64,000 nt of DNA from Siphonodentalium dalli (Eukaryota; Mollusca; Scaphopoda; Gadilida; Siphonodentaliidae). Shown in pieces: positions 1-64,000 of the stretch (position 1 is the first letter of the stretch; every line of letters begins with the position of its first letter). The stretch lies in NCBI GenBank assembly GCA_032622095.1, contig CP136063.1, positions 281,535,426 to 281,599,425 of the forward strand. Direction: 5' to 3'. The notes below the pieces were generated by a model that was not told the DNA's origin, did not search any database, and saw only the letters and a list, made by a program, of their open reading frames with translations. The position numbers were made by a program, and so were the translations under genes.

Positions 1-371
1 ACGCAGCTCCCATCATGAAAGTGTCAAACAGTGTAATTGATATAAGCGATGTACATGAGGTGAATATTGTTGGTGGAATTATTACCTTGTTTTATCACTT
101 AATAATTCGTTCCAAAGATAGGAGTATATAATCACTTTTGTGCCTAGGTCAAATGTTATGTTCTCTGAAATGGCAAATTCAATGTGATTAGAATTTTTGA
201 CAATCTCAGTCGATTGTTACATTCTTCCAGTAGAGAAAGTTTGTGGGTACATTGTGGGTACATTGTGGGTACAAACTTCTCAATTTTATACGGTAATAAC
301 TCCACAATATGTCTTTAAAGATATGCTTATCTTATTAATTCAAACAAGTCTAGAAATAGTGTGTCTGTCAT
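1..371. other. AT-rich sequence, no gene seen
   Basis: No coding signal stands out. The only visible structure is a short direct repeat at about 240-272, where the 12-mer gtgggtacattg is repeated in tandem three times, the last copy altered. Confidence 0.5.
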
Positions 372-762
372 TTGCAGAATGAGGTCCCCAGAGGGTGAAT
401 TTAATGCTGCCATCCACATGGCGGGCTGCCATCACCAAATTAAATCTCTCGGAATCTCATTCTGCTGAGGCTTCAACTGCTATGGGAGACCTCGGATCAG
501 ATTGAAGTTCCCCAGTTAAAGTTGATGTTCACCCATTATATAATTAGTCACCTTGGTAATGCATTTTACCTTCTGCAAATTAGGTGATAGAAACTGAACA
601 GAAGGGAAAAAGTTACTGAAAGCAACGTTAATTTGGGAGTATAGATACTTCCCAGAAGATGAGGCCTGAGGAGAATGAGGTCCCCAGAGGGTGAATTTAG
701 TGATGTTAGCCCACTGTGCAGGATGTGTCACTGAATTCACACTCTGGGGACCTCATTTTGCA
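372..762. mobile_element. MITE-like element with inverted ends and an internal hairpin
   Basis: The left end (372 onward, motif aatgaggtccccagag) is matched in inverted orientation near 735-762 (ctctggggacctcatt). A second copy of the left end at 673-703 pairs with 728-758 to form a 31-bp-arm hairpin with about three mismatches. There is no coding capacity. The structure fits a small non-autonomous DNA transposon, or two overlapping copies of one. No target duplication was identified, so the superfamily is not assigned. Confidence 0.55.
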
Positions 763-858
763 ATGTGTTCATCCAAAATTAATCGGTAATAAACAGTTTG
801 TTAGGAAATATTCCACCAATGAGAGTTACAAAATATAATTAAAATAAATAATAATTTG

Positions 859-975
859 TTATTAATTGGTTGTTTCCATATTGGCCGAGATCTGTCGTAT
901 TGGCCTGAGGCAGCAGGCTAATATGACAGACCGGGTCCTCATAACTCAGTCAATGTGGAAACAACCAATTAATAA
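859..975. mobile_element. Short foldback element (117 bp)
   Basis: The left arm, starting ttattaattggttgtttcc at 859, is the reverse complement of the right arm ending at 975, with few mismatches. The complementarity continues inward (gatctgtcgtat against atatgacagacc), so nearly the whole segment folds on itself. It is non-coding and fits a palindromic MITE. Confidence 0.6.
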
Positions 976-1379
976 GTATTTTATTAAGTAGCAACATTAG
1001 AAATTGTTGTTTCACAGGATGAATATATATGAACATTGATATATACTATTGTGTGCTTTATTAAATTAACAATTATTCAAGCAATTTTTATTATTGTTAA
1101 CTTTGTGAAGGACTTGCGATTTCACAGTACTGTCTGTTTCCACTGGGAATGATATTGATACGGATACATGTTATTCATTCAAGTATATTTACTCCCAAAA
1201 AAGTGAGTCTGTAAATCATCCGAAAGCTTCGTGTAGTCTTTTATCTATGAGCCAGAGACTAGTCAATCAGTTGGTGATCAGCTGATTTGTTTCTGTCTAT
1301 TTAATTCGGCAAAACAATCGCCTGAGAGAAATAATTGTAAATTGAAATAACAAAACTGCATATAATAAAAAGGAAACCT
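976..1379. other. No gene seen
   Basis: AT-rich sequence without a recognisable gene, repeat or RNA. It separates two foldback elements. Confidence 0.4.
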
Positions 1380-1503
1380 ATGGCTTTTGACTGAACATGA
1401 GAATTATCATTCGTGGGTACAAGCAAATATACAAGCCGCTCGTGGAAAATTGGTATTTGCTTGTACCAACTCATGATAATTCTCATATTCAGTCAAAAGC
1501 CAT
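1380..1503. mobile_element. Short foldback element (124 bp, 50-bp arms)
   Basis: 1380-1429 pairs with 1454-1503: atggcttttgactga on the left, tcagtcaaaagccat on the right. Arms are about 50 bp with about four mismatches around a 24-bp loop. It is non-coding and probably a hairpin MITE unrelated in sequence to the two upstream foldbacks. Confidence 0.6.
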
Positions 1504-1539
1504 ATTTATTTATACTGCTTGAAAAATTGTAGTTATCTC

Positions 1540-2087
1540 ATATATATTTTGAAGACCTCTGTCTGTTTGTCTGTATGTTTGTTTGTCATTTATACAAATC
1601 TACGATTCTCGACTGATCGGGACGAAACTTGGTACGTGTGTGTAGTTTGACCAGGCGGTGGACGTTGTCGTATTGGCGAGCCCGTGCGGCGCCCGCTTCG
1701 CGCATGCGCAGACGAGATCTCGTAAACGGGTGGAGCTATCGACTTGAAATTTGCTATGTGAATGTATCTTGCCCCGGATACAAATTTTATCGGGTCGACG
1801 AGCCCGTGCGACACCAGCTTCGCGCATGCGCAGACGAGATCTCGGAAACGGATGGAGCTATCGACTTGAAATTTGGTATGTGAATGTATCTTGCCCCGGA
1901 TACAAATTTTATCGGGTAGCCGAGCCCGTGCGACGCCAGCTTCGCGCAGACCAGATCTCGGAAACGGGTAGAGCTATCAACTTGAAATTTGGTTTTTGAA
2001 TAGCCTGGACAACGTCGGGCTGGGTGGAGCTATCGACTTGAAATTTGGTTTTTGAATAGTCCGGACAACGTTGGGCTCATCGGCTAG
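1540..2087 (+). mobile_element. Helentron-like non-autonomous element, copy E1
   Basis: It begins with an AT stretch followed by a (gtctgt)n-rich leader (about 1541-1590), carries three copies (the last partial) of a 122-bp tandem repeat starting at 1678, 1800 and 1922, and ends with a short GC hairpin (ccggacaacgttggg) followed by a terminal ctag at 2084-2087. A 5' leader, a core of tandem repeats, and a 3' hairpin a few bases before a CTAG-type end without long inverted termini are what is known for Helentron/HINE-type rolling-circle derivatives. The terminal hairpin block is duplicated (about 1996-2026 and 2050-2080). ORFs across the repeats run in several frames and are not genes. Assignment to Helentrons rather than another tandem-core MITE is inference. 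Confidence 0.6.
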
Positions 2088-2756
2088 TCTCCTATATATT
2101 TTAAAGACCTCTGTCTGTCTGTATGTCATTTATACAACTCTACGATTCTCGACCGATCAGGACGAAACTTGGTACGTATGTGTAGTTTGACCAGGCGGTC
2201 GTCAACGTCGTATTGGAGAGCCCGTGCGGCGCCCGCTTCGCGCATGCACAGACGAGATCTCGGAAACGGGTGGAGCTATCGACTAGAAATTTGCTATGTG
2301 AATGTATCTTGCCCCGGATACGAATTTTATCGGGTCGCCGAGCCCGTGCGAGGCCAGCTTCGCGCAAGCGCAGACCAGATCTCGGAAACGGGTGGAGCTA
2401 TCGACTTAAAATTTGCTATGTGAATGTATCTTGCCCCGGATACAAATTTTATCGGGTCGCAGAGCCCGTGCGACGCCAGCTTCGCGCATGCGCAGACCAG
2501 ATCTCGGAAACGGGTGGAGCTATCAACTTAAAATTTGGTATGTGAATGTATCTTGCCCCGGATACAAATTTTATCGGGTCGCCGAGCCCGTGCGACGCCA
2601 GCTTCGCGCATGCGCAGACCAGATCTCGGAAACGGGGTAGAGCTATCGACTTGAAATTTGGTTTTTGAATAGCCCGGACAACGTCGGGCTGGGTAGAGCT
2701 ATCGACTTGAAATTTGGTTTTTGAATAGCCCGGACAACGTCGGGCACATCAGCTAG
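2088..2756 (+). mobile_element. Helentron-like non-autonomous element, copy E2
   Basis: It starts immediately after the terminal ctag of E1, in the same orientation and of the same subfamily. It has the leader with gacctctgtctg, four 122-bp core repeats (gagcccgtgcg at 2218, 2340, 2462, 2584), a duplicated terminal hairpin (gcccggacaacgtcgggc) and a terminal ctag at 2753-2756. The abutting head-to-tail arrangement implies insertion at the 3' terminus of the previous element. Confidence 0.6.
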
Positions 2757-3422
2757 TCTAATATATATTTTGGGACTTCTGTTTGTTAGCTATGGCCGGG
2801 AAAAAGGCTGGACCGATTGAGCTCAAACTTCCAATCTAAGGTTAAAAACCCACGGGCAGTGTTTACCGCCATTTTGGTGAAGCTCACAGCACCCCTTATC
2901 CACTCCCAGTCACCAAAATGACCGTCTTTGGCACTGTGGGGTTAATCGCGTTGATAGTTAAAGAGCGTTCGTATCCGCAGTGTCGTTGATAAAGAGCGTA
3001 TGCGTGTAGTGTGATTCTTATGTCCGGGGGCCAGACGTGAGTGTGTCTGTATCCAGACATGAGCGTGTTGTGTGATTCTTATGTCTGTCTTCGTACTTAG
3101 GGGTTCCAAGGAACGGGGGAGATTTTCATCGGGTAAGTTTTTCCACCCGAGGTGATCTTCACCTTGAAACGGGTACCCACAAACGTACCTCTTTTAGGGA
3201 CGGGTACCATCACGGGACGGGGTACCATCATTTCTCTTGATTAAAAAGGCAGAATTAACTCAAATTAAATTAAAAAATTAACGGATTTCGACGAAATATG
3301 ACACCTAGGGATACTTTTGTCGGGGGTTGTGTTTTCGACGGGTCAAAATCGTGACCCCCGACCTGACCTTCAAAATGGTCAATTCAAGGTCAAAGCCCGG
3401 ACTAAGTCGGGTCACCTGCTAG
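2757..3422 (+). mobile_element. Helentron-like non-autonomous element, copy E3 (second subfamily)
   Basis: It has the leader ttttgggacttctgtttg and the phrase 'gctatggccgggaaa', an interior unlike E1/E2, and the end hairpin gcccggactaagtcggg followed by a terminal ctag at 3419-3422. It directly continues the head-to-tail train. There is no conserved ORF. Confidence 0.55.
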
Positions 3423-3764
3423 TCTTCTGATATATATTTTGGGACTTCTGTTTGTTTGTCTGTTAGCTATGGCCGGGAAAACTGCCGGACAGATTTCGAC
3501 GAAATTAATACCTAGGGGTATTTTTATCCGGGGAGTGTTTTGGGACGGGTCAAATCGTGACTCCGACCTAACCTTGACCTTCAACATGATACCTAGGGAT
3601 ACTTTTGTCAGGGAGTGCTTTGGACGGGGTCAAATCGTGACCCCGACCTGACCTTCAAAATGGTCAATTCAAGGTCATAATCGCGCCTTTCGATGGATTT
3701 CGATGTTAGATCAGGATGAAAGCAGAGGGGAAACAGCCCGGACGAAGTCGGACCCACCAGCTAG
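3423..3764 (+). mobile_element. Helentron-like non-autonomous element, copy E4 (second subfamily)
   Basis: It has the same leader and end as E3 (ttttgggacttctgtttg; gcccggacgaagtcgg; terminal ctag at 3761-3764) but is only about 340 bp. It contains a tandem block with the phrase 'gacgggtcaaatcgtgac' twice (about 3543 and 3626). Confidence 0.55.
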
Positions 3765-3856
3765 TACACCTATATTTCTAGAATTCTTGGAACAAATAGA
3801 AGTCCCCCATCATATTCCATATATAATTGCCAGAGAACATATGTATTTATTTAATA

Positions 3857-4136
3857 CTAGCTGATTTGCCCGACTTCGTCCAGGCTATTTAGGGATTTCT
3901 TTGTGATCGCCTCCATCTGGGCAGAATATGCAGCATCTGTCCAGAAACATGCCTATATGAGCGTATATGATCAAGGTCAAGGACAGGGTCAACATGAAAT
4001 TGGACCCGCCCATATTGTTCCCGGGATCCAAGTTGGCCTACGGTCGGATCGGTCGAGCAGTTTTCGTGTCTATAACACACACACACACACACATACATAT
4101 ACACAAACAGACAGAAGTTCCAATATATATAATAGA
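3857..4136 (-). mobile_element. Helentron-like element, copy E5 (reverse)
   Basis: Read on the minus strand it runs from an AT/(gt)n leader (about 4130) to a hairpin gcctggacgaagtcgggc and a terminal ctag at 3857-3860. A (CA)n tract at about 4076-4093 lies in the leader. The interior phrase 'gttatagac' plus 'ccgatccgac' links it to the copy at about 33990-34637. Confidence 0.5.
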
Positions 4137-4703
4137 CTAGCCGATGAGCCCGACGTTGTCCGGGCTATTCAAAAACCAAATTTCAAGTCGATAGCTCCAA
4201 CCGTTTGCGAGATCTGGTCTTCGCATGCATTTCAAGTCGATAGCTCCACCTGTTTCCGAGATCTCGTCTGCGCATGCACGAAGCTGGCGTCGCACGGGCT
4301 CGGCGACCCGATAAAAATTTGTATCCGGGGCAAGATACATTCACATACCAAATTTCAAGTTGATAGCTCCACCCGTTTCCGAGATCTCGTTCTGCGCATG
4401 CGCGAAGTTGGCGTCGCACGGGCTCGGCGACCCGATAAAAATTCGTATCCGGGGCAAGATACATTCACATAGCAAATTTCAAGTCGATAGCTCCACCCGT
4501 TTCCGAGATCTCGTCTGCGCATGCGCGAAGCTGGGCGCCGCACGGGCTCGCCAATACGACAACGTCCACCGCCTGGTCAAACTACACACACGTACTAAGT
4601 TTCGTCCCCGAGTCGGTCGAGAATCGTAGATTTGTATAAATGACAAACAAACATACAGACAAACAAACATACAGACAGAGGTCTTCAAAATATATATGAG
4701 ATA
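4137..4703 (-). mobile_element. Helentron-like element, copy E6 (reverse, E1/E2 subfamily)
   Basis: Reverse-oriented member of the E1/E2 subfamily with about 2.5 copies of the 122-bp repeat, the terminal hairpin near 4148-4168 and a leader rich in acaaacatacag near 4640-4680. Its 3' ctag (4137-4140) abuts the 5' end of E5, giving a second head-to-tail pair in the opposite direction to E1-E4. Confidence 0.6.
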
Positions 4704-5165
4704 ATGGACTAAAATTGGACTTATTAATTAATGTTGTTCACTTTCCTGATTTCATTGTGCAAAAAGTTAACAGATAATATGAGATAATATGGGGTTTAAA
4801 ATGAAATTAATATTAAAAATGCTGTTCAGTCATACTCTAAATAGAACTCTTTTCATTTCTATAAAAAACTTCTGACATGCTAACAATTTTGTTTAATTTA
4901 ATGTGAGTTCCATATATGTATTAGCATATTAATATTAATGATATCCTATAGCATAATAACCAGAGATAGATATAAAACAATATCACAGAAAAGATGCCAA
5001 AACATGGACATATAATAAATGCATACATTCTCAACATTGAGGATTTAGGCTAAAAAAAAGGGTTTTGTTTCTCGTGCATTTGTTTGTTCAAATCAATGAT
5101 GGAGGGTGGGGTTTTATTTTTATTGTTATATTTTTCTGCACATAGTAAGCATGGACAATGATACC
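4704..5165. other. No gene seen
   Basis: AT-rich sequence with poly-A and poly-T runs. No repeat or coding segment is recognised. Confidence 0.4.
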
Positions 5166-5173
5166 TTCCTCTG

Positions 5174-6369
5174 CAGTGTTCGTGCTGGACCGAAAAAAAA
5201 TATTAGCCAAAAGTTTAGCCAAATGAAAATTTTATTAGCCAAATGAAAAAAACTTTAGCCAAATGTTTTTTGGCCAAATTAAAAAACACTTTGGCCAAAT
5301 TTAATCATCGTTTTCTGGTCGGTTCACATTTAATGACTAAAATGTAAAATCTAACAGACACAGGTAAAATACACAATAATTTAAATAATTTTGATGAACT
5401 AGAAGTATTTTTATATATATCATTTATTAAAAATTTATTAATCTTTATGTGAAAGAGTGAATTGGGGGGGGGGGGGGGGGGGGGGGGGGGTAACCGGGAT
5501 TGTCCTTAATGTCATTATTTTTTTTTGTTTAATATCAATATCTTTTTAAAATCATTAAATATTTATCCTTGCGAAAATATCTAAGTGACATCTGGAAACT
5601 AATAACTTAATATTGTTACGCGATTATCAAATTACAATCTGTCATAAAAGCATGCATATTATTTTGACTGTATCGTAATTGACCGACAAATAGCCACAAA
5701 ATATCTGTACGTTATTCACATTTGGCTTGATTAAGCTATTGTCTTACACTTGGTGCTCATAAACCTCGACCGTCATAAATACAATGTCATCATAAACATG
5801 CATTGTGCAGGCGCGCCGTGAGTGACCAGACAGACAATGGGCTGAATGGGGGATTAGGGGATTAAATGTAAAAATTAATAATGACCTTTTGCTGCTTCGT
5901 GCAGAGTGACGTAATATTTCTCCAGATTAAAACAGCCTGTTACGAAAAAAATTCTTATATACCGGCGTCAATGCACTTTACAAAACATTGCTTTCTTCAC
6001 ATTTTACATTGTTATAATTCAACCACGGTCGGTTTAATGTCCATGCGTCTTTGAATGTCCGTCTTGTGAAAACTAAAGATGATTGCATATCACTTTGTGA
6101 TCGCTAGGTTGATAGAGTTGTCGATCGGGTTTCCCTTTGTACGATATTTCATAAGTACGAAAATAATGAAATACTTTCGTCACCTAACTTCGTCTTGAAT
6201 GTCGATCTATTGAGCGCTTTTATTAATTAGCTTTCTGGCTCCATGCTTTCAGTCTCCATTTGGGTTAAAAAAAAGTTTAGCCAAAATTTTAGCCAAATGA
6301 AATTTTTATTAGCCAAATTCGAAAAAGATTAGCCATTGGCTAATTTGGCTACCGACAGCGCGAACACTG
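5174..6369 (+). mobile_element. hAT-type non-autonomous transposon, family 1 copy a
   Basis: Ends CAGTGTTCGTGCT and AGCGCGAACACTG form 13-bp terminal inverted repeats with one mismatch. Both sides are flanked by the 8-bp target duplication TTCCTCTG (5166-5173 and 6370-6377). An 8-bp duplication with CAG...CTG ends is the hAT signature. Subterminal regions carry many copies of ttagccaaat / ttggccaaa, probable transposase-binding repeats. There is no transposase ORF, and a run of 27 G lies at 5464-5490. A second copy is at 10090-11056. Confidence 0.85.
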
Positions 6370-6377
6370 TTCCTCTG

Positions 6378-7390
6378 TCTAGTAATAACCAGAAAATGTA
6401 GAGGTAACTGTTATGCATATTAACTCTTCCATGATTGGAGCTTGCTAAAATTTTGCGAAAACCCTGTGTCAATGCATTCTCTTATATATGCGAGTCTCCA
6501 ATAGGGAGCCTCAAATATATTAGAAAATATTTTTTGTTCAGAAATAACAGTTACCAGATTATGAAAATTTCCTCAAGAATATACTATATATAGATATTGT
6601 ATCTCACGTGACTTTGTTATTGAAATCAAGCTTTCCGATTGGTTGGCTACTCGACTCTATTAGTCGTAGTTGTATACTACGCCTTCAAGTCTCTCCCATC
6701 GTGCACTATGCATATGTAGTTTTGACTACTAATAATAGTAATGAACACTACATCAAACTTTGTTCTGAAACTACTTGTTATTTCGCCGCTGATCCAAATT
6801 AAAGCTTCAGTAAGGCGAACATCAATTGTCTGAACTTAGTAAAAGTTGAAAATAGTAGTTTCCTACTGCTAAATCAAAATTACAAAGGTTTTCTCTGGAG
6901 TCCCGTTGCGTTTCCTAAGTTCGCGATACCCCATTCCTATACTGGTAACACTAAAACGTGTGATCGGTTGCCATACCCGAACAACTAATAAAATGAACCG
7001 AGAATACAATTTGCCGATTACAGCTTGTTTTAGCTGTGTCTTGTAAATAAATAATACCCCTATGCTGTATACTAAGCGTTGAAAAAACACGCTACTGCAG
7101 ATTTTCATGGTCCAATAACACCAATCATACGTTCATGTTTCCGGAGTTGGGTACACTTTTTTTTGTAGCCGTAAATTCTTTGCTTCCGATCAGAGTCACG
7201 TGACCGCTCGGTTCGAAAATAATCAATAATTTCGCGGCTCAATTATTCTGATAGTTCCGTGTACAAGAGCGACTTATACTAATAAATTACCAAATTTAAT
7301 ACATTCTTCGTTCGTCCGGGCACCAATTAAGAGTGGGTAAGTGGTTGAAATGTGTTGACATTGGTCTAAATGTTCTTGAGTTTGGTCACT
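6378..7390. other. No gene seen; MITE scrap near 6465-6520
   Basis: Mostly unique-looking AT-rich sequence. About 6465-6520 resembles one arm of the palindromic TTAA MITE found at 8073 (caatgcattctcttatatat), diverged and without its partner arm. Small open frames here look accidental. Confidence 0.4.
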
Positions 7391-7399
7391 GGTCACCAC

Positions 7400-7740
7400 A
7401 GGTACAACAAAAAAATTAATTTAAAAAAACAAACAAACCTGAACAAAGGGGAATTTAAAAAAAACAAGTTTTTTTTAAAACAGGAAAACAAACATGAAAA
7501 ATAAACAAACAATAAATAAACATTTACAACAAATAAAAATAATAAAAAAAAACAACAAAAAATAATTATAAAAAAACAACAAACAGGCAGCCAAAGTTTT
7601 TTAAAAAACAGGAAAACAAACATTGAAAAAAAAAAAAATGACAAAGAATTAATTAAAAAAAAACAAACAAACAAACCTGAACAAAGAGGAATTTAATTTT
7701 TTTTTTTTTTTTTACATATTTTTTTTTCTTTTAAAAAAAA
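7400..7740. repeat. A-rich low-complexity tract with an internal direct repeat
   Basis: (a)n/(caaa)n-rich sequence. The phrase acaaacaaacctgaacaaag appears at about 7430 and again at about 7667, with similar poly-A/ggaattt context, indicating duplication of the tract. Its minus-strand open frame is simply poly-Phe/Leu from poly-T and is not a gene. Confidence 0.6.
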
Positions 7741-7800
7741 TGGTGTTTGCCCACTGGTTTGCCTTTAATTTCTGCATTTGTTCGATACAATATAATAATT

Positions 7801-7926
7801 AGAGCATGACTTGTCGTGAAATACGCCGATATAGTGCATAGTGCGGTTGTGTAGTTCACTCCGCTTCGCGAACTACACAACCTCACTATGCACTATATCG
7901 GTGTATTTCACTCCAAGCCATGCTCT
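7801..7926. mobile_element. Foldback element (126 bp, ~57-bp arms)
   Basis: Left arm 7801-7857 pairs with the right arm ending at 7926: agagcatg at the left edge, catgctct at the right, and tatagtgcatagtg against cactatgcactata inside. Only a short loop (cgcttcgcg region) is left unpaired. It is non-coding. Confidence 0.65.
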
Positions 7927-8072
7927 ATTTATTAAATCAATGATAGTATGAATGCAATATTATCCACAAAACACACTTTGTGCGAGCCCGTGAGCACATG
8001 AATAGTGAACAATATAAAGCAAAACACTCAATGCCGTGGTGATTTTTTAGGAGAGTGATTCACGGTGACCCG

Positions 8073-8425
8073 TTAACCCTTTACCTAACAAACTGGCCAA
8101 AAACGGCCAAATAAAGCTGCAACAGCCTAAATTATCTTGGGTCTGTCTCAATAAAACCATACAAATATGGATATCATTGGAACCGGCTCATTGACCACAT
8201 TGTGATGGTTACAGTTATGCCCTGTGCCAATGCATTCTCTTATATATGCGAGTCGACCATAGGTCGCCTCGCATATATAAGAGAATGCATTGGCCTAAAT
8301 TTTTTTTTAAATTTTTAATGTGTTAAGCCAATGCATTCTCTTATATATGCGAGGCGACCTATCGTCGACTCGCATATATAAGAGAATGCATTGGCACAGG
8401 GCGGTTCTGTTGGGTAAAGGGTTAA
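8073..8425. mobile_element. TTAA-flanked palindromic MITE, family A copy 1 (piggyBac-like)
   Basis: Starts TTAACCCTTTACC and ends GGTAAAGGGTTAA, so the inverted ends begin CCC next to TTAA on both sides. TTAA target sites and CCC ends are known for piggyBac (Kolobok also uses TTAA). Inside are two hairpins (about 8227-8293 and 8332-8397), each with 27-bp perfect arms containing aatgcattctcttatatatg, mirrored relative to each other. It has no ORF. A second copy is at 12860-13311. Confidence 0.75.
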
Positions 8426-8772
8426 ATACCAAAATCTTCAGAGGCGAGGAGGAGGGTTGCCACAACTATGAGTTTTCAGAATCGACTAATCGACCGTTAT
8501 TGCCGATGGTTAGTCGATTAATCGTTCATCCAGGTAAACAAGTGATAAATGCAAAATTACAATGACTAGTTTACTAGTTATAAACTGTCAGTATTCCGTG
8601 TTTTATTGCATATTCACAATAAGGTATACTCTCATGTGTCTCAATGTAGTTATAAACATGCCCATACTATTAAATACTGCCCAGAATTGCTGATGAGCCC
8701 CATGTTTCTGCAAACTGCACACACAATGTGAGAGTAACTGTGCATGAAGTAATGCTGATCTCGGCCGTATTT

Positions 8773-9545
8773 TAACATAGGTAGACCGTGGCAGATATTA
8801 ACATAGGTAGACCGTGGCAGATATTAACATAGGTAGACCGTGGCAGATATTAACATAGGTAGACCGTGGCAGATATTTGAGGTATTGTGGGAGTGACGGG
8901 GATGCAGCCATTAACATAGGTAGACCGTGGTGACGGGGATGCAGCCATTAACATAGGTAGACCGTGGCAGATATTTGAGGTTTTGTGGGAGTGACGGGGA
9001 TGCAGCCATTAACATAGGTAGACCGTGGCAGATATTTGAGGTTTTGTGGGAGCGACGGGGATGCAGCCATTAACATAGGTAGACCGTGGCAGATATTTGA
9101 GGTTTTGTGGGAGTGACGGGGATGCAGCCATTAACATAGGTAGACCGTGGCAGATATTTGAGGTTTTGTGGGAGTGACGGGGATGCAGCCATTAACATAG
9201 GTAGACCGTGGCAGATATTTGAGGTATTGTGGGAGTGACGGGGATGCAGCCATTAACATAGGTAGACCGTGGTGACGGGGATGCAGCCATTAACATAGGT
9301 AGACCGTGGCAGATATTTGAGGTTTTGTGGGAGTGACGGGGATGCAGCCATTAACATAGGTAGACCGTGGCAGATATTTGAGGTTTTGTGGGAGTGACGG
9401 GGATGCAGATATTAACATAGGTAGACCGTGGCAGATATTAACATAGGTAGACCGTGGCAGATATTAACATAGGTAGACCGTGGCAGATATTAACATAGGT
9501 AGACCGTGGCAGATATTTGAGGTTTTGTGGGAGTGACGGGGATGC
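8773..9545. repeat. 61-bp minisatellite with a 342-bp higher-order period
   Basis: The basic unit (61 bp, containing attaacataggtagaccgtg and gggagtgacggggatgcag) repeats through the block. Two copies of a 37-bp short version occur after a 'gaggtattgtggg' variant unit (near 8905 and 9250). The variant and short unit recur after 342 bp, i.e. five 61-bp units plus one 37-bp unit. Both edges of the array are capped by about four copies of a 26-bp sub-unit (cagatattaacataggtaga...). Confidence 0.85.
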
Positions 9546-10081
9546 AGTTACATTTACTGCATGTATAACCTTGACGTTTTTAATAAAAAGTTGTGTAGGC
9601 GCTGACATCAAAAGCAAAGAAAGCCGCTGGCCGCCATGGACTGTGAGAACATGACACACACAAAATTGTATGAAGATGACTGCCAAACATAGGCTGCGAC
9701 ATTCAGGCCTGGCCCTTTGAAATTGGAAGGAGGGCAATGATCGCCCTCCTTAATTTATCCCAGGAGGGCTATTTTATCTGACCATATGATGCGAAGCATC
9801 ATCCGAGTCTCGCAGAGGCGAGCGGGGGTGAGTTTGAGAGGGGGTGTCCCCCTCTCATGATTAGGGAGGGTCCGGGGGTCCTCCCCCTTGGAAATTTTTA
9901 ATATGTAGTGTCCCTGAGAGCGATTCTGGCATATATTTGTGGATTTTGTTCAGTGTTTCTTGAGGGAAAAAATGTAGTTTTGTGTGACCCACATTATGTG
10001 AGTAAAGGGGGGATGCCCTATAGCAGAAGAGTCCACAATTAGAGGTACCATGTCTTACCCACCGGAAGCTGACATAAGCTA
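9546..10081. other. No gene seen; palindromic 'agggcgatcgccct' type segment
   Basis: The segment near 9729-9755 (ggagggcaatgatcgccctcc) is close to self-complementary and resembles 11229-11250 (ggagggcgataggcgccctcc). A GC-rich stretch with ccgggggtcctcccccttgg follows at about 9872-9892. These may be the two ends of one older element into which the hAT at 10090 jumped, but I could not trace matching target sites. Confidence 0.35.
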
Positions 10082-10089
10082 ATGATAGG

Positions 10090-11056
10090 CAGTGTTCGCG
10101 CTGGACCGAAAAAAACTTTAGCCAAAAGTTTAGCCAAATGAAAATTTTATTAGCCAAATGAAAAAAACTTTAGCCAAATTTGTTTTGGCCAAATTAAAAA
10201 AAACTATGGCCAAATTAAATCATCGTTTTCTGGTCGGTTCACAATTAATGACTAAAACGTCAAATCTAACAGACACAGGTAAAATACACATTAATTTAAC
10301 TAATTTTGATGAACTAGAAATATTTGTATATATATATCATTTATTTAAAAAATATTAATCTCTATGTGAAAGAGTGATTTGGGGGGGGTGGGTGACCCGG
10401 GATTGTCCTTCTTAATGTCATTATGTTTTTGTTTTATATCAATATCTTTTAATTGATTAAATCATGAAATATTAATTATCCTTGCGAAAATATCTAAGTG
10501 ACATCTGGAAACTAATAAGTTAATATTGTTACGCCATTATCAAATTACAATCTGTCATAAAAGCATGCATATTATTTTGAATGATTCGGTTTTGACAAAT
10601 AGCCACAAAATATCTGTCGTGATTCACATTTGGCTGATTAAGCTATTGTCTTACACTTGGTGCTCATAAACCTTGACCGTCATAAATACAACGTCATCAT
10701 AAACATGCATTGTGCAGGAGCCCCGTGAGTGACCAGACAGACAATGGGGGATTAGCGGATTAAATTTAAAACAAAGACTTTTGCTGTTTCGTGCAGAGTT
10801 AGTGGTTTCCCTTTGTACTGTCCGCGATCGGGTTTCCCTTTGTACAGTCGTCGATATATTCCCACTTACGATGTTTTTGGACTAGATCGTTCACATCACA
10901 GAATTGAAAACCCACTTGCCAAAAATTCATGCTTGCATTCTCCATTTGGGGTCCAAAAAAAGTTTAGCCAAAAGTTTAGCCAAATGAAATTTTTATTAGC
11001 CAAATTCGAAAAAGATTAGCCATTGGCTAATTTGGCTACCGACAGCGCGAACACTG
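10090..11056 (+). mobile_element. hAT-type non-autonomous transposon, family 1 copy b
   Basis: Ends CAGTGTTCGCGCT / AGCGCGAACACTG are perfect 13-bp inverted repeats, flanked by a perfect 8-bp duplication ATGATAGG (10082-10089, 11057-11064). The sequence is closely related to 5174-6369 but about 230 bp shorter. It has the same ttagccaaat subterminal repeats and a G-run at the same place (about 10380), so both descend from one source copy. Confidence 0.87.
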
Positions 11057-11139
11057 ATGATAGGTAGAGCACTCTGCTGTATAGGCATATATGTATATGC
11101 ATATGTAAACCATAATATTCATATACTTATTAAAAGATA

Positions 11140-11276
11140 CCAACACTGAAATTTAAAAAAAAAAAAAAAAATTTTTTTTTTTTTTAATTTTTAAATTAAA
11201 TTTTTTTTTTTTTTATTATACTTACGCGAGGAGGGCGATAGGCGCCCTCCTTATTTTAATTTCAGGCGGGCGGAGG
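11140..11276. other. Homopolymer A/T-rich sequence before a gap
   Basis: Long poly-A and poly-T runs (about 11153-11216), then the gagggcgataggcgccctcc palindrome-like segment. No gene is seen. Confidence 0.5.
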
Positions 11277-11376
11277 NNNNNNNNNNNNNNNNNNNNNNNN
11301 NNNNNNNNNNNNNNNNNNNNNNNNNNNNNNNNNNNNNNNNNNNNNNNNNNNNNNNNNNNNNNNNNNNNNNNNNNNN
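11277..11376. other. Assembly gap of 100 N
   Basis: Exactly 100 undetermined bases, a conventional placeholder for a gap of unknown size. Nothing can be said across it. Confidence 0.99.
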
Positions 11377-11473
11377 AAGGCCAGGTTAGGTTTCAATCCT
11401 CCTTTAATTAAACATGATTTTTCAAGTGAATACCCCCCTAAGCCATACATAATAAAATAATTTAATTCCTATC

Positions 11474-11885
11474 CAGTATGCAGTCTGAAAATAATGAATC
11501 AACAAAACAGACATATTAGTAGCTATACATGTAGCATACAGCATGTCTGACAGATATCCAGACAATACAAATCCTATTGGGAACCAACTCTGGAAAGAGA
11601 GAATGATAGAAAGGGGACAATCAACCATCGAAAAGAAGAAGCTTAAAACTGTCAAAATTGCTTTGTTTGTGCATGTTTTAAAATAAAGGCTAAAAATGAG
11701 GGGTTGTAGCGAATCCTGAGGTTACCCCCCCCCCCCCCCCCCCCCCCACCTCACGAAACACTCTCCAGCATGCAGTGTGAATATAATATATGAACAAACA
11801 ACAGACTTATTAGAAGGATACACATGTCTGACAGATACAGACAAACCTAATCTTATTAGGAACCAACTCTAGAAACAATAGTTGG
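11474..11885. repeat. Diverged ~130-bp duplication around a C23 run
   Basis: About 11476-11600 and about 11770-11875 share phrases in the same order (atgcagt.tgaa, catgtctgacagata, gaaccaactct), so one is a diverged direct copy of the other. A run of 23 C lies at 11725-11747 between them. No gene is seen. Confidence 0.55.
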
Positions 11886-11927
11886 CCTCACAACAAAACC
11901 CGCATGATAGAGAAAGAGCTCAGCAAA

Positions 11928-12450
11928 CTAGATCATGCCATGAATGTCTGCTCTTAGCTACACACATAGAGAAAATAATCCACCAGTACAAAACCTTGGA
12001 ACTTTTTTATGTTTTGACAGGAAACCTTAAATTTGAAAAATAACAAAGGGAAAATACTTTTTAGTAATCATCTGTACTGTACTGTAGGTAAAGGTTCCAA
12101 ATCAAAATTTCATGATTTAAGTGACTTTGTGAGCGATTTTGCTTTGCGTCGCTTAAAATTACAGAATTTCTCATGGGTAATTAATTCAATGTTTATTGCA
12201 ATATCAGCTTAAAAAAGTCATAGAAAAAAAGGCAGTTTTGAGTTGGGACCTTCACCTACACTGAAGTACAATATAACGGAACAGATACATGTAACAACTA
12301 AGAAAATCCCAGATTTATTTTTCTGACTTTATAAGGTTCCCTGTCAAAACTTTAAAATGTTCCAAGGATTTATACTGGTGGAAAATGATCTCTACGAGTG
12401 TTAGACAATAGTAGAGATTCATGGCATGATCTATCAGCAAACACTCAGAT
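11928..12450. mobile_element. Foldback element (~520 bp) with diverged inverted arms
   Basis: atcatgccatgaat near 11932 is mirrored by attcatggcatgat near 12417. The segment starting 11980 (tccaccagta, ccttggaac, gttttgacagg) is mirrored by the one ending 12381 (tactggtgga, gttcc, cctgtcaaaac). The arms are interrupted by mismatches, so the element is old. There is no ORF. Confidence 0.6.
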
Positions 12451-12859
12451 CACCATGCTGCTTCTCTCCCAAATAATGCAACTCTCAGATAAAATTGGGT
12501 ATATTACATGTATTTGTCACCAATTTTAAGTCTGGTTTACAAACATCTGGTCAGATAAAAGGTAGATGCAGGAGGGAATAAAAAAAAAATAAAAAAGTTT
12601 CTAATCAACCAATAATCAGAAAATTGTAAATCGTGGTTTTTGTTCCAAGTTACAAATAAAGGTACCTTTGCATACATATACCATAGTGGAAATGGCTGCT
12701 TTACATTTATTGAAAGAGTTAGTGATAAATAGTTAGAATGTCTACATGTTTGAGAGTTTTTTTGTTGTTGCAGCTTCGTGGAAAAAGTTGTAGGCGATTG
12801 ATGTTCGGGATACCAGTCATAATGCAACATGGGCCAAATTTTTTTTCAAAAGGTCACAT
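12451..12859. other. No gene seen
   Basis: AT-rich, nothing recognisable. Confidence 0.4.
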
Positions 12860-13311
12860 TTAACCCTTTAACCAACAAAGCGGCCAAAAACGCCCAAATA
12901 GAGCTTCAACAGCCTAAAATATCTTCGGTCTGTCTCAAGAACACCATACAAATATGAATATCATTGGAACCGGTTCATTGACCACATTGTGATTGTTACA
13001 GTTATGCCCTGTGCCAATGCATTCTCTTATATATGCGAGTCGACCATAGGTCGCCTCGCATATATAAGAGAATGCATTGGCCTAAAACACTTTTGACCAT
13101 TTTTTCTTACATTCTTTAACAATTTTATAATTTTTTCTTATACATTTTTAAACATTTTTTATAATATTTTTCTACATTCTTTGACAATTTTATCATTTTT
13201 AATATGTGTTAAGCCAATGCATTCTCTTATATATGCGAGGCGACCTATGTTCGACTCGCATATATAAGAGAATGCATTGGCACAGGGCCGTTCTGCTGGG
13301 TAAAGGGTTAA
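12860..13311. mobile_element. TTAA-flanked palindromic MITE, family A copy 2 (piggyBac-like)
   Basis: Bounded by TTAA at 12860-12863 and 13308-13311, with CCCTTTA / TAAAGGG ends. It carries the same two mirrored hairpins as the copy at 8073 (arms with aatgcattctcttatatatg), separated here by a longer AT-rich spacer. Non-coding. Confidence 0.75.
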
Positions 13312-13354
13312 TTTAGATGAAACGCCACATATTTTTGGTATTGAAACTGCTACG

Positions 13355-13639
13355 ATGGTAAAAAGTGCTTTCTTGAAATCCAGATCTGAAATCAAGATGG
13401 TTCCTCTTGTGTTTGTAAACATGTCTTGCAGGAAGAAGTCAGACTACATCAAACTATTTCGGCAGTTACTAGCACTGAATGATCTGAATGTCCAATGTGT
13501 CTGTAGTGACTTCGAGGCGAAATTAACCGAACAGCCTCAGAAAAAGGACAGATGTAATCCTGCGGCTGCGGTTTCTGCAATGTCACCCGCATCGCACACC
13601 GTGTGCAAGAACCCATTGCCTACTGTATGTTCTATGTAG
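13355..13639 (+). pseudogene. Possible MULE-type transposase fragment
   Basis: An open stretch of 94 codons beside the TTAA MITE. Residues about 17-55 (VPLVFVN..., KSDYIKLFRQLLAL, CSDFEA) have the spacing of the central region of MULE-type transposases, where a hydrophobic strand is followed by a Y..LF..L helix and a (S/T)DFE motif. The rest does not look like a transposase, and no complete catalytic domain is present, so this would be a decayed remnant. Two other MULE-like pieces occur in the window (27825-28106 and 32036-32275). The resemblance was judged by eye only and may be chance. Confidence 0.35.
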
Positions 13640-14222
13640 ACATATTGCGCGTTACGCGCAGCATGCAAATGCAGTGTGGAAGGGCCGTTAACAACAAGAC
13701 ACAAGAACAGCAATTGGGTTTATACAAATTAGCTGCCATTGTACATGAAGAAGTGCACTTCTCCCAATCCAGACATCGATGGAATATAAATGCTTTCGAT
13801 GTTAAACTAACCTACATGTAATCGCGTTATTATATTATAACTGTTTTAATGTGTATCATTCAAAATTAATAAAGATAAGAAAAAACTCACAGCTGTCATC
13901 TATCTTCAAAATCAACATTTATTTATTCATATACCAGACATTAAAATTGATGTATCTTGTCGGAAAATTATCACCAAGTACACTTGGTAAAAGAAATATT
14001 TGCTCCATGAAACCCTGCACTAGCTACACCAAATATTAATGTTACCTTGATGTTGAAATGAAATGAGTGGAAATCCTACCTCTCTACATGGAGTAGGTTT
14101 ATCAGAACCCTGCACAGACTCATTCCCCTGGGTTACAAAAGAGTCTTAATGCATGGCAAGCTACTAGTAGTACATGGGCCTGGTTATTAGGCTTGATACA
14201 TAATAGGTTTATTTAGCCACCA
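13640..14222. other. No gene seen
   Basis: Short open frames up to 72 codons and an AATAAA at 13868-13873, which would suit the 3' end of the preceding fragment. Nothing is recognised. Confidence 0.35.
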
Positions 14223-14320
14223 GGCATTACATAATTTTAGTCAACCCACTAACATTTCTATGAGAAATCATACCTCAGGCATTACATAATATTAATCAAC
14301 CAAATCACATTTCTATGATG
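14223..14320. repeat. Direct repeat, two ~50-bp copies
   Basis: caggcattacataat...tcaacc...acatttctatgA is present near 14222-14264 and again near 14276-14318, with small differences. Confidence 0.6.
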
Positions 14321-14488
14321 CATGTAAGTTATAATCTACAGATCTGCATGACTGCTGTTATTTCTATTATTATGCTACAGTTTACCTATCACCTTTTACT
14401 GACACTTTGCTTGGAGTTCAGGACCAAAGATGCTGGAAACCAGAAATCTAAAGACCTGGACGTCAACGCCAAAGCCACCCGCTGCACC

Positions 14489-15178
14489 ATGCCGAAGATG
14501 AAGACCGGGCCTACGAAGAAAAAGACTCCTTCTAGGCGCCGAAGGGACGCTGCTAGGCGGGCGAAGTGGAAGAAGAAGATGGGGGCGACCGTTGATCGAC
14601 CGGTCACCCCTCCCCGTGTGGCTCAGCCGTCCAGTGTCGTAGCCGGCGGGCCGGAGTTGTCTGAGAGACGCCCAGACGACCCGACCTGCATGGAGACTGA
14701 CGACATTGGACCAGCTAGCAGGGACTCCGTGGATCTGCCGGAGGTCCCTGCTGTCGTCGTCGAGGCTTGCGGAGACAGGGACGCGGATACCACTCCAGAT
14801 GTTCCTGCCGCCAGCTTCAACGTGGAACTGGACAGCTTTACACCTCGGACACCGAATTACCAAAACATCCCGGTGTCCCCCAGCTCCACCAGCACCAACA
14901 ACAACACCAGCACAGCCTCCACCCGTTCTGAGGAAGAGATCTACGTCGCTGATATCGAAAAAATCATGGCAGGCATAAGGGCTGACAACTTAGAGGCCCA
15001 ACGGCAGATGACAGCTGACAACTTAGAGTCCCAACGGCGGCAGGCAGTAGCAGAAGCACAATCCACAGAACGGAGAGAAACACTCCAACAACAACTACAT
15101 CAAATACAACAACAACAACAACAACAACAAACAGAACTTCAACACAGAAAAAAAAAGAAACCGAAGAAAAAGAAATAA
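14489..15178 (+). CDS. Hypothetical basic, Gln/Lys-rich protein (230 aa)
   Basis: I do not recognise this protein. The frame is open from 14315, but the first 58 codons look like AT-rich intron or upstream sequence. GC content jumps at about 14445, and the Met at 14489 (residues MPKMKTG) fits a true start better. A splice acceptor before about 14421 (ttggagttcag) is an alternative. Order: a very basic N-terminus (about residues 1-30, KKKTPSRRRRDAARR, nuclear-localisation-like); an acidic, Pro/Ser/Thr-rich disordered middle (30-150); a charged coiled-coil-like stretch with a repeated (A/T)DNLE(A/S)QR motif (160-195); a glutamine run encoded by CAA repeats (205-215); and a C-terminus of almost pure lysine. 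AATAAA follows at 15405. Similar basic 'TPSRRRRDAARR' segments occur in proteins linked to invertebrate retroelements, so it may be an element-derived ORF or a terminal exon. Confidence 0.35.
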   Translation: MPKMKTGPTKKKTPSRRRRDAARRAKWKKKMGATVDRPVTPPRVAQPSSVVAGGPELSERRPDDPTCMETDDIGPASRDSVDLPEVPAVVVEACGDRDADTTPDVPAASFNVELDSFTPRTPNYQNIPVSPSSTSTNNNTSTASTRSEEEIYVADIEKIMAGIRADNLEAQRQMTADNLESQRRQAVAEAQSTERRETLQQQLHQIQQQQQQQQTELQHRKKKKPKKKK

Positions 15179-15404
15179 CTTGTCTAGATCATTTTCATTT
15201 CACCCTCACCAATCTCATGTTAATGTAACACCATTACATGTATCTTCATTAAACTCAACAGTGGGTTGTAGGAGAGGGGTTCCGCCCCTTTCAAATCTTC
15301 CCGGGAAAGTTTCCCAAACCCCCCATAGTAGTATCACCTTTTACTGGGGAGAAAAGATATTGCATAGGCCACAGCTAGGTCACTGCATGGTAACCATAAA
15401 ATCA

Positions 15405-15410
15405 AATAAA
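15405..15410 (+). promoter_or_regulatory. Possible polyadenylation signal AATAAA
   Basis: Canonical hexamer 227 bp downstream of the stop of the 14489-15178 ORF. In AT-rich DNA such hexamers are frequent, so the link is tentative. Confidence 0.3.
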
Positions 15411-15746
15411 GCTTTTTATCCTTTATGTTACTGCATATCTTTGTGTTGGCGATTCTTCTTACAAGTCATAAGATCTACATGTAGATCATAATTTATTCTG
15501 TACTAAGCGCCTAGTATTTTTGTCGGCAGGGGTGGCACCAGGGGAGGGGTCAGGGACAGCCTGCTGCCCCGGTCAGGTGGATCTGTAATGGTCAGCTCCA
15601 TAGCTATAGCCAGCCCCCCCCCCCCATTAGGAAAACATTTAATGTATAAACTTAATCTACAAATTTCAAAAGGAAACAATAGATACACTAAGGACCCTGA
15701 TGGTGTTAATTGTCTAAATTCAAGGTAATACTGTGGATAAGTATCG

Positions 15747-15932
15747 AGTAAAAACCAAATCATAATATGAGCATGACATGTGTGGGCGAGTCAATCATGT
15801 TTGAGGGACGTAAAAACCAAATCATAATATGAGCATGACATGTGTGGGCGAGTCAATCATGTTTGAGGGACGTAAAAACCAAATCATAATATCAGCATGA
15901 CATGTGTGGGCGAGTCAATCATGTTTGAGGGA
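15747..15932. repeat. 62-bp tandem repeat, three copies
   Basis: Three nearly identical 62-bp units (gtaaaaaccaaatcataata ... catgtttgagggac). Units 1 and 2 appear identical and unit 3 has one difference (atcagc for atgagc). Confidence 0.9.
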
Positions 15933-16062
15933 CTACACAAAAATTGAAAAATATAAAGTCTTGCAAATATGAGTGTATATGAGGGCAAATCGCCGGCCAT
16001 TAGTCTTTTATAAATCCATCCCGTCTGGATTTTTAATTTCTAAGTTTCCACTTATATTGATG

Positions 16063-16938
16063 CAGGGTTTCCGCTATACCGGCAGGGGGTCCCCTTGACG
16101 GCCCCGTTCCCCTCGCCAAGTTTTCCCCTCCTGCCATAACCCAGGATATACTGCATGTCTATAAAGGTATAAAGATGTTTAAAACTACTGAATTTTGTTG
16201 GAATAGTACAAAGGAATTTTAAAAGGTGAATTTATTTTATATCTTGTGAGTGTACACACTCTAAACGCGTTGTTATACAGAAAATTGAAACAGGAAGTGA
16301 TCGGAACTGACATCGCTAGAAACTATGCCTTTGAGGCTGGTTAGTTACGTTGCGGTTAGACTAGCCACCGTTAGTACCCAGTTATGTTATGCAAAAGAGC
16401 AGTATTTTAATCGTACCTGTCATGTTTTATACCGCAAAATATACTGTTCACTTTGTAATAGAGCGAGAGAGAAATGTGGGAGTAGCCGCACCGGGCATCA
16501 AGGCATCTTACCACTGCCCACAAAAATACTCATCGGCCATATATGTAATTAGCCTTCTATATTTACACTGCAGCTGCTAAAATATATTCCGATTACGTTA
16601 TGCATCCAAAATATCTGCTGGGTCTTCCACAGTGAGTCTTTTAACATTAACGAGCACGATTAACTCGGGATCCAAATTACTGGTGTTCTGTACTTCGTAA
16701 ATTAATTTATATCTAATAAATTTACTAGTTTTAAAGTTACAGGTACACGTATAAGGTTTGATAGCTTGGCACTTGGGCAGAAATGGAACAAAACAATCTG
16801 CCATTTCTACTCTCACACGATTCTATTGGCCGATATAACGAAAGTACTTCAACCCGTGCTAAAACAGGCTACTTTTACCTGGATTTTTCCCCTTGACGGC
16901 TACCGGCCCCATTCCCCTACCCCCTAGCGGAAACCCTG
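16063..16938. mobile_element. hAT-like non-autonomous transposon with decayed target duplication
   Basis: 13-bp inverted ends CAGGGTTTCCGCT / AGCGGAAACCCTG are perfect. The flanks, attgatg on the left (16056-16062) and attaatg on the right (16939-16945), match at 6 of 7 positions, consistent with an old 8-bp duplication. A GC-rich ccccttgacggc motif lies just inside both ends in direct orientation. There is no transposase ORF. Confidence 0.6.
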
Positions 16939-16945
16939 ATTAATG

Positions 16946-18038
16946 GTCATAAGATAATTATAATCGCTTGAGATTGATAGCAAATAGTTTAGGAAATAAA
17001 ATGTCAGTGTGATGACTATTAAACTTTAGATTTCATGTTTCGAGAAAGAACTATTTTGCATGACAACTACGTTATTCAAGGTGCGAGACAGACAGATGGA
17101 TACTGCCTCTTTTCTGCAAATCTAACATTATTCAACCAAAACAAACCAAAGCAGAAAAGAGCCCATTATTCTCATTATACACAACAGGTAATCTGACGTT
17201 TAGTTCAGTCTTGAGTGTCGTTTTTGGAAGTTTTGTCCCAAAATGATATCACTGCACAAGTATTTCATCACATTCAGATGCGTTGATTTGTAAACATCTG
17301 AGCCTATGTGAATGTCAACATAACATGTGCCACTAATGCTGGGTTTCATGATGGTCTGATCGAGCCATCGAAATGTTCTGTTTAGATGACGTGATTTGTA
17401 ATTTCAGGACATACGCCGTCCGCTCACTAATAAAGCTGTCCATACTGCCAGAGTCAATCTGTGCTCACACAGTTTGTCCACATACTATAACGTCAATCGA
17501 TGACTTTTCTAGACTAAGTTGTTATTGAACAGAGCGTTTGAGTGAACATCGTAGCTGGCGTCTTCGCTTGAAAGCCCTTAGATAAACAGACTTTTGAATA
17601 GTGTATCTTCTTTGGACATTTGCTGCACAGGGCGTCTCGAGCGGGACAAAATTTATGAGCATGTAACTGTCCTCCAGAGAAAGAAATACTTTCTCTTTGA
17701 TGATGCAGCAACGGACATAGCAAGTTCATTTTTTATCAGATGCATTATAACCATGATCATTTGATGAGCATGGTATCATTTCAGCAGCAGCAGAGAAAGT
17801 GTTGGACACAGATGTGTACGATTCAGAGTTCTTCTGGGCTAAATCTAGAGCACTGGCTTGGCCGAATGCTGAAGTGTATATAGAGTCAATTTTCTGATTA
17901 AAATGAATTCAAATTGCAAGAACGCAAAACAATCGTCAACTTTGTAATCATAAATCATATCGGTGATACCAGATAATGAACAGATCCTAATTAACAGATC
18001 GAAAAAGATGCTCAGGAACACACAGAGATGAATAAAAA
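16946..18038. other. No gene seen
   Basis: Unique-looking sequence without repeats or convincing open frames. If the exon at 18039 is real, this would contain its promoter and 5' UTR. Confidence 0.35.
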
Positions 18039-18180
18039 ATGGTAGAAGCATTAAAAGCCAGACACATCAGATTTGAAGATGATGATGACAATGATTTATA
18101 CTGGGGACCCAGTTTTCCATCTGAACAAAAGATGGAAAAAGCTGAACACAAGAAGATAAAATCTAAGCCATCATATGAGG
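18039..18180 (+). CDS. Candidate first coding exon of an unknown host gene
   Basis: A start in good context (aaaATGg) opens 47 codons, beginning MVEALKARHIRFEDDDD and ending KSKPSYE, then a strong splice donor (GG|GTGAGT) at 18181, leaving the exon in phase 1. The peptide is acidic, then lysine-rich and hydrophilic, with balanced codon use that looks unlike the surrounding repeats. A phase-compatible acceptor and exon lies at 25513, and joining at that phase avoids a stop codon. I do not recognise the protein. The gene could contain more exons in between. The alternative is that this is a chance open frame next to a chance GTGAGT. Confidence 0.35.
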
Positions 18181-18196
18181 GTGAGTTTAAAGTAAA

Positions 18197-18252
18197 CGAG
18201 AGGCCGATCACGATCGGCAGATGTTTAACCCATACCTTGGCGATAGTGATCA
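18197..18252. repeat. Dispersed repeat with ccgatcacgatcgg palindrome, copy 1
   Basis: gagaggccgatcacgatcgg...aacccat.ccttggcgata occurs here and again in the same orientation at about 22362-22412. The core ccgatcacgatcgg is close to a palindrome. The origin is unknown; it may be a fragment of a mobile element. Confidence 0.5.
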
Positions 18253-18259
18253 GCTATTT

Positions 18260-20030
18260 TCAGTTCTGACACGAAAATCCATAAGCCATATAACTCGGTT
18301 TAAAATATAAAAAAATGGATCAAACCCAAATTTTAAATCTATCTGTATTTTGGGCTGAGAAATTCACATACAAAATTTACATACATCTCAATAAAATGAG
18401 ATATATCAGATGAAAGGTATTTCTGCTAAGTACAAGGAATGTTGAGAATTAAAGGTTCATTTTAACCACAAAAATCCATACAAGTGAAAGGGATATAATA
18501 GGAGAATGATTACATGAAAAATATACAAAAGCATAACATTGATGACAAGGGTTAACAATTTTAACTCAATAAAATTAGGTACAGGTATGTCACTGGAACA
18601 CTGCATTGATATCCTAAACCAGAGAGCTGTATGGAAATATAATAAACAACAGATGGTTCTCTGTCCAATTACACCTTCCACTGTGCCCTGACAATATGAT
18701 GGCTAAAAATAACTCTAATTTCCAATAAAACAAGTTAATCTATTCTCTCTCTCAGTGCTAACTGATATCACAGGGGTTAGCTGCTATGGTTCTACATGAT
18801 AAGGCCAAAAAAAAAAACATCTGTGTTTCCGGTTACCCGACCGACCTGCCGAAATTGGGCCGACCTAGACTTTTTTTTTCAAATTTCAACCCAAAAAAAA
18901 ATTTCAACCTAAAAAAACAAAACAAAAACAAAAATGTAAACTCATCTATATCGTTAAATATATACTATATACTATGTTTACATTAAGCAGCAATAATTTT
19001 AGATGGAATTTTCAAAAACAATTTACTTCTATTAAAATACATGTCCATTTGTGGTTGCAAATGAATCCCAATCTCACCAATAAATCTGCAGTCTTTAAAA
19101 CCTGCCTGTGGTAATCTTGTTTGTTCAACTCCCATGTCTTGTGGGAAGAAGTCTTATCTGTTAGAGAGCAATATACATATAGAAGACATTCTATATCAGA
19201 ATTTAAAGTTCCTCTCCCCAGTCAATCAAGGATTCATAGTGTTCATGCATAGTTACTAGTATGTATACAGACAGTATAAAGATAACTGCATGTCTACCAT
19301 ATCAAACACCCTTCTGGGATGGGCACTAAAAAAGCACATGAAATTATCTACTGGTTTGTTTGGGTGTATCAAACTTACAAGCATGCATATGCCAGTGTGT
19401 ATAAGGAACTTCAAAGTTGGGGCCAATTTGAATGCTGAGGTGTGGTACCTCAGTCAAGGTGTGGCCTGTGGTACCATTTTCAGTGTGGTGTGGGACTTTA
19501 TATTTCAGTGCAGTTGAGGGGTGTCTGAGGAACATTTACACCCTGTGCAATGTGTCTGAGGCGCGTGTGAGATATGTCTTAGGTCCTGAGGTGTTTGACC
19601 AAATATTTAAGTGAGGTTTGAATTAATATCATACAAGTTATGTTATTATAAAGTAATAGACAAGCCCTATTATGGTGTTCATCTTGGGCCTGTTGATATG
19701 TCAATATTGTGCTCTGAGGAAGATGTGCCACCACAATCTAAACTGAGAGAATAATTACAAGAGAGCTGCATAATTGAGTGCCTGGGAGGCATTTGTTTGT
19801 TCACATTGACAATACTTATCATATTATTGTGCTACATTAGCTGTTTACTTGCAATATACATGGACAGCCTTAATGTACTTCTTAACTGTTCGGGAAAAAA
19901 AAAAAAAAATATTACCAAAAAAAAAAAAAACCCTACCTATCTACCTGGAATTTTTTGGCACCGTAATAGGAAACAAATAAGTTGTTTTTTTAGGCCTAAG
20001 CATAAAAATATCGAATCTGTTCAATCCTTA
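18260..20030. other. No gene seen; one diverged bivalve-type repeat fragment
   Basis: About 18290-18430 resembles the unit of the tandem block at 20037 (catataactcgg, gatcaaaccc, ctgtattttgggctgagaaa). The remainder is AT-rich with poly-A runs (18815-18925, 19894-19930) and no recognisable gene. Confidence 0.4.
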
Positions 20031-20036
20031 GTTAAA

Positions 20037-20625
20037 AAGGGCCATAACTCTGGTATAAAAAACAGGATCTAACCCATATTCAAACTTGATCTGTATTTTG
20101 AGTTGAGAAACTCACATACCAAATTTGGTTCCTATCAGACGATAACTGGTTGAGCTATCGAAGCATGGATGAATTCTATATCAAAGGGCCATAACTCCAT
20201 TAAAAATAATCTGATCAAACCCATATTCGAACTCGAATTGTATTTTAGATATAGAAACTCACATACCAAATTTGGTTCTCATGAGATAATATTTTTTTTA
20301 GTTATCGTAGCATCCATGAATTCTAAGTCGAAAGAGGGCCATAACTCCGTAAAAAAAACTCTGATCAAACCCATATTCGAACTCGATCTGTATTTTTGGC
20401 TCTGAAACTCGCATACCAAATTTGGTTCCGATCAGATAAAAATTGTTTGAGTTATGACAGCATGCGTGAATTCGAAGTCGAAAAAGGGCCATAACTCTGT
20501 AAAAAAAAACTCGGATCAAACCCATATTCGAACTCGATCTGTATTTCGGTCTGAGAAACTCATATACAAAATTTAGTTCCGATCGGATAGAAAATATTTG
20601 AGTTATCGCACCATGCGTAAAGTGT
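20037..20625. repeat. ~149-bp tandem repeat ('gggccataactc' family), four copies
   Basis: The phrase gggccataactc recurs at about 20039, 20187, 20336 and 20486, each followed by gatcaaacccatattcgaac, ctgtatttt and ataccaaatttggtt. Copies are roughly 85-90% alike. The block ends with a (gacagacagacggacgg) tail at 20632-20652, typical of how this family terminates. Related, more diverged blocks are at 24850 and 55855-56410. Confidence 0.75.
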
Positions 20626-20699
20626 CCACGGACAGACAGACAGACGGACGGACACACGACGAGTGGTCAATCCAGACGTCGACATTATGTTTACCATAC

Positions 20700-21438
20700 T
20701 ATGGTATGGGTAAACATAAAAAGGAAAGTGTCCATGACACTGTAGCTCAACTTTGCGAAGAAGTTAAACTTTTGTGATGAGCAATACATGTAATGATGAA
20801 TTGAATTTTGAAATCCAAGATGGCAGCTGGCAGCCATGTTTTTTGGCCGAATGACCCCAAAATGACTCGTTCGCATCTACATCCATGACAAATTTCATAA
20901 TGATCCGAGCAAAGGTACGACCTGTAGTCCGTGCCAAATGATTTAGTCATGCAAAGAATAAAATCCAAGAAGGCTGCTGGCGGCCATGTTTTATGGCAGA
21001 ATGACCCCAAAATGACTCGTTCGCATCTACATGTCAAAGTGAACAACCATGACAAATTTCATAATGATCTGAGAAAAGGTACGACATGTAGCCCATGCCA
21101 AATGATTTAGTCATGTAAAGAATAAAATCCAAGATGGCTGCCGGTGGCCATGTTTTATGGCAGAATAACCCCAAAATGACTCGTTCCCATCTACATGTCA
21201 ATATTAACATGCACGACAAATTTCACGAAGATCAGACGAACACGCTGGCCTGTAGCCCGTGCTAATGGATTGAATTTTGAAATCCAAGATGGCTGCTGAC
21301 GGCCATGTTTCTGCTGAATGACCCCAATATGACTCGTTCCCATCTACATGTCAATGTCAACAGACATGACAAATTTCATAATGATCCGATCAAAAGTACG
21401 ACTAGTCGCCCGTGCCAAACGATTTAGTCATGCAAATA
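20700..21438. repeat. ~155-bp tandem repeat ('ccaagatggctgctgg' family), four copies
   Basis: aatccaagatggc or a close variant recurs at about 20812, 20967, 21126 and 21280, each followed by ggccatgtttt, tgaccccaaaatgactcgtt and gacaaatttcataatgatc. Minus-strand ORFs here repeat the same peptide and are not genes. Diverged relatives lie at about 34880-35430 and 36040-36190. Confidence 0.75.
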
Positions 21439-21898
21439 GTAAAGAGGGTCCCCATCTCAACAGATTCCAACAACAAAAATCCGATCAGAGGGTCCTATAT
21501 TACTATTTCTTTGGCTTTGGGGGTAAAAAATATTTGATTCTAGTCGAGGAACCCATCAAACAAAGCTCAGAGTTATTAGATATTGATTTTTGAAATTTGT
21601 TATTAACTCGAGATGAGTACTAATAACTGCCGTAATCTGCTCTGGATGTGTACTCCAAATCTATTAAAACAGACAAGGATGGATAACTCTAAAATCAAGT
21701 GGTAATAATAACGCAATTTTGCCTGAGATCTGGGCCAGAAAGTATTCCCGATAATGAAAAATAATAGATTTCTAAAATCGATATCTAACAAATCTGAGCT
21801 TTGATGGGTGACTTCCTCGACTCAAATCAAATATTTTTGACCCCCGAAGCCATTGAAATAGTAATTGAGAGGAGTTTTATCGGATTGAGTACCTTTAA
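21439..21898 (-). mobile_element. TTAA MITE family B, copy 1 (left end missing)
   Basis: The right end GAGTACCTTTAA and the interior (gatgtgtactccaaatct, cagacaaggatgga, ctgggccagaaag) are the reverse complement of the complete copy at 33275-33751. The outermost ~17 bp on the left (ttaaaggtactcaaccc) are absent. Non-coding. Confidence 0.7.
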
Positions 21899-23283
21899 GA
21901 TTAACGCTTTCTTTACTAATTACTGATTGACGAGTTGTTCCCTTAGGAAATGTTCATATAAGAAATTCAAAAAGCACATTTCCCTCCAATGAATAGGAAT
22001 CCTTCTGAACATATATTATAATTTTGCCTGTCTGTTGTCAGATTATATTTCTTGAACATCCCAGCAAAAGAATAATAGATCATTCCAGTGTATACTTTGA
22101 TAACTGCTGGGAGCATCCATTAGTAACTTGAGAAACATTCTGCTGCATATTAAAACTTAAAAGTTTATATCTCTCAATGGTGAACTGATATCATGGTCAT
22201 ACAATTTCATTACCTTACATGTACCGTACCTTATACTTATTTGAAACTGTCAGTCAGGTTACAGGGAAATTGGAACAGAGGTATTTTGTTTTTCTTGCCA
22301 AGACTGATCTAATGATTTTTTCAGACTGACAGTAAAGAAGAAATTCAGGGCATTGATTGACGAGAGGCCGATCACGATCGGCAGATGTTAACCCATCCCT
22401 TGGCGATAAAAATTTACTATGATCGGATAAATGAGAGTTTTGGTGTTGAATTATAGAGTATACTGTTATGTACTATTATAGACAAATTTACATCACACAA
22501 ATTATTGGAATTTATGGGTCACTGGCATTTATATAAGAGAATACACTCTTACAGGATCGGTAATGCTAAACCACCACAGCCTTGGGTTAAATGTGAAAGG
22601 TGTGACCTGGACATGAGTACTTAGGTTAAGTGAGTTCAATTTAAGTTTACAATAATAATGTGTCAAATTCTATCAACAATATAGTATACAGATAAACCAC
22701 CACACTGCTGACCCATTAATATAAATTATATAGCAGAGCTCTCAACAATCATAGGAATTGTGTATGTTGAAAACTGACCTCTCTATTAAACCAATAATAA
22801 TTATAATGACCTCAGACTATCTGAAGATATAACTCTGCAGCACAGATGTACATGTCTACTGTTAATATCATGTGATGTTTATTGTTGAATCTTTATTTTA
22901 AATTAGATACCGTACCATAGCCTTCTTTATCACATTATTTGCACACTGGCATAAGAGACATCAGAAAATAATATAGCCTTATCAATAGCTAAGTAGTCCA
23001 TGGGATAGAATTGGTGAATTGGATTTAATGTTTCTCCAAACAGATTTACCAGTACATAACACAAGATTTTGGACAGATTTAAACAAATTTGGTGTGGTGA
23101 TTCGGGGTACCCTTGGCAGAGTTATAATTGTGTTAGTTTTTCAAATTTGTTTAACTTAAAAAAAAATTGTTTTTAATTATTTAAAAAAAAAGATTGGGAA
23201 CCTTTTTATCAACGTGTATCATAATCATCAATATCTAAATGAAAACCAATGAAAGAGTCACTGACATTTTTTTTATTATTATT
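21899..23283. other. No gene seen; second copy of the 18197 repeat at 22362-22412
   Basis: AT-rich, probably intergenic or intronic. It holds the second copy of the gagaggccgatcacgatcgg repeat. A possible acceptor (ttttttcag at about 22326) is out of phase with the candidate exon at 18039. Confidence 0.4.
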
Positions 23284-24797
23284 AGGCGAGACCAATTTTA
23301 TTACTTGGATTACGAACGCGCCGACAACAAAATCCGAAAAAATCGAAGAAAAAAAAAAAATTTATTTTGAAAGCAAATAATGTTTTCCGGATGTATGTAT
23401 AATGTGCGGTCCGTTTCTGTTTGATTTTTTAATGTTTCCGGCTTTCGGTATTACGCGCGATCCGTTATTACCGGTAAACGTTTGAGATTTTAAACTACTG
23501 AACTATATCCGGTTTACGATTTCCGCTTCCGCGAAAATGGCGACAATTCAAAATTGCACAAATTGTCAAATATAAAATGAAATATGACGAGTTTTTTCAC
23601 GGTGGAAATCATAACATTGTGTGGCAAAAATGTTCTGAAGAAAATTGTGGAGTTGGACATCACTAAAACGGTGGTTACCCTGTTTTCAATTGTACCAGAT
23701 GAATACACAATCGAACGAATTATAGCTCAAACATCTTCCAACGACAGCGGTTCAGAAGTGACGAAGGACATTCCGATGAGTGTAATTCACGATTTTGGAG
23801 GGAAATTCATTCGTTTCTTCGTGAAGCGAATAGAAAGTAATGAATCTACCACAGGACATACTTCGAATGCATTCACAAAACTGATGGACTCAAACAAACA
23901 AAAATGCTATCCAACGAAATCGACAAGAGTGCGAGGTGATTCGGATCTGTTCAATGACTTGATAGATTTCTTTGTTGAGAAACAGTTTGCTTTTACACCG
24001 GACAGTGTTGTGACCGCTGGAAAACATGTTCTCAAAACGCTCTCAGGAGTACTGTGGTGGTTAACTCCGCATCACGACAAGCTGAAGGAACGTAATGTCA
24101 CCATACCAGCGATGTTCGAAAAGTTTTTGGGCACATGTTTTCCAAATTGATGCTCATTCATGTATTAATCCTGACCTATTCACATTTCCGGTCAGACACT
24201 ATAAATCCAAATTTCAAATGTTCACAGGTGAATGAAAATGCTACCCCAATGTATTGGATATATTTAATATCATCATCCCCTAGTATATGTGGAGGTTGTG
24301 AACGCCAAAGGATATGCGTTTGAGAAATTATGAAATGTATTATTAAAACATACTAAACCTTTTATTAAATATAAATATTGTTATCTTAGTATATATTTCC
24401 ATTCATGACGGCATCTATGGACGCTTTATAATATTGCGTATCATAATATAAATGCCATTCATTTCTTAATTCAATGTAACGAGGACATGATGACCACCAT
24501 CATTTATTATAATACCGGGTCAAATGGAGGTGGTCAAAGATGCATTAATACCCTATTTATAAATGCTCATCTAAACCAATGATATGGAATACATTCATTT
24601 GCTTACCATATTGTCTCTGGTACCAGTCAGATAGTCATGTTTGTCTGTATTTGCTGTCGATATTCCAATATTCCAGCTGATTTACTAATAATTAATTCCA
24701 AAAAGGTTGTTTTTTTTTTCTTTTTTTTTTTCCCTCCTGCATCTACAGATTTTCATCCTCAATGTTCGTAATCCAAGTAATAAAATTGGTCTCGCCT
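23284..24797 (+). mobile_element. DNA transposon with perfect 34-bp inverted ends and an ORF
   Basis: The first 34 bp (aggcgagaccaattttatta...) are the exact reverse complement of the last 34 bp, over an element of about 1.5 kb. Flanks read TTA on both sides of GGCGAGACC...GGTCTCGCC, and TTATTA if six bases are counted. A TTA duplication is usual for PIF/Harbinger, but the flank is a TTA microsatellite, so this is ambiguous. The interior contains one intact 188-codon ORF (23584-24150) and no recognisable transposase. Perfect termini suggest a recent insertion. Confidence 0.7.
23584..24150 (+). CDS. Intact 188-aa ORF of unknown function inside a transposon
   Basis: I do not recognise the product. 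The protein begins MTSFFTVEIITLCGKNVLKK and is uninterrupted. It has a hydrophobic/basic N-terminal third, a variable Ser/Asn/Thr-rich middle (about residues 48-100), and a C-terminal part that looks like a compact domain (about 112-185: DSDLFNDLIDFFVEK, AGKHVLKTLSG, WWLTPHHDKLKERN, IPAMFEKFLG), with predicted amphipathic helices and two adjacent Trp. There is no signal peptide, zinc motif or DDE triad, so it is not an obvious transposase. It is centred in the element, about 300 bp from the left terminus. It may be a captured host exon (Pack-type element), an accessory protein of the transposon, or an exon of a larger transposase gene. The start is the only in-frame ATG near the beginning. Confidence 0.6.
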   Translation: MTSFFTVEIITLCGKNVLKKIVELDITKTVVTLFSIVPDEYTIERIIAQTSSNDSGSEVTKDIPMSVIHDFGGKFIRFFVKRIESNESTTGHTSNAFTKLMDSNKQKCYPTKSTRVRGDSDLFNDLIDFFVEKQFAFTPDSVVTAGKHVLKTLSGVLWWLTPHHDKLKERNVTIPAMFEKFLGTCFPN

Positions 24798-25512
24798 TAT
24801 TATAAAACATAAAAATAAAAATAAAAAAAATTATTTTTTCAAATTTGTTTTCGAAAAAGGGTCATAAGTCCTTTAAAATAAATTGGATCGAACCCAAACT
24901 GTATTGTGGGCTGAGAAACTTATGTTCTAGACTACATAATAGCTAGTGAATCTCTCATATGAAAGACTGTTCACACCTATGAGAAACAGTAGGAAGCAAC
25001 CACCTACCTGTACATGCAGTATTTGATCAGATTCAGCCATTCTGAAAAATATCCAAGTCGCCTCACACCCAATGGAGAAATCAGATTGGTTGGCGTTCAG
25101 GGAAGTTATTCGTATCTATCTGAATGCTGATCCTTTGCTTTCTTATGATTATTGGTCCGTCCCGGGTTTAGCATGTGAATAGTACGCAGTCTAGTTGGAA
25201 TGTTGAATTGTCCCATATTTCTACCGCAACATAACATAATCTGCAATATCCAGTAGTACTATTGGATCGTCCCGGGTTCCATGACTGGAGATACCTGTAA
25301 TTTTGCAAAAACTCTGCCATTATTGTCAATTAGTTTGGACACATATCAGGAAATTAAAAAAATCTGTCAACTCTTATTAAAAAATTAAAAGCAAAATAAT
25401 TCTTGCCAAAACTTAAGATTTCCAAACCATTGGATGAATAATAACTGAAAGTTTAAACAATGTCATCAAAAATTCAAAATTGAGACTGATTGAAAAATAT
25501 TTATATTTCCAG
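24798..25512. other. No gene seen; diverged 'gggccataactc' fragment at about 24850-24930
   Basis: One diverged unit of the bivalve-type repeat. A duplicated gtcccgggtt phrase also occurs (about 25160 and 25270, each preceded by attgg). A splice-acceptor-like tatttccag ends the stretch at 25512. Confidence 0.4.
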
Positions 25513-25577
25513 ACTTGATGGACAGACTACTCAACATAATGACTCATCAGCAAAGAGAAATCAGAGGTGCCATTTAA
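25513..25577 (+). CDS. Candidate last coding exon paired with 18039-18180
   Basis: It follows an acceptor (tttatatttccag). Read in the phase left by the donor at 18180, it gives a helical, leucine-rich 21-residue end (DLMDRLLNIMTHQQREIRGAI) and then TAA. Heptad-like spacing of Leu/Ile and Met suggests a coiled-coil tail. In another frame the same exon stays open for 73 codons to 25732, which is a competing interpretation. Support is limited to splice signals, phase compatibility and protein-like composition. Confidence 0.3.
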
Positions 25578-25739
25578 GTCTCCGGCAATTTGGCGGCAAT
25601 TTCATTTTAGCAAATGATGCTAAGAAATGGTATGTTCACCATGAAACATGGGCTAATCTGAATGATGATCCAAGGGAAAGACGGTTCAAAAAGCTTTTGA
25701 CATTTACAAGGATCCGCAAAGACTTCTACTGATGACCTG

Positions 25740-26596
25740 ATGATAGCAAAGACTGTGGCAATAGCCATAAAGCCAAGGCAGAGGAATCGTGTAAAGTTTG
25801 CGCATATTTTCGTACTATTTCCTCTACTTTCGATTTAATCAGGTGATGGAGCGACGGCGGATTTGTGTTCGTTGGCGAATTTAAAATAAATTACCGAAAT
25901 ACAGTGAGATTTTCGAAGAACTGGAAAAATATACCTATCGAATGTTGTAGATTGGCATCTAGGATTCTAGGGTGTAAGAGTTACCAACAGTTTTTAGTGA
26001 AAATATATATTTTGTAGGAATACAGTTGAGTTCAAAATGGGTGGCAACAATTTTTTGTTTCATTCCTTCCGTGACCTACATGTACGGTCCCGGGTGCTGG
26101 TTCCGCCAATAAAAGAGGGTTTTTGACCAAATTCCAGGCTCCTGTGGTGAGACTTTGAGATCCTGGGTGTCATTTTGCTTGTTTGGGACACCCTTTTTGC
26201 TCGAAACCATGCTACAATGACCTATTCAGCCTAACTAACTGGCAAGCTGCAAAACTTTCACAGACAGAGTTCAGACCCCTCACAAAGCGATGTCTGAACA
26301 CTGCCGGCACGTGTATTTTTTAATTAAATCCAACATTTTTTATTGAAGTGTTTTGACAGTTACAATTCATTCTGGCTTGATCTAGACCATTTCCAAATGA
26401 ATATGGACATTTCAGTTTCTCAGAATAATCATTATTATAATGCGGAATGAATTGTAACCTAGAAAAATCTCAAATAAATAAATGCGACATTTTTTTCACA
26501 TTACGTGCAGGTGCAGGTGCCAGCTTGATTAACTGGCCGAATCTCCCCATCCGAATCTTCCCGCGACCGAAAAATACCCAGAGGAATTTTCCCGTG
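25740..26596. other. No gene seen
   Basis: Unique-looking sequence. Just before the MULE (26535-26605) the phrase tccgaatct occurs twice in a GC-rich context, which complicates reading the MULE target duplication. Confidence 0.35.
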
Positions 26597-26740
26597 TCCG
26601 AATCTGGGAACGAGACTACCCGCCCCCGAGACAACCCGCCCCTATGCTATTTTGGGGCGGGTTGTCCCGATAAATGAGGGCGGGTTGTCCCGAAATTGTT
26701 TATAGTGATTATGTTCTTTTATGTTCTTTGATGATATATT

Positions 26741-27674
26741 TAGTGATGTTCCGATAATCGGAATCGGAATCGGCCATCGGCCGATAATAGCCCATCGGAA
26801 ATTAATCGTACCTCGCAGTTGAACATCGGCTTTTACCGATTGTCAAAATAAATAAAAACGTTCTAGTATCTAAGCGCAATGTGCACGCTTTAATAAACAT
26901 ACACAATACAACTGTAGTATTGAATGTAAAACGCAGTTGTAACAGCCTAAAAAGAAGCCATTGGCATCATCAAAGCAGTCTGATATGATGATATATTATA
27001 AGAATGGCAATACACATGCCCGACATCCCGTGTAATATGAAGTTATTGGTTCAATCGCGTTGACACGAAATACATTCAAAGAAAGCTTTAATTAAAAAGC
27101 TGACCTGATTACAGTGAGGCTTCCTCTAGAGCACGTGTCATGTGACATCACATGCTATGTCAATAACTTGAAGCACACACTGAATTAATTAATACAGTTG
27201 TTATCAGAACTGTCTTCAATAACAATCAACGTTAGTTGGGGCATAATTAGCTTTTTCGTCTGTACAACGTATGCTATGAAATACGCTTAGCTCCACGTTG
27301 AACTTGCGAAACAAAAATTGAGCAGGCGGAACTATAAAAGCTTCCGAGTTGTTAAAAGATAAAAGGTGTGACCAATGGAAACTTGGGAAATCTCAGACAA
27401 ATATGACAGCAATTATTATCCATCAATCAAAATTTAGTTAATAATCATCGCCATTCCATACATTGTTGCAACGTACAAGTGTGTATATATTTCTTTGATG
27501 TATTTGGCTTTGAAACTATGCGGGATATGGAGTGCATTGGGTGTATATAAGTCCATTATAGGAACAAACGCACAATGTATATAAACATCGGAATCGGAAT
27601 CGGAAATCGGCCGATTGTGCCTCCAGTTATCGGAAATCGGTCCGATAAGCTTTTTCATTATCGGAACATCACTA
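26741..27674. mobile_element. hAT-type non-autonomous transposon nested in the MULE
   Basis: Ends TAGTGATGTTCCGATAAT / ATTATCGGAACATCACTA are perfect 18-bp inverted repeats with an exact 8-bp duplication GATATATT on both sides (26733-26740, 27675-27682). Subterminal repeats of cggaatcgg / ccgatt are dense at both ends. No transposase is present. Insertion is younger than the MULE. Confidence 0.88.
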
Positions 27675-27824
27675 GATATATTATTAAAGATTTTGATCAA
27701 CAAAACATGTGTTTATTCATTAATTATGTCAATGCGTGGACTGGGATAAAGAATGATACAATGTTTTGACAACTGAACGACAGTGTGGTATCACAACACT
27801 TAGTGGTCGGGATTCATTTCACTG

Positions 27825-28106
27825 ATGTTAACTGGAGGCGAGTATATACAAACAGCCTTTGAACGATGCCGACGGAACTGGACGCAGGCCGTGAATAGAC
27901 ACACATCAACCGTCGGCCTTAAGACGGCATATGGCCAGAAGGCTCTTCCCTTCCTCCCGGCTCCACAAATAAGAGAAACGTTCCAGGAGTACTATGACAG
28001 AACGTCTGAAGGTTCAAAGATCAGGGAGGTCCTAGACTACATGCAGCGCCAGTGGATCACGAGCTCATCATTCCCCCCAGAGAGTTGGGAGCATATACTC
28101 ATATGA
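27825..28106 (+). pseudogene. MULE transposase C-terminal exon (partial)
   Basis: The 93-codon frame contains, in order, C..NWTQAVNRH, VGLKTAYGQ, ALPFLPAPQIRETF, a helical linker and FPPESWEH. This sequence of motifs is known downstream of the catalytic domain in MULE transposases, where a C-x-H or C helix is followed by 'GL..AY', 'LPFLP...I..F' and an 'FPP..W' segment. The acceptor-like cag at about 27855 would make this a terminal exon. The stop (28104-28106) is followed by AATAAA at 28121-28126, so the 3' end of the gene is intact. The catalytic DDE part is missing, because the hAT insertion and deletion have removed upstream exons or because they lie unrecognised. Confidence 0.65.
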
Positions 28107-28120
28107 CGTTTTTATTTGTA

Positions 28121-28126
28121 AATAAA
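28121..28126 (+). promoter_or_regulatory. Polyadenylation signal of the MULE gene
   Basis: AATAAA 15 bp after the stop codon of the transposase exon, on the same strand and inside the element. Confidence 0.5.
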
Positions 28127-28843
28127 GTTTATTTGTGCATAAATGTCATATTAACAGAGCACCGGGTCCGGTCAACAGGAAACCCTATATAAGACCAGAC
28201 CCAAAAACCAATAGTCAAAATTAGAAAAACACGTGATCATATACAAGGTGAAATAAGGAAAATGAAACAACATAATAATTCAATTGCTCAGCAGAATATG
28301 AGGGCGGCCTCTGGTTGGGATCAAACAATTAATTACCATAGAGATGTACTTAGGGGACGGCAGGGCTATGATATGACATCCGCAACGACATCGAAGCATG
28401 GCATAGACGAATGAATACAATGGGGACCCGCTTAGATTTCTATACCATGGTCCCACTTCTGCAGAAGGAGGCACCAGCCCAAAATTAATCATTGTTCGTT
28501 TGTTAAACTTATTAAATTTTGTTTTTAATCTTCGTTCATTACGTTTTTAAATTTCGTTCATTAATTTCGTTCGTAATAAATAAACATATTATCGTTGATG
28601 TTCATAAGTTATATTATATTACATGTGTATTTATTGTTGTCCATGTTGTTAAATCAAATAAAAATCTATAAAAAAAACAACCCAGTTTCGTTAAACAAAC
28701 ATCTCATAATCCCATCACACCTCCTAATTAGCCACTGATTACCGCTAATTGATTTTTGGGGGCTGGTTGTCCGGGGGCGGGTTGTCACAGAGTGAAAGGG
28801 GGCGGGTTGTCTCGGGGCGGGTAGCCACGGACCCTCCGAATCT

Positions 28844-29155
28844 TCCCGTTCCCATTTATCTTACCATTTTTCGCGTCAAATATACCTTTTCAATTTGAAA
28901 TCTGCCATGACCTCGAGGCAGTATATAGATTGTTCTGGTATTTCAATAATGAAAATGCATTTCTACTCAATCCTCTCAAACTTTTAGTTTTTATAACGCG
29001 ATACTCAACGTGAAAAGAGCGTTTCAACTTGCGTTTTCCACATTTTAATTTAGAAGATACGGTTAATTAAAAATTGAAACAGCTCTTCGCTGAAACGAAA
29101 CTGAGCATTTGGTAAAAAGGCACACGTGGGCTGGCAATAGACATACCGTATATAA
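28844..29155. other. No gene seen
   Basis: About 310 bp of AT-rich sequence with nothing recognisable. Confidence 0.4.
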
Positions 29156-29163
29156 CATAATTG

Positions 29164-30219
29164 AGGGTATCACCCCCTCCCCCCTGAATCCTGAATACGA
29201 GTTAATTTTGGGGGGTGAATCCTGAATACGAGTTAATTTTGGGGGGTGAATCCTGAATACATGTTAAGAAATAATACATAGAAGTTACATAGACACATTA
29301 TGATGCCGGTCGCGTTATGAGGCCGTTATGATACCATTAATGATACTTTATGACCAGGGACGTGGCTAGAGGGTTTCCGTTGGGGGGTGTCCACCTTGGG
29401 AAATTCCAACTGCACCCCCCTCCTTGGGTCAGAATCAGACCGAACACAAGTTTTGCATAATTCCATTTGCACCCCCTCCTTGCACCTCAGTGTTTAGGCC
29501 TAATATCCAACATCTTCATAAACCATGATTCTATATTCCCGGTATGAGAAAATTCAGATATTTTAACCTGAAACATTGCATAAATCCTAACATCTAGTGG
29601 TCTAACTCCATACACATGCACACGGCTACGGGCAAGAGACCACGACACACCGAGCTGAACATCGTTGTTCGGCCGGTGTGAGAATTTTTTTTAATTTGAA
29701 CAAGAAAATCGCAAATCCTAGCATCCAGACTGGCCTCAACTAAAGCTTTCCTATAGTGTTGGAAATTTCAAACATCATACTCCCCTTCAGGTTGGAAAAT
29801 TCTCCAACTGATGACCACAAGTTTGACCAAATGTAGTAAAATATTGTTAAACTTATTAGCATTTTTGTATTGGCCACAGGGGAGAGACAATGACACACCG
29901 GGCCGACCATGGTTCGGCCCGGTGTGCGAAAATTTTGTAATCTGAACAAGAAAATAGCAAAATCCTAGCATCTAGACTGGCGTCAAACATTTTTAGCATG
30001 TTTATGATGGCACGGTGGTCGAATATGCCCAAGAAGCTATTATACCCACCCATTCACACAGATAACCTGCACAAAATATTACTTTGCGCCATCAAAACCT
30101 GCGTCCAAGATGTTTTGCTTGAACCCGAATACCAGTTAATTCGGGGGTATGAATCCCGCGTACGGCTTCAAAACACCCTGAATCCCGCGTACCGAAAGGG
30201 GGGGGGGGGGTGATACCCT
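29164..30219. mobile_element. DNA transposon with 8-bp target duplication CATAATTG
   Basis: Ends AGGGTATCACCCCC and GGGGGTGATACCCT are inverted repeats, flanked by an exact 8-bp duplication CATAATTG (29156-29163, 30220-30227). Next to the left end is a 31-bp sequence (gaatcctgaatacgagttaa) repeated about three times, and next to the right end a diverged counterpart (gaatcccgcgtac). The interior holds a ~255-bp duplication (about 29630-29735 and 29885-29985, both with cacaccg...ttcggcc) and a cagggacgtggctagaggg stretch at 29353 that resembles the end of another transposon. 8-bp duplications suit hAT, though the ends are not the usual CAG/TAG. Confidence 0.75.
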
Positions 30220-30227
30220 CATAATTG

Positions 30228-30885
30228 CACAAACAAGTATACCCAGCTGCTTGGGTGAGGGAGAAGATCACTCGATCACTATCCTGCTTAAATCGTGAAA
30301 TGTTTAACAAGTTCACCGTCTGTTGATGTGTGCATGGTCGGGTTTTGTCTGGAAGTCCTGAATTGACATGCAGTCGTCTTGTCCCAGGTTCATGAAGTAA
30401 ACTGTTGGACGGAGAAGACCAGAACGCGTCAACTTCCGTCATAAAAAACTTATTGAATTGAATTGAAAATGTGAGTGACATCTCAGACTGGTCGAGAGTG
30501 TGAATGGTGTTCAACTTCGATCTCGATCGTCATCAACTGATCTCGTCATAGTTCGTGTACTTCGTCAGAGCGTTCGTCGTGCACACGTGACAGGCGATAA
30601 GTGGTCCACATCCTGGTGATGGGACTCATTCAATTCAATGTATGGGAGGTGCGGTGCTACAATGGGGTTTGTAAACAGTTGGAAATGTCATGCCTGTCAC
30701 AAAAACGTTCGGAACTAAAAGACATAATATATATGACAGATTTGGTGCAGAAAATAAGTCATTTCGACTCAACGTTTGTTCGTGCGTTATAGCTCGGTAA
30801 ACCGGTTACAAATTGGTGCGTCGTATTTTTTTTGGGTCCGTGACTACCGCCCCTGAGACGACCCGCCCGTTTCATGCCGATGTAT
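30228..30885. other. No gene seen; solitary MULE-type end at about 30838-30870
   Basis: gggtccgtgactaccgcccc...gagacgacccgcccg matches the termini of the MULE at 26606-28834 but has no partner nearby. The rest is unremarkable. Confidence 0.45.
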
Positions 30886-31147
30886 CCAGACGATTGGGAC
30901 CTTGGACGATTGGGAGCTTGGACGAATGGGACCTTATGTTGGACGATTGGGACCTTGGACGATTGGGACCTCGGGACGATTGGGACCTTGAGTCAAGACG
31001 ATTGGGACCTTATTCAAGTTATTATATTTATTATATAAACTTTATATTCATAATGCAGACCATTTCCTATTAAATAATTATTACATTTGGTTAGTGTCAA
31101 GTAAGTATTGAACATAATCACAGTGAGTACAGTTTATCAATGTTTAC

Positions 31148-31788
31148 TTAAAGGGGTACTGTACCCCAATTTCAATAAATTCCCGGCGACAATAGCGATC
31201 TAATATCAATATTATATTTTAAAATAACTAATTTGAGTCGACGATGTCTACTGAAAACGTTCCGGTTAACAGGCTATCACAAAAGTAAAATTGAATTATT
31301 TAATATAAATTCATTTATGGCTGGAGTCATAAAATGGAGAATTATGCCAGTACGAGTTACCGTTCTTGAAATCGTATCTGTTACGTGTCTTTTATCGACG
31401 GCCGTTAGCGAACATTATTGAGTTGCAAACATAACATGTTACCTGCAAAAGAAAGGCCCGCTATAACCGATTCGGAAAAAAGAAGAAAGAAACAAGAGTC
31501 ATAAAGCGTCAAGTATTTGTATAGGGGGTGAGATTGTTCGATGGAAGAGATTGGAAGCTGTGATCAATGAACTTCCGGTTCTTCTTGCGACTTGAGTCTT
31601 CTCCGGTGAAGGTCAAAAACATGGCGCGTAGTTTGAAATCGTAATATTTTTGTTTCCAAGATCAATATTTTCTTCGCTAAATTAGGTTTATACGAAACTC
31701 ATATAACACGAACACAATCTAACTTGAAAGTTATTTAATGGGAGTAAATAAAAAAAATTGTCTATCCCTGTGTACAGTACCCCTTTAA
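31148..31788. mobile_element. TTAA MITE family C (641 bp)
   Basis: Perfect 17-bp inverted ends TTAAAGGGGTACTGTAC / GTACAGTACCCCTTTAA, with TTAA as the outermost bases on both sides. TTAA target sites suit piggyBac or Kolobok. No coding capacity is recognised. It lies inside the larger element at 30886-32770. Confidence 0.75.
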
Positions 31789-32035
31789 TGGCAGCCTACT
31801 TAAAGCTGCATGCCAAGAAGATAGGGCTAGATACGAGGCGACTAGAGCGTTATCACCCCCACCAACAAAAGAAGATGCACATCAACGGAAACACGTTACA
31901 TGCTTATGTTCGTTCATATATCATGTATTTTTAATAAATATCAAAGTGGGTTGTAAGAAAGGGCATCGATCCTGCCGGGCAGCTCCCGGGTTTAATCCCA
32001 AACCCCTATTTAAAAAAAATGGTGGCATATCCAAC

Positions 32036-32275
32036 ATGTCTTCCGAAAACGTCGAGTGCATTTTCTGTGGTGTCGAAGTTCGACCTCGACAGGTAGGGTT
32101 GAACTGCAGTGGCTGCAACAGTTCTCGTTGGCAGCATCGTAAGTGTCAGACTGGTGTCGGCAGAGAAGTTTACAGACGAGCGGCGAAAGAGCGTTCAGAT
32201 ATCGACTGTTCATGCTCATCTTGTAATACCAAACAGGAATATATATTTAACCAACATTTTGTAAACAAAACATAA
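32036..32275 (+). pseudogene. PHD-like zinc finger ORF, probable MULE N-terminal exon
   Basis: Starting from the internal Met (MSSENVECIFCG), the 79-residue frame has ordered metal ligands: C-x2-C, C-x2-C, H-x2-C and C-x2-C (ECIFCG, LNCSGCN, WQHRKCQ, CSCSSC), a PHD/C4HC3-like pattern, with VRPRQ and TGVGREVYRRA between. In several invertebrate MULEs a small finger with 'VRPRQ..L.C..C..W.H..C.TG' precedes the transposase domain. The frame can be extended upstream to 31946, but that part looks non-coding. No downstream catalytic exon is seen, so it is a partial gene. The alternative is a host PHD-finger exon captured by the element. Confidence 0.5.
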
Positions 32276-32839
32276 GTATAATAATGTACAAACTTTCAAT
32301 TTACAATTTCGAAACTGAGAATTCAACATTCAAGAGCGTTCATGGATCATGTTAGATAGGCTAAAGAGCGTTTTATTTTCCGTTCTCAATCTGTTAGAGA
32401 CTCAAATCAAAGTCATATGTATTTTATGTATCAGAACAACTAACGACGTGGATGGGTGGCATACCAGCTAAATCAACGGGTAACAAACGACAACCTGCCA
32501 TTGTACCTGCTATTGGCATTACTTTACCAAGAGGCATCGGAGAAAGATGATTAGTGAAGGAAAGCTGAGCCGACGACAGAAATCCATTACACAAATACAA
32601 TTTGATTTTAAACTAATATAGGCCTACTTGTACTATGAAAAAGCAATTACTCAAGGTCCCAATAGTCCTGACTCAATGTCCCAATAGTCCTGGCTCAAGG
32701 TCCCAACGTCCTGACTCAGCTGAGGTCCCAATCGTCCGAGGTCCCAATCGTCCAAGGTCCCAATCGACAAAAATGTATCAACGATAATATATTTATTCGT
32801 GTTTAATGGAGGAAGTTAAAACAAAATTAAAAACGAAGT

Positions 32840-33178
32840 TTAAAGGTACCCAATCCGATCAGACGCTCCTAAATTACTATTTATTTGGCTTGCGGGGGGG
32901 GGGGGGTAAAAATATTTTATTCGAGTCGAGGAATAATAACAATAATAACCACTTGATTTTAGAGTTATCCATTATTACAACCGCAATTTGTCCGTTTTTA
33001 GCACGTGGTAATCGAAAAGATTGGTCCACAAACAATACAAACAGCAAATTTCAAACATCGATATCTAATCACTCTGAGCTTTGATGGGTGGGTTCCTCGA
33101 CTCGAATCAAACATTTTTTACCAGCGAAGCCAAAGAAATAGTAATTTAGGAGCGTCTGATCGGATAGAGTACCTTTAA
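32840..33178. mobile_element. TTAA MITE family B, copy 2 (339 bp)
   Basis: TTAAAGGTACCCAATCCG on the left and CGGATAGAGTACCTTTAA on the right, inverted, with TTAA outermost. The interior folds back (aaattactatttatttggc against gccaaagaaatagtaattt). A G-run is at about 32897-32909. Confidence 0.75.
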
Positions 33179-33274
33179 TTGATTACTGACCTACTAAATA
33201 GAGAACATTTGTAACGAAAATAATTTATAAGTATAGTTCAAAGCAAACGCAAAATATGTCCAGGTATTTACAAT

Positions 33275-33751
33275 TTAAAGGTACTCAACCCGATAAAACT
33301 CCTCTCAATTACTATTTCAATGGCTTCGGGGGTCAAAAATATTTGATTCGAGTCGAGGAAGTCACCCATCAAAGCTCAGATTTGTTAGATATCGATTTTA
33401 GAAATCTATTATTTTTCATTATCGGGAATACTATCTGGCCCAGAACTCAGTAAAAATTGCGTTAAAATTACCACTTGATTTTAGAGTTATTCATCCTTGT
33501 CTGTTTGAATAGATTTGGAGTACACATCCAGAGCAGATTACGGCAGTTATCAGTACTCATCTCGAGAACATAACAAATTTGAAAAATCAATATCTAATAA
33601 CTCTGAGCTTTGTTTGATGGGTTCCTCGACTCGAATCAAATATTTTTTACCCCCAAAGCCAAAGAAATAGTAATATAGGACCCTCTGATCGGATTGTTGT
33701 TGTTGGAATCTGTTGAGATGGGGACCCTCTTTACGGGTTGAGTACCTTTAA
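33275..33751 (+). mobile_element. TTAA MITE family B, copy 3 (477 bp, complete)
   Basis: TTAAAGGTACTCAACCCG / CGGGTTGAGTACCTTTAA are perfect inverted ends with TTAA at both edges. It is the fullest copy of the family. It encodes nothing; the open frame at 33256-33453 recurs as a fragment at 45557 only because the DNA repeats. It sits about 100 bp from copy 2. Confidence 0.8.
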
Positions 33752-33988
33752 CTACGGCTTATATTAGTAGGCTTTCGTGTCTCATTTCTAATTACACATC
33801 ATCTGGAGTGAGGAAGTGATGATTTTTTTGGTCAGAGTGTTATTACTATATTAGTAGGTCTACAACTGATTTCGTGAAAGTCATTGATCAACAATGAATT
33901 CCACACTCACCCGCATGGTATACAAGAAAACTAAGATGCATGCATCAGGTCGGCCGTGAACTATCTACCATATAATTGTTGTAGCTAT
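33752..33988. other. No gene seen
   Basis: Short unremarkable spacer. Confidence 0.3.
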
Positions 33989-34637
33989 CGATTATACATT
34001 TTGGAACACCTGTCTGTATGTATGTGTGTATGCATGAATGCATGGGTGTATGTGTTATAGACTCTAACACTGCTCGATTGATCCGACTCGGATATGGTAT
34101 TTAACGTGTCAACTTGACCTCGCTCATAGGCATGTTTCTGGACCTTGACCGATCCGACTAAAAATTTGTGTGTAGGACTACTTCGATCCCGGGAGCAATA
34201 TTGACGGGTCCAATTTCACGTGGGACCATGTTCTCGAACGTGCTGATGTAGGCATGTTTCTGGACTATTTGGACGGGTCAAATCTTGATCCCGACCTGAC
34301 TTTGACATTCAAAAAGATCAATTCAAGGTCAAATCTGGTAAAACGAAGTATTTCAACGAAATATAATACCTACTGTTACTTTTGTCCCAGGAGTGTTTCG
34401 GGTGGGTCAAATTATGACCCTGACCTGATCTTGACATTCAAAATTGTCAAATCGGGTAAAGGCGGGCGGATTTCGACGGGTACTTTTGTCGTGACTTTTG
34501 TCCGGGGAGTGTTTTGGGCGGGTCAAATCGTGACCCGACATGACGTTCACCTTTAAAATGGTCAATTCAAGGTTAAATCGCGCAATTCTCCGAAAATCAG
34601 AGGGGAACATCCCGGACGAAGTAGGGTCCACCAGCTA
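33989..34637 (+). mobile_element. Helentron-like element, copy E7
   Basis: Leader ttttggaacacctgtctgta with a (gtatgt)n tract, the phrase 'gttatagac' as in E5, internal 'gacgggtcaaat' and 'aggtcaaatc' repeats as in E3/E4, and an end hairpin cccggacgaagtaggg followed by ctac where other copies have the terminal ctag. It is a degraded lone copy. Confidence 0.5.
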
Positions 34638-36190
34638 CTATTATATATTTCTAGATTTAGTTACAAACTAAATACCTGTATATTGTACAAAGAAATGTTT
34701 GACAAATATATCTGTATCAATATTACCATACGGGTCATTAAAATAGATACGACGAAACAAATTTTGAAGGGTGCATGGTATCAGGTAAATTTTTATATTT
34801 CAAATGATGACAGGAATGCGGAAAGTTGAAGTACCTACGTAATACTGGCTATCCGAATGAAGAGATATACATGTATATAAAAACCAAAATAGAAGATGAC
34901 TGCTGGCGACAATGTTTTCCAAAAAAATTCAAAGCATTCGATAGCTCCCATCTAGTTGTCAGCCCGAAGATCAATATAAAGTGTGGTGACTATCAGATGA
35001 GGGATATGACTGTACAGTTGCTAAACAATTCAGTCACGCAAAAGAGGATCAAACAGTAAGATACCAAATTGCTGCCTGTGGTAATGTTTTTTAACGAAAT
35101 TCGGGAAAATTAGATTACTCTCCCCCTGGTTATCCAGAAGATCATTGTGGAATCTGGTGACGATCGGACAAGGGGTGTCGTCTGTAGGATCAACCAAATT
35201 ATTTAGCCATAAAAATAGTAAAATTCAAGATCACCGCTGGCAGTGATGTCTTCACAAGGACAGCTTGAGAACAAAACATGGCTCACATCTAGCGGTGACC
35301 CAAACTATCCACATGAGAAAAAGTTCTCCAATAAAAGCTGGCTGCAGGGTGCGCCAATTGATTCAAATTCGAAATTTAACAGGGTGTACTGCTTGTGGCC
35401 ATGTTTCCCCCGCAAATTTGATAGACTGATGGACAAAACCACTGAATCCGTTGAATCAATATACATGTATACATGGATTAATGTATATGCATTGTTATAC
35501 ACAGTACTGGTATATAAAGGTACTGAAAATAACAATATTACTAGTATACACAAAATAAACCATATATCATGGCTATGGGTTCTAATATCCGAATATGACA
35601 GCTGATAACTTGGTGTGAATTGAAGAGTGGTGGTGTCTCACGCATATCTAACCCTCCATGTTAGAAACATGCCATTAAATGTCATAAGTATAATCTAGCT
35701 TGAGGACAGAAGTTATCCATAAAACCCCCCTTAATTCAACCAGGTCCTCGCGCGATGTATGGTCGATCACATGATGATCTAGGGGGGATTAGAATTGTTG
35801 TATAAAAACAGCACTGCATGTAAATATAAAATAAAATAGTGCTACATCTTATTACAGATTATTGCCATATATAATCAGTGACTATACAGACAGTCTGACA
35901 AAATAAAGTTTCAGTGACACTCTATCCGAAGAGGGGAATAATTCCATCTGTTACAGTCAATGGAGCAATTATGAATCTGGAAAGGTGAAATTTCTAAGTA
36001 ATACTAGATATCGACATGACGCGATAACATATAACGTAAATGCAATATGGCCGCTGGCGACCATTTTTTCCTATAAAATTAAAAAAATATTTGATAGCTC
36101 TCATCTGATAGATCAATATCAAGATAAATATGAAGTTTAGTGATGATCGGATGAGTGAAGTGGACTGTGCTAAACGGTTTAGTAATGCTT
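34638..36190. repeat. Diverged units of the 'agatggc' repeat family; no gene seen
   Basis: About 34880-35045, 35220-35430 and 36040-36190 each contain a variant of '..gatgaccgctggc..atgtt', followed by gatagctc(c/t)catct and gatcgg/gatca phrases, like the units at 20700-21438. Open frames of up to 120 codons in these units read through the repeats and are not supported as genes. Confidence 0.45.
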
Positions 36191-36483
36191 AAAAAGATTT
36201 TTACCTTAATATTTTTATGTTCACTTTATAAACTTCACTGAGTCATCTTTGTCATGTATTGAGTTTGATATCTGTTGTTAACAGTTTATAAATCATGTAT
36301 GTCTCATGTTTGTTATTTTAATTTATGTGTTTATTATCATTAAATAAAGTTGAATTCCTTAAAAAGATTCTTACCTCAATGTTTTTATGTTCACTTTATA
36401 AACTCCACTGAGTCATCTTTGTCATGTATTGAATTTGATATCTTTTGTTAACAGTTCATAAATTATGTATGTCTCGAGTTCGT
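36191..36483. repeat. 170-bp tandem duplication (1.7 copies)
   Basis: aaaaagatt(t/c)ttacct(t/c)aat starts both copies (36191 and 36361), followed by ttatgttcactttataaact(t/c)cactgagtcatc. The first copy includes AATAAA (36343-36348). It may be a duplicated 3' UTR or element tail. Confidence 0.75.
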
Positions 36484-37597
36484 TATTATATTATATACAC
36501 TTTATAGTGTGTTTCAGAACGAAAACAAAATGAATAAAATCAACAAATTTGTAAATTTAAAAACAATTCAAACGTTGTTGTATTCCATGTCCCAGCCCGG
36601 ACATATACACCAAATTTCAATAATATTCATTGAGAAACAACGGACCAAACGCCATATAACACCCCGTATGCATCTTTTATTCCGAGTTGGCCTTTTATTC
36701 CGAGTTGGCACGCGCCGATTGGGCGAGTTAGCCCATGGGGCGAGTACGCCGATTCCGACACCTTTTCTATTTGCAGCAGGTTAAGTTTACGCGCAATTTA
36801 ATTTACAAAGTTCCCCAATTGGTATCGTAAATAGAGCGACCTTATTTGACAGAGAATGCCTCTGTTATTGATTATAAAGTTGCTATACATTAAAAACGAC
36901 AATTCACATGCTCGTTCAAGCGCAGTAGTCTATTTTCCCCATGTTAAAGGACATCCACAAATACTAAATAACGCTAACTTACTGCCGAATGTTTTACACG
37001 ACAACTGTTAACATATTTGGGCTGAATTCATCTGACGCGGTATTATTCCTCAAAATAAACAACAAAACCATCGTTACTTGGAAATGTAGTTTGGGCTAAC
37101 ATTTACATAAATCCTCCATATCATTATTCCGACACACACGTCAGATGAAAAACTCACATGAAGTAACCGGCCAAATTGGCCGAAATAATGGACACTTGAG
37201 GTCTTCAGTATGAGTGTCAATACTTTGTGGTGAGTTATGTCCCCTCTAACGCGTGCCAATTGATGTCTGCACGATTGTGTCGTCTGCTTTTTGCCGCGAA
37301 AATTCGGTGTTGTATTATTTATGAACTAAACTTTGAACGCTACAAAAACGATTAAGACACACCTTTCTAAAATTATATTGAAATACAGGCAAAATATAAT
37401 TTTATGTTTATAAAATTATCTCGTGTTTGGTTGACAAATAATTTGTTTTCTATTTCTTTGACTTTGAATTGAGTTGTTGTTGTTGTTGACTTCCGCTATT
37501 CACTATCCGTTGAATAAGAACCCATGTACTGTGTTCGCTCAGGTATTAACACTGCAATTACTGATACTCTCTACTTCATAACGGAAAGGTCGGATTT
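36484..37597. other. No gene seen; 3' side of the LINE remnant
   Basis: Contains a two-copy 18-bp repeat (cttttattccgagttggc, about 36676-36711). The part next to 37598 would be the 3' UTR of the minus-strand LINE remnant. Confidence 0.35.
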
Positions 37598-37822
37598 TCA
37601 AATTCTTTTCAATGTAACCGAAAGGAAGCCATGAACTGCCTTCTGGATAATTTGCTGCATAGTCATATTTAAATAAGACGAGCTATCTCCAATCAGTGAT
37701 CTGGCATTAATCATTCTTTTATCAACCTCTACTTCAGTCTGAACGAACCCCATCTCGATCTCATTTATCATTTCTTCCCTTTCGACAGCATACAATGGAC
37801 AGTCCAGAATGAAATGGCACAT
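37598..37822 (-). pseudogene. LINE ORF2 C-terminal remnant
   Basis: The minus-strand frame starts at the junction and reads CHFILDCPLYAVEREEM, then a polar helical tail, and ends in a stop at 37598. The '(H)FILDCPLY...R' phrase is what is commonly found near the C-terminus of LINE ORF2 proteins of Jockey/I-like clades, after the reverse transcriptase domain. Only about 70 residues survive. Upstream of 37820 the coding sequence is cut off abruptly by a TCACGTGA-containing repeat, so the element is 5'-truncated or broken by that insertion. Confidence 0.5.
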
Positions 37823-37946
37823 TTCTCACGTGAGAAAGAATCATTTCTCACGTGAGAAAAATCCTTTTTTCAAAATATAATGACAGTATAATAAATAAGG
37901 ACTATCTAATTCAAACAAATCTATGTGCTACCAAATTCATTTTGGT
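37820..37946. repeat. 127-bp direct repeat, copy 1
   Basis: Starts with two tcacgtgagaaa motifs and runs through aatataatgacagtataata to aattcattttggt. It appears identical to 39611-39737, 1.79 kb away in the same orientation. It abuts the LINE remnant. Confidence 0.85.
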
Positions 37947-38224
37947 TTGAATTGAGTCTGACGGTGACGGTGACACTGTGACAGTTTGAGTTAAATTTGA
38001 CTAGTCTAGGCATTAAAACCACAATTCCACTCCGAGGCACTCGTGAAAATTTGGTACTCTCGGCTACTATGGGTGTATTCTATATTTTTACATTTTTATA
38101 TTTCAGATAGCATAGAATTTAGAAATTAGAATAGATTCCTTCAATCAATCAATTCAATGCCAATGGCTTCATCAAGTTCATGTGCCGAATACTACTTACT
38201 AGTACTAGTAGTAGTAGTAGTACA

Positions 38225-38290
38225 GGAGAAGTCGGCCCCATACGAAGACGGCCCCGCGCGAAGTCGGCCCCAGATAAGTCGGCCCCATTT
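38225..38290. repeat. GAAGTCGGCCCC repeat block, left
   Basis: Four tandem modules of about 13-17 bp (ggagaagtcggcccc, tacgaagacggcccc, gcgaagtcggcccc, ataagtcggcccc). A block with the same modules in inverted orientation lies at 63840-63917. It could be the repetitive terminus of a transposon. No partner end was found closer by. Confidence 0.55.
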
Positions 38291-39310
38291 TTAATGATTT
38301 TATAACAGAACTATAGACTATAGTCTATTGTTTAAATTAAAATAATTATTTATTTTATGAATATGAAATATGATACTGCATGGACGTCGCTGGATACTGT
38401 AATCTGTATTACTATTACTGATAATAATGTAATAATAATGATAATCATATTCATAATGGCAATGACAATATAACAATAACGGCTATCTTTCGTAGCAGCT
38501 GACTAGTCGTTAAATCTCGGTCTCTGTAGTGTAGGCCTACAACTTCCACACTACCAGTACCACAGGTTAACAATTTGCCCCTTTCCAGAAGAAAGAGCTA
38601 TTGCAACTGGAATGGGGGTCGAGTTGATCGAGTCGATTAGCGATGCTTGTTAGCACACTCGAAACCAGTCTATATAAACATACACTCAGATTCATACTGA
38701 TACTGAGTCTATTGCATTCCCATCAACTTTTCATTTCTGAACGGTTGTGGGCTTCCCCCAAATTACGTCACACCGCACTAAATATAAATCTGAAATTAGT
38801 TGTGATTGACAGGCGTAAACATGGTCACCTGCCAGTGCTGTCATGGCCGCTTCAACCCTGTGAAGTAGGTTCCTGCGAATATTCGAGATTCGATTCGAAA
38901 GTCAAATTCGATTCGAATTCGAGTCGAAATTGCCAACTCGAAATTTCGAATATACTTTGACGGAAACGTAAGCTGTTTACGGACAAGTACACATGTCGAT
39001 CTTAGCTGTTTTTGTGGCATTTAATTCCAGAAAATTATGTATATATACACCTAATAATTCTTATTCTACATCGTTGATGTTCGCATGCTATTAAATATAA
39101 TTATAGCCAGCAATTAGCCACTATAGGACGACTAAATGCGACGGGAATTATAGCTTTAAAATGGTAGCAAAAGCTCGGAGATTGCCGATGGACCGACGAC
39201 GCGAGTAGCTATCGGTTGCTATGAGACTGAGCAACCGATAGCGTTATCCATCGTCTATCCGTCTCAGATTCCGCGTTATGTAATATCGTTGAGACTCAGC
39301 CCCTTACCAA
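38291..39310. other. No gene seen; 'attcgattcg' tract and a small hairpin
   Basis: A cgaatattcga / attcgattcgaa-rich stretch at 38875-38955 resembles hAT subterminal repeats but lacks a partner. A 13-bp perfect hairpin gctatcggttgct/agcaaccgatagc is near 39209-39242. Confidence 0.4.
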
Positions 39311-39314
39311 AATG

Positions 39315-39650
39315 TCCTAACATAATTCTCATGAGAATCTTACAGTAATTAGAATCTCACGTTAGAATCTCACGTGAGGTTTTTAATATGCAAATTAGCA
39401 AGATCTCGGTAAGAAATTTTTCTCACGTGAGAAAGAATCTTTCCTCACGTAAGAAATATTTTTTCTCACGTGAGAAAAAATCTTGCTAATTTGCATATTA
39501 AAAACCTCACGTGAGAAATAATTTTTTCTCACGTAAGAAAGAATCATTTCTCACATGAGAAAGAATCATTTCTCACGTGAGAAAGAATCATTTCTCACAT
39601 GAGAAAGAATCATTTCTCACGTGAGAAAGAATCATTTCTCACGTGAGAAA
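39315..39650. repeat. Array of TCACGTGA palindromes at 22-bp spacing
   Basis: tttctcacgtgagaaagaatca is repeated about six times at 22-bp spacing (39520-39650), with variants tcacatga and tcacgtaa. Upstream, ctcacgtgag motifs flank an inverted repeat (ttttaatatgcaaattagcaag near 39386 and its complement near 39483). Related motifs lie at 37820, 41210 and 45030-45310. Non-coding. Confidence 0.8.
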
Positions 39651-39737
39651 AATCCTTTTTTCAAAATATAATGACAGTATAATAAATAAGGACTATCTAA
39701 TTCAAACAAATCTATGTGCTACCAAATTCATTTTGGT
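39611..39737. repeat. 127-bp direct repeat, copy 2
   Basis: Apparently identical to 37820-37946. Here it is continuous with the TCACGTGA array, so this is probably the source and 37820 the copy, or the two mark a duplication or recombination event. Confidence 0.85.
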
Positions 39738-40410
39738 ATCATTAACAATTTAACACTGTCATTTATCATCTTTTTAAGGTTATAAAATAACAAACACTGT
39801 CATTGAGAATTTCCAGGCTTTCGGACTGCTTTTGCCCCCTTGCCATTTTCTGCTTCTGGGGTCCCTGATCTTAGAGGCATTTGTGGTGTGCGATGAATCT
39901 ACACTGTACAAATACAGATCTGTATTTATCACATAAATCTCACACTAAACTTCAACTTGACTTTTAACCAATTTTTCAATTGCTGTGTGCATAGCGTGTG
40001 TACACTGCAACATGTTAACTGCTCTTCGTGGAATATTCCAAATAACTGTAAAAATCACTTCCATGAAACAATGAAAACTGCCATAAATTGTTTATTTCCT
40101 AAAATTCATTCATTTTGTAAATAGATTCACACATTTACTCTGTCTTACAATCAATAAACAATAGCAGAAGTTTATTTGATGTTATATGGTCCATCATTAT
40201 TTATTCTAGAAATATAATTAATAATATTTGAAAATAAAATTTAAATCAACTTTAATATACTAATATTAGTCTACCTGGTTGATAAATTACATACTAGTAT
40301 TAGAACCTGCAGTAAAGACAACACAAGATACCACATGCCTTAAAATCTTGCCATGATGCCAGGTGCATGATGTCTAAACCCCTCTGCCATTTCTATAAAT
40401 ATTACACTTA
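39738..40410. other. No gene seen
   Basis: AT-rich sequence. No element or gene is recognised. Confidence 0.35.
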
Positions 40411-40415
40411 CCTAG

Positions 40416-40896
40416 CAGCCCTGGGAATTAAGGAAAATTTGCCTAGGCAATATATTTGCCTAGGTGAAAGAAATCGGCCTAGGCAAAAACAGATTTTACC
40501 TAAGCAATTTTGCAACAATATTGCCATCTCAAATCAATATGATTCAATAATAACATGAATTGCCCAGAATTGCCTAGTTATTTTGCGGAACATTATTTCC
40601 AGGCCATTACTCAACATATATGTACAATTCCACAAATCATCTCCAAAATAAGTGTCCTTATAACGGGTAGCTAGTTAGTGGCCCAGTGCCATGGAAACAA
40701 TTGTAGGACAATATATGTAATGAGTTATTTAAGGAAATAATTTTGGCTAAAGAGGTTCTATTTCTGATATACACAAATCAATTTTAGTAACCCAATGAAC
40801 TTGTTTTACCTAGGAAATATTATTGCCTAGGCAAACCGATTTTGCCTCTGCTTTTACCTAGGCATTGCCTATTGCCTAGGCTAATTCCCAGGGCTG
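40416..40896. mobile_element. hAT-like MITE with 15-bp inverted ends and 5-bp duplication
   Basis: CAGCCCTGGGAATTA / TAATTCCCAGGGCTG are perfect inverted ends. CCTAG lies on both sides (40411-40415, 40897-40901). The interior repeats the palindrome ttgcctaggcaa several times near both ends. A 5-bp duplication is shorter than the usual 8 bp for hAT but has been described for some hAT groups. A fragment with the same terminus (taattcccagggctg type) lies at about 61247-61264. Confidence 0.65.
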
Positions 40897-40901
40897 CCTA
40901 G

Positions 40902-41287
40902 TATAGTGTGTATTCCATGTTGTGGAACTTATCATTAAAGAATATCCACAAATAAAACCATAATATAACTCCATGTTTCCCTTCTCATGAATATAATAAG
41001 CTTCTGGCACAGATATGAAGATAATTACAGTCTAAATTGTGCACAACAACTGACATGTACAGGTTTACTCCAGTAACTGTTTTGGCGCATTTTATATTTT
41101 GAATTCTCCAGCAAACACCAGATAAGATTTCTTGACCACATGTTCTAGATTAAATCATTTACCCACCATTGAAATCTGACTTAAAAATATCTACCCTATT
41201 TCTAACATGTTCTCATGTGAGAAAATCACACTTAGCTTACTTTTCTGGAATCGGAGAACACACAATTTTAAAGTTTGTATTTCTTAT
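40902..41287. other. No gene seen
   Basis: AT-rich; carries one tctcatgtgagaa motif near 41211 related to the TCACGTGA array. Confidence 0.35.
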
Positions 41288-44200
41288 TACTCTAGTAGCT
41301 GAGGGCGTTTTGTATGCACTTTTATGTCCAGAGCAAAACTCTTCACGAATCCACTAATTGAAGGTACACGAACAATATTTGGTTGGTGACACATTTCCCA
41401 TTGAGGGCGAAATGGGTCAAATGGCCACGCCCCTTTTTGCGCGAAGTACTACCACCTGCCGTGACTATATCTCCAGAACCGTTGGACATAGGGGGTCGTG
41501 TGACCACTCAAATTGTGCAGAATGGCCACATTATGGGGGGTCAGTAATACATTTTCATATCCAAAAGTCAATGGTTTTTAAGATAATTGCCAAAAACCAA
41601 AAAAAATCCATTTTTAAGGGCCCAATTTTGGGGTTCAGCACTTTTATCTCAAAGCTGAGCCCCCAATTCAAATTTTATTGATCTATATCCATCGGTGCCA
41701 CATATAGGTATAATTTCTGTACCATTATTGGATTAGATTGACCTCCAAGGAGCTCTTGACCCTGAAAATAAGGTTTTTGGATGGAATATATTGGTCGTAG
41801 AATGAAAAACAGACATTTTCCCAATAACAAAGATGTTGAGGAAATCATCAATTATACGGTATTTGATCAGTAACCTAAAACTCCTACAAAAAGGTTACCT
41901 GGTGATATAATTTGAATGTAGTTCATCTTTTGTTATCTAGATTTCATGGCCTTTGATGTGAGATGGCTGCCAAAATGGTTATAAATGGAATGACATATAT
42001 CACATTAGCAATATACTTGTAAATGAGTTCAATGTGTTATTTTCTTTAAACTTATGGGAGAACAGGGTGTTTTTATGGTATTCTAATGTTGAATTGAATT
42101 ATACTCAGCCCACAAGTAGGTTTAGTAAATGTTGAGTTACTACAATTTGATCAATCAGTATGATTCAGTAGTCAAGCAGGTTGTGTCTTTATCAGTCCCA
42201 CATCAATTTTGATTGGCTGCATCACCATTTTGTATAAAGGTTCTACAATTTCCCTAACATGTACATTATTCTAGAACAAATAATGGCTAGCCTGGAGTGA
42301 GTTAGAAGAAAAATACAAGCATCAGTTGATATGCAGATATAAATACATACAAATCTACATTCTGCATGTAGCCATGCTATGCAATCCTCCCTCATGTTTC
42401 AACTTATCAAGGAAAAATGATCACATTACCAATGTCTATGATAGTCAGATGTTTTTGTAGATTTTGTAGATTTGTGGATGTTGTAGATTTTGTAGATTTG
42501 TGGATGTTGTAATGCAATATAGATCTCCATTATACTTGCACAAATTTATTTTTCATTTCGTCCCTTTAAATTGACTTTAAAGGTGGTGCGTAACATGTAT
42601 GTATATGTGCCACTCCAAAATGTATGTATATGTGCCACTCCAAAAATGTCAGTAAAAGTACTGTAAACCGTTTGGTTTGATGTTATAGGCACAGGAGATA
42701 TATATATACTTTACATGTCAAATATTGTGAACCCTGCAGGTACGTTTATGTGTGTCAGTCGCCTTATGTGTGTGATGTACATGCAGTAACTACATGTATA
42801 TTCTAGTGAAATTTATGGTCTGCACTCTGCAGTAATTCAAAAACATGCTATGGCCATGCCTACATATACATATGTACACTGATTCAAACACAATGATTGT
42901 CAGGTTATAATCTATGTTTGAGGAAAGTTACTATGTATTTTTCATTTGTGTTGCATTTGTCAATATTAATGGGTCCCAGGAGTCCAGATGTTACTAGTGC
43001 AGAGCCCATTTAATTTTCATGAAACTGGTGGACTTCATGTCTATACTCCTAAATAAACATGACTCTGAGTCTTATCAGACCAAGACGGTATTGTGTAGGT
43101 TTTACTAGAATTATATTTAGAAAAGACTCAACCATTATTTTTCCACTGCCCTTATCACAATATATTCATTTGGCAGTATTCATCCCAAGTTTAGTGGTGA
43201 TGCTAATACATTTGGTATGATATTCAGGTAGAGCAAAGCGATCTGAACGAATCGAGGATAAGCCACAATGTGTAGAAAACATTAAAAAACATGTATATTG
43301 TGAAATATTTTAATAATGGGTGCTGGTTTTTACAAACTGGCCATTATTGAGATGACTATTCCTGTTGTTTACCAAACATCAGCGTACACAATAAAATTTT
43401 GAAGTATATATGTTCTTGAATGTTGCATACAGACACTGACTTTTGCACAAATTGCTCGGGTTAGCCAAACAATGCAAAAATAACCAACTTTAGGTAAAAT
43501 GATGGTACTTGACAGAATTGCTTTGACCTACAAACATATCAATCCAGCAGTACCCATCAGCATAATATAAAATTAGCAGGACCACTTAACCTGAGGTGGT
43601 ATTGAAAATGAAAATATCTTTAAAATGGTAAGTTATGAGGGCTATTAGCTATTATGAAGAATTATGTTAGTGAAATTATAGACCCTCATCTTCTCAGCCC
43701 TCACAATTGGCTACGGCAATCGGCAATGCCGAAGCCATTTGCTGAAGCAAACTGGGCCACGATAAAGGGTTGCCGTAGCAGATTGCCGAAGCCAAACAAT
43801 CTGAATTAAAAGGGCTGTCTTCTCCAACCTGCAAGTGATGCAACTATCATGGCCAATCAAAACTAATGTGGGACTGACAAAGGCTCATTCTACTATTTTG
43901 ATTGAATAGTGATCATTCCATCATTTCCTAAAACTTTTTGTGAGATGAGGTGTCCTTTTGTAAGAATTGATTACTTCTGAAATATATACTGGTATATATG
44001 GTCATCTCCCATCTGATTACAACATGTTTTTACTATGCCCAGGTGCAATACCCATTTTAGGATCGCAACATGTGGCTGCTGCATGAAGCAAACAGCTGGT
44101 CATTCCATTTAGTAAAAGTGTTTAGCATGTTTCATATCTTGGTCACTTAAATCAGATCAGCTGTTAAATGTTGATAACAAATTTTGAAAACCTGTTTTGT

Positions 44201-45025
44201 TCAATCTGTACATTTCTGTTGATTAGAGCACAATTGTTACCTGATTTTTGGTAAAGCACACCAGTTTCCAAGGCATGTTCAGTCATGAAGAGCTCATGTT
44301 GTGTGTCGGGATCAACACATCCTCAGCAGCAATTTCCAGCTAATCCCATTGTGTGTGGTCAATTGTGCTCTTAAGTCGATCAGAGAATTCGGATAGTTCT
44401 TTAAAAAGTGTCATACATATGCTGTGGCCTTGGTGGTATTGTATACTTGTGGTGCGTAACATGCTGAAATCGGTTTTTGGCAATTATCTTAAAAACCATT
44501 GACTTTTGGATATGAAAATGTATTACTGACCCCCCATAATGTGGATTTTCAGGGTCAAGAGCTCCTTGGAGGTCAATCCCATCCGATAATGGTACAGAAA
44601 TTATACCTATATGTGGCACCGATGGATATAGATCAATAAAATTTGAATTGGGGGCTCAGCTTTGAGATAAAAGTGCTGAACCCCAAAATTGGGCCCTTAA
44701 AATGGATTTTTTTTGGTTTTTGGCAATTATCTTAAAAACCATTGACTTTTGGATATGAAAATGTATTACTGACCCCCCATAATGTGGCCATTCCGCACAA
44801 TTTGAGTGGTCACACGACCCCCTTTGGCCAACGGTTCTGGAGATATAGTCACGGCGGGTGGTATTACTTCGCGCAAAAAGGGGCGTGGCCATTTGACCCA
44901 TTTCGCCCTCAATGGGAAATGTGTCACCAACCAAATATTGTTCGTGTACCTTCAATTAGTGGATTCGTGAAGAGTTTTGCTCTGGACATAAAAGTGCATA
45001 CAAAACGCCCTCAGCTACTAGAGTA
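41288..45025. mobile_element. Large foldback element (3.7 kb, 481-bp inverted arms)
   Basis: Left arm 41288-41768 (tactctagtagctgagggcg ... gaccctgaaaat) is matched, inverted, by 44545-45025 with only a few percent mismatches. Mirrored, more diverged segments continue inside (tcagtcccacatcaa near 42198 against its complement near 43862). A piece of the right arm is repeated at 44467-44544. The ORFs in the two arms encode the same peptide on opposite strands and are products of the repeat rather than genes. The 2.7-kb interior is AT-rich with no recognisable coding region. It is flanked on both sides by tctca(t/c)gtgaga-type motifs. Confidence 0.7.
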
Positions 45026-45029
45026 TATG

Positions 45030-45450
45030 AGATCTAACGTGAGAATTTCTGACTTTGAAAATATCCAATAAGTTTTTGTGGAAAAATTTCAAAGTCTGCA
45101 TTTCTCATAAGAAATCACGTGAAAATTTTTTAACTCGGGAATGTTTTTAAAAACTTACTTGAAGGATGATAATTTCAAAGTCTATTTTTCTCATGCGAAC
45201 TCAAATTAGAATTTGCAACTTAGAAAAATATACTACGGTTCAGTGGAAATATTTCTAAGTCTGAATTTCTTACGAGATCTCATATTTCTCACGTGAGAAA
45301 TTTTTCTCACATAACACCTTTGGTTAGAAAATTGATTTCTAACATCTTCTCACAAGGTTCATGTTAGTTTTCTCTGCTTTGCATATCTTTCTAATATGCT
45401 TCTCATGAGATTCTTATAAGATTCTAACAACTTCTCATGAGAAATTTCTG
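45030..45450. repeat. Degenerate TCACGTGAGAA-type repeats
   Basis: aacgtgagaatttct, aatcacgtgaaaattttt, ttctcacgtgagaaa, ttctcatgagaaattt and similar palindromic motifs recur every few dozen bases. This is the right-hand counterpart of the array at 39315-39650. Confidence 0.55.
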
Positions 45451-45581
45451 TATGGGTGTAAACAACAAGTGTTCCCGGTGTTGAAAAGAGCATTTTGGCG
45501 GTGTTTTCTTTTGAAGTTGTCTTTCAGTTTCGGAGCTTTCGTTTACACTGGACAAAATGTCGACAGTCATTCATGTTTATT

Positions 45582-45927
45582 TTAAAGGTACTCAATCCGA
45601 TAAAACTCCTCTCAATTACTATTTCAATGGCGAGGAAGTCACCCATCAAAGCTCAGATTTGTTAGATATCGATTTTAGAAATCTATTATTTTTCATTATC
45701 GGGAATACATTCTGGCCCAGAACTCAGTCAAAATTGCGTTATTATTACCACTTGATTTTAGAGTTATCCATCCTTGTCTGTTTGAATATATTTTGGTGTA
45801 CACATCCCGAGCAGATTACGGCAGTTGAAGGCAATTATTAGTACTCATCTCGAGTAAATACAAAATAACAAATTTCAAAAATTATTAGTACTCAACTCGA
45901 GTAAATTAATAACAAATTTCATAAATG
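45582..45927 (+). mobile_element. TTAA MITE family B, copy 4 (right end truncated)
   Basis: Starts TTAAAGGTACTCAATCCG and follows the family B consensus through ctgggccagaactcag and cagattacggcagtt, then breaks up around a duplicated ttagtactcatctcgagtaaa. The right terminus is not present. An internal deletion removed the gcttcgggggtcaaaaat segment. Confidence 0.65.
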
Positions 45928-45959
45928 ACATAACAAAACGATCTATCAGTTCCCCACAC

Positions 45960-46275
45960 TGCATGAAAACTGGAATTTATTCATTGCATAAATTCCGGAT
46001 AAATGTGCATAAATCTGGATAAATCAGAAATTTATTCACTGAATAAATGTGCATAAATCCGGAAATTTATGCACATTTATTCACAATTTATTCATGAATA
46101 AAGGCCGACATTTATACACAATTTATTTTTCACTGAATAAACCCATGTTTATTCAACAGAATAAACTCGGCATTTATTCGTACGTTTATGCACATTTATT
46201 ATCGACCTGTTTATGCATAAATGCGAAATTTATTCACTGAATAAAGCTGCATAAATATATATAGCTACATTTATT
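45960..46275. repeat. 'gcataaat / atttatgc' palindrome-rich tract
   Basis: Dense alternation of gcataaat, atttattcac, attcatgaat and their complements. A related tract is at 59828-60005. It may be the core of an unknown MITE. Confidence 0.5.
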
Positions 46276-46566
46276 CTGAATTGGAGGCGACTAATTAAAG
46301 TCCTTCTTGTTAGTGCCTACTGGTGGTAGGGTGCGCGGAGAATGAGGATCCGCGCTATCTCTCTCTTTGTTTGCGAGCTGAGGTGCTGTGCTGAGGTTTA
46401 GTGTTCCAGATTTGTGCGTGTGCATTTAGTTCCCCTTTGTAAGTTGTCAACATGGATTACTATAGTGATGGACACGTTGGGTGTGGGGAAGTTGATGTCA
46501 ACGGGTGTGACACTGGTGAGAGAAATGCTCGTGGCCATATTTAATGTGATTGAGTAATGAGGTAAT
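46276..46566. other. No gene seen
   Basis: Spacer before the palindrome. No convincing open frame. Confidence 0.3.
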
Positions 46567-46620
46567 AAATTCAAAAAGGCGAGGATGATCCTCCAGGGAG
46601 GTAATCTCAATCACTTGAAT

Positions 46621-46676
46621 ATCCTAAAAATGGTCTAGCGCTTTCGATACAAGTGTATCTTCGTCAGGACCAGGAT
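46621..46676 (-). ncRNA. Hammerhead-ribozyme-like motif, left arm
   Basis: On the minus strand this 56-bp segment is identical to the right-arm motif at 47586-47641: core CTGACGA, a GATAC/GTATC stem II, GAAA, palindromic GCGC, then TA before GACC, with GGTC/GACC and ATCCT/AGGAT forming stem I. One unpaired A sits between the CTGACGA core and stem II, which is non-canonical. See the right-arm entry for detail. Confidence 0.55.
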
Positions 46677-46711
46677 GGTGTAGATAGATGTGGATTTTGC
46701 CTGTCATTTTA

Positions 46712-46719
46712 TACTCTAG
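46712..46719 (-). promoter_or_regulatory. TATA box of the left arm (outward)
   Basis: TATAAAAT on the minus strand (attttata in the printed strand), in gagTATAAAA context, about 36 bp upstream of the left hammerhead-like motif and mirroring the right-arm TATA box. Confidence 0.5.
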
Positions 46720-47548
46720 GTTGATTGAGCGTGAATTTGATTGGTCAAAGGGTAGATGTCGGGTGTTTATGGACACAGAAGAGGTCTCAGAGTTGAGTGC
46801 GGGTATATTGCGGTATGTGGTGCCTCGCGATTCCCGATAGTCTATGCGGGTAGTTTGTGCGGGTATATTGTTGCTGCCCAGTCACTGTAGTTTAGTGCGG
46901 GTAGTTGTAGCGGGTATGTTGTATACAAAGCTACTAGTATAATAACGTGATGTGTCCATGAATTAAAGCACAAACGGCGTCGGTATATGATTTATAACCC
47001 AGGAAGCCGGATGTGTATTTGCGGGTATGTTGAGAAGAAACGATCCGAACTGGTGCAAAGTTAAACCGCACAAGACATAATGCGGTCAATAATCCCCTTG
47101 TATGCCACCTAGGGATGCAAGATATAAACATAATATCAATACAATTTGATAAATGCGGGTACTACACAACACATACCCGCAGCTGGTACACATTATGATG
47201 AATAAAGCGACATACCCGCACCAGTTCGGATCGTTTCTTCTCAACATACCCGCAAATACACATCCGGCTTCCTGGGTTATAAATCATATACCGACGCCGT
47301 TTGTGCTTTAATTCATGGACACATCACATTATTATACTAGTAGCTTTGTATACAACATACCCGCACTAAACTACAGTGACTGGGCAGCAACAATATACCC
47401 GCACAAACTACCCGCATAGACTATCGTGAATCGCGAGGCACCACATACCCGCAATATACCCGCACTCAACTCTGAGACCTCTTCTGTGTCCATAAACACC
47501 CGACATCTACCCTTTGACCAATCAAATTAACGCTCAATCAACCTAGAG

Positions 47549-47556
47549 TATAAAAG
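47549..47556 (+). promoter_or_regulatory. TATA box of the right arm (outward)
   Basis: TATAAAAG in a gagTATAAAAGG context. Transcription from about 30 bp downstream (near 47580) would begin just upstream of the hammerhead-like motif at 47586, placing the ribozyme at the 5' end of the RNA. Confidence 0.55.
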
Positions 47557-47585
47557 GACAGGCAAAATCCACATCTATCTACACC

Positions 47586-47641
47586 ATCCTGGTCCTGACG
47601 AAGATACACTTGTATCGAAAGCGCTAGACCATTTTTAGGAT
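47586..47641 (+). ncRNA. Hammerhead-ribozyme-like motif, right arm
   Basis: Core elements in order: stem I 5' side ATCCT and GGTC (47586-47594); CTGACGA (47595-47601, matching CUGANGA); an extra A (47602); stem II GATAC-ACTT-GTATC (47603-47616); GAAA (47617-47620); stem III reduced to palindromic GCGC (47621-47624); TA (47625-47626), in which U pairs with the last A of GAAA and A is the cleavage-site H; stem I 3' side GACC and AGGAT (47627-47641). A minimal palindromic stem III is known from hammerheads thought to act as dimers in retroelements. The extra A at the base of stem II is the main doubt. Confidence 0.6.
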
Positions 47642-47695
47642 ATTCAAGTGATTGAGATTACCTCCCTGGAGGATCATCCTCGCCTTTTTGAATTT

Positions 47696-48100
47696 ACATT
47701 TATTCTGGTTATATGCTCCAGTTTATGTACATTTATACCCCATATAAATTATTTGGATTTGAACATATATATCCATATATATTTGTGAAATCTACTTTAT
47801 GGTGACATTTGGCTTGTAACCAGCATATAAGGCGACACGGATGTGTATATCTAACTATACATATACACTGTGCATGTGTCGCCCTGATTCTGGTATCTCC
47901 ATGTGTAGTAATTTGCCAACAAAATGCTGCCCTATTGTTGGTTATACCAGTCACAAATATAATATGAACTACTTGGACATGGCACTTTATGTCATAGTTG
48001 TATCTTGCCGTCATCAATTTTCGTAGTCTCTGCAATAAAGAATAAAAATTAAATAATTAAGTGATCGCATGGGAAATAAGTATAAACGATAAAATATTAA
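47696..48100. other. No gene seen
   Basis: AT-rich spacer between the palindrome and the satellite. Confidence 0.35.
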
Positions 48101-48966
48101 AACTAAAATAAGAATTTTTTGTTCTGCTAAAGAGTGATATCGCCCTTCAAGGAACACAATTTTACGGGATTCAAAATTGTGTAACATCATGGATTTATTG
48201 TACATTGAATTTTTATGCGATATGACAAAGCGTGATATCACCCTTTCATCGCCACAATTTTACTCAATTCAAACTTCAAAACGGGATTACATCATGGACC
48301 TACTGTACAATGGATTTATATGTGATATGGCAAAGGGTAATATTACCCTTCCATTACCATAATTTTACGCGATTATAACTTCAAGACCGGATTACATCAC
48401 GGATATATTGTACAATTTATTTATATGTGAACTGGCAAAGGGTGATATCACCCTTCCATGGTCACTACTTTACGCGATTCTAACTTCAAAACAGGATTAC
48501 ATCACGGATATATTGTACAATGAATTTATATATGAACTGGCAAAGGGTGATATCACCCTTCCATGATCAATATTTTACGCGATTCTAACTTCAAAACGGG
48601 ATTACATCATGAATATATTGTACAATGAATTTATATGTGAACTGGCAAAGGGTGATATCACTCTTCCATGATCACTATTTTACGCGATTCTAACTTCAAA
48701 ACAGGATTACATCACGGTTATATTGTACAATGAATTTATATGTGAACTGGCAAAGGGTGTCGTGATATCACCCTTCCATGATCACTATTTTATGCGATTC
48801 TAACTTCAAAATGGGATTACATCATGAATATATTGTACAATGAATTTATATGTGAACTGGCAAAGGGTGATATCACCCTTCCATGATCACTATGTTACGC
48901 GATTCTAACTTCAAAACGGGATTACATCACAGATATATTTTACAATGAATATATATGTGAAATGGC
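48101..48966. repeat. 105-bp satellite with an 18-bp palindrome per unit, left part
   Basis: About eight units; caaagggtgatatcaccc or variants at about 48127, 48226, 48331, 48436, 48541, 48646, 48751 and 48861, i.e. exactly 105 bp apart except for one 110-bp step caused by a 5-bp insertion. Each unit contains the perfect palindrome AAGGGTGATATCACCCTT in its best form, plus ttttacgcgatt, ggattacatca and atattgtacaatg. The left-most units are the most diverged. The array is split by the copia insertion and resumes at 53668. Confidence 0.9.
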
Positions 48967-49195
48967 TGTTATAGTCAGCAATAGCAACCCTGATAACCTA
49001 AGAGAGATAACTCCACTTACCAGCTACCAATTAGTTGTTATTGTCAGCAGTAGCAAACCTTGTCAATCTAAGAGAGATAACTCCACCCACCAGCTACCTG
49101 ATGACATCACAGGAAGGGAAGCCATTGTGTGATCACCCAAGGTGGATGGACAGAAGTAGAAGCAGGAGACAACAAGTGTAAGTGTCTACTTAACA
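48967..49195 (+). repeat. 5' LTR of the copia element (229 bp)
   Basis: Begins TGTTATAG and ends CTTAACA (TG...CA). It contains an internal, diverged duplication: 48968-49028 and 49037-49098 both run gttat(a/t)gtcagca(a/g)tagcaa...agagagataactccac..accagctacc. There is no clear TATA box or AATAAA. Confidence 0.95.
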
Positions 49196-49196
49196 G

Positions 49197-49209
49197 TGGT
49201 AGCAGAGCT
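49197..49209 (+). promoter_or_regulatory. Primer-binding site for initiator Met tRNA
   Basis: TGGTAGCAGAG, one base after the 5' LTR, is complementary to the CTCTGCTACCA 3' end typical of animal initiator methionine tRNA. This is first-strand priming from the tRNA 3' end, as opposed to the half-tRNA priming of Drosophila copia. Confidence 0.85.
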
Positions 49210-49217
49210 AAAAGAAG

Positions 49218-52200
49218 ATGGCTCAACACAGCTACAAGATTCCACCTAACCTGGACACTCATAGTAGTTATGAGAGTTGGAAAAATGAGCTGAAAATGTG
49301 GAATTTAGTGACTGATGTTCCCCAAAAAAAACAAGCTCTAGCAGTTGCGTTGTCACTTACGGGAAAAGCGAAGGAAATTGCTTTGGAAATCTCTGCAGAC
49401 GACCTTGCTGACGAGGAACAGGGGATGAAGAAACTGTTAAAAAAATTGGATACAGCATTTGAAAAGGACAAAATAGATTGTGCGTATGAAGCATACAGCG
49501 ACTTTGAAAACTTTCGTCGAAATGAGGAAATGACAATGTCACAGTACATCATCGAATTCGAACACAAGTACAACAAATTAAAGTCGTACGATATGACATT
49601 ACCTTCCGCCGTGCAGGCATTCAAGTTGTTGGATAACACTAATTTATCCACCAAAGATCGACAGTTGGCGTTAACGGCATGCACAAATATAACGTTCGAC
49701 TTAATGAAATCGGCACTAAAACGGATCTTCGCCGATTCTCATGGAAATCCAGAAGCATCTAACGGAGAAAAGATTCTACTAAAGAAGGAGCCGGTGGATG
49801 ATGTCTATTTCACAGGAAGACCGTACAGTGGCGGATACAAAAATGTCGGTAGGAAATACGGAAACGGCAGTTCGAACAAAAATCCTCTCGATAAATTTGG
49901 AAACGTTACCAAGTGTGCGATTTGCGGTAGTCTCTACCACTGGGCAAAGAACTGTTCTCAACGACGACAACAGGCTTTCCAGAACAACACAGAGAATAAT
50001 CAGCCGCATTCTGTGAACATTACTCTTTTCAATGGCGATGTTGGAAAGAATGAAATTTTCATGGTGGAGTCATTTGGAGCTGCTGTTATTGACACTGCGT
50101 GTACGAAAACTGTCTGTGGACAAAAATGGCTACACAACTATATCAACGATTTAACAAGCGAAGAACGAAGTTTTGTTAGTCAGTCAAAGAGCTCGCAAGA
50201 ATTTAGATTTGGTGATGGAGTTCAAATTCGGTCGTTGGAAAAAGTGACAATTCCTGCCGTCGTTGGAAAAACACAATGCTGCATAGTGACAGAAGTTGTG
50301 CCGTGCGACATTCCGCTTTTATTGAGCAAACAGTCTTTAAAGAAAGCAGAAGCAGTATTGGACCTCAGTTGTGATAAAGCGAAAATGTTAGGACAAGATG
50401 TTCAACTTGAGTTTACATCAAGCGGCCACTATTGCATAAACATTCACCCACGTTCAACACAAGCAAAAGCCGAGACGAAAATGCCAGAAGTACTTGCGGT
50501 GGACACGGCTAAACTGGATGATAAAATGCTGATACAGTTGCACAACCAATTCGGACATCCCACTGCTGAAAAACTTGATGCGTTGATAGAAAATTCAGGC
50601 CAAAAAGACCCCGATCTGCTAGAGAGGTTGAAGGCGATAGTAAAAAACTGTGGAACGTGTGAAAAATTCAAAAAGCAACCACCTAGACCGGCAGTTGGAT
50701 TGCCACTAGCGTCCTATTTCAATGAAACTGTGGCGATGGACCTGCATCAACTAGGACCGTCCTTGTGGTACCTACATATCATGGACTTGTTTACTAGGTA
50801 CAGTGCTGCAACAGTAATAACAAGCAAACGGTCATCTGTGATCACGAACAGTTTTATTCAGAAATGGATAGCGATACATGGAAGTCCGAAAACAGTTTAT
50901 TTCGACAATGGTGGAGAATTTGAAAACTGGGAAATGAAGGACATGACCGAGAACTTCAACATTGTTATTAAAACAACACCAGCGGAAAGTCCGTGGAGTA
51001 ATGGACTTCTTGAGCGACACAATAAGACTCTGACTGAAATACTCAACAAAGTGAAGAATTCAAATCAAGTGGACATGGAAACTGCTCTCGCATGGGCTGT
51101 GAACTCTAAGAATTCCTTGGCAAATGTACATGGATATAGTGCATTTCAACTAGTGTATGGACAAAACCCAAACTTGCCGTGTGTTATAAGTGATCGACTA
51201 CCTGCGTTGGAAGGAACCACCATGAGCGAGTATGTAGCAAAAAATCTAAATGCGATGCACTCTGCAAGAAAGGCGTTTATAGAATCAGAATCCTCGGAAA
51301 GAATTCGACGGGCCTTAAAGAAGAATACTCGGTCGTACTCTAACTACTCCACTGGAGACAAAGTGTATTATAAACGGGCAAATAATCCAGAGTGGAAAGG
51401 ACCAGGGATTGTAATTGGGCAAGACAGCTCCGTCGTATTTGTAAGACATGGCGGGACATATGTTCGGGTCCACAAGTGCCGCTTGACAAAACTGCCTTCT
51501 TCAGTAACAAATGACACATGTGATGAAGATGTTTCTGAAACTGTTCCCAACAGTACACCAATATCAACACTTCAGGAAGAATCTGATGAAGAATGTTCGA
51601 AGTCTACAGATGATCCTACTAGTGGAGCAATAGGCGCGAGCAGTAAATCCATCACACCAACAATTGGACAGTTATTTTCCTACAACAGTGATGATGATCA
51701 ATATGTTGTGAAAATTCTTTCTCGTGCTGGAAAAGCAACAGGGAAACACAAAGACTGGTATAATGTGGAGTATCGTTCACCAGAAAGACTGTTAGGAACA
51801 AGAAACTCTCTCGATCTGTGTGGTGTTGACATTGTTCCGGTTAACGAGCCATCTACATCTTCAGAGGAAGAGAATAATGTTATGATAGTAAATATGGATA
51901 CGTTTTATGATGTAAAAATGGCCGAACTTCAGAAATGGAAGGAATACGAAGTCTACAACGAAATTCCGAATGAAGGACAAAAATGTGTATCAACTCGTTG
52001 GATATGTACGATGAAGGAAGTGGACGGAAAGACCGTAAGAAAGGCACGCCTGGTAGCCCGTGGGTTCAAAGATATCGAAAAAGATATAATAAATAAAGAC
52101 TCACCGACATGCAATAAAGAGACATTGAAATTATTGCTTGCGATCATGGTACAGAAAGGATGGAATCCAAAATCAATGGACATCAAAGCAGCGTTTCTGC

Positions 52201-53372
52201 AAAGCTCCCAGATCTCCAGGACAATATTTCTTAAACCACCGAAGGAGTCGTCATCATCAGGAGTCTGGCGCCTAAATAAATGTGTTTACGGCTTAGCTGA
52301 TGCATCATTGTGTTGGTATCAACGAGTTAAGGCAGTAATGTTAAAATGTGGAGCAAAGACATCTTCCTTGGATCCAGCTACGTTCTACTGGTGCGATAAA
52401 GAGGACAATCTCATCGGAATATTAGCTACTCATGTCGATGACTTTATTTGGGGAGGTTCTCAAATCTTCGAAAACGACATCATTGGTGCTATTCGAACAC
52501 AACTAAATGTTGGAAGAGAACAATCAGAATCCTTCAAATATATCGGCCTACATTTAGAGGTGGTTAAAGATTGTGTCTCGTTGGATCAAGATAGTTACCT
52601 GAAGTGTCTGCAAGCAATGACTATTTCAAAGGATCGCATAATGAGTAAAGAGGCGTCTTTAACATCTGAAGAAAAGACAATACTTCAATCAAAACTTGGA
52701 CAACTGCTCTGGATAGCAGTTCAAACTCGACCAGACATTATGTATGACACGGCTGTCTTAACCTCGGAGCTGCAAAATCCTTCAGTAAAGCACATTCTGG
52801 CAATCAACAAAATAATAAAGAGAGTGAAGTCGGATAATGTGAAGCTGCTATTCAAGAAGTTTGACAACCCAGAAAACACAAGACTGCTAGTTTATAGTGA
52901 TGCGTCTTTGGGAAACCTGTACGATGGCGGAAGCCAAGGTGGACATCTGATCATGATAACGGACAACGAAACAGTTATACCAATTGCATGGCAATCAAAA
53001 CGTATTCGTCGCATAGTCAGAAGTACCTTAGCTGCTGAAACGCTTGCGCTAGCAGATGGTATTGATGCAGCCATTCACACAGCTCAATTATACTCCGAAA
53101 TAATGACAGGATCTGTAAATCCGAAATTCATCCCTATAGAGTGCGTTACAGACAACCATTCATTATACGATGCGCTAAAGTCTACGAACTATGTTTGCGA
53201 GAAACATTTACGTATGGACATTAACGGAATTCGAGAGCTGATCAGAAGTCGCCAGATAACTGAAGTTAAATGGAGCAAGTCGCAGTATCAGTTAGCTGAC
53301 TGTCTGACCAAGAAAGGAGCATCAGCTCTAGCCCTGCTCGGAGTGCTGGAGAGAGGATCGCTGCTGCAGTAA
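49218..53372 (+). CDS. gag-pol: copia gag-pol polyprotein (1384 aa)
   Basis: Single intact frame starting at the first ATG after the primer site. Gag (about residues 1-250) has a copia-type capsid-like region and a CCHC zinc knuckle CAICGSLYHWAKNC at 233-246 for RNA packaging. Protease: active-site Asp292 in IDTACTKTVCG, i.e. DTA where most retroelement proteases have D(S/T)G. Integrase: zinc-binding H442, H447, C478, C481, then catalytic D508, D563 and E599 with exact D-x35-E spacing; a WKGPG segment follows. Reverse transcriptase: STRWICTMKE near 928, KARLVARGF near 944, and the catalytic box HVDD at 1072-1075 (usually YVDD). RNase H: VYSDAS with D1228, ST(L)AAETLAL, TDNHS, and LADCLTKKG near the end. 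All catalytic Asp/Glu are present. The protein would form virus-like particles, copy the RNA and insert the cDNA. Confidence 0.96.
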   Translation: MAQHSYKIPPNLDTHSSYESWKNELKMWNLVTDVPQKKQALAVALSLTGKAKEIALEISADDLADEEQGMKKLLKKLDTAFEKDKIDCAYEAYSDFENFRRNEEMTMSQYIIEFEHKYNKLKSYDMTLPSAVQAFKLLDNTNLSTKDRQLALTACTNITFDLMKSALKRIFADSHGNPEASNGEKILLKKEPVDDVYFTGRPYSGGYKNVGRKYGNGSSNKNPLDKFGNVTKCAICGSLYHWAKNCSQRRQQAFQNNTENNQPHSVNITLFNGDVGKNEIFMVESFGAAVIDTACTKTVCGQKWLHNYINDLTSEERSFVSQSKSSQEFRFGDGVQIRSLEKVTIPAVVGKTQCCIVTEVVPCDIPLLLSKQSLKKAEAVLDLSCDKAKMLGQDVQLEFTSSGHYCINIHPRSTQAKAETKMPEVLAVDTAKLDDKMLIQLHNQFGHPTAEKLDALIENSGQKDPDLLERLKAIVKNCGTCEKFKKQPPRPAVGLPLASYFNETVAMDLHQLGPSLWYLHIMDLFTRYSAATVITSKRSSVITNSFIQKWIAIHGSPKTVYFDNGGEFENWEMKDMTENFNIVIKTTPAESPWSNGLLERHNKTLTEILNKVKNSNQVDMETALAWAVNSKNSLANVHGYSAFQLVYGQNPNLPCVISDRLPALEGTTMSEYVAKNLNAMHSARKAFIESESSERIRRALKKNTRSYSNYSTGDKVYYKRANNPEWKGPGIVIGQDSSVVFVRHGGTYVRVHKCRLTKLPSSVTNDTCDEDVSETVPNSTPISTLQEESDEECSKSTDDPTSGAIGASSKSITPTIGQLFSYNSDDDQYVVKILSRAGKATGKHKDWYNVEYRSPERLLGTRNSLDLCGVDIVPVNEPSTSSEEENNVMIVNMDTFYDVKMAELQKWKEYEVYNEIPNEGQKCVSTRWICTMKEVDGKTVRKARLVARGFKDIEKDIINKDSPTCNKETLKLLLAIMVQKGWNPKSMDIKAAFLQSSQISRTIFLKPPKESSSSGVWRLNKCVYGLADASLCWYQRVKAVMLKCGAKTSSLDPATFYWCDKEDNLIGILATHVDDFIWGGSQIFENDIIGAIRTQLNVGREQSESFKYIGLHLEVVKDCVSLDQDSYLKCLQAMTISKDRIMSKEASLTSEEKTILQSKLGQLLWIAVQTRPDIMYDTAVLTSELQNPSVKHILAINKIIKRVKSDNVKLLFKKFDNPENTRLLVYSDASLGNLYDGGSQGGHLIMITDNETVIPIAWQSKRIRRIVRSTLAAETLALADGIDAAIHTAQLYSEIMTGSVNPKFIPIECVTDNHSLYDALKSTNYVCEKHLRMDINGIRELIRSRQITEVKWSKSQYQLADCLTKKGASALALLGVLERGSLLQ

Positions 53373-53426
53373 GACAATGACGGAGATGTAAATACATGTA
53401 CATAAAGTTGTAAATAGAACTTCTAG

Positions 53427-53438
53427 AAAGAGGGGAGT
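53427..53438 (+). promoter_or_regulatory. Polypurine tract
   Basis: gaaagaggggag immediately before the 3' LTR (53439), the usual primer site for plus-strand cDNA synthesis. Confidence 0.8.
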
Positions 53439-53667
53439 TGTTATAGTCAGCAATAGCAACCCTGATAACCTAAGAGAGATAACTCCACTTACCAGCTACC
53501 AATTAGTTGTTATTGTCAGCAGTAGCAAACCTTGTCAATCTAAGAGAGATAACTCCACCCACCAGCTACCTGATGACATCACAGGAAGGGAAGCCATTGT
53601 GTGATCACCCAAGGTGGATGGACAGAAGTAGAAGCAGGAGACAACAAGTGTAAGTGTCTACTTAACA
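53439..53667 (+). repeat. 3' LTR of the copia element (229 bp)
   Basis: Appears identical to the 5' LTR base for base, including the internal duplication. It ends CTTAACA and is followed by ctggcaaaggg of the satellite. Confidence 0.95.
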
Positions 53668-53840
53668 CTGGCAAAGGGTGATATCACCCTTCCATGATCA
53701 CTATTTTACGCGATTAAAACTTCAAAACGCGATTACATCATGGATATATTGTACAATGGATGTATATGTGATGCTAGCAAAGGATGATATCACCCTAACA
53801 TGACCACAATTGCAATTTTACGCGATTAAACTGATGCGAA
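53668..53840. repeat. 105-bp satellite, right part (about 1.6 units)
   Basis: Continuation of the array cut by copia: ctggcaaagggtgatatcac at 53668 and caaaggatgatatcacccta near 53778, with ttttacgcgatt and ggatatattgtacaatgga between them. The last unit is diverged. Confidence 0.85.
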
Positions 53841-54282
53841 TTGATGAAAGAATGAATCTGCAACATAAATTGTGAAATAGCTTTATTTCATATTCACATA
53901 TATGTTAACTTACCCTTGGTAAAATTTATAATTAGAAAAGGAATTTAAAAACTGAAATGATGTGGAGATCATGTTCAAACCCAAGCAAATATACCCCCCA
54001 TTGCAGACGATGCCTTAGTTTAGACAGAACATGCGAAAACAAACGTATTTGTATATACATAATCCATATAAATACATAATCCATATAAATACTTGCCTTT
54101 GCGATTTCAAACGGGTACGGGTACCGGTACGGGTACTGGTAGCTACCCGTACCGGTACACGTTTTGAAATCGCAAACTGTTTTACGGGTAGAATTAAGCA
54201 TATCGACGGGTAGTGTATGGTGAGCCAATTGCAGCACAATATATATGATGTAGAGAAATTGTTATCCGCTTCGCTTTCTTGG
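53841..54282. other. No gene; one 79-bp hairpin
   Basis: At 54099-54177, tttgcgatttcaaa...cgggtacgggtaccggtac pairs with gtaccggtac...ttttgaaatcgcaaa. A related accggtacccgtacccgt stretch is near 58014. Otherwise nothing is recognised. Confidence 0.5.
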
Positions 54283-54290
54283 CCGACGTT

Positions 54291-55318
54291 TAGAGATGGG
54301 CGGTATTGAAATTTTAAGCTCGGTATCGGTATCGGTAAATTTTCGTCGATTTACCGCGGTATCGGTACGGTAATCGGTATTGCTATTAAATTACAAAACC
54401 AGAGCAGAAATTCCCGGTAACTCAAGTTTTTAACTGAACAATATACATGAAAATATGCCCACGGATTTACTACATTCGCGACAACAGCTAAATGAGGAAC
54501 ACAATGACCTACACAATTATTCAATTAAGTGATATTCACACATCTCTTTGATCATTTACATGTACACGCAGGCCGTCGCACCGCTTTTGAAAAGAATACG
54601 AGATTGCATAATTGCATGGCTACAATATATATATACGTGTCAATTTCGTCACATTTTCGCGAGTGAATAGAATTGTGAGTAGTAATCAGTGATCACAATT
54701 CACAAATCCCAATCAATAGCCGCAACGCCGAAATAAATCTTAGAATTTAATCAATTGATGGATCTGTTCTATTTTTAGAAAGTGAAAGTAGATTTGATTC
54801 ACTGTATCAATGAAATCGGACCTTATTTCTGTTTATGCCGCTTGCATTGTCGGTGTCTTTGAAGTCGCCAAAGCCACGTGCTATACGGACTGCCACCACC
54901 TGAGTATTACACAGTGACAGTCAGTGTGGCACTGTTGAAGTTACAATGTAGCATTAATTAGTCACAGCACTGCTTCTTTGATACACTGTGTAGTATGTAT
55001 CTATTCTAACAACTGCATTGATTGTTAGGCCTGTAACTAGGTCAGCCATCTGTGAGTGTTTATTCCTTTTGCTCGCTCAAGGCCTGTCAAACTGATGGTC
55101 TGATGGATTTGTATAATTCTGAGAGTAATTTTAACTAAAGTACCGAATCAAAACTGTTTACTGAGAAACTTTACTCAATACGAAGACACACAATTTGGGC
55201 AACACATGAATAATTTCAGTACCGAAATTCGGTATTTTTAGTTTTGATTCGGTACGGTAAATCGGTATTACGCTGATACCGATACCGCACGGTAAATACC
55301 GAGTACCGCCCATCTCTA
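54291..55318. mobile_element. hAT-type non-autonomous transposon, TSD CCGACGTT
   Basis: Ends TAGAGATGGGCGGTA / TACCGCCCATCTCTA are perfect inverted repeats with an exact 8-bp duplication CCGACGTT (54283-54290, 55319-55326). Many cggtatcggta / taccgtacc subterminal repeats are present. No transposase ORF. Confidence 0.9.
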
Positions 55319-55326
55319 CCGACGTT

Positions 55327-55854
55327 ATACTTGTTGTTATGGTTATATGATGGACATCTGCGTGGATAGTGGATTGCATTAACCATGGACGAGGCGAAAG
55401 TGGAAGGGGTTGGCGTCTTTCTTTGACTCATTTTGGTAACATTTTCAATAATTAGCTTTCATAAGTAATTTCCCAGACCGTTCGAGTGTCGTCTAGAACA
55501 GATGGAATTTTCTGACTGAGAAAATATGTTATGATAGCACAAATATACAATTACGCTAATTTAATAATCCAACCATTATTCGGTGTAAAATGTGTTGGTT
55601 TAGACCCTGGGTCCAAGAATGTCCTACATGCATGCACTTTTAGTCAGATATAACACCGAAATTGCCCCTTATATTAGTTGGGGGATATTTAGTCATATAA
55701 CTGGTAATGGGGTGGAATCTTTCGAAGGGTCGGGCAAGGGAATATTCATCCCAAGAACTTGGATATTTGTCTGGGTCTAAACCCGGATGTAGGTAGAACA
55801 AGAGCTACACTGGGCGTGCAAAATACCCCCTCTCTTGGGTCGGCGGAAACTGGT
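55327..55854. other. No gene seen
   Basis: Unremarkable sequence. Confidence 0.3.
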
Positions 55855-56450
55855 AAAAAAGGGGCATAACTCTGGTAAAAATTGGCGGACGGAACTCAAA
55901 TTTGAACTTGACCTGTGTTTTGGTGGGAGAAAGTAATATACCAAATTATCATTGAATCCGATAAGCTCTAGTAAAGTTATCATCCGGAAAACAAATTTCA
56001 GGGATTTTCTAAGTCAAATTACGTCAAATAAGGGGCATAACTCCGGTGAAAATTGGTGGACGGAACCCAAATTCGAACTTGAGCTGTCTTTTCTCCTAAT
56101 AAACCCACATACCAAATTTGATTGAAATCGGTTCACTCTAACTAACTCTGCCAGAACCCAAGTTCGAACTTGACCTGTGTTTTGGTGGGAGAAAGTAATA
56201 TACCAAATTTGGATTTGGATTCATTCCGATAAACTATACTAAAGTTATCATCCGGACAACAAATTTCAAGGATTTTCTAAGTCAAATAAGGGGCATAACT
56301 CCGGTGAAAATTGGCGGGCGGAACCCAAATTCGAACTTGAACTTACTTTTCGGCTAATAAACCCACATACCAATTTTATTGAATTTGGTTCACTCTAACT
56401 AAAGTTATCATCCGGAAACCAGGTTAACGGACGGACGCCCGGACGGACAG
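55855..56450. repeat. 'aggggcataactc' tandem repeat block
   Basis: aggggcataactc(c/t)ggt recurs at about 55860, 56031 and 56289, each followed by aattggcggacggaac, gaacttgacctgtgttttgg and accaaat phrases. The block ends in acggacgg(a)cgcccggacgga (56430-56447), parallel to the end of the 20037-20652 block. It is a diverged relative of that family. Confidence 0.7.
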
Positions 56451-58195
56451 ACCAATACTATAATGCGGCCGTTTTTTTTCAAACGGGCGTATAAAAATCA
56501 AACTTGTTAAATATAAAGGGTGTTTAATGGTACACTATTCATTATATGGTTCGAATAAAGAGCGTTTGCTTCACGTCTATGCGAAACAAAGAAAACAGCT
56601 AAAAGTCGATCTGATGACGGTAAGATTGTGCCGACTATGAGGTGTGTATATCAGTATTTGGTGTCACTATCGGCCACTACAATATACAACAGTCTTGGGG
56701 TTCAAATGCGCCATGTCCGTTCAAAAGTCAAATATCTATATTAAAATGAGAAATCAGTCACCACCACATAAGGTACAATAACTGAATGGTTGTATTCAAT
56801 CGTGTAACACATTCACGGTGTACTTATGCACAAAGGATCGATAGGGGATGTGGCGAGAGGGTGGGGTGTATCACCCCAACTTTTGTCAACAGTTGGATAT
56901 TGCATATATCTAACACACCAAAACATACGTTCAAATTATTCTGTCATTCAGTTTGATTTTCCAAAAATGTATTAGTGCGGATTTTTTTTTATAGTTTTAG
57001 ACCAACATTTGCAAATATTCCTACTTTTGGTAGAAAAACATTCGGGCTATATGGTTAACAGCAGGTTGGAAATATCCAACAAATGTAAAGCTTGAGGAAA
57101 GTCAATAATTTATCAATTTTCATGTTCAGATTTCAAAACGTTCTCACACCAGACCGAACCATGGTCGACCCGGTATGCCCTGGTCTAACCACATTCGGTG
57201 GCTCGTCAATACTGATCATTGATTTGTGAAAAACAAACCAGGGCGTGAATTTGCCTGGTGTTAGACCACTAGATGTTATGATTTTGCAATTTCCAGGTTC
57301 ATATCTACAAAACTGTTCTCGTATTGCATGGTCGGCAAGGTGGACCCCCCCCCCCCCCCCCCATCACAGGACTTCTGCAACAAGACTACTGATCCATTTA
57401 GAACAGTCCACAATAATATTCAGGACAGTGAAGGATCAGTTGGGGGGAATCAGAGCCCAACGGCGTGCACAATTTGAATTACGCACAAACCTCTGTTTGG
57501 TGTGGTTTAAGGGGTGTATAGTTGGGAATTTGAAGGTGGACACACCTTCTCAACGCGGAGACCCCCTATAATTACGTCCCTGTGTCGAGACTGCGTATAG
57601 CACCGCCAACTCACTCTCTTAATCATAACATGTCGAGAATCCCGGGGTTAGCCCCCCCAAATCACATTCCCAAAAAATAACATGTCATTACTTGAGTGAA
57701 GACAGTTGTCAGTAAACAAATCGGCGTTCCATAGTTATCTTAGTGTTAGAAGCCGCCTCGATACTTCGAACATAAAACATGGCTTAAGTGACAAATGTAT
57801 CAATGAGATTTGGCAATTAAATCGTGCAATAAATAGATTAATGCATAGCTGACTGTTATTTCGTATAACTAATGTACTTTTGAGTGAGAAAACTTTAGCG
57901 AACGACTACCAGTCAACGGGATACATCTACCCGTTCCAAATCCCTATCGCTTTATGTGCTGCATTCAAAGTACGCAAATGACCGTGACGATTTTCACCGA
58001 TCTACCTGGATCTACCGGTACCCGTACCCGTCCGACGGGTATCGCAAACTCGCTAATAGTTCGCATTTCTCGTGGAACACGTCTGTGCCGTAGCAGTGTT
58101 GAGAGGAAAAGAAATTTAGCTATCTCCAACGCTGGCTTCTGTTATCTGATACAGTAAATTGTTCTCGCATATGTATGCTTGCTGCCGACATATGG
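56451..58195. other. No gene seen; possible decayed transposon 56846-57586
   Basis: ggggatgtggcgagagggt at 56846 and acgtccctg at about 57577 look like weak inverted ends and resemble the cagggacgtggctagaggg stretch at 29353. A cagaccgaaccatggtcgacccgg segment (57151) also matches the interior of that region. No target duplication is visible. A run of 18 C is at 57345-57362. Confidence 0.35.
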
Positions 58196-58197
58196 TA

Positions 58198-59530
58198 CCG
58201 TACCGGCCGGTGGATAAGTCGCATCTTTTTACCCCAATTTGCCCTATTAAAATCCTCCTGCGACTTATAGATCGGTAAGTCAATGAGGGGCATATTTTCA
58301 GCCGAATTTTGAGGAATCAACTGCGATCACAGGTAAATAACTGGACAAAATGCCGACGCAAACTAACTGCAACGCGATAAAATAATACAATTCGGTATAC
58401 AAAAAATAAATAAATACCCCATCCTCATATGTACATTGTCTTTATTATATTCCCTGTCCGACATTTAAAACATATATATCGTATTATATGTATTAATATC
58501 TAAGAATTCAACCGTAAACAGCAGCAAATTCACAAACAGTGGGCGTCCTTGACCTGACTGTGTAACACGTGCATGAGTGACCCACATTCAGTATGATCTC
58601 TTTGATGTCTGCCTTCTAGCCGATGACGTCACATCGGAATGTTTATTTAAAGCCCTGGAATGAGCATAGTTAAAGCCCCAAAGACTCTAAATGCATGTCT
58701 GGACAGCGTGTTCTCATATTTTAATGAGGATTATGTGCGAACTCCTGTTTATATTACATAAACATTATTTTATGCTGTACCGAGTACGCATAACATTTAA
58801 TCCCCATGTTGAGTAGTTGACACTTAATACTGAAGAGTGCATTGCATCACTATTAGCCCAAAGCGTTTTTATTCATGCTTCGCGTCAATTAGGCGACAAC
58901 TAAATTAACGAGGCCATTATCCTAAAACAACAGTAAGCCGAGTCTCAGTTTTATATTCCTATAAATGATAGGATATTTTGTGTCTTTCCTCATACCTTAA
59001 AACTATTCAAATGACATCGTGCTTCATTATACCTATCAGTTTTCTTCGAATTCAAAATGGATAAACGTGGCATCAAAAGGAAACGTCTAAGTTACGAAAG
59101 TTCATACAAGTTGAAAGTGATAAAATTTGCAAATGAACATGGTAATCGGCCCGCAGAACGACAGTTAGTCCAAACATCATTCAAGTCAAAATAATAAGTT
59201 TTATAATCCATGTTCCCACACACTCCTAATGAAAATGAACCAATGTTATCTCCCCTGCTTGGGAATTCCCCCAAATCACATTGGGAATACCGGAAGCATT
59301 GGTGGAATGTTCGTTCATTTTTACGTCTGTGATAAATTCTATTTAAAAAAAAATGCTTCCTCTGCTCTGAATAACTCTAAATCCAGGTCAATCTGTCATT
59401 TTGATGTTCCCTTACAAGTCACTGGAATAGGTGCGACGTATACAACAGAAAGAGCCAAAAGGCAACCTTTTAAGCTTCAAAATTCAATGCGACTTATCCA
59501 ACGATGCGATTTATCCACCGGCCGGTACGG
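58198..59530 (+). mobile_element. pogo/Tigger-like transposon remnant, TA target site
   Basis: CCGTACCGGCCGGTGGATAA at the left (58198) is matched, inverted, by the right end finishing CCGGTACGG at 59530. TA flanks both sides (58196-58197, 59531-59532). A second gcgacttat(a/c) repeat occurs inside both ends. A TA target plus the internal pogo-type helix-turn-helix ORF supports the Tc1/mariner-pogo superfamily. Most of the transposase is deleted. Confidence 0.65.
59057..59194 (+). pseudogene. pogo-type transposase N-terminal helix-turn-helix remnant (45 aa)
   Basis: The frame from ATG reads KRKRLSYESSYKLKVIKFA then NEHGNRPAERQ and hits a stop at 59192. 'RLSY...YKLKV(I/V)..A.EHGNR.A.R.' is the N-terminal DNA-binding helix-turn-helix shared by pogo/Tigger and related transposases and by brinker/Psq-like domains. 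Typical versions continue with a 'VSE..VR.WRK' recognition helix; here the text turns into TSFKSK and stops, so the third helix and the catalytic DDE domain are missing. It lies inside the inverted-end element on the same strand. Confidence 0.55.
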
Positions 59531-59532
59531 TA

Positions 59533-59827
59533 ATAATTAAATTATGGTCTCAGAATGAAACCGGCGGCCAGTTACAAAAATAAGCAAAATTAGTGCACGA
59601 CATCTATAAGTTATTCGTTATATGTACATCGCCGGGCCAACATTAAAATTATCGATTTATTTAGTATGATACCTGATTTGGTATAACTGAATGCCTGCAT
59701 TATGAGAGCGGTACATTATCTGTAGGGCGTTTTGTCAGGATACCTGATGCAAAATATCATTGCTATAAATGTTCACTGGCGACATAATAGCTCTACTGAC
59801 CCCGGCACTGTTCCAAGAAAGGCGAAT
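59533..59827. other. No gene seen
   Basis: Short spacer. Confidence 0.3.
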
Positions 59828-60010
59828 TTAATATGCATAAATACATGCATAAATCCAGGGTCCTAAATTTATGCAACATTTATGCGAGATTTAAAAATAT
59901 AAATGCGAGATTTATATTTTTGTATAAATGCGAATTTAGTATGTATAAATGCATGCATAAATTCAGGGTCCTAAATTTATGCAACATTTATATTTTATAA
60001 ATCTCGCTTT
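59828..60010. repeat. 'gcataaat' palindrome-rich tract with internal duplication
   Basis: tgcataaat.cagggtccta and aatttatgcaacatttat occur twice about 115 bp apart. Similar to the tract at 45960-46275. Confidence 0.6.
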
Positions 60011-60583
60011 TCATGCAGTGCCAGTACCGGCAGTAGTACCACCGCAGCCAAAACGAGCGAAGAGCAACACAATTCTACCACCAACCCCACCGAAACCCTC
60101 CCGACCTTACACGGCCGTATTATTAGCTCCAAATATTGGCCAGTTGTACCCTAATTACAGTTGCCTGTAATCCAAATTCCGGTGATTCTTGATTTTAAAC
60201 TTTCGACCGCTCGTCAACAATCTTCTTTATTTGTCAATTTGTGAATTTCTCTTCCGGTATGACATGACATCATGGATACTATTTTAACAACATTTAGCCA
60301 CACCTTTCGGAATTTCCACACCGAGAGCACGTGACATGTTACTAGTTTTTTTATTGGGGCACACATTTCTTGGAGCTAAGTTTTGATTGGCGGTAATTAC
60401 AAGGAATCCCGGGTTTGGGAAATGAAAACTGAACGAAAGGTCGTCAGACCCACTATTTTTTATATGTGGGTATATGTAGTTTACTCCAGACTGACTCGAA
60501 ACCAACATAATTATATAACATACAAGCTCATATATCACATATTATTACCACTTTATAGGGCGTTCTCTAGGCCATTGATAATG
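60011..60583. other. No firm gene; proline-rich open stretch at 60018-60170
   Basis: After an acceptor-like tttcatgcag (60018) a frame of about 50 codons is rich in Pro, Lys and Ala (PVPAVVPPQPKRAKS, PPTPPKPSRPY) and ends at 60170. It could be an exon end, but nothing upstream or downstream supports it. Confidence 0.25.
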
Positions 60584-60591
60584 TTTTTCGG

Positions 60592-61792
60592 TAGTGCTGG
60601 GCGGTATGACGATATATCGGGTATACCCGGTTTTAATTTTGATATCGTCAATAATATTGTCTGAAATAAAAATATCGTAATACCGTCCCAAGTTGTAATA
60701 TTCTCCATGTAGGTTGAAACCCATCATATGGTCTCAACAAACAGCGAAGTTAGAGTAAGTATAATAGTCCCAAACTTCCGCGAAATACGCAGTCGAAAAC
60801 GTTTTAAAACATCGGAGCACGTGCCTGTCAAGTTGGATATGCTTCGTCGGAAACATCAAAGAGATCCTAGTAGCATCAGTTGGCTACACTGTGAGATTGG
60901 TATGTCGCGCGCATGCGACTGGCACAATGACCTCCTTTCAAGTTGGTGCAGCTTGCTCTATCAACCATAACCGGTTGCTTGGAGACGGATTACGATGTCA
61001 AATTTTATATTGACCACACTTAGTCTAGCTGATCGTCTCAAATTGTGCAAAGTGCGAGTAAAATGATTTTGTGGACATGTGCCGTACGGATCATGGCATT
61101 GCTATCACTTCAACAAATGTCAAATTCACAAACTAATTGAACAAGATTGTCTATAAGTATATTTATTTTCCTCAGCTAAAAAAATGCCGACGCAAATTAA
61201 TTTCACGCCGGCTTTTGCCTCGGCACTGCCCATTGTGGCATTGTCGACACTAATTCCCAGGGCTGCCGTATATGGACATTGAAGTCCCACGGTGCTACCA
61301 ATTACCACTGATAAATAGTCTCACAAACAACCAATTCCTCACGAATTAATAAAATGGAAATTTGAAACCGAATGCGGTGCTTAATGTGTGCATGGTGTTG
61401 AGCGCTATGGTCAAAGGGATATAACTCTAAAATATGTATGCGAAAATGCACGTGGGCCGTGTTATATGATTATATCCCTTTGTTTCAAAGTTATTGTTTC
61501 TCCGTTGGCAAACTGTCAATTGTTGCAGACGAGTGGTCATTATATACATGTATACTGTGATGTTACTGATTATTGTTCAATACACATTTACTCGACCTCT
61601 CATGACCCACAAAATCGTAAATAAAACGTAGGGATGTATTGTGCAAACTTTATTCATGAAATATTGCATATATTGTACATTGTACTTACCAATTGTAATA
61701 TACCAAAATAATATCGTGATAATATCGTGTATTGCGATGTGTTGTCACCATAATATCGTGATATTTTTTGGGGCCAATATCGCCCAGCCCTA
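60592..61792. mobile_element. hAT-type non-autonomous transposon, TSD TTTTTCGG
   Basis: Ends TAGTGCTGGGCGGTAT and ATATCGCCCAGCCCTA are inverted repeats with two mismatches. The exact 8-bp duplication TTTTTCGG flanks both (60584-60591, 61793-61800). Subterminal aatatcgt / gatatcg repeats are dense. At about 61180-61265 it carries a piece ending taattcccagggctg-like (actaattcccagggctgcc), the terminus of the MITE family at 40416. No transposase ORF. Confidence 0.88.
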
Positions 61793-61800
61793 TTTTTCGG

Positions 61801-62580
61801 GGCGTTCCAAATAGCGTATTGTTACCAAAACACCGGGCCACGGGCCGATAATGAAGAGCTCTGTTCAATATCGGCCCGCGGCCCAGCAACTGACCGGAAG
61901 TTAGATCTCGTTTATTATCACGCGAGTTGCGTCCCTTCAACACCAAACTTAATTACCGTGTTTATTTCAAGAAAATAATGGGGAAATGTACCATATTTTC
62001 CTCACACTGTATAGTGGTTTTATGATTGGAAATCACGGTATATGGTTGAATTATTGTCTCTCTCAAGATTAATCAGGCCTACTTCATTATTCCACTGGGT
62101 CAAATGTCCAAATATGTGGTAATAATAGTAATAACATGATCGTATCGGGCATTATGGTATGTTATTAACGGCCCTCTGGAATGATTAACGGCCCTTAGGC
62201 CTATTAGCGGCCCGAGACGAAGATAATGCTATTGTTATATTGACATTATTTTTACATAATTATATTATAGAGGTGAAATTACTATATATACAAGATTTAA
62301 GTATGTTCTCATATACCGGTACTTGAGAAAATATTGAAAAATGAATGTTCATATTCTTGAGAAAAATGGAATGTTTTTATCAAAATTAAAATTTAAAATC
62401 ACTTACCTGTGTTATGCCTACATATTCGATGAGTCCAGCTAGGAACATCTGTTGCATTCTATGGACTTCTATAATTGAAGTTCATTTTGTAATAACAACT
62501 GAGAAAACATTGCGGACTTCATAAATAGCCTACACAAACACGACACTAAATCAACCAAATTAAGTTGGGGACCTCATACT
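61801..62580. other. No gene seen
   Basis: A gggccacgggccgataat / atatcggcccgcggccc inverted repeat near 61836-61884 and a tattaacggccc motif repeated near 62163-62214 are the only structures. Confidence 0.4.
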
Positions 62581-63777
62581 CTCGTGTGCCAAATAAAAGT
62601 ACAGGGCGGAATAATAGTACAGGGTGGAAAATTCATGAAAATTAAATAAAAGTACAGTGCGGAATAATAGTACAGGGTGGAAAATTCATGAAAATTTAAT
62701 AAAAGTACAGGGCGGAAAAATAATAATACCGGTAGTACAGGGTAAAGTACACGAGTACACCAATGATAACTGATGAAATATTTCCATGATAATCAAAACA
62801 ACAGTAATTTATTATCTGTTTAGAGTATGTCCCTTTGACCATACGAGTGCCTTCAAATAGTCACATCTTGCTGCCTCTTGATGTAATTTATAACTGTAAT
62901 ATAGTATACTAGGTCTATGAGCAATCACCCATTCATGCTGTCATCTCATAAATTGTGTTACGCTATATAATTATGTTTGTATTGTCAAATGCGGTCATCA
63001 TTGCGAGATTACAAACATTGAATGGGACTATTCCATTGTGGTGCTGGTATCAGGGGGAGAATACATTGGAAGACATATACTATTCTCATTAATGATATAA
63101 AGTTTCCCAGGCCCGTTCAATTGTTGAAGCGCCTCTAATTATAGACCCAATCATATAATTCACCTTGAATTTACATTGTAATTGTTAATTGAACGAGAAT
63201 AGGAACAATGGATTCTGTGTGTGTTACAACCATATTTCGCCATCAAGCAAAATTTAATCTTCCTGCGTCTTTCCACGTGCTCGAAACAACACATTTTTTA
63301 TCTCGCTATATCGACTCCTATATTTGTTCAACCACATCAATTCACACTGTCGGGCCATCGTTTTTAAATATACGTGCAAATTACAATTGTCATTGTTTCC
63401 CTTTCGGCATTTGCTATAAGTCCAACGTCCGGGAAGTTAGGTGTGAGACACCGAATTCCATTTTCGCCGATCATTTTCAAGTTTCCTAATTTCGTGATAT
63501 TGCGACTTTGACTTTGATAATTTGTAAAAGTCTTTTAAATAGTTTGAATGGGTTTTTAATCAATATAGTTGCTAATAATTGTGACTGTTGTGTAACTATT
63601 ATCGACTTACACTTCCATAAACGATAAATTTTCTCAAAAATGTACAGTTATTGTTATAGTACAGGGCAGATTTTCCCCAAAATTTAATAAACGTACAGAC
63701 CCGAATAACATCGTACAGGGCGGATTTTTCTATGAAATTAATAAACGTACAGGTACGTTTATTTGGCACGCGCGAGT
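62581..63777. mobile_element. Inverted-end element with 'gtacagggcgga' subterminal repeats
   Basis: CTCGTGTGCCAAATAAAAGT on the left is matched by the complement of TTTATTTGGCACGCGCGAG on the right (small indel). Left subterminal sequence repeats agtacaggg(c/t)gga four to five times (62600-62745). The right side has three complementary copies of the same theme (gtacagggcagatttt, gtacagggcggatttt, near 63658-63735). No clear target duplication, so the superfamily is unknown. A 93-codon frame at 63208 has no recognisable features. Confidence 0.6.
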
Positions 63778-63837
63778 AATTAGCCTAAATAAACACTACA
63801 TCAATAAAAATTAAGCCGATTTAATCCCTTCTAATTA

Positions 63838-63917
63838 ATGGGGCCGACTTCTCTGGGGCCGTCTTCGCATGGGGCCGTCTTCGTATTGGGCCGACTTCGC
63901 GCGGGGCCGACTTCTCC
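63838..63917. repeat. GAAGTCGGCCCC repeat block, right (inverted)
   Basis: Five modules of ggggccgacttc / ggggccgtcttcg, ending cgacttctcc at 63917. They are the inverted counterpart of the block at 38225-38290. Confidence 0.55.
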
Positions 63918-64000
63918 AGATACCCATGTGCCATGTGGTGTAACTAGCTTAACATTATGATATAACAATTAATAGATTACGTCAGTATTACGTATGGACA

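What the first reader, a model, noticed from the sequence alone, without database searches (positions are those of the whole stretch)
46567..47695. Palindromic element with two outward TATA-hammerhead modules
Two ~480-bp arms are near-perfect reverse complements around a 162-bp spacer, and each arm carries, facing outward, a TATA box and then a 56-bp hammerhead-like sequence that is identical in both arms. Hammerheads are established in Penelope-like elements and retrozymes, but there they lie in direct repeats around an interior. A palindrome with mirrored, divergent ribozyme modules and no ORF is an arrangement I do not know to be described. Either it is a new non-autonomous family, or two Penelope-type terminal repeats fused head to head. 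If transcribed both ways, each RNA would start with the ribozyme.
Basis: partly seen in the sequence, partly recalled or inferred. Interest (0 to 1): 0.85.

Follow-up and report, generated by a model that had tools for sequence, protein, structure and literature searches.

The report
Head-to-head pair of Penelope-type repeats
A 1.1-kb DNA palindrome in an unidentified, eukaryote-like genome looks like two copies of the end repeat of a Penelope-type jumping gene, each with a possible promoter and a tiny self-cutting RNA motif, joined back to back; that kind of arrangement is already known for such jumping genes, so it is mainly a clean example of how they may insert.

Summary
Window 46566-47696 is a near-perfect palindrome: arms of 491 and 479 bp around a 161-bp spacer, differing by 4 substitutions and two indels. 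Each arm carries, facing outward, a TATA-like box and the same 56-nt minimal type I hammerhead. A descriptor, written after seeing the case, finds only these two in the window and none in 12.8 Mb of simulated sequence. Rfam does not match it; its stem III (AGCGCU) has no loop and can form only between two RNAs.

The novelty claim does not hold. Minimal type I hammerheads are reported in Penelope-like elements (PLEs), and head-to-head inverted pseudo-LTRs with TATA and 'tail' are described as typical there (PMC3846280). The best reading is two PLE pseudo-LTRs joined head to head. Both arms start at the same base beside AATT, as two-ended target-primed reverse transcription would leave; a purified PLE protein cuts and extends both DNA strands (PMC11167929).

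No PLE gene was recognised nearby, the host genome is not held, and copies could not be sought in it. PLE membership is inferred from anatomy. A palindromic ribozyme foldback family is not excluded, but is unlikely.

The parts
46566..47056 (-). left arm, 491 bp: inverted pseudo-LTR-like repeat with tail, reading outward to the left
   Evidence: 96.3% identical to the right arm including indels; ends sharply at the outer side
47218..47696 (+). right arm, 479 bp: pseudo-LTR-like repeat with tail, reading outward to the right
47057..47217 (.). 161-bp spacer; TACCCGC sites at 47155 (minus), 47174 (plus) and 47213 (plus, straddling the arm boundary), none in its left part, so probably the longer end of the right-hand cDNA (inferred)
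47549..47556 (+). TATA-like box TATAAAAG, right arm; initiator-motif matches start at 47569 and 47579, likely start of RNA near 47581 (inferred)
   Evidence: pattern common in the window
46706..46713 (-). TATA-like box TATAAAAT, left arm; initiator-motif matches at 46693 and 46683
   Evidence: found with a widened pattern
47586..47641 (+). minimal type I hammerhead: stem I AUCCU/AGGAU and GGUC/GACC with a 6-nt bulge, core CUGACGA plus an extra A, stem II GAUAC-ACUU-GUAUC, GAAA, self-complementary stem III AGCGCU, proposed cut 47626/47627
   Evidence: no Rfam match
46621..46676 (-). identical minimal hammerhead in the left arm, proposed cut 46636/46635
47642..47690 (+). tail of the right arm, with a predicted stem-loop; its end is read as the reverse-transcription start site
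   Evidence: fold -8.4 kcal/mol, no shuffle control; role inferred by analogy with PMC11167929
46572..46620 (-). tail of the left arm, same sequence
46568..46571 (.). AATT abutting the left end; possible 4-bp target-site copy or priming end
   Evidence: not significant when ends may slide
47691..47694 (.). AATT abutting the right end; possible 4-bp target-site copy or priming end
   Evidence: not significant when ends may slide

Best explanation
This is the insertion footprint of a Penelope-like retroelement reduced to two head-to-head pseudo-LTRs, with no coding region. Each arm is one pseudo-LTR: promoter, TATA box, minimal hammerhead near the start of the RNA, then a short tail where reverse transcription begins. 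The proposed history is as follows. The element's enzyme cut both strands of an AT-rich target at AATT. Each freed 3' end primed reverse transcription at the same place in the RNA tail, giving two cDNAs pointing at each other. Their far ends were then joined, the right-hand cDNA being about 160 nt longer, which leaves the spacer. The hammerhead needs a partner for stem III. In tandem copies the two ribozymes lie on one RNA and can pair; here they lie on opposite strands, so any dimeric cleavage would need two separate RNAs. The copy is therefore probably a dead end that might still start short transcripts into its flanks. Shown here: palindrome, sharp coterminous outer ends, TATA-like and hammerhead modules. 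Inferred: PLE identity, two-ended priming (the least secure step), transcription, ribozyme activity.
For: The hammerhead has the minimal type I form without a self-contained helix III, as reviews report for PLEs, possibly acting as dimers (PMC7761336, passages; PMC6155905, passages). The modelled hammerhead dimer scores -30.5 kcal/mol against 2 x -13.9 for monomers. TATA and initiator motifs followed by an outer tail match the pseudo-LTR layout in PMC3846280, where head-to-head inverted pseudo-LTRs are typical and non-coding sequence is captured between solo pseudo-LTRs. Both arms begin at the same base, and both putative primer strands end in TAAATT-3'. The anole element PAc cuts 5'-ATT-3' most often on each strand, extends both, and shows no difference in start site between them (PMC11167929). 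Distance from ribozyme cut to arm end is 64 nt here; from that paper's figures I reckon about 85-92 nt in PAc, and perhaps 30-40 nt less for a start without the tail. TACCCGC sites (15 of the window's 17 lie in the element) continue from the right arm into the right part of the spacer only.
Against: No PLE reverse transcriptase or GIY-YIG gene was recognised. Of five long frames of the window scanned with Pfam only the copia-type one matched a polymerase. All 20 other frames of 60 codons or more overlapping 43500-49300 gave nothing above a Pfam cut-off (17 of 20 no match, 3 weak unrelated matches below the cut-off). There is no second copy in the window. The 4-bp AATT copy is no proof: a direct repeat of at least 4 bp was found in 278 of 300 random pairs of places when ends may slide by 15 bases. 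The TATA and initiator patterns are common in the window. There is no ATG between 47557 and 47690 of the right arm, unlike PAc, whose reading frame starts at stem II. An unconstrained dimer with other pairing scores slightly better (-33.7) than the hammerhead dimer. The authors of PMC3846280 favour self-priming on an antisense template for head-to-head structures, which would give the same anatomy.
Confidence: 0.68

Rival explanations
1. Same PLE origin, but the palindrome arose by self-priming: one cDNA (or an antisense template) folded back on itself and copied its own arm, the 161-bp spacer being the loop.
For: This is the mechanism proposed by the authors of PMC3846280 for head-to-head Penelope repeats with palindromes at the junction. 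It explains equal outer ends and near-identical arms.
Against: The match stops at once at the inner ends, left CTTT against right ACCC next to the shared GCACCAG, so no priming match beyond the arm itself is visible; a match inside the arm cannot be excluded. The left outer end must still be joined to the target by a separate step.
Confidence: 0.15
2. A DNA transposon of the foldback or MITE kind with about 480-bp terminal inverted repeats (possible TA or AATT duplication), whose repeats happen to carry or have acquired a PLE-type hammerhead.
For: Coterminous inverted ends, TACCCGC repeats (15 sites within the element), no long reading frame; ends TA|AATTCAAAAAGG are compatible with a TA duplication.
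Against: Minimal hammerhead with TATA-like box and tail are retroelement features; no transposase recognised nearby; the duplication is not distinguishable from chance.
Confidence: 0.1
3. Two independent insertions of the same full-length solo repeat in opposite orientation, 161 bp apart.
For: Opposite-oriented repeat pairs of similar length occur elsewhere in the window (41288-41769 with 44545-45025, 98%; 21439-21898 with 33275-33734, 96%).
Against: Those pairs lie 2.8 and 11 kb apart; here both inner ends fall at the same base of the repeat and the right arm's TACCCGC motif continues into the spacer.
Confidence: 0.05
4. Assembly or library artefact that duplicated one arm in inverted orientation.
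For: Palindromes are classical artefacts (general knowledge); no reads were available.
Against: Four substitutions, a 13-bp and a 1-bp indel separate the arms, and the two flanks diverge at once outside the same base.
Confidence: 0.02

Closest known systems
Penelope (EN+) elements of Adineta vaga with inverted pseudo-LTRs (Pen2a_Av, Pen3a_Av; PMC3846280)
   Same: head-to-head inverted repeats, TATA with initiator, tail at the outer end, non-coding or foreign sequence between repeats in some cases, AT-rich targets
   Different: the repeats named in section 6 are 181-218 bp and mostly accompany a reading frame; duplications of 8, 9 and 10 bp are given for three inserts and none for others; hammerheads are not mentioned in what I read
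PAc, Poseidon clade PLE of Anolis carolinensis (PMC11167929)
   Same: hammerhead at the repeat/reading-frame junction, insertion end a few tens of nt downstream, both target strands cut at ATT and extended with no difference in start site
   Different: tandem copies with reading frame; reading frame starts at stem II; the ribozyme needed the protein in vitro and its mutants still inserted
Non-LTR animal retrozymes (PMC7229834, outline and passages)
   Same: type I hammerhead, non-coding
   Different: direct tandem repeats expressed as RNAs of about 170-400 nt, canonical helix III in invertebrates or a short one with tetraloop in axolotl, not a palindrome

Membership tests
Penelope-like element (pseudo-LTR pair) | RT related to telomerase with or without GIY-YIG endonuclease | tested here: not met
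   not encoded at this locus: the element has no frame above 85 codons, and 21 of 21 frames of 60 codons or more overlapping 43500-49300 were scanned with no such domain. Solo pseudo-LTR inserts lack it by nature, so this counts against an intact PLE, not against a pseudo-LTR remnant.
Penelope-like element (pseudo-LTR pair) | minimal type I hammerhead lacking a self-contained helix III | tested here: met
   by sequence and fold only, with an extra A after CUGACGA as a deviation
Penelope-like element (pseudo-LTR pair) | pseudo-LTRs in direct and/or inverted (head-to-head) arrangement | tested here: met
   inverted only
Penelope-like element (pseudo-LTR pair) | TATA/initiator promoter in the repeat and an outer tail | tested here: inconclusive
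   motifs present at fitting spacing but common in the window; the tail is identified by position only
Penelope-like element (pseudo-LTR pair) | AT-rich target, short or absent duplication | tested here: inconclusive
   AATT abuts both ends; control 278 of 300
Penelope-like element (pseudo-LTR pair) | sequence match to a PLE family of the same genome | not testable with these tools
   no host genome held
Animal retrozyme | direct tandem repeats carrying the hammerhead | tested here: not met
   no direct copy of the module in the window
Foldback/MITE DNA transposon | multiple copies with constant ends and target duplication, transposase partner | not testable with these tools
   no host genome; single copy in the window

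The most novel reading that the evidence does not exclude
A mobile palindromic family in its own right, whose two mirrored promoters each make an RNA that begins with half of a dimeric hammerhead, so that the ribozyme works only when the two divergent, sequence-identical transcripts meet in trans.
Probability: 0.07. Interest if true: 0.8.

Novelty: new member of a known kind. Interest (0 to 1): 0.33.

Why it matters
How Penelope-like elements make inverted repeats was left open in the papers read: self-priming was proposed in 2013 (PMC3846280), and two-strand cutting and extension was shown in vitro in 2024 (PMC11167929). A clean insertion with nothing but two coterminous head-to-head repeats at an AATT site is a simple case in which the two models can be compared. 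It also separates a cis-dimer role of the hammerhead from insertion, because on a palindrome the two ribozymes cannot both lie in active form on one RNA.

Tried and rejected
Rfam for the whole window and, permissively, for the element: no hammerhead match. I do not count this against the motif, whose minimal form lacks helix III; a dedicated model was not built, as there is only one distinct sequence. Host-genome copy number: not possible. Patterns of the hammerhead, tail and inner arm in IMG/VR and of the hammerhead in GTDB genomes: 6 stretches, 0 in the other four; the six were put down to chance by eye (three of them look like one and the same gene), no calculation was made. Retrozyme rejected: no direct repeats of the module. 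LTR of a copia/gypsy element rejected: the outer ends are CAAAAAGG...CCTTTTTG, not TG...CA, and BLAST shows no long match of the arms elsewhere in the window, only chance-like ones of at most 24 bp. Sharing between left and right flank: only short matches of at most 27 bp. Target duplication: not demonstrated. Pfam scans of the 20 other frames near the element: no PLE domain. Papers: PMC3846280 sections 6, 9, 11 and passages; PMC11167929 section 3 and passages; PMC7229834 outline and passages; PMC7761336 and PMC6155905 passages; all others only in search listings. The primary PLE-hammerhead papers (Cervera and De la Pena 2014; Lunse et al. 2017; Arkhipova et al. 2017) are not held and were not read. 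That an extra nucleotide occurs in a viroid hammerhead core was seen only as a reference title. That the window is from a eukaryote is inferred from its copia-type element, repeats and lack of dense genes; the organism was not identified.

Full report
What is there. The palindrome is real and runs from 46566 to 47696, one base further out on each side than reported. The arms are 491 and 479 bp, the spacer 161 bp. They differ by four substitutions, a 13-bp indel and a 1-bp indel; 96.34% of 492 aligned columns are identical in BLAST. The 13-bp indel lies between two TACCCGC copies, which suggests slippage. Outside TAAATTC / GAATTTA the flanks diverge at once. The arms have no other copy in the window.

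The modules. On the plus strand the right arm has TATAAAAG at 47549, initiator-motif matches starting at 47569 and 47579, and then a 56-nt sequence at 47586-47641 that reads as a type I hammerhead: stem I in two pieces with a 6-nt bulge, CUGACGA, an extra A, a 5-bp stem II with a 4-nt loop, GAAA, AGCGCU, and the cut site UA|GACC. The left arm has the same on the minus strand, with TATAAAAT; the outer 140 bp of the arms are identical. The promoter motifs alone are weak evidence: the strict TATA pattern occurs 111 times in the window on both strands, and the initiator pattern is common. AGCGCU has no loop, so stem III can form only between two RNAs; that dimer scores -30.5 kcal/mol, two monomers 2 x -13.9. 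An unconstrained dimer with other pairing is slightly better, -33.7, so the calculation shows that the dimer is possible, not that it is preferred. A descriptor that allows 0-1 inserted bases, stem II of 4-8 bp, stem I of 4 bp and a stem III of at least two pairs finds only these two in the window (both strands) and 0 in 12.8 Mb of first-order Markov sequence; it was written after seeing the case. The 65-nt fold beats 195 of 200 shuffles, whereas the 141-nt piece 47550-47690 is unremarkable, 22 of 200 shuffles folding at least as well. Rfam does not recognise the motif.

What it most likely is. A 2017 review states that all available PLE sequences show hammerhead motifs, usually minimal versions lacking helix III (PMC6155905, passages); a 2020 review places minimal ones in PLE pseudo-LTRs and says they may cleave as dimers (PMC7761336, passages). 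PMC3846280 (sections 6, 9, 11 read) describes the typical Penelope insert as having an inverted pseudo-LTR adjoining the direct one, with TATA and initiator, an optional tail, duplications of 8, 9 and 10 bp in three inserts and none in others, and non-coding sequence captured between solo pseudo-LTRs; it calls head-to-head the most frequently observed inverted arrangement. The element here has this anatomy without a reading frame and without a demonstrable duplication. I therefore read it as two PLE pseudo-LTRs joined head to head. That is an inference: no PLE domain was found in 21 of 21 frames of 60 codons or more overlapping 43500-49300, and no host genome is held.

How it probably arose. 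PMC11167929 (section 3 read) shows that the anole PLE protein cuts both target strands, most often at ATT, extends both, and starts reverse transcription inside the RNA with no difference between the strands; the ends of genomic copies fall on those start sites. Two such cDNAs meeting head to head would give two arms with the same outer base, each next to ...ATT-3'. Here both putative primer strands end in TAAATT-3'. The distance from ribozyme cut to arm end, 64 nt, is of the order expected from that paper (about 85-92 nt, perhaps 30-40 nt less for a start without the tail; my arithmetic from its text). TACCCGC sites, 15 of the window's 17 being in the element, run on from the right arm into the right part of the spacer and not into its left part, which suggests that the right-hand cDNA was the longer one. 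Self-priming, the mechanism favoured in PMC3846280, is the main rival and is not excluded.

What it does now. Transcripts started at the two TATA boxes would contain only about 110 nt of each arm before running into the flank, so the palindrome could hardly copy itself by its own promoters (inference). A transcript through the whole unit would hold one hammerhead and one antisense hammerhead and would fold into a long hairpin; the two ribozymes could pair only from separate RNAs. In PAc the ribozyme needed the protein in vitro and its mutants still inserted, so activity cannot be assumed and may not matter for insertion.

Against. AATT abutting both ends is a 1 in 256 match at fixed ends, but a repeat of at least 4 bp appears in 278 of 300 random comparisons when ends may slide. 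Inverted pairs of other repeats occur in the window too, though far apart. The extra A in the core is a deviation from the consensus that I know. Pattern scans of viral contigs and of one prokaryote collection gave no relative, which is uninformative for a eukaryote-like sequence.

Verdict. A new member of a known kind, of moderate interest as a simple test case for how Penelope-like elements make inverted repeats.

Noticed in passing
48967-53671: Copia-type element with a 1386-codon frame (49212-53372; RVT_2, and rve just below its cut-off) between 233-bp direct repeats 99.6% identical, inserted into a 105-bp satellite array (48184-48966, resuming at about 53667); presumably young.
   Followed up: partly
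41288-45025: Inverted pair of about 482 bp, 98% identical, 2.8 kb apart; no hammerhead descriptor hit in it.
   Followed up: partly
21439-33734: Inverted pair of 460 bp, 96% identical, 11 kb apart, with a diverged related stretch at 45575-45882.
   Followed up: no
1533-4704: Inverted pair of about 600 bp that includes 122-bp tandem repeats, 89% identical.
   Followed up: no
47594-47692: One frame across the hammerhead and tail is open except for a single TAG; could be a relic of first codons that PLE pseudo-LTRs are reported to carry, or chance.
   Followed up: no
46000-46290: AT-rich array of ATAAATGTGCATAAAT-like units just left of the element; short matches also in its right flank.
   Followed up: no
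46546-46614: The left flank holds GTGATTGAG (46546), a 9-mer found in the window otherwise only in the two tails (47648 plus, 46606 minus); chance or a trace of an older insertion.
   Followed up: partly
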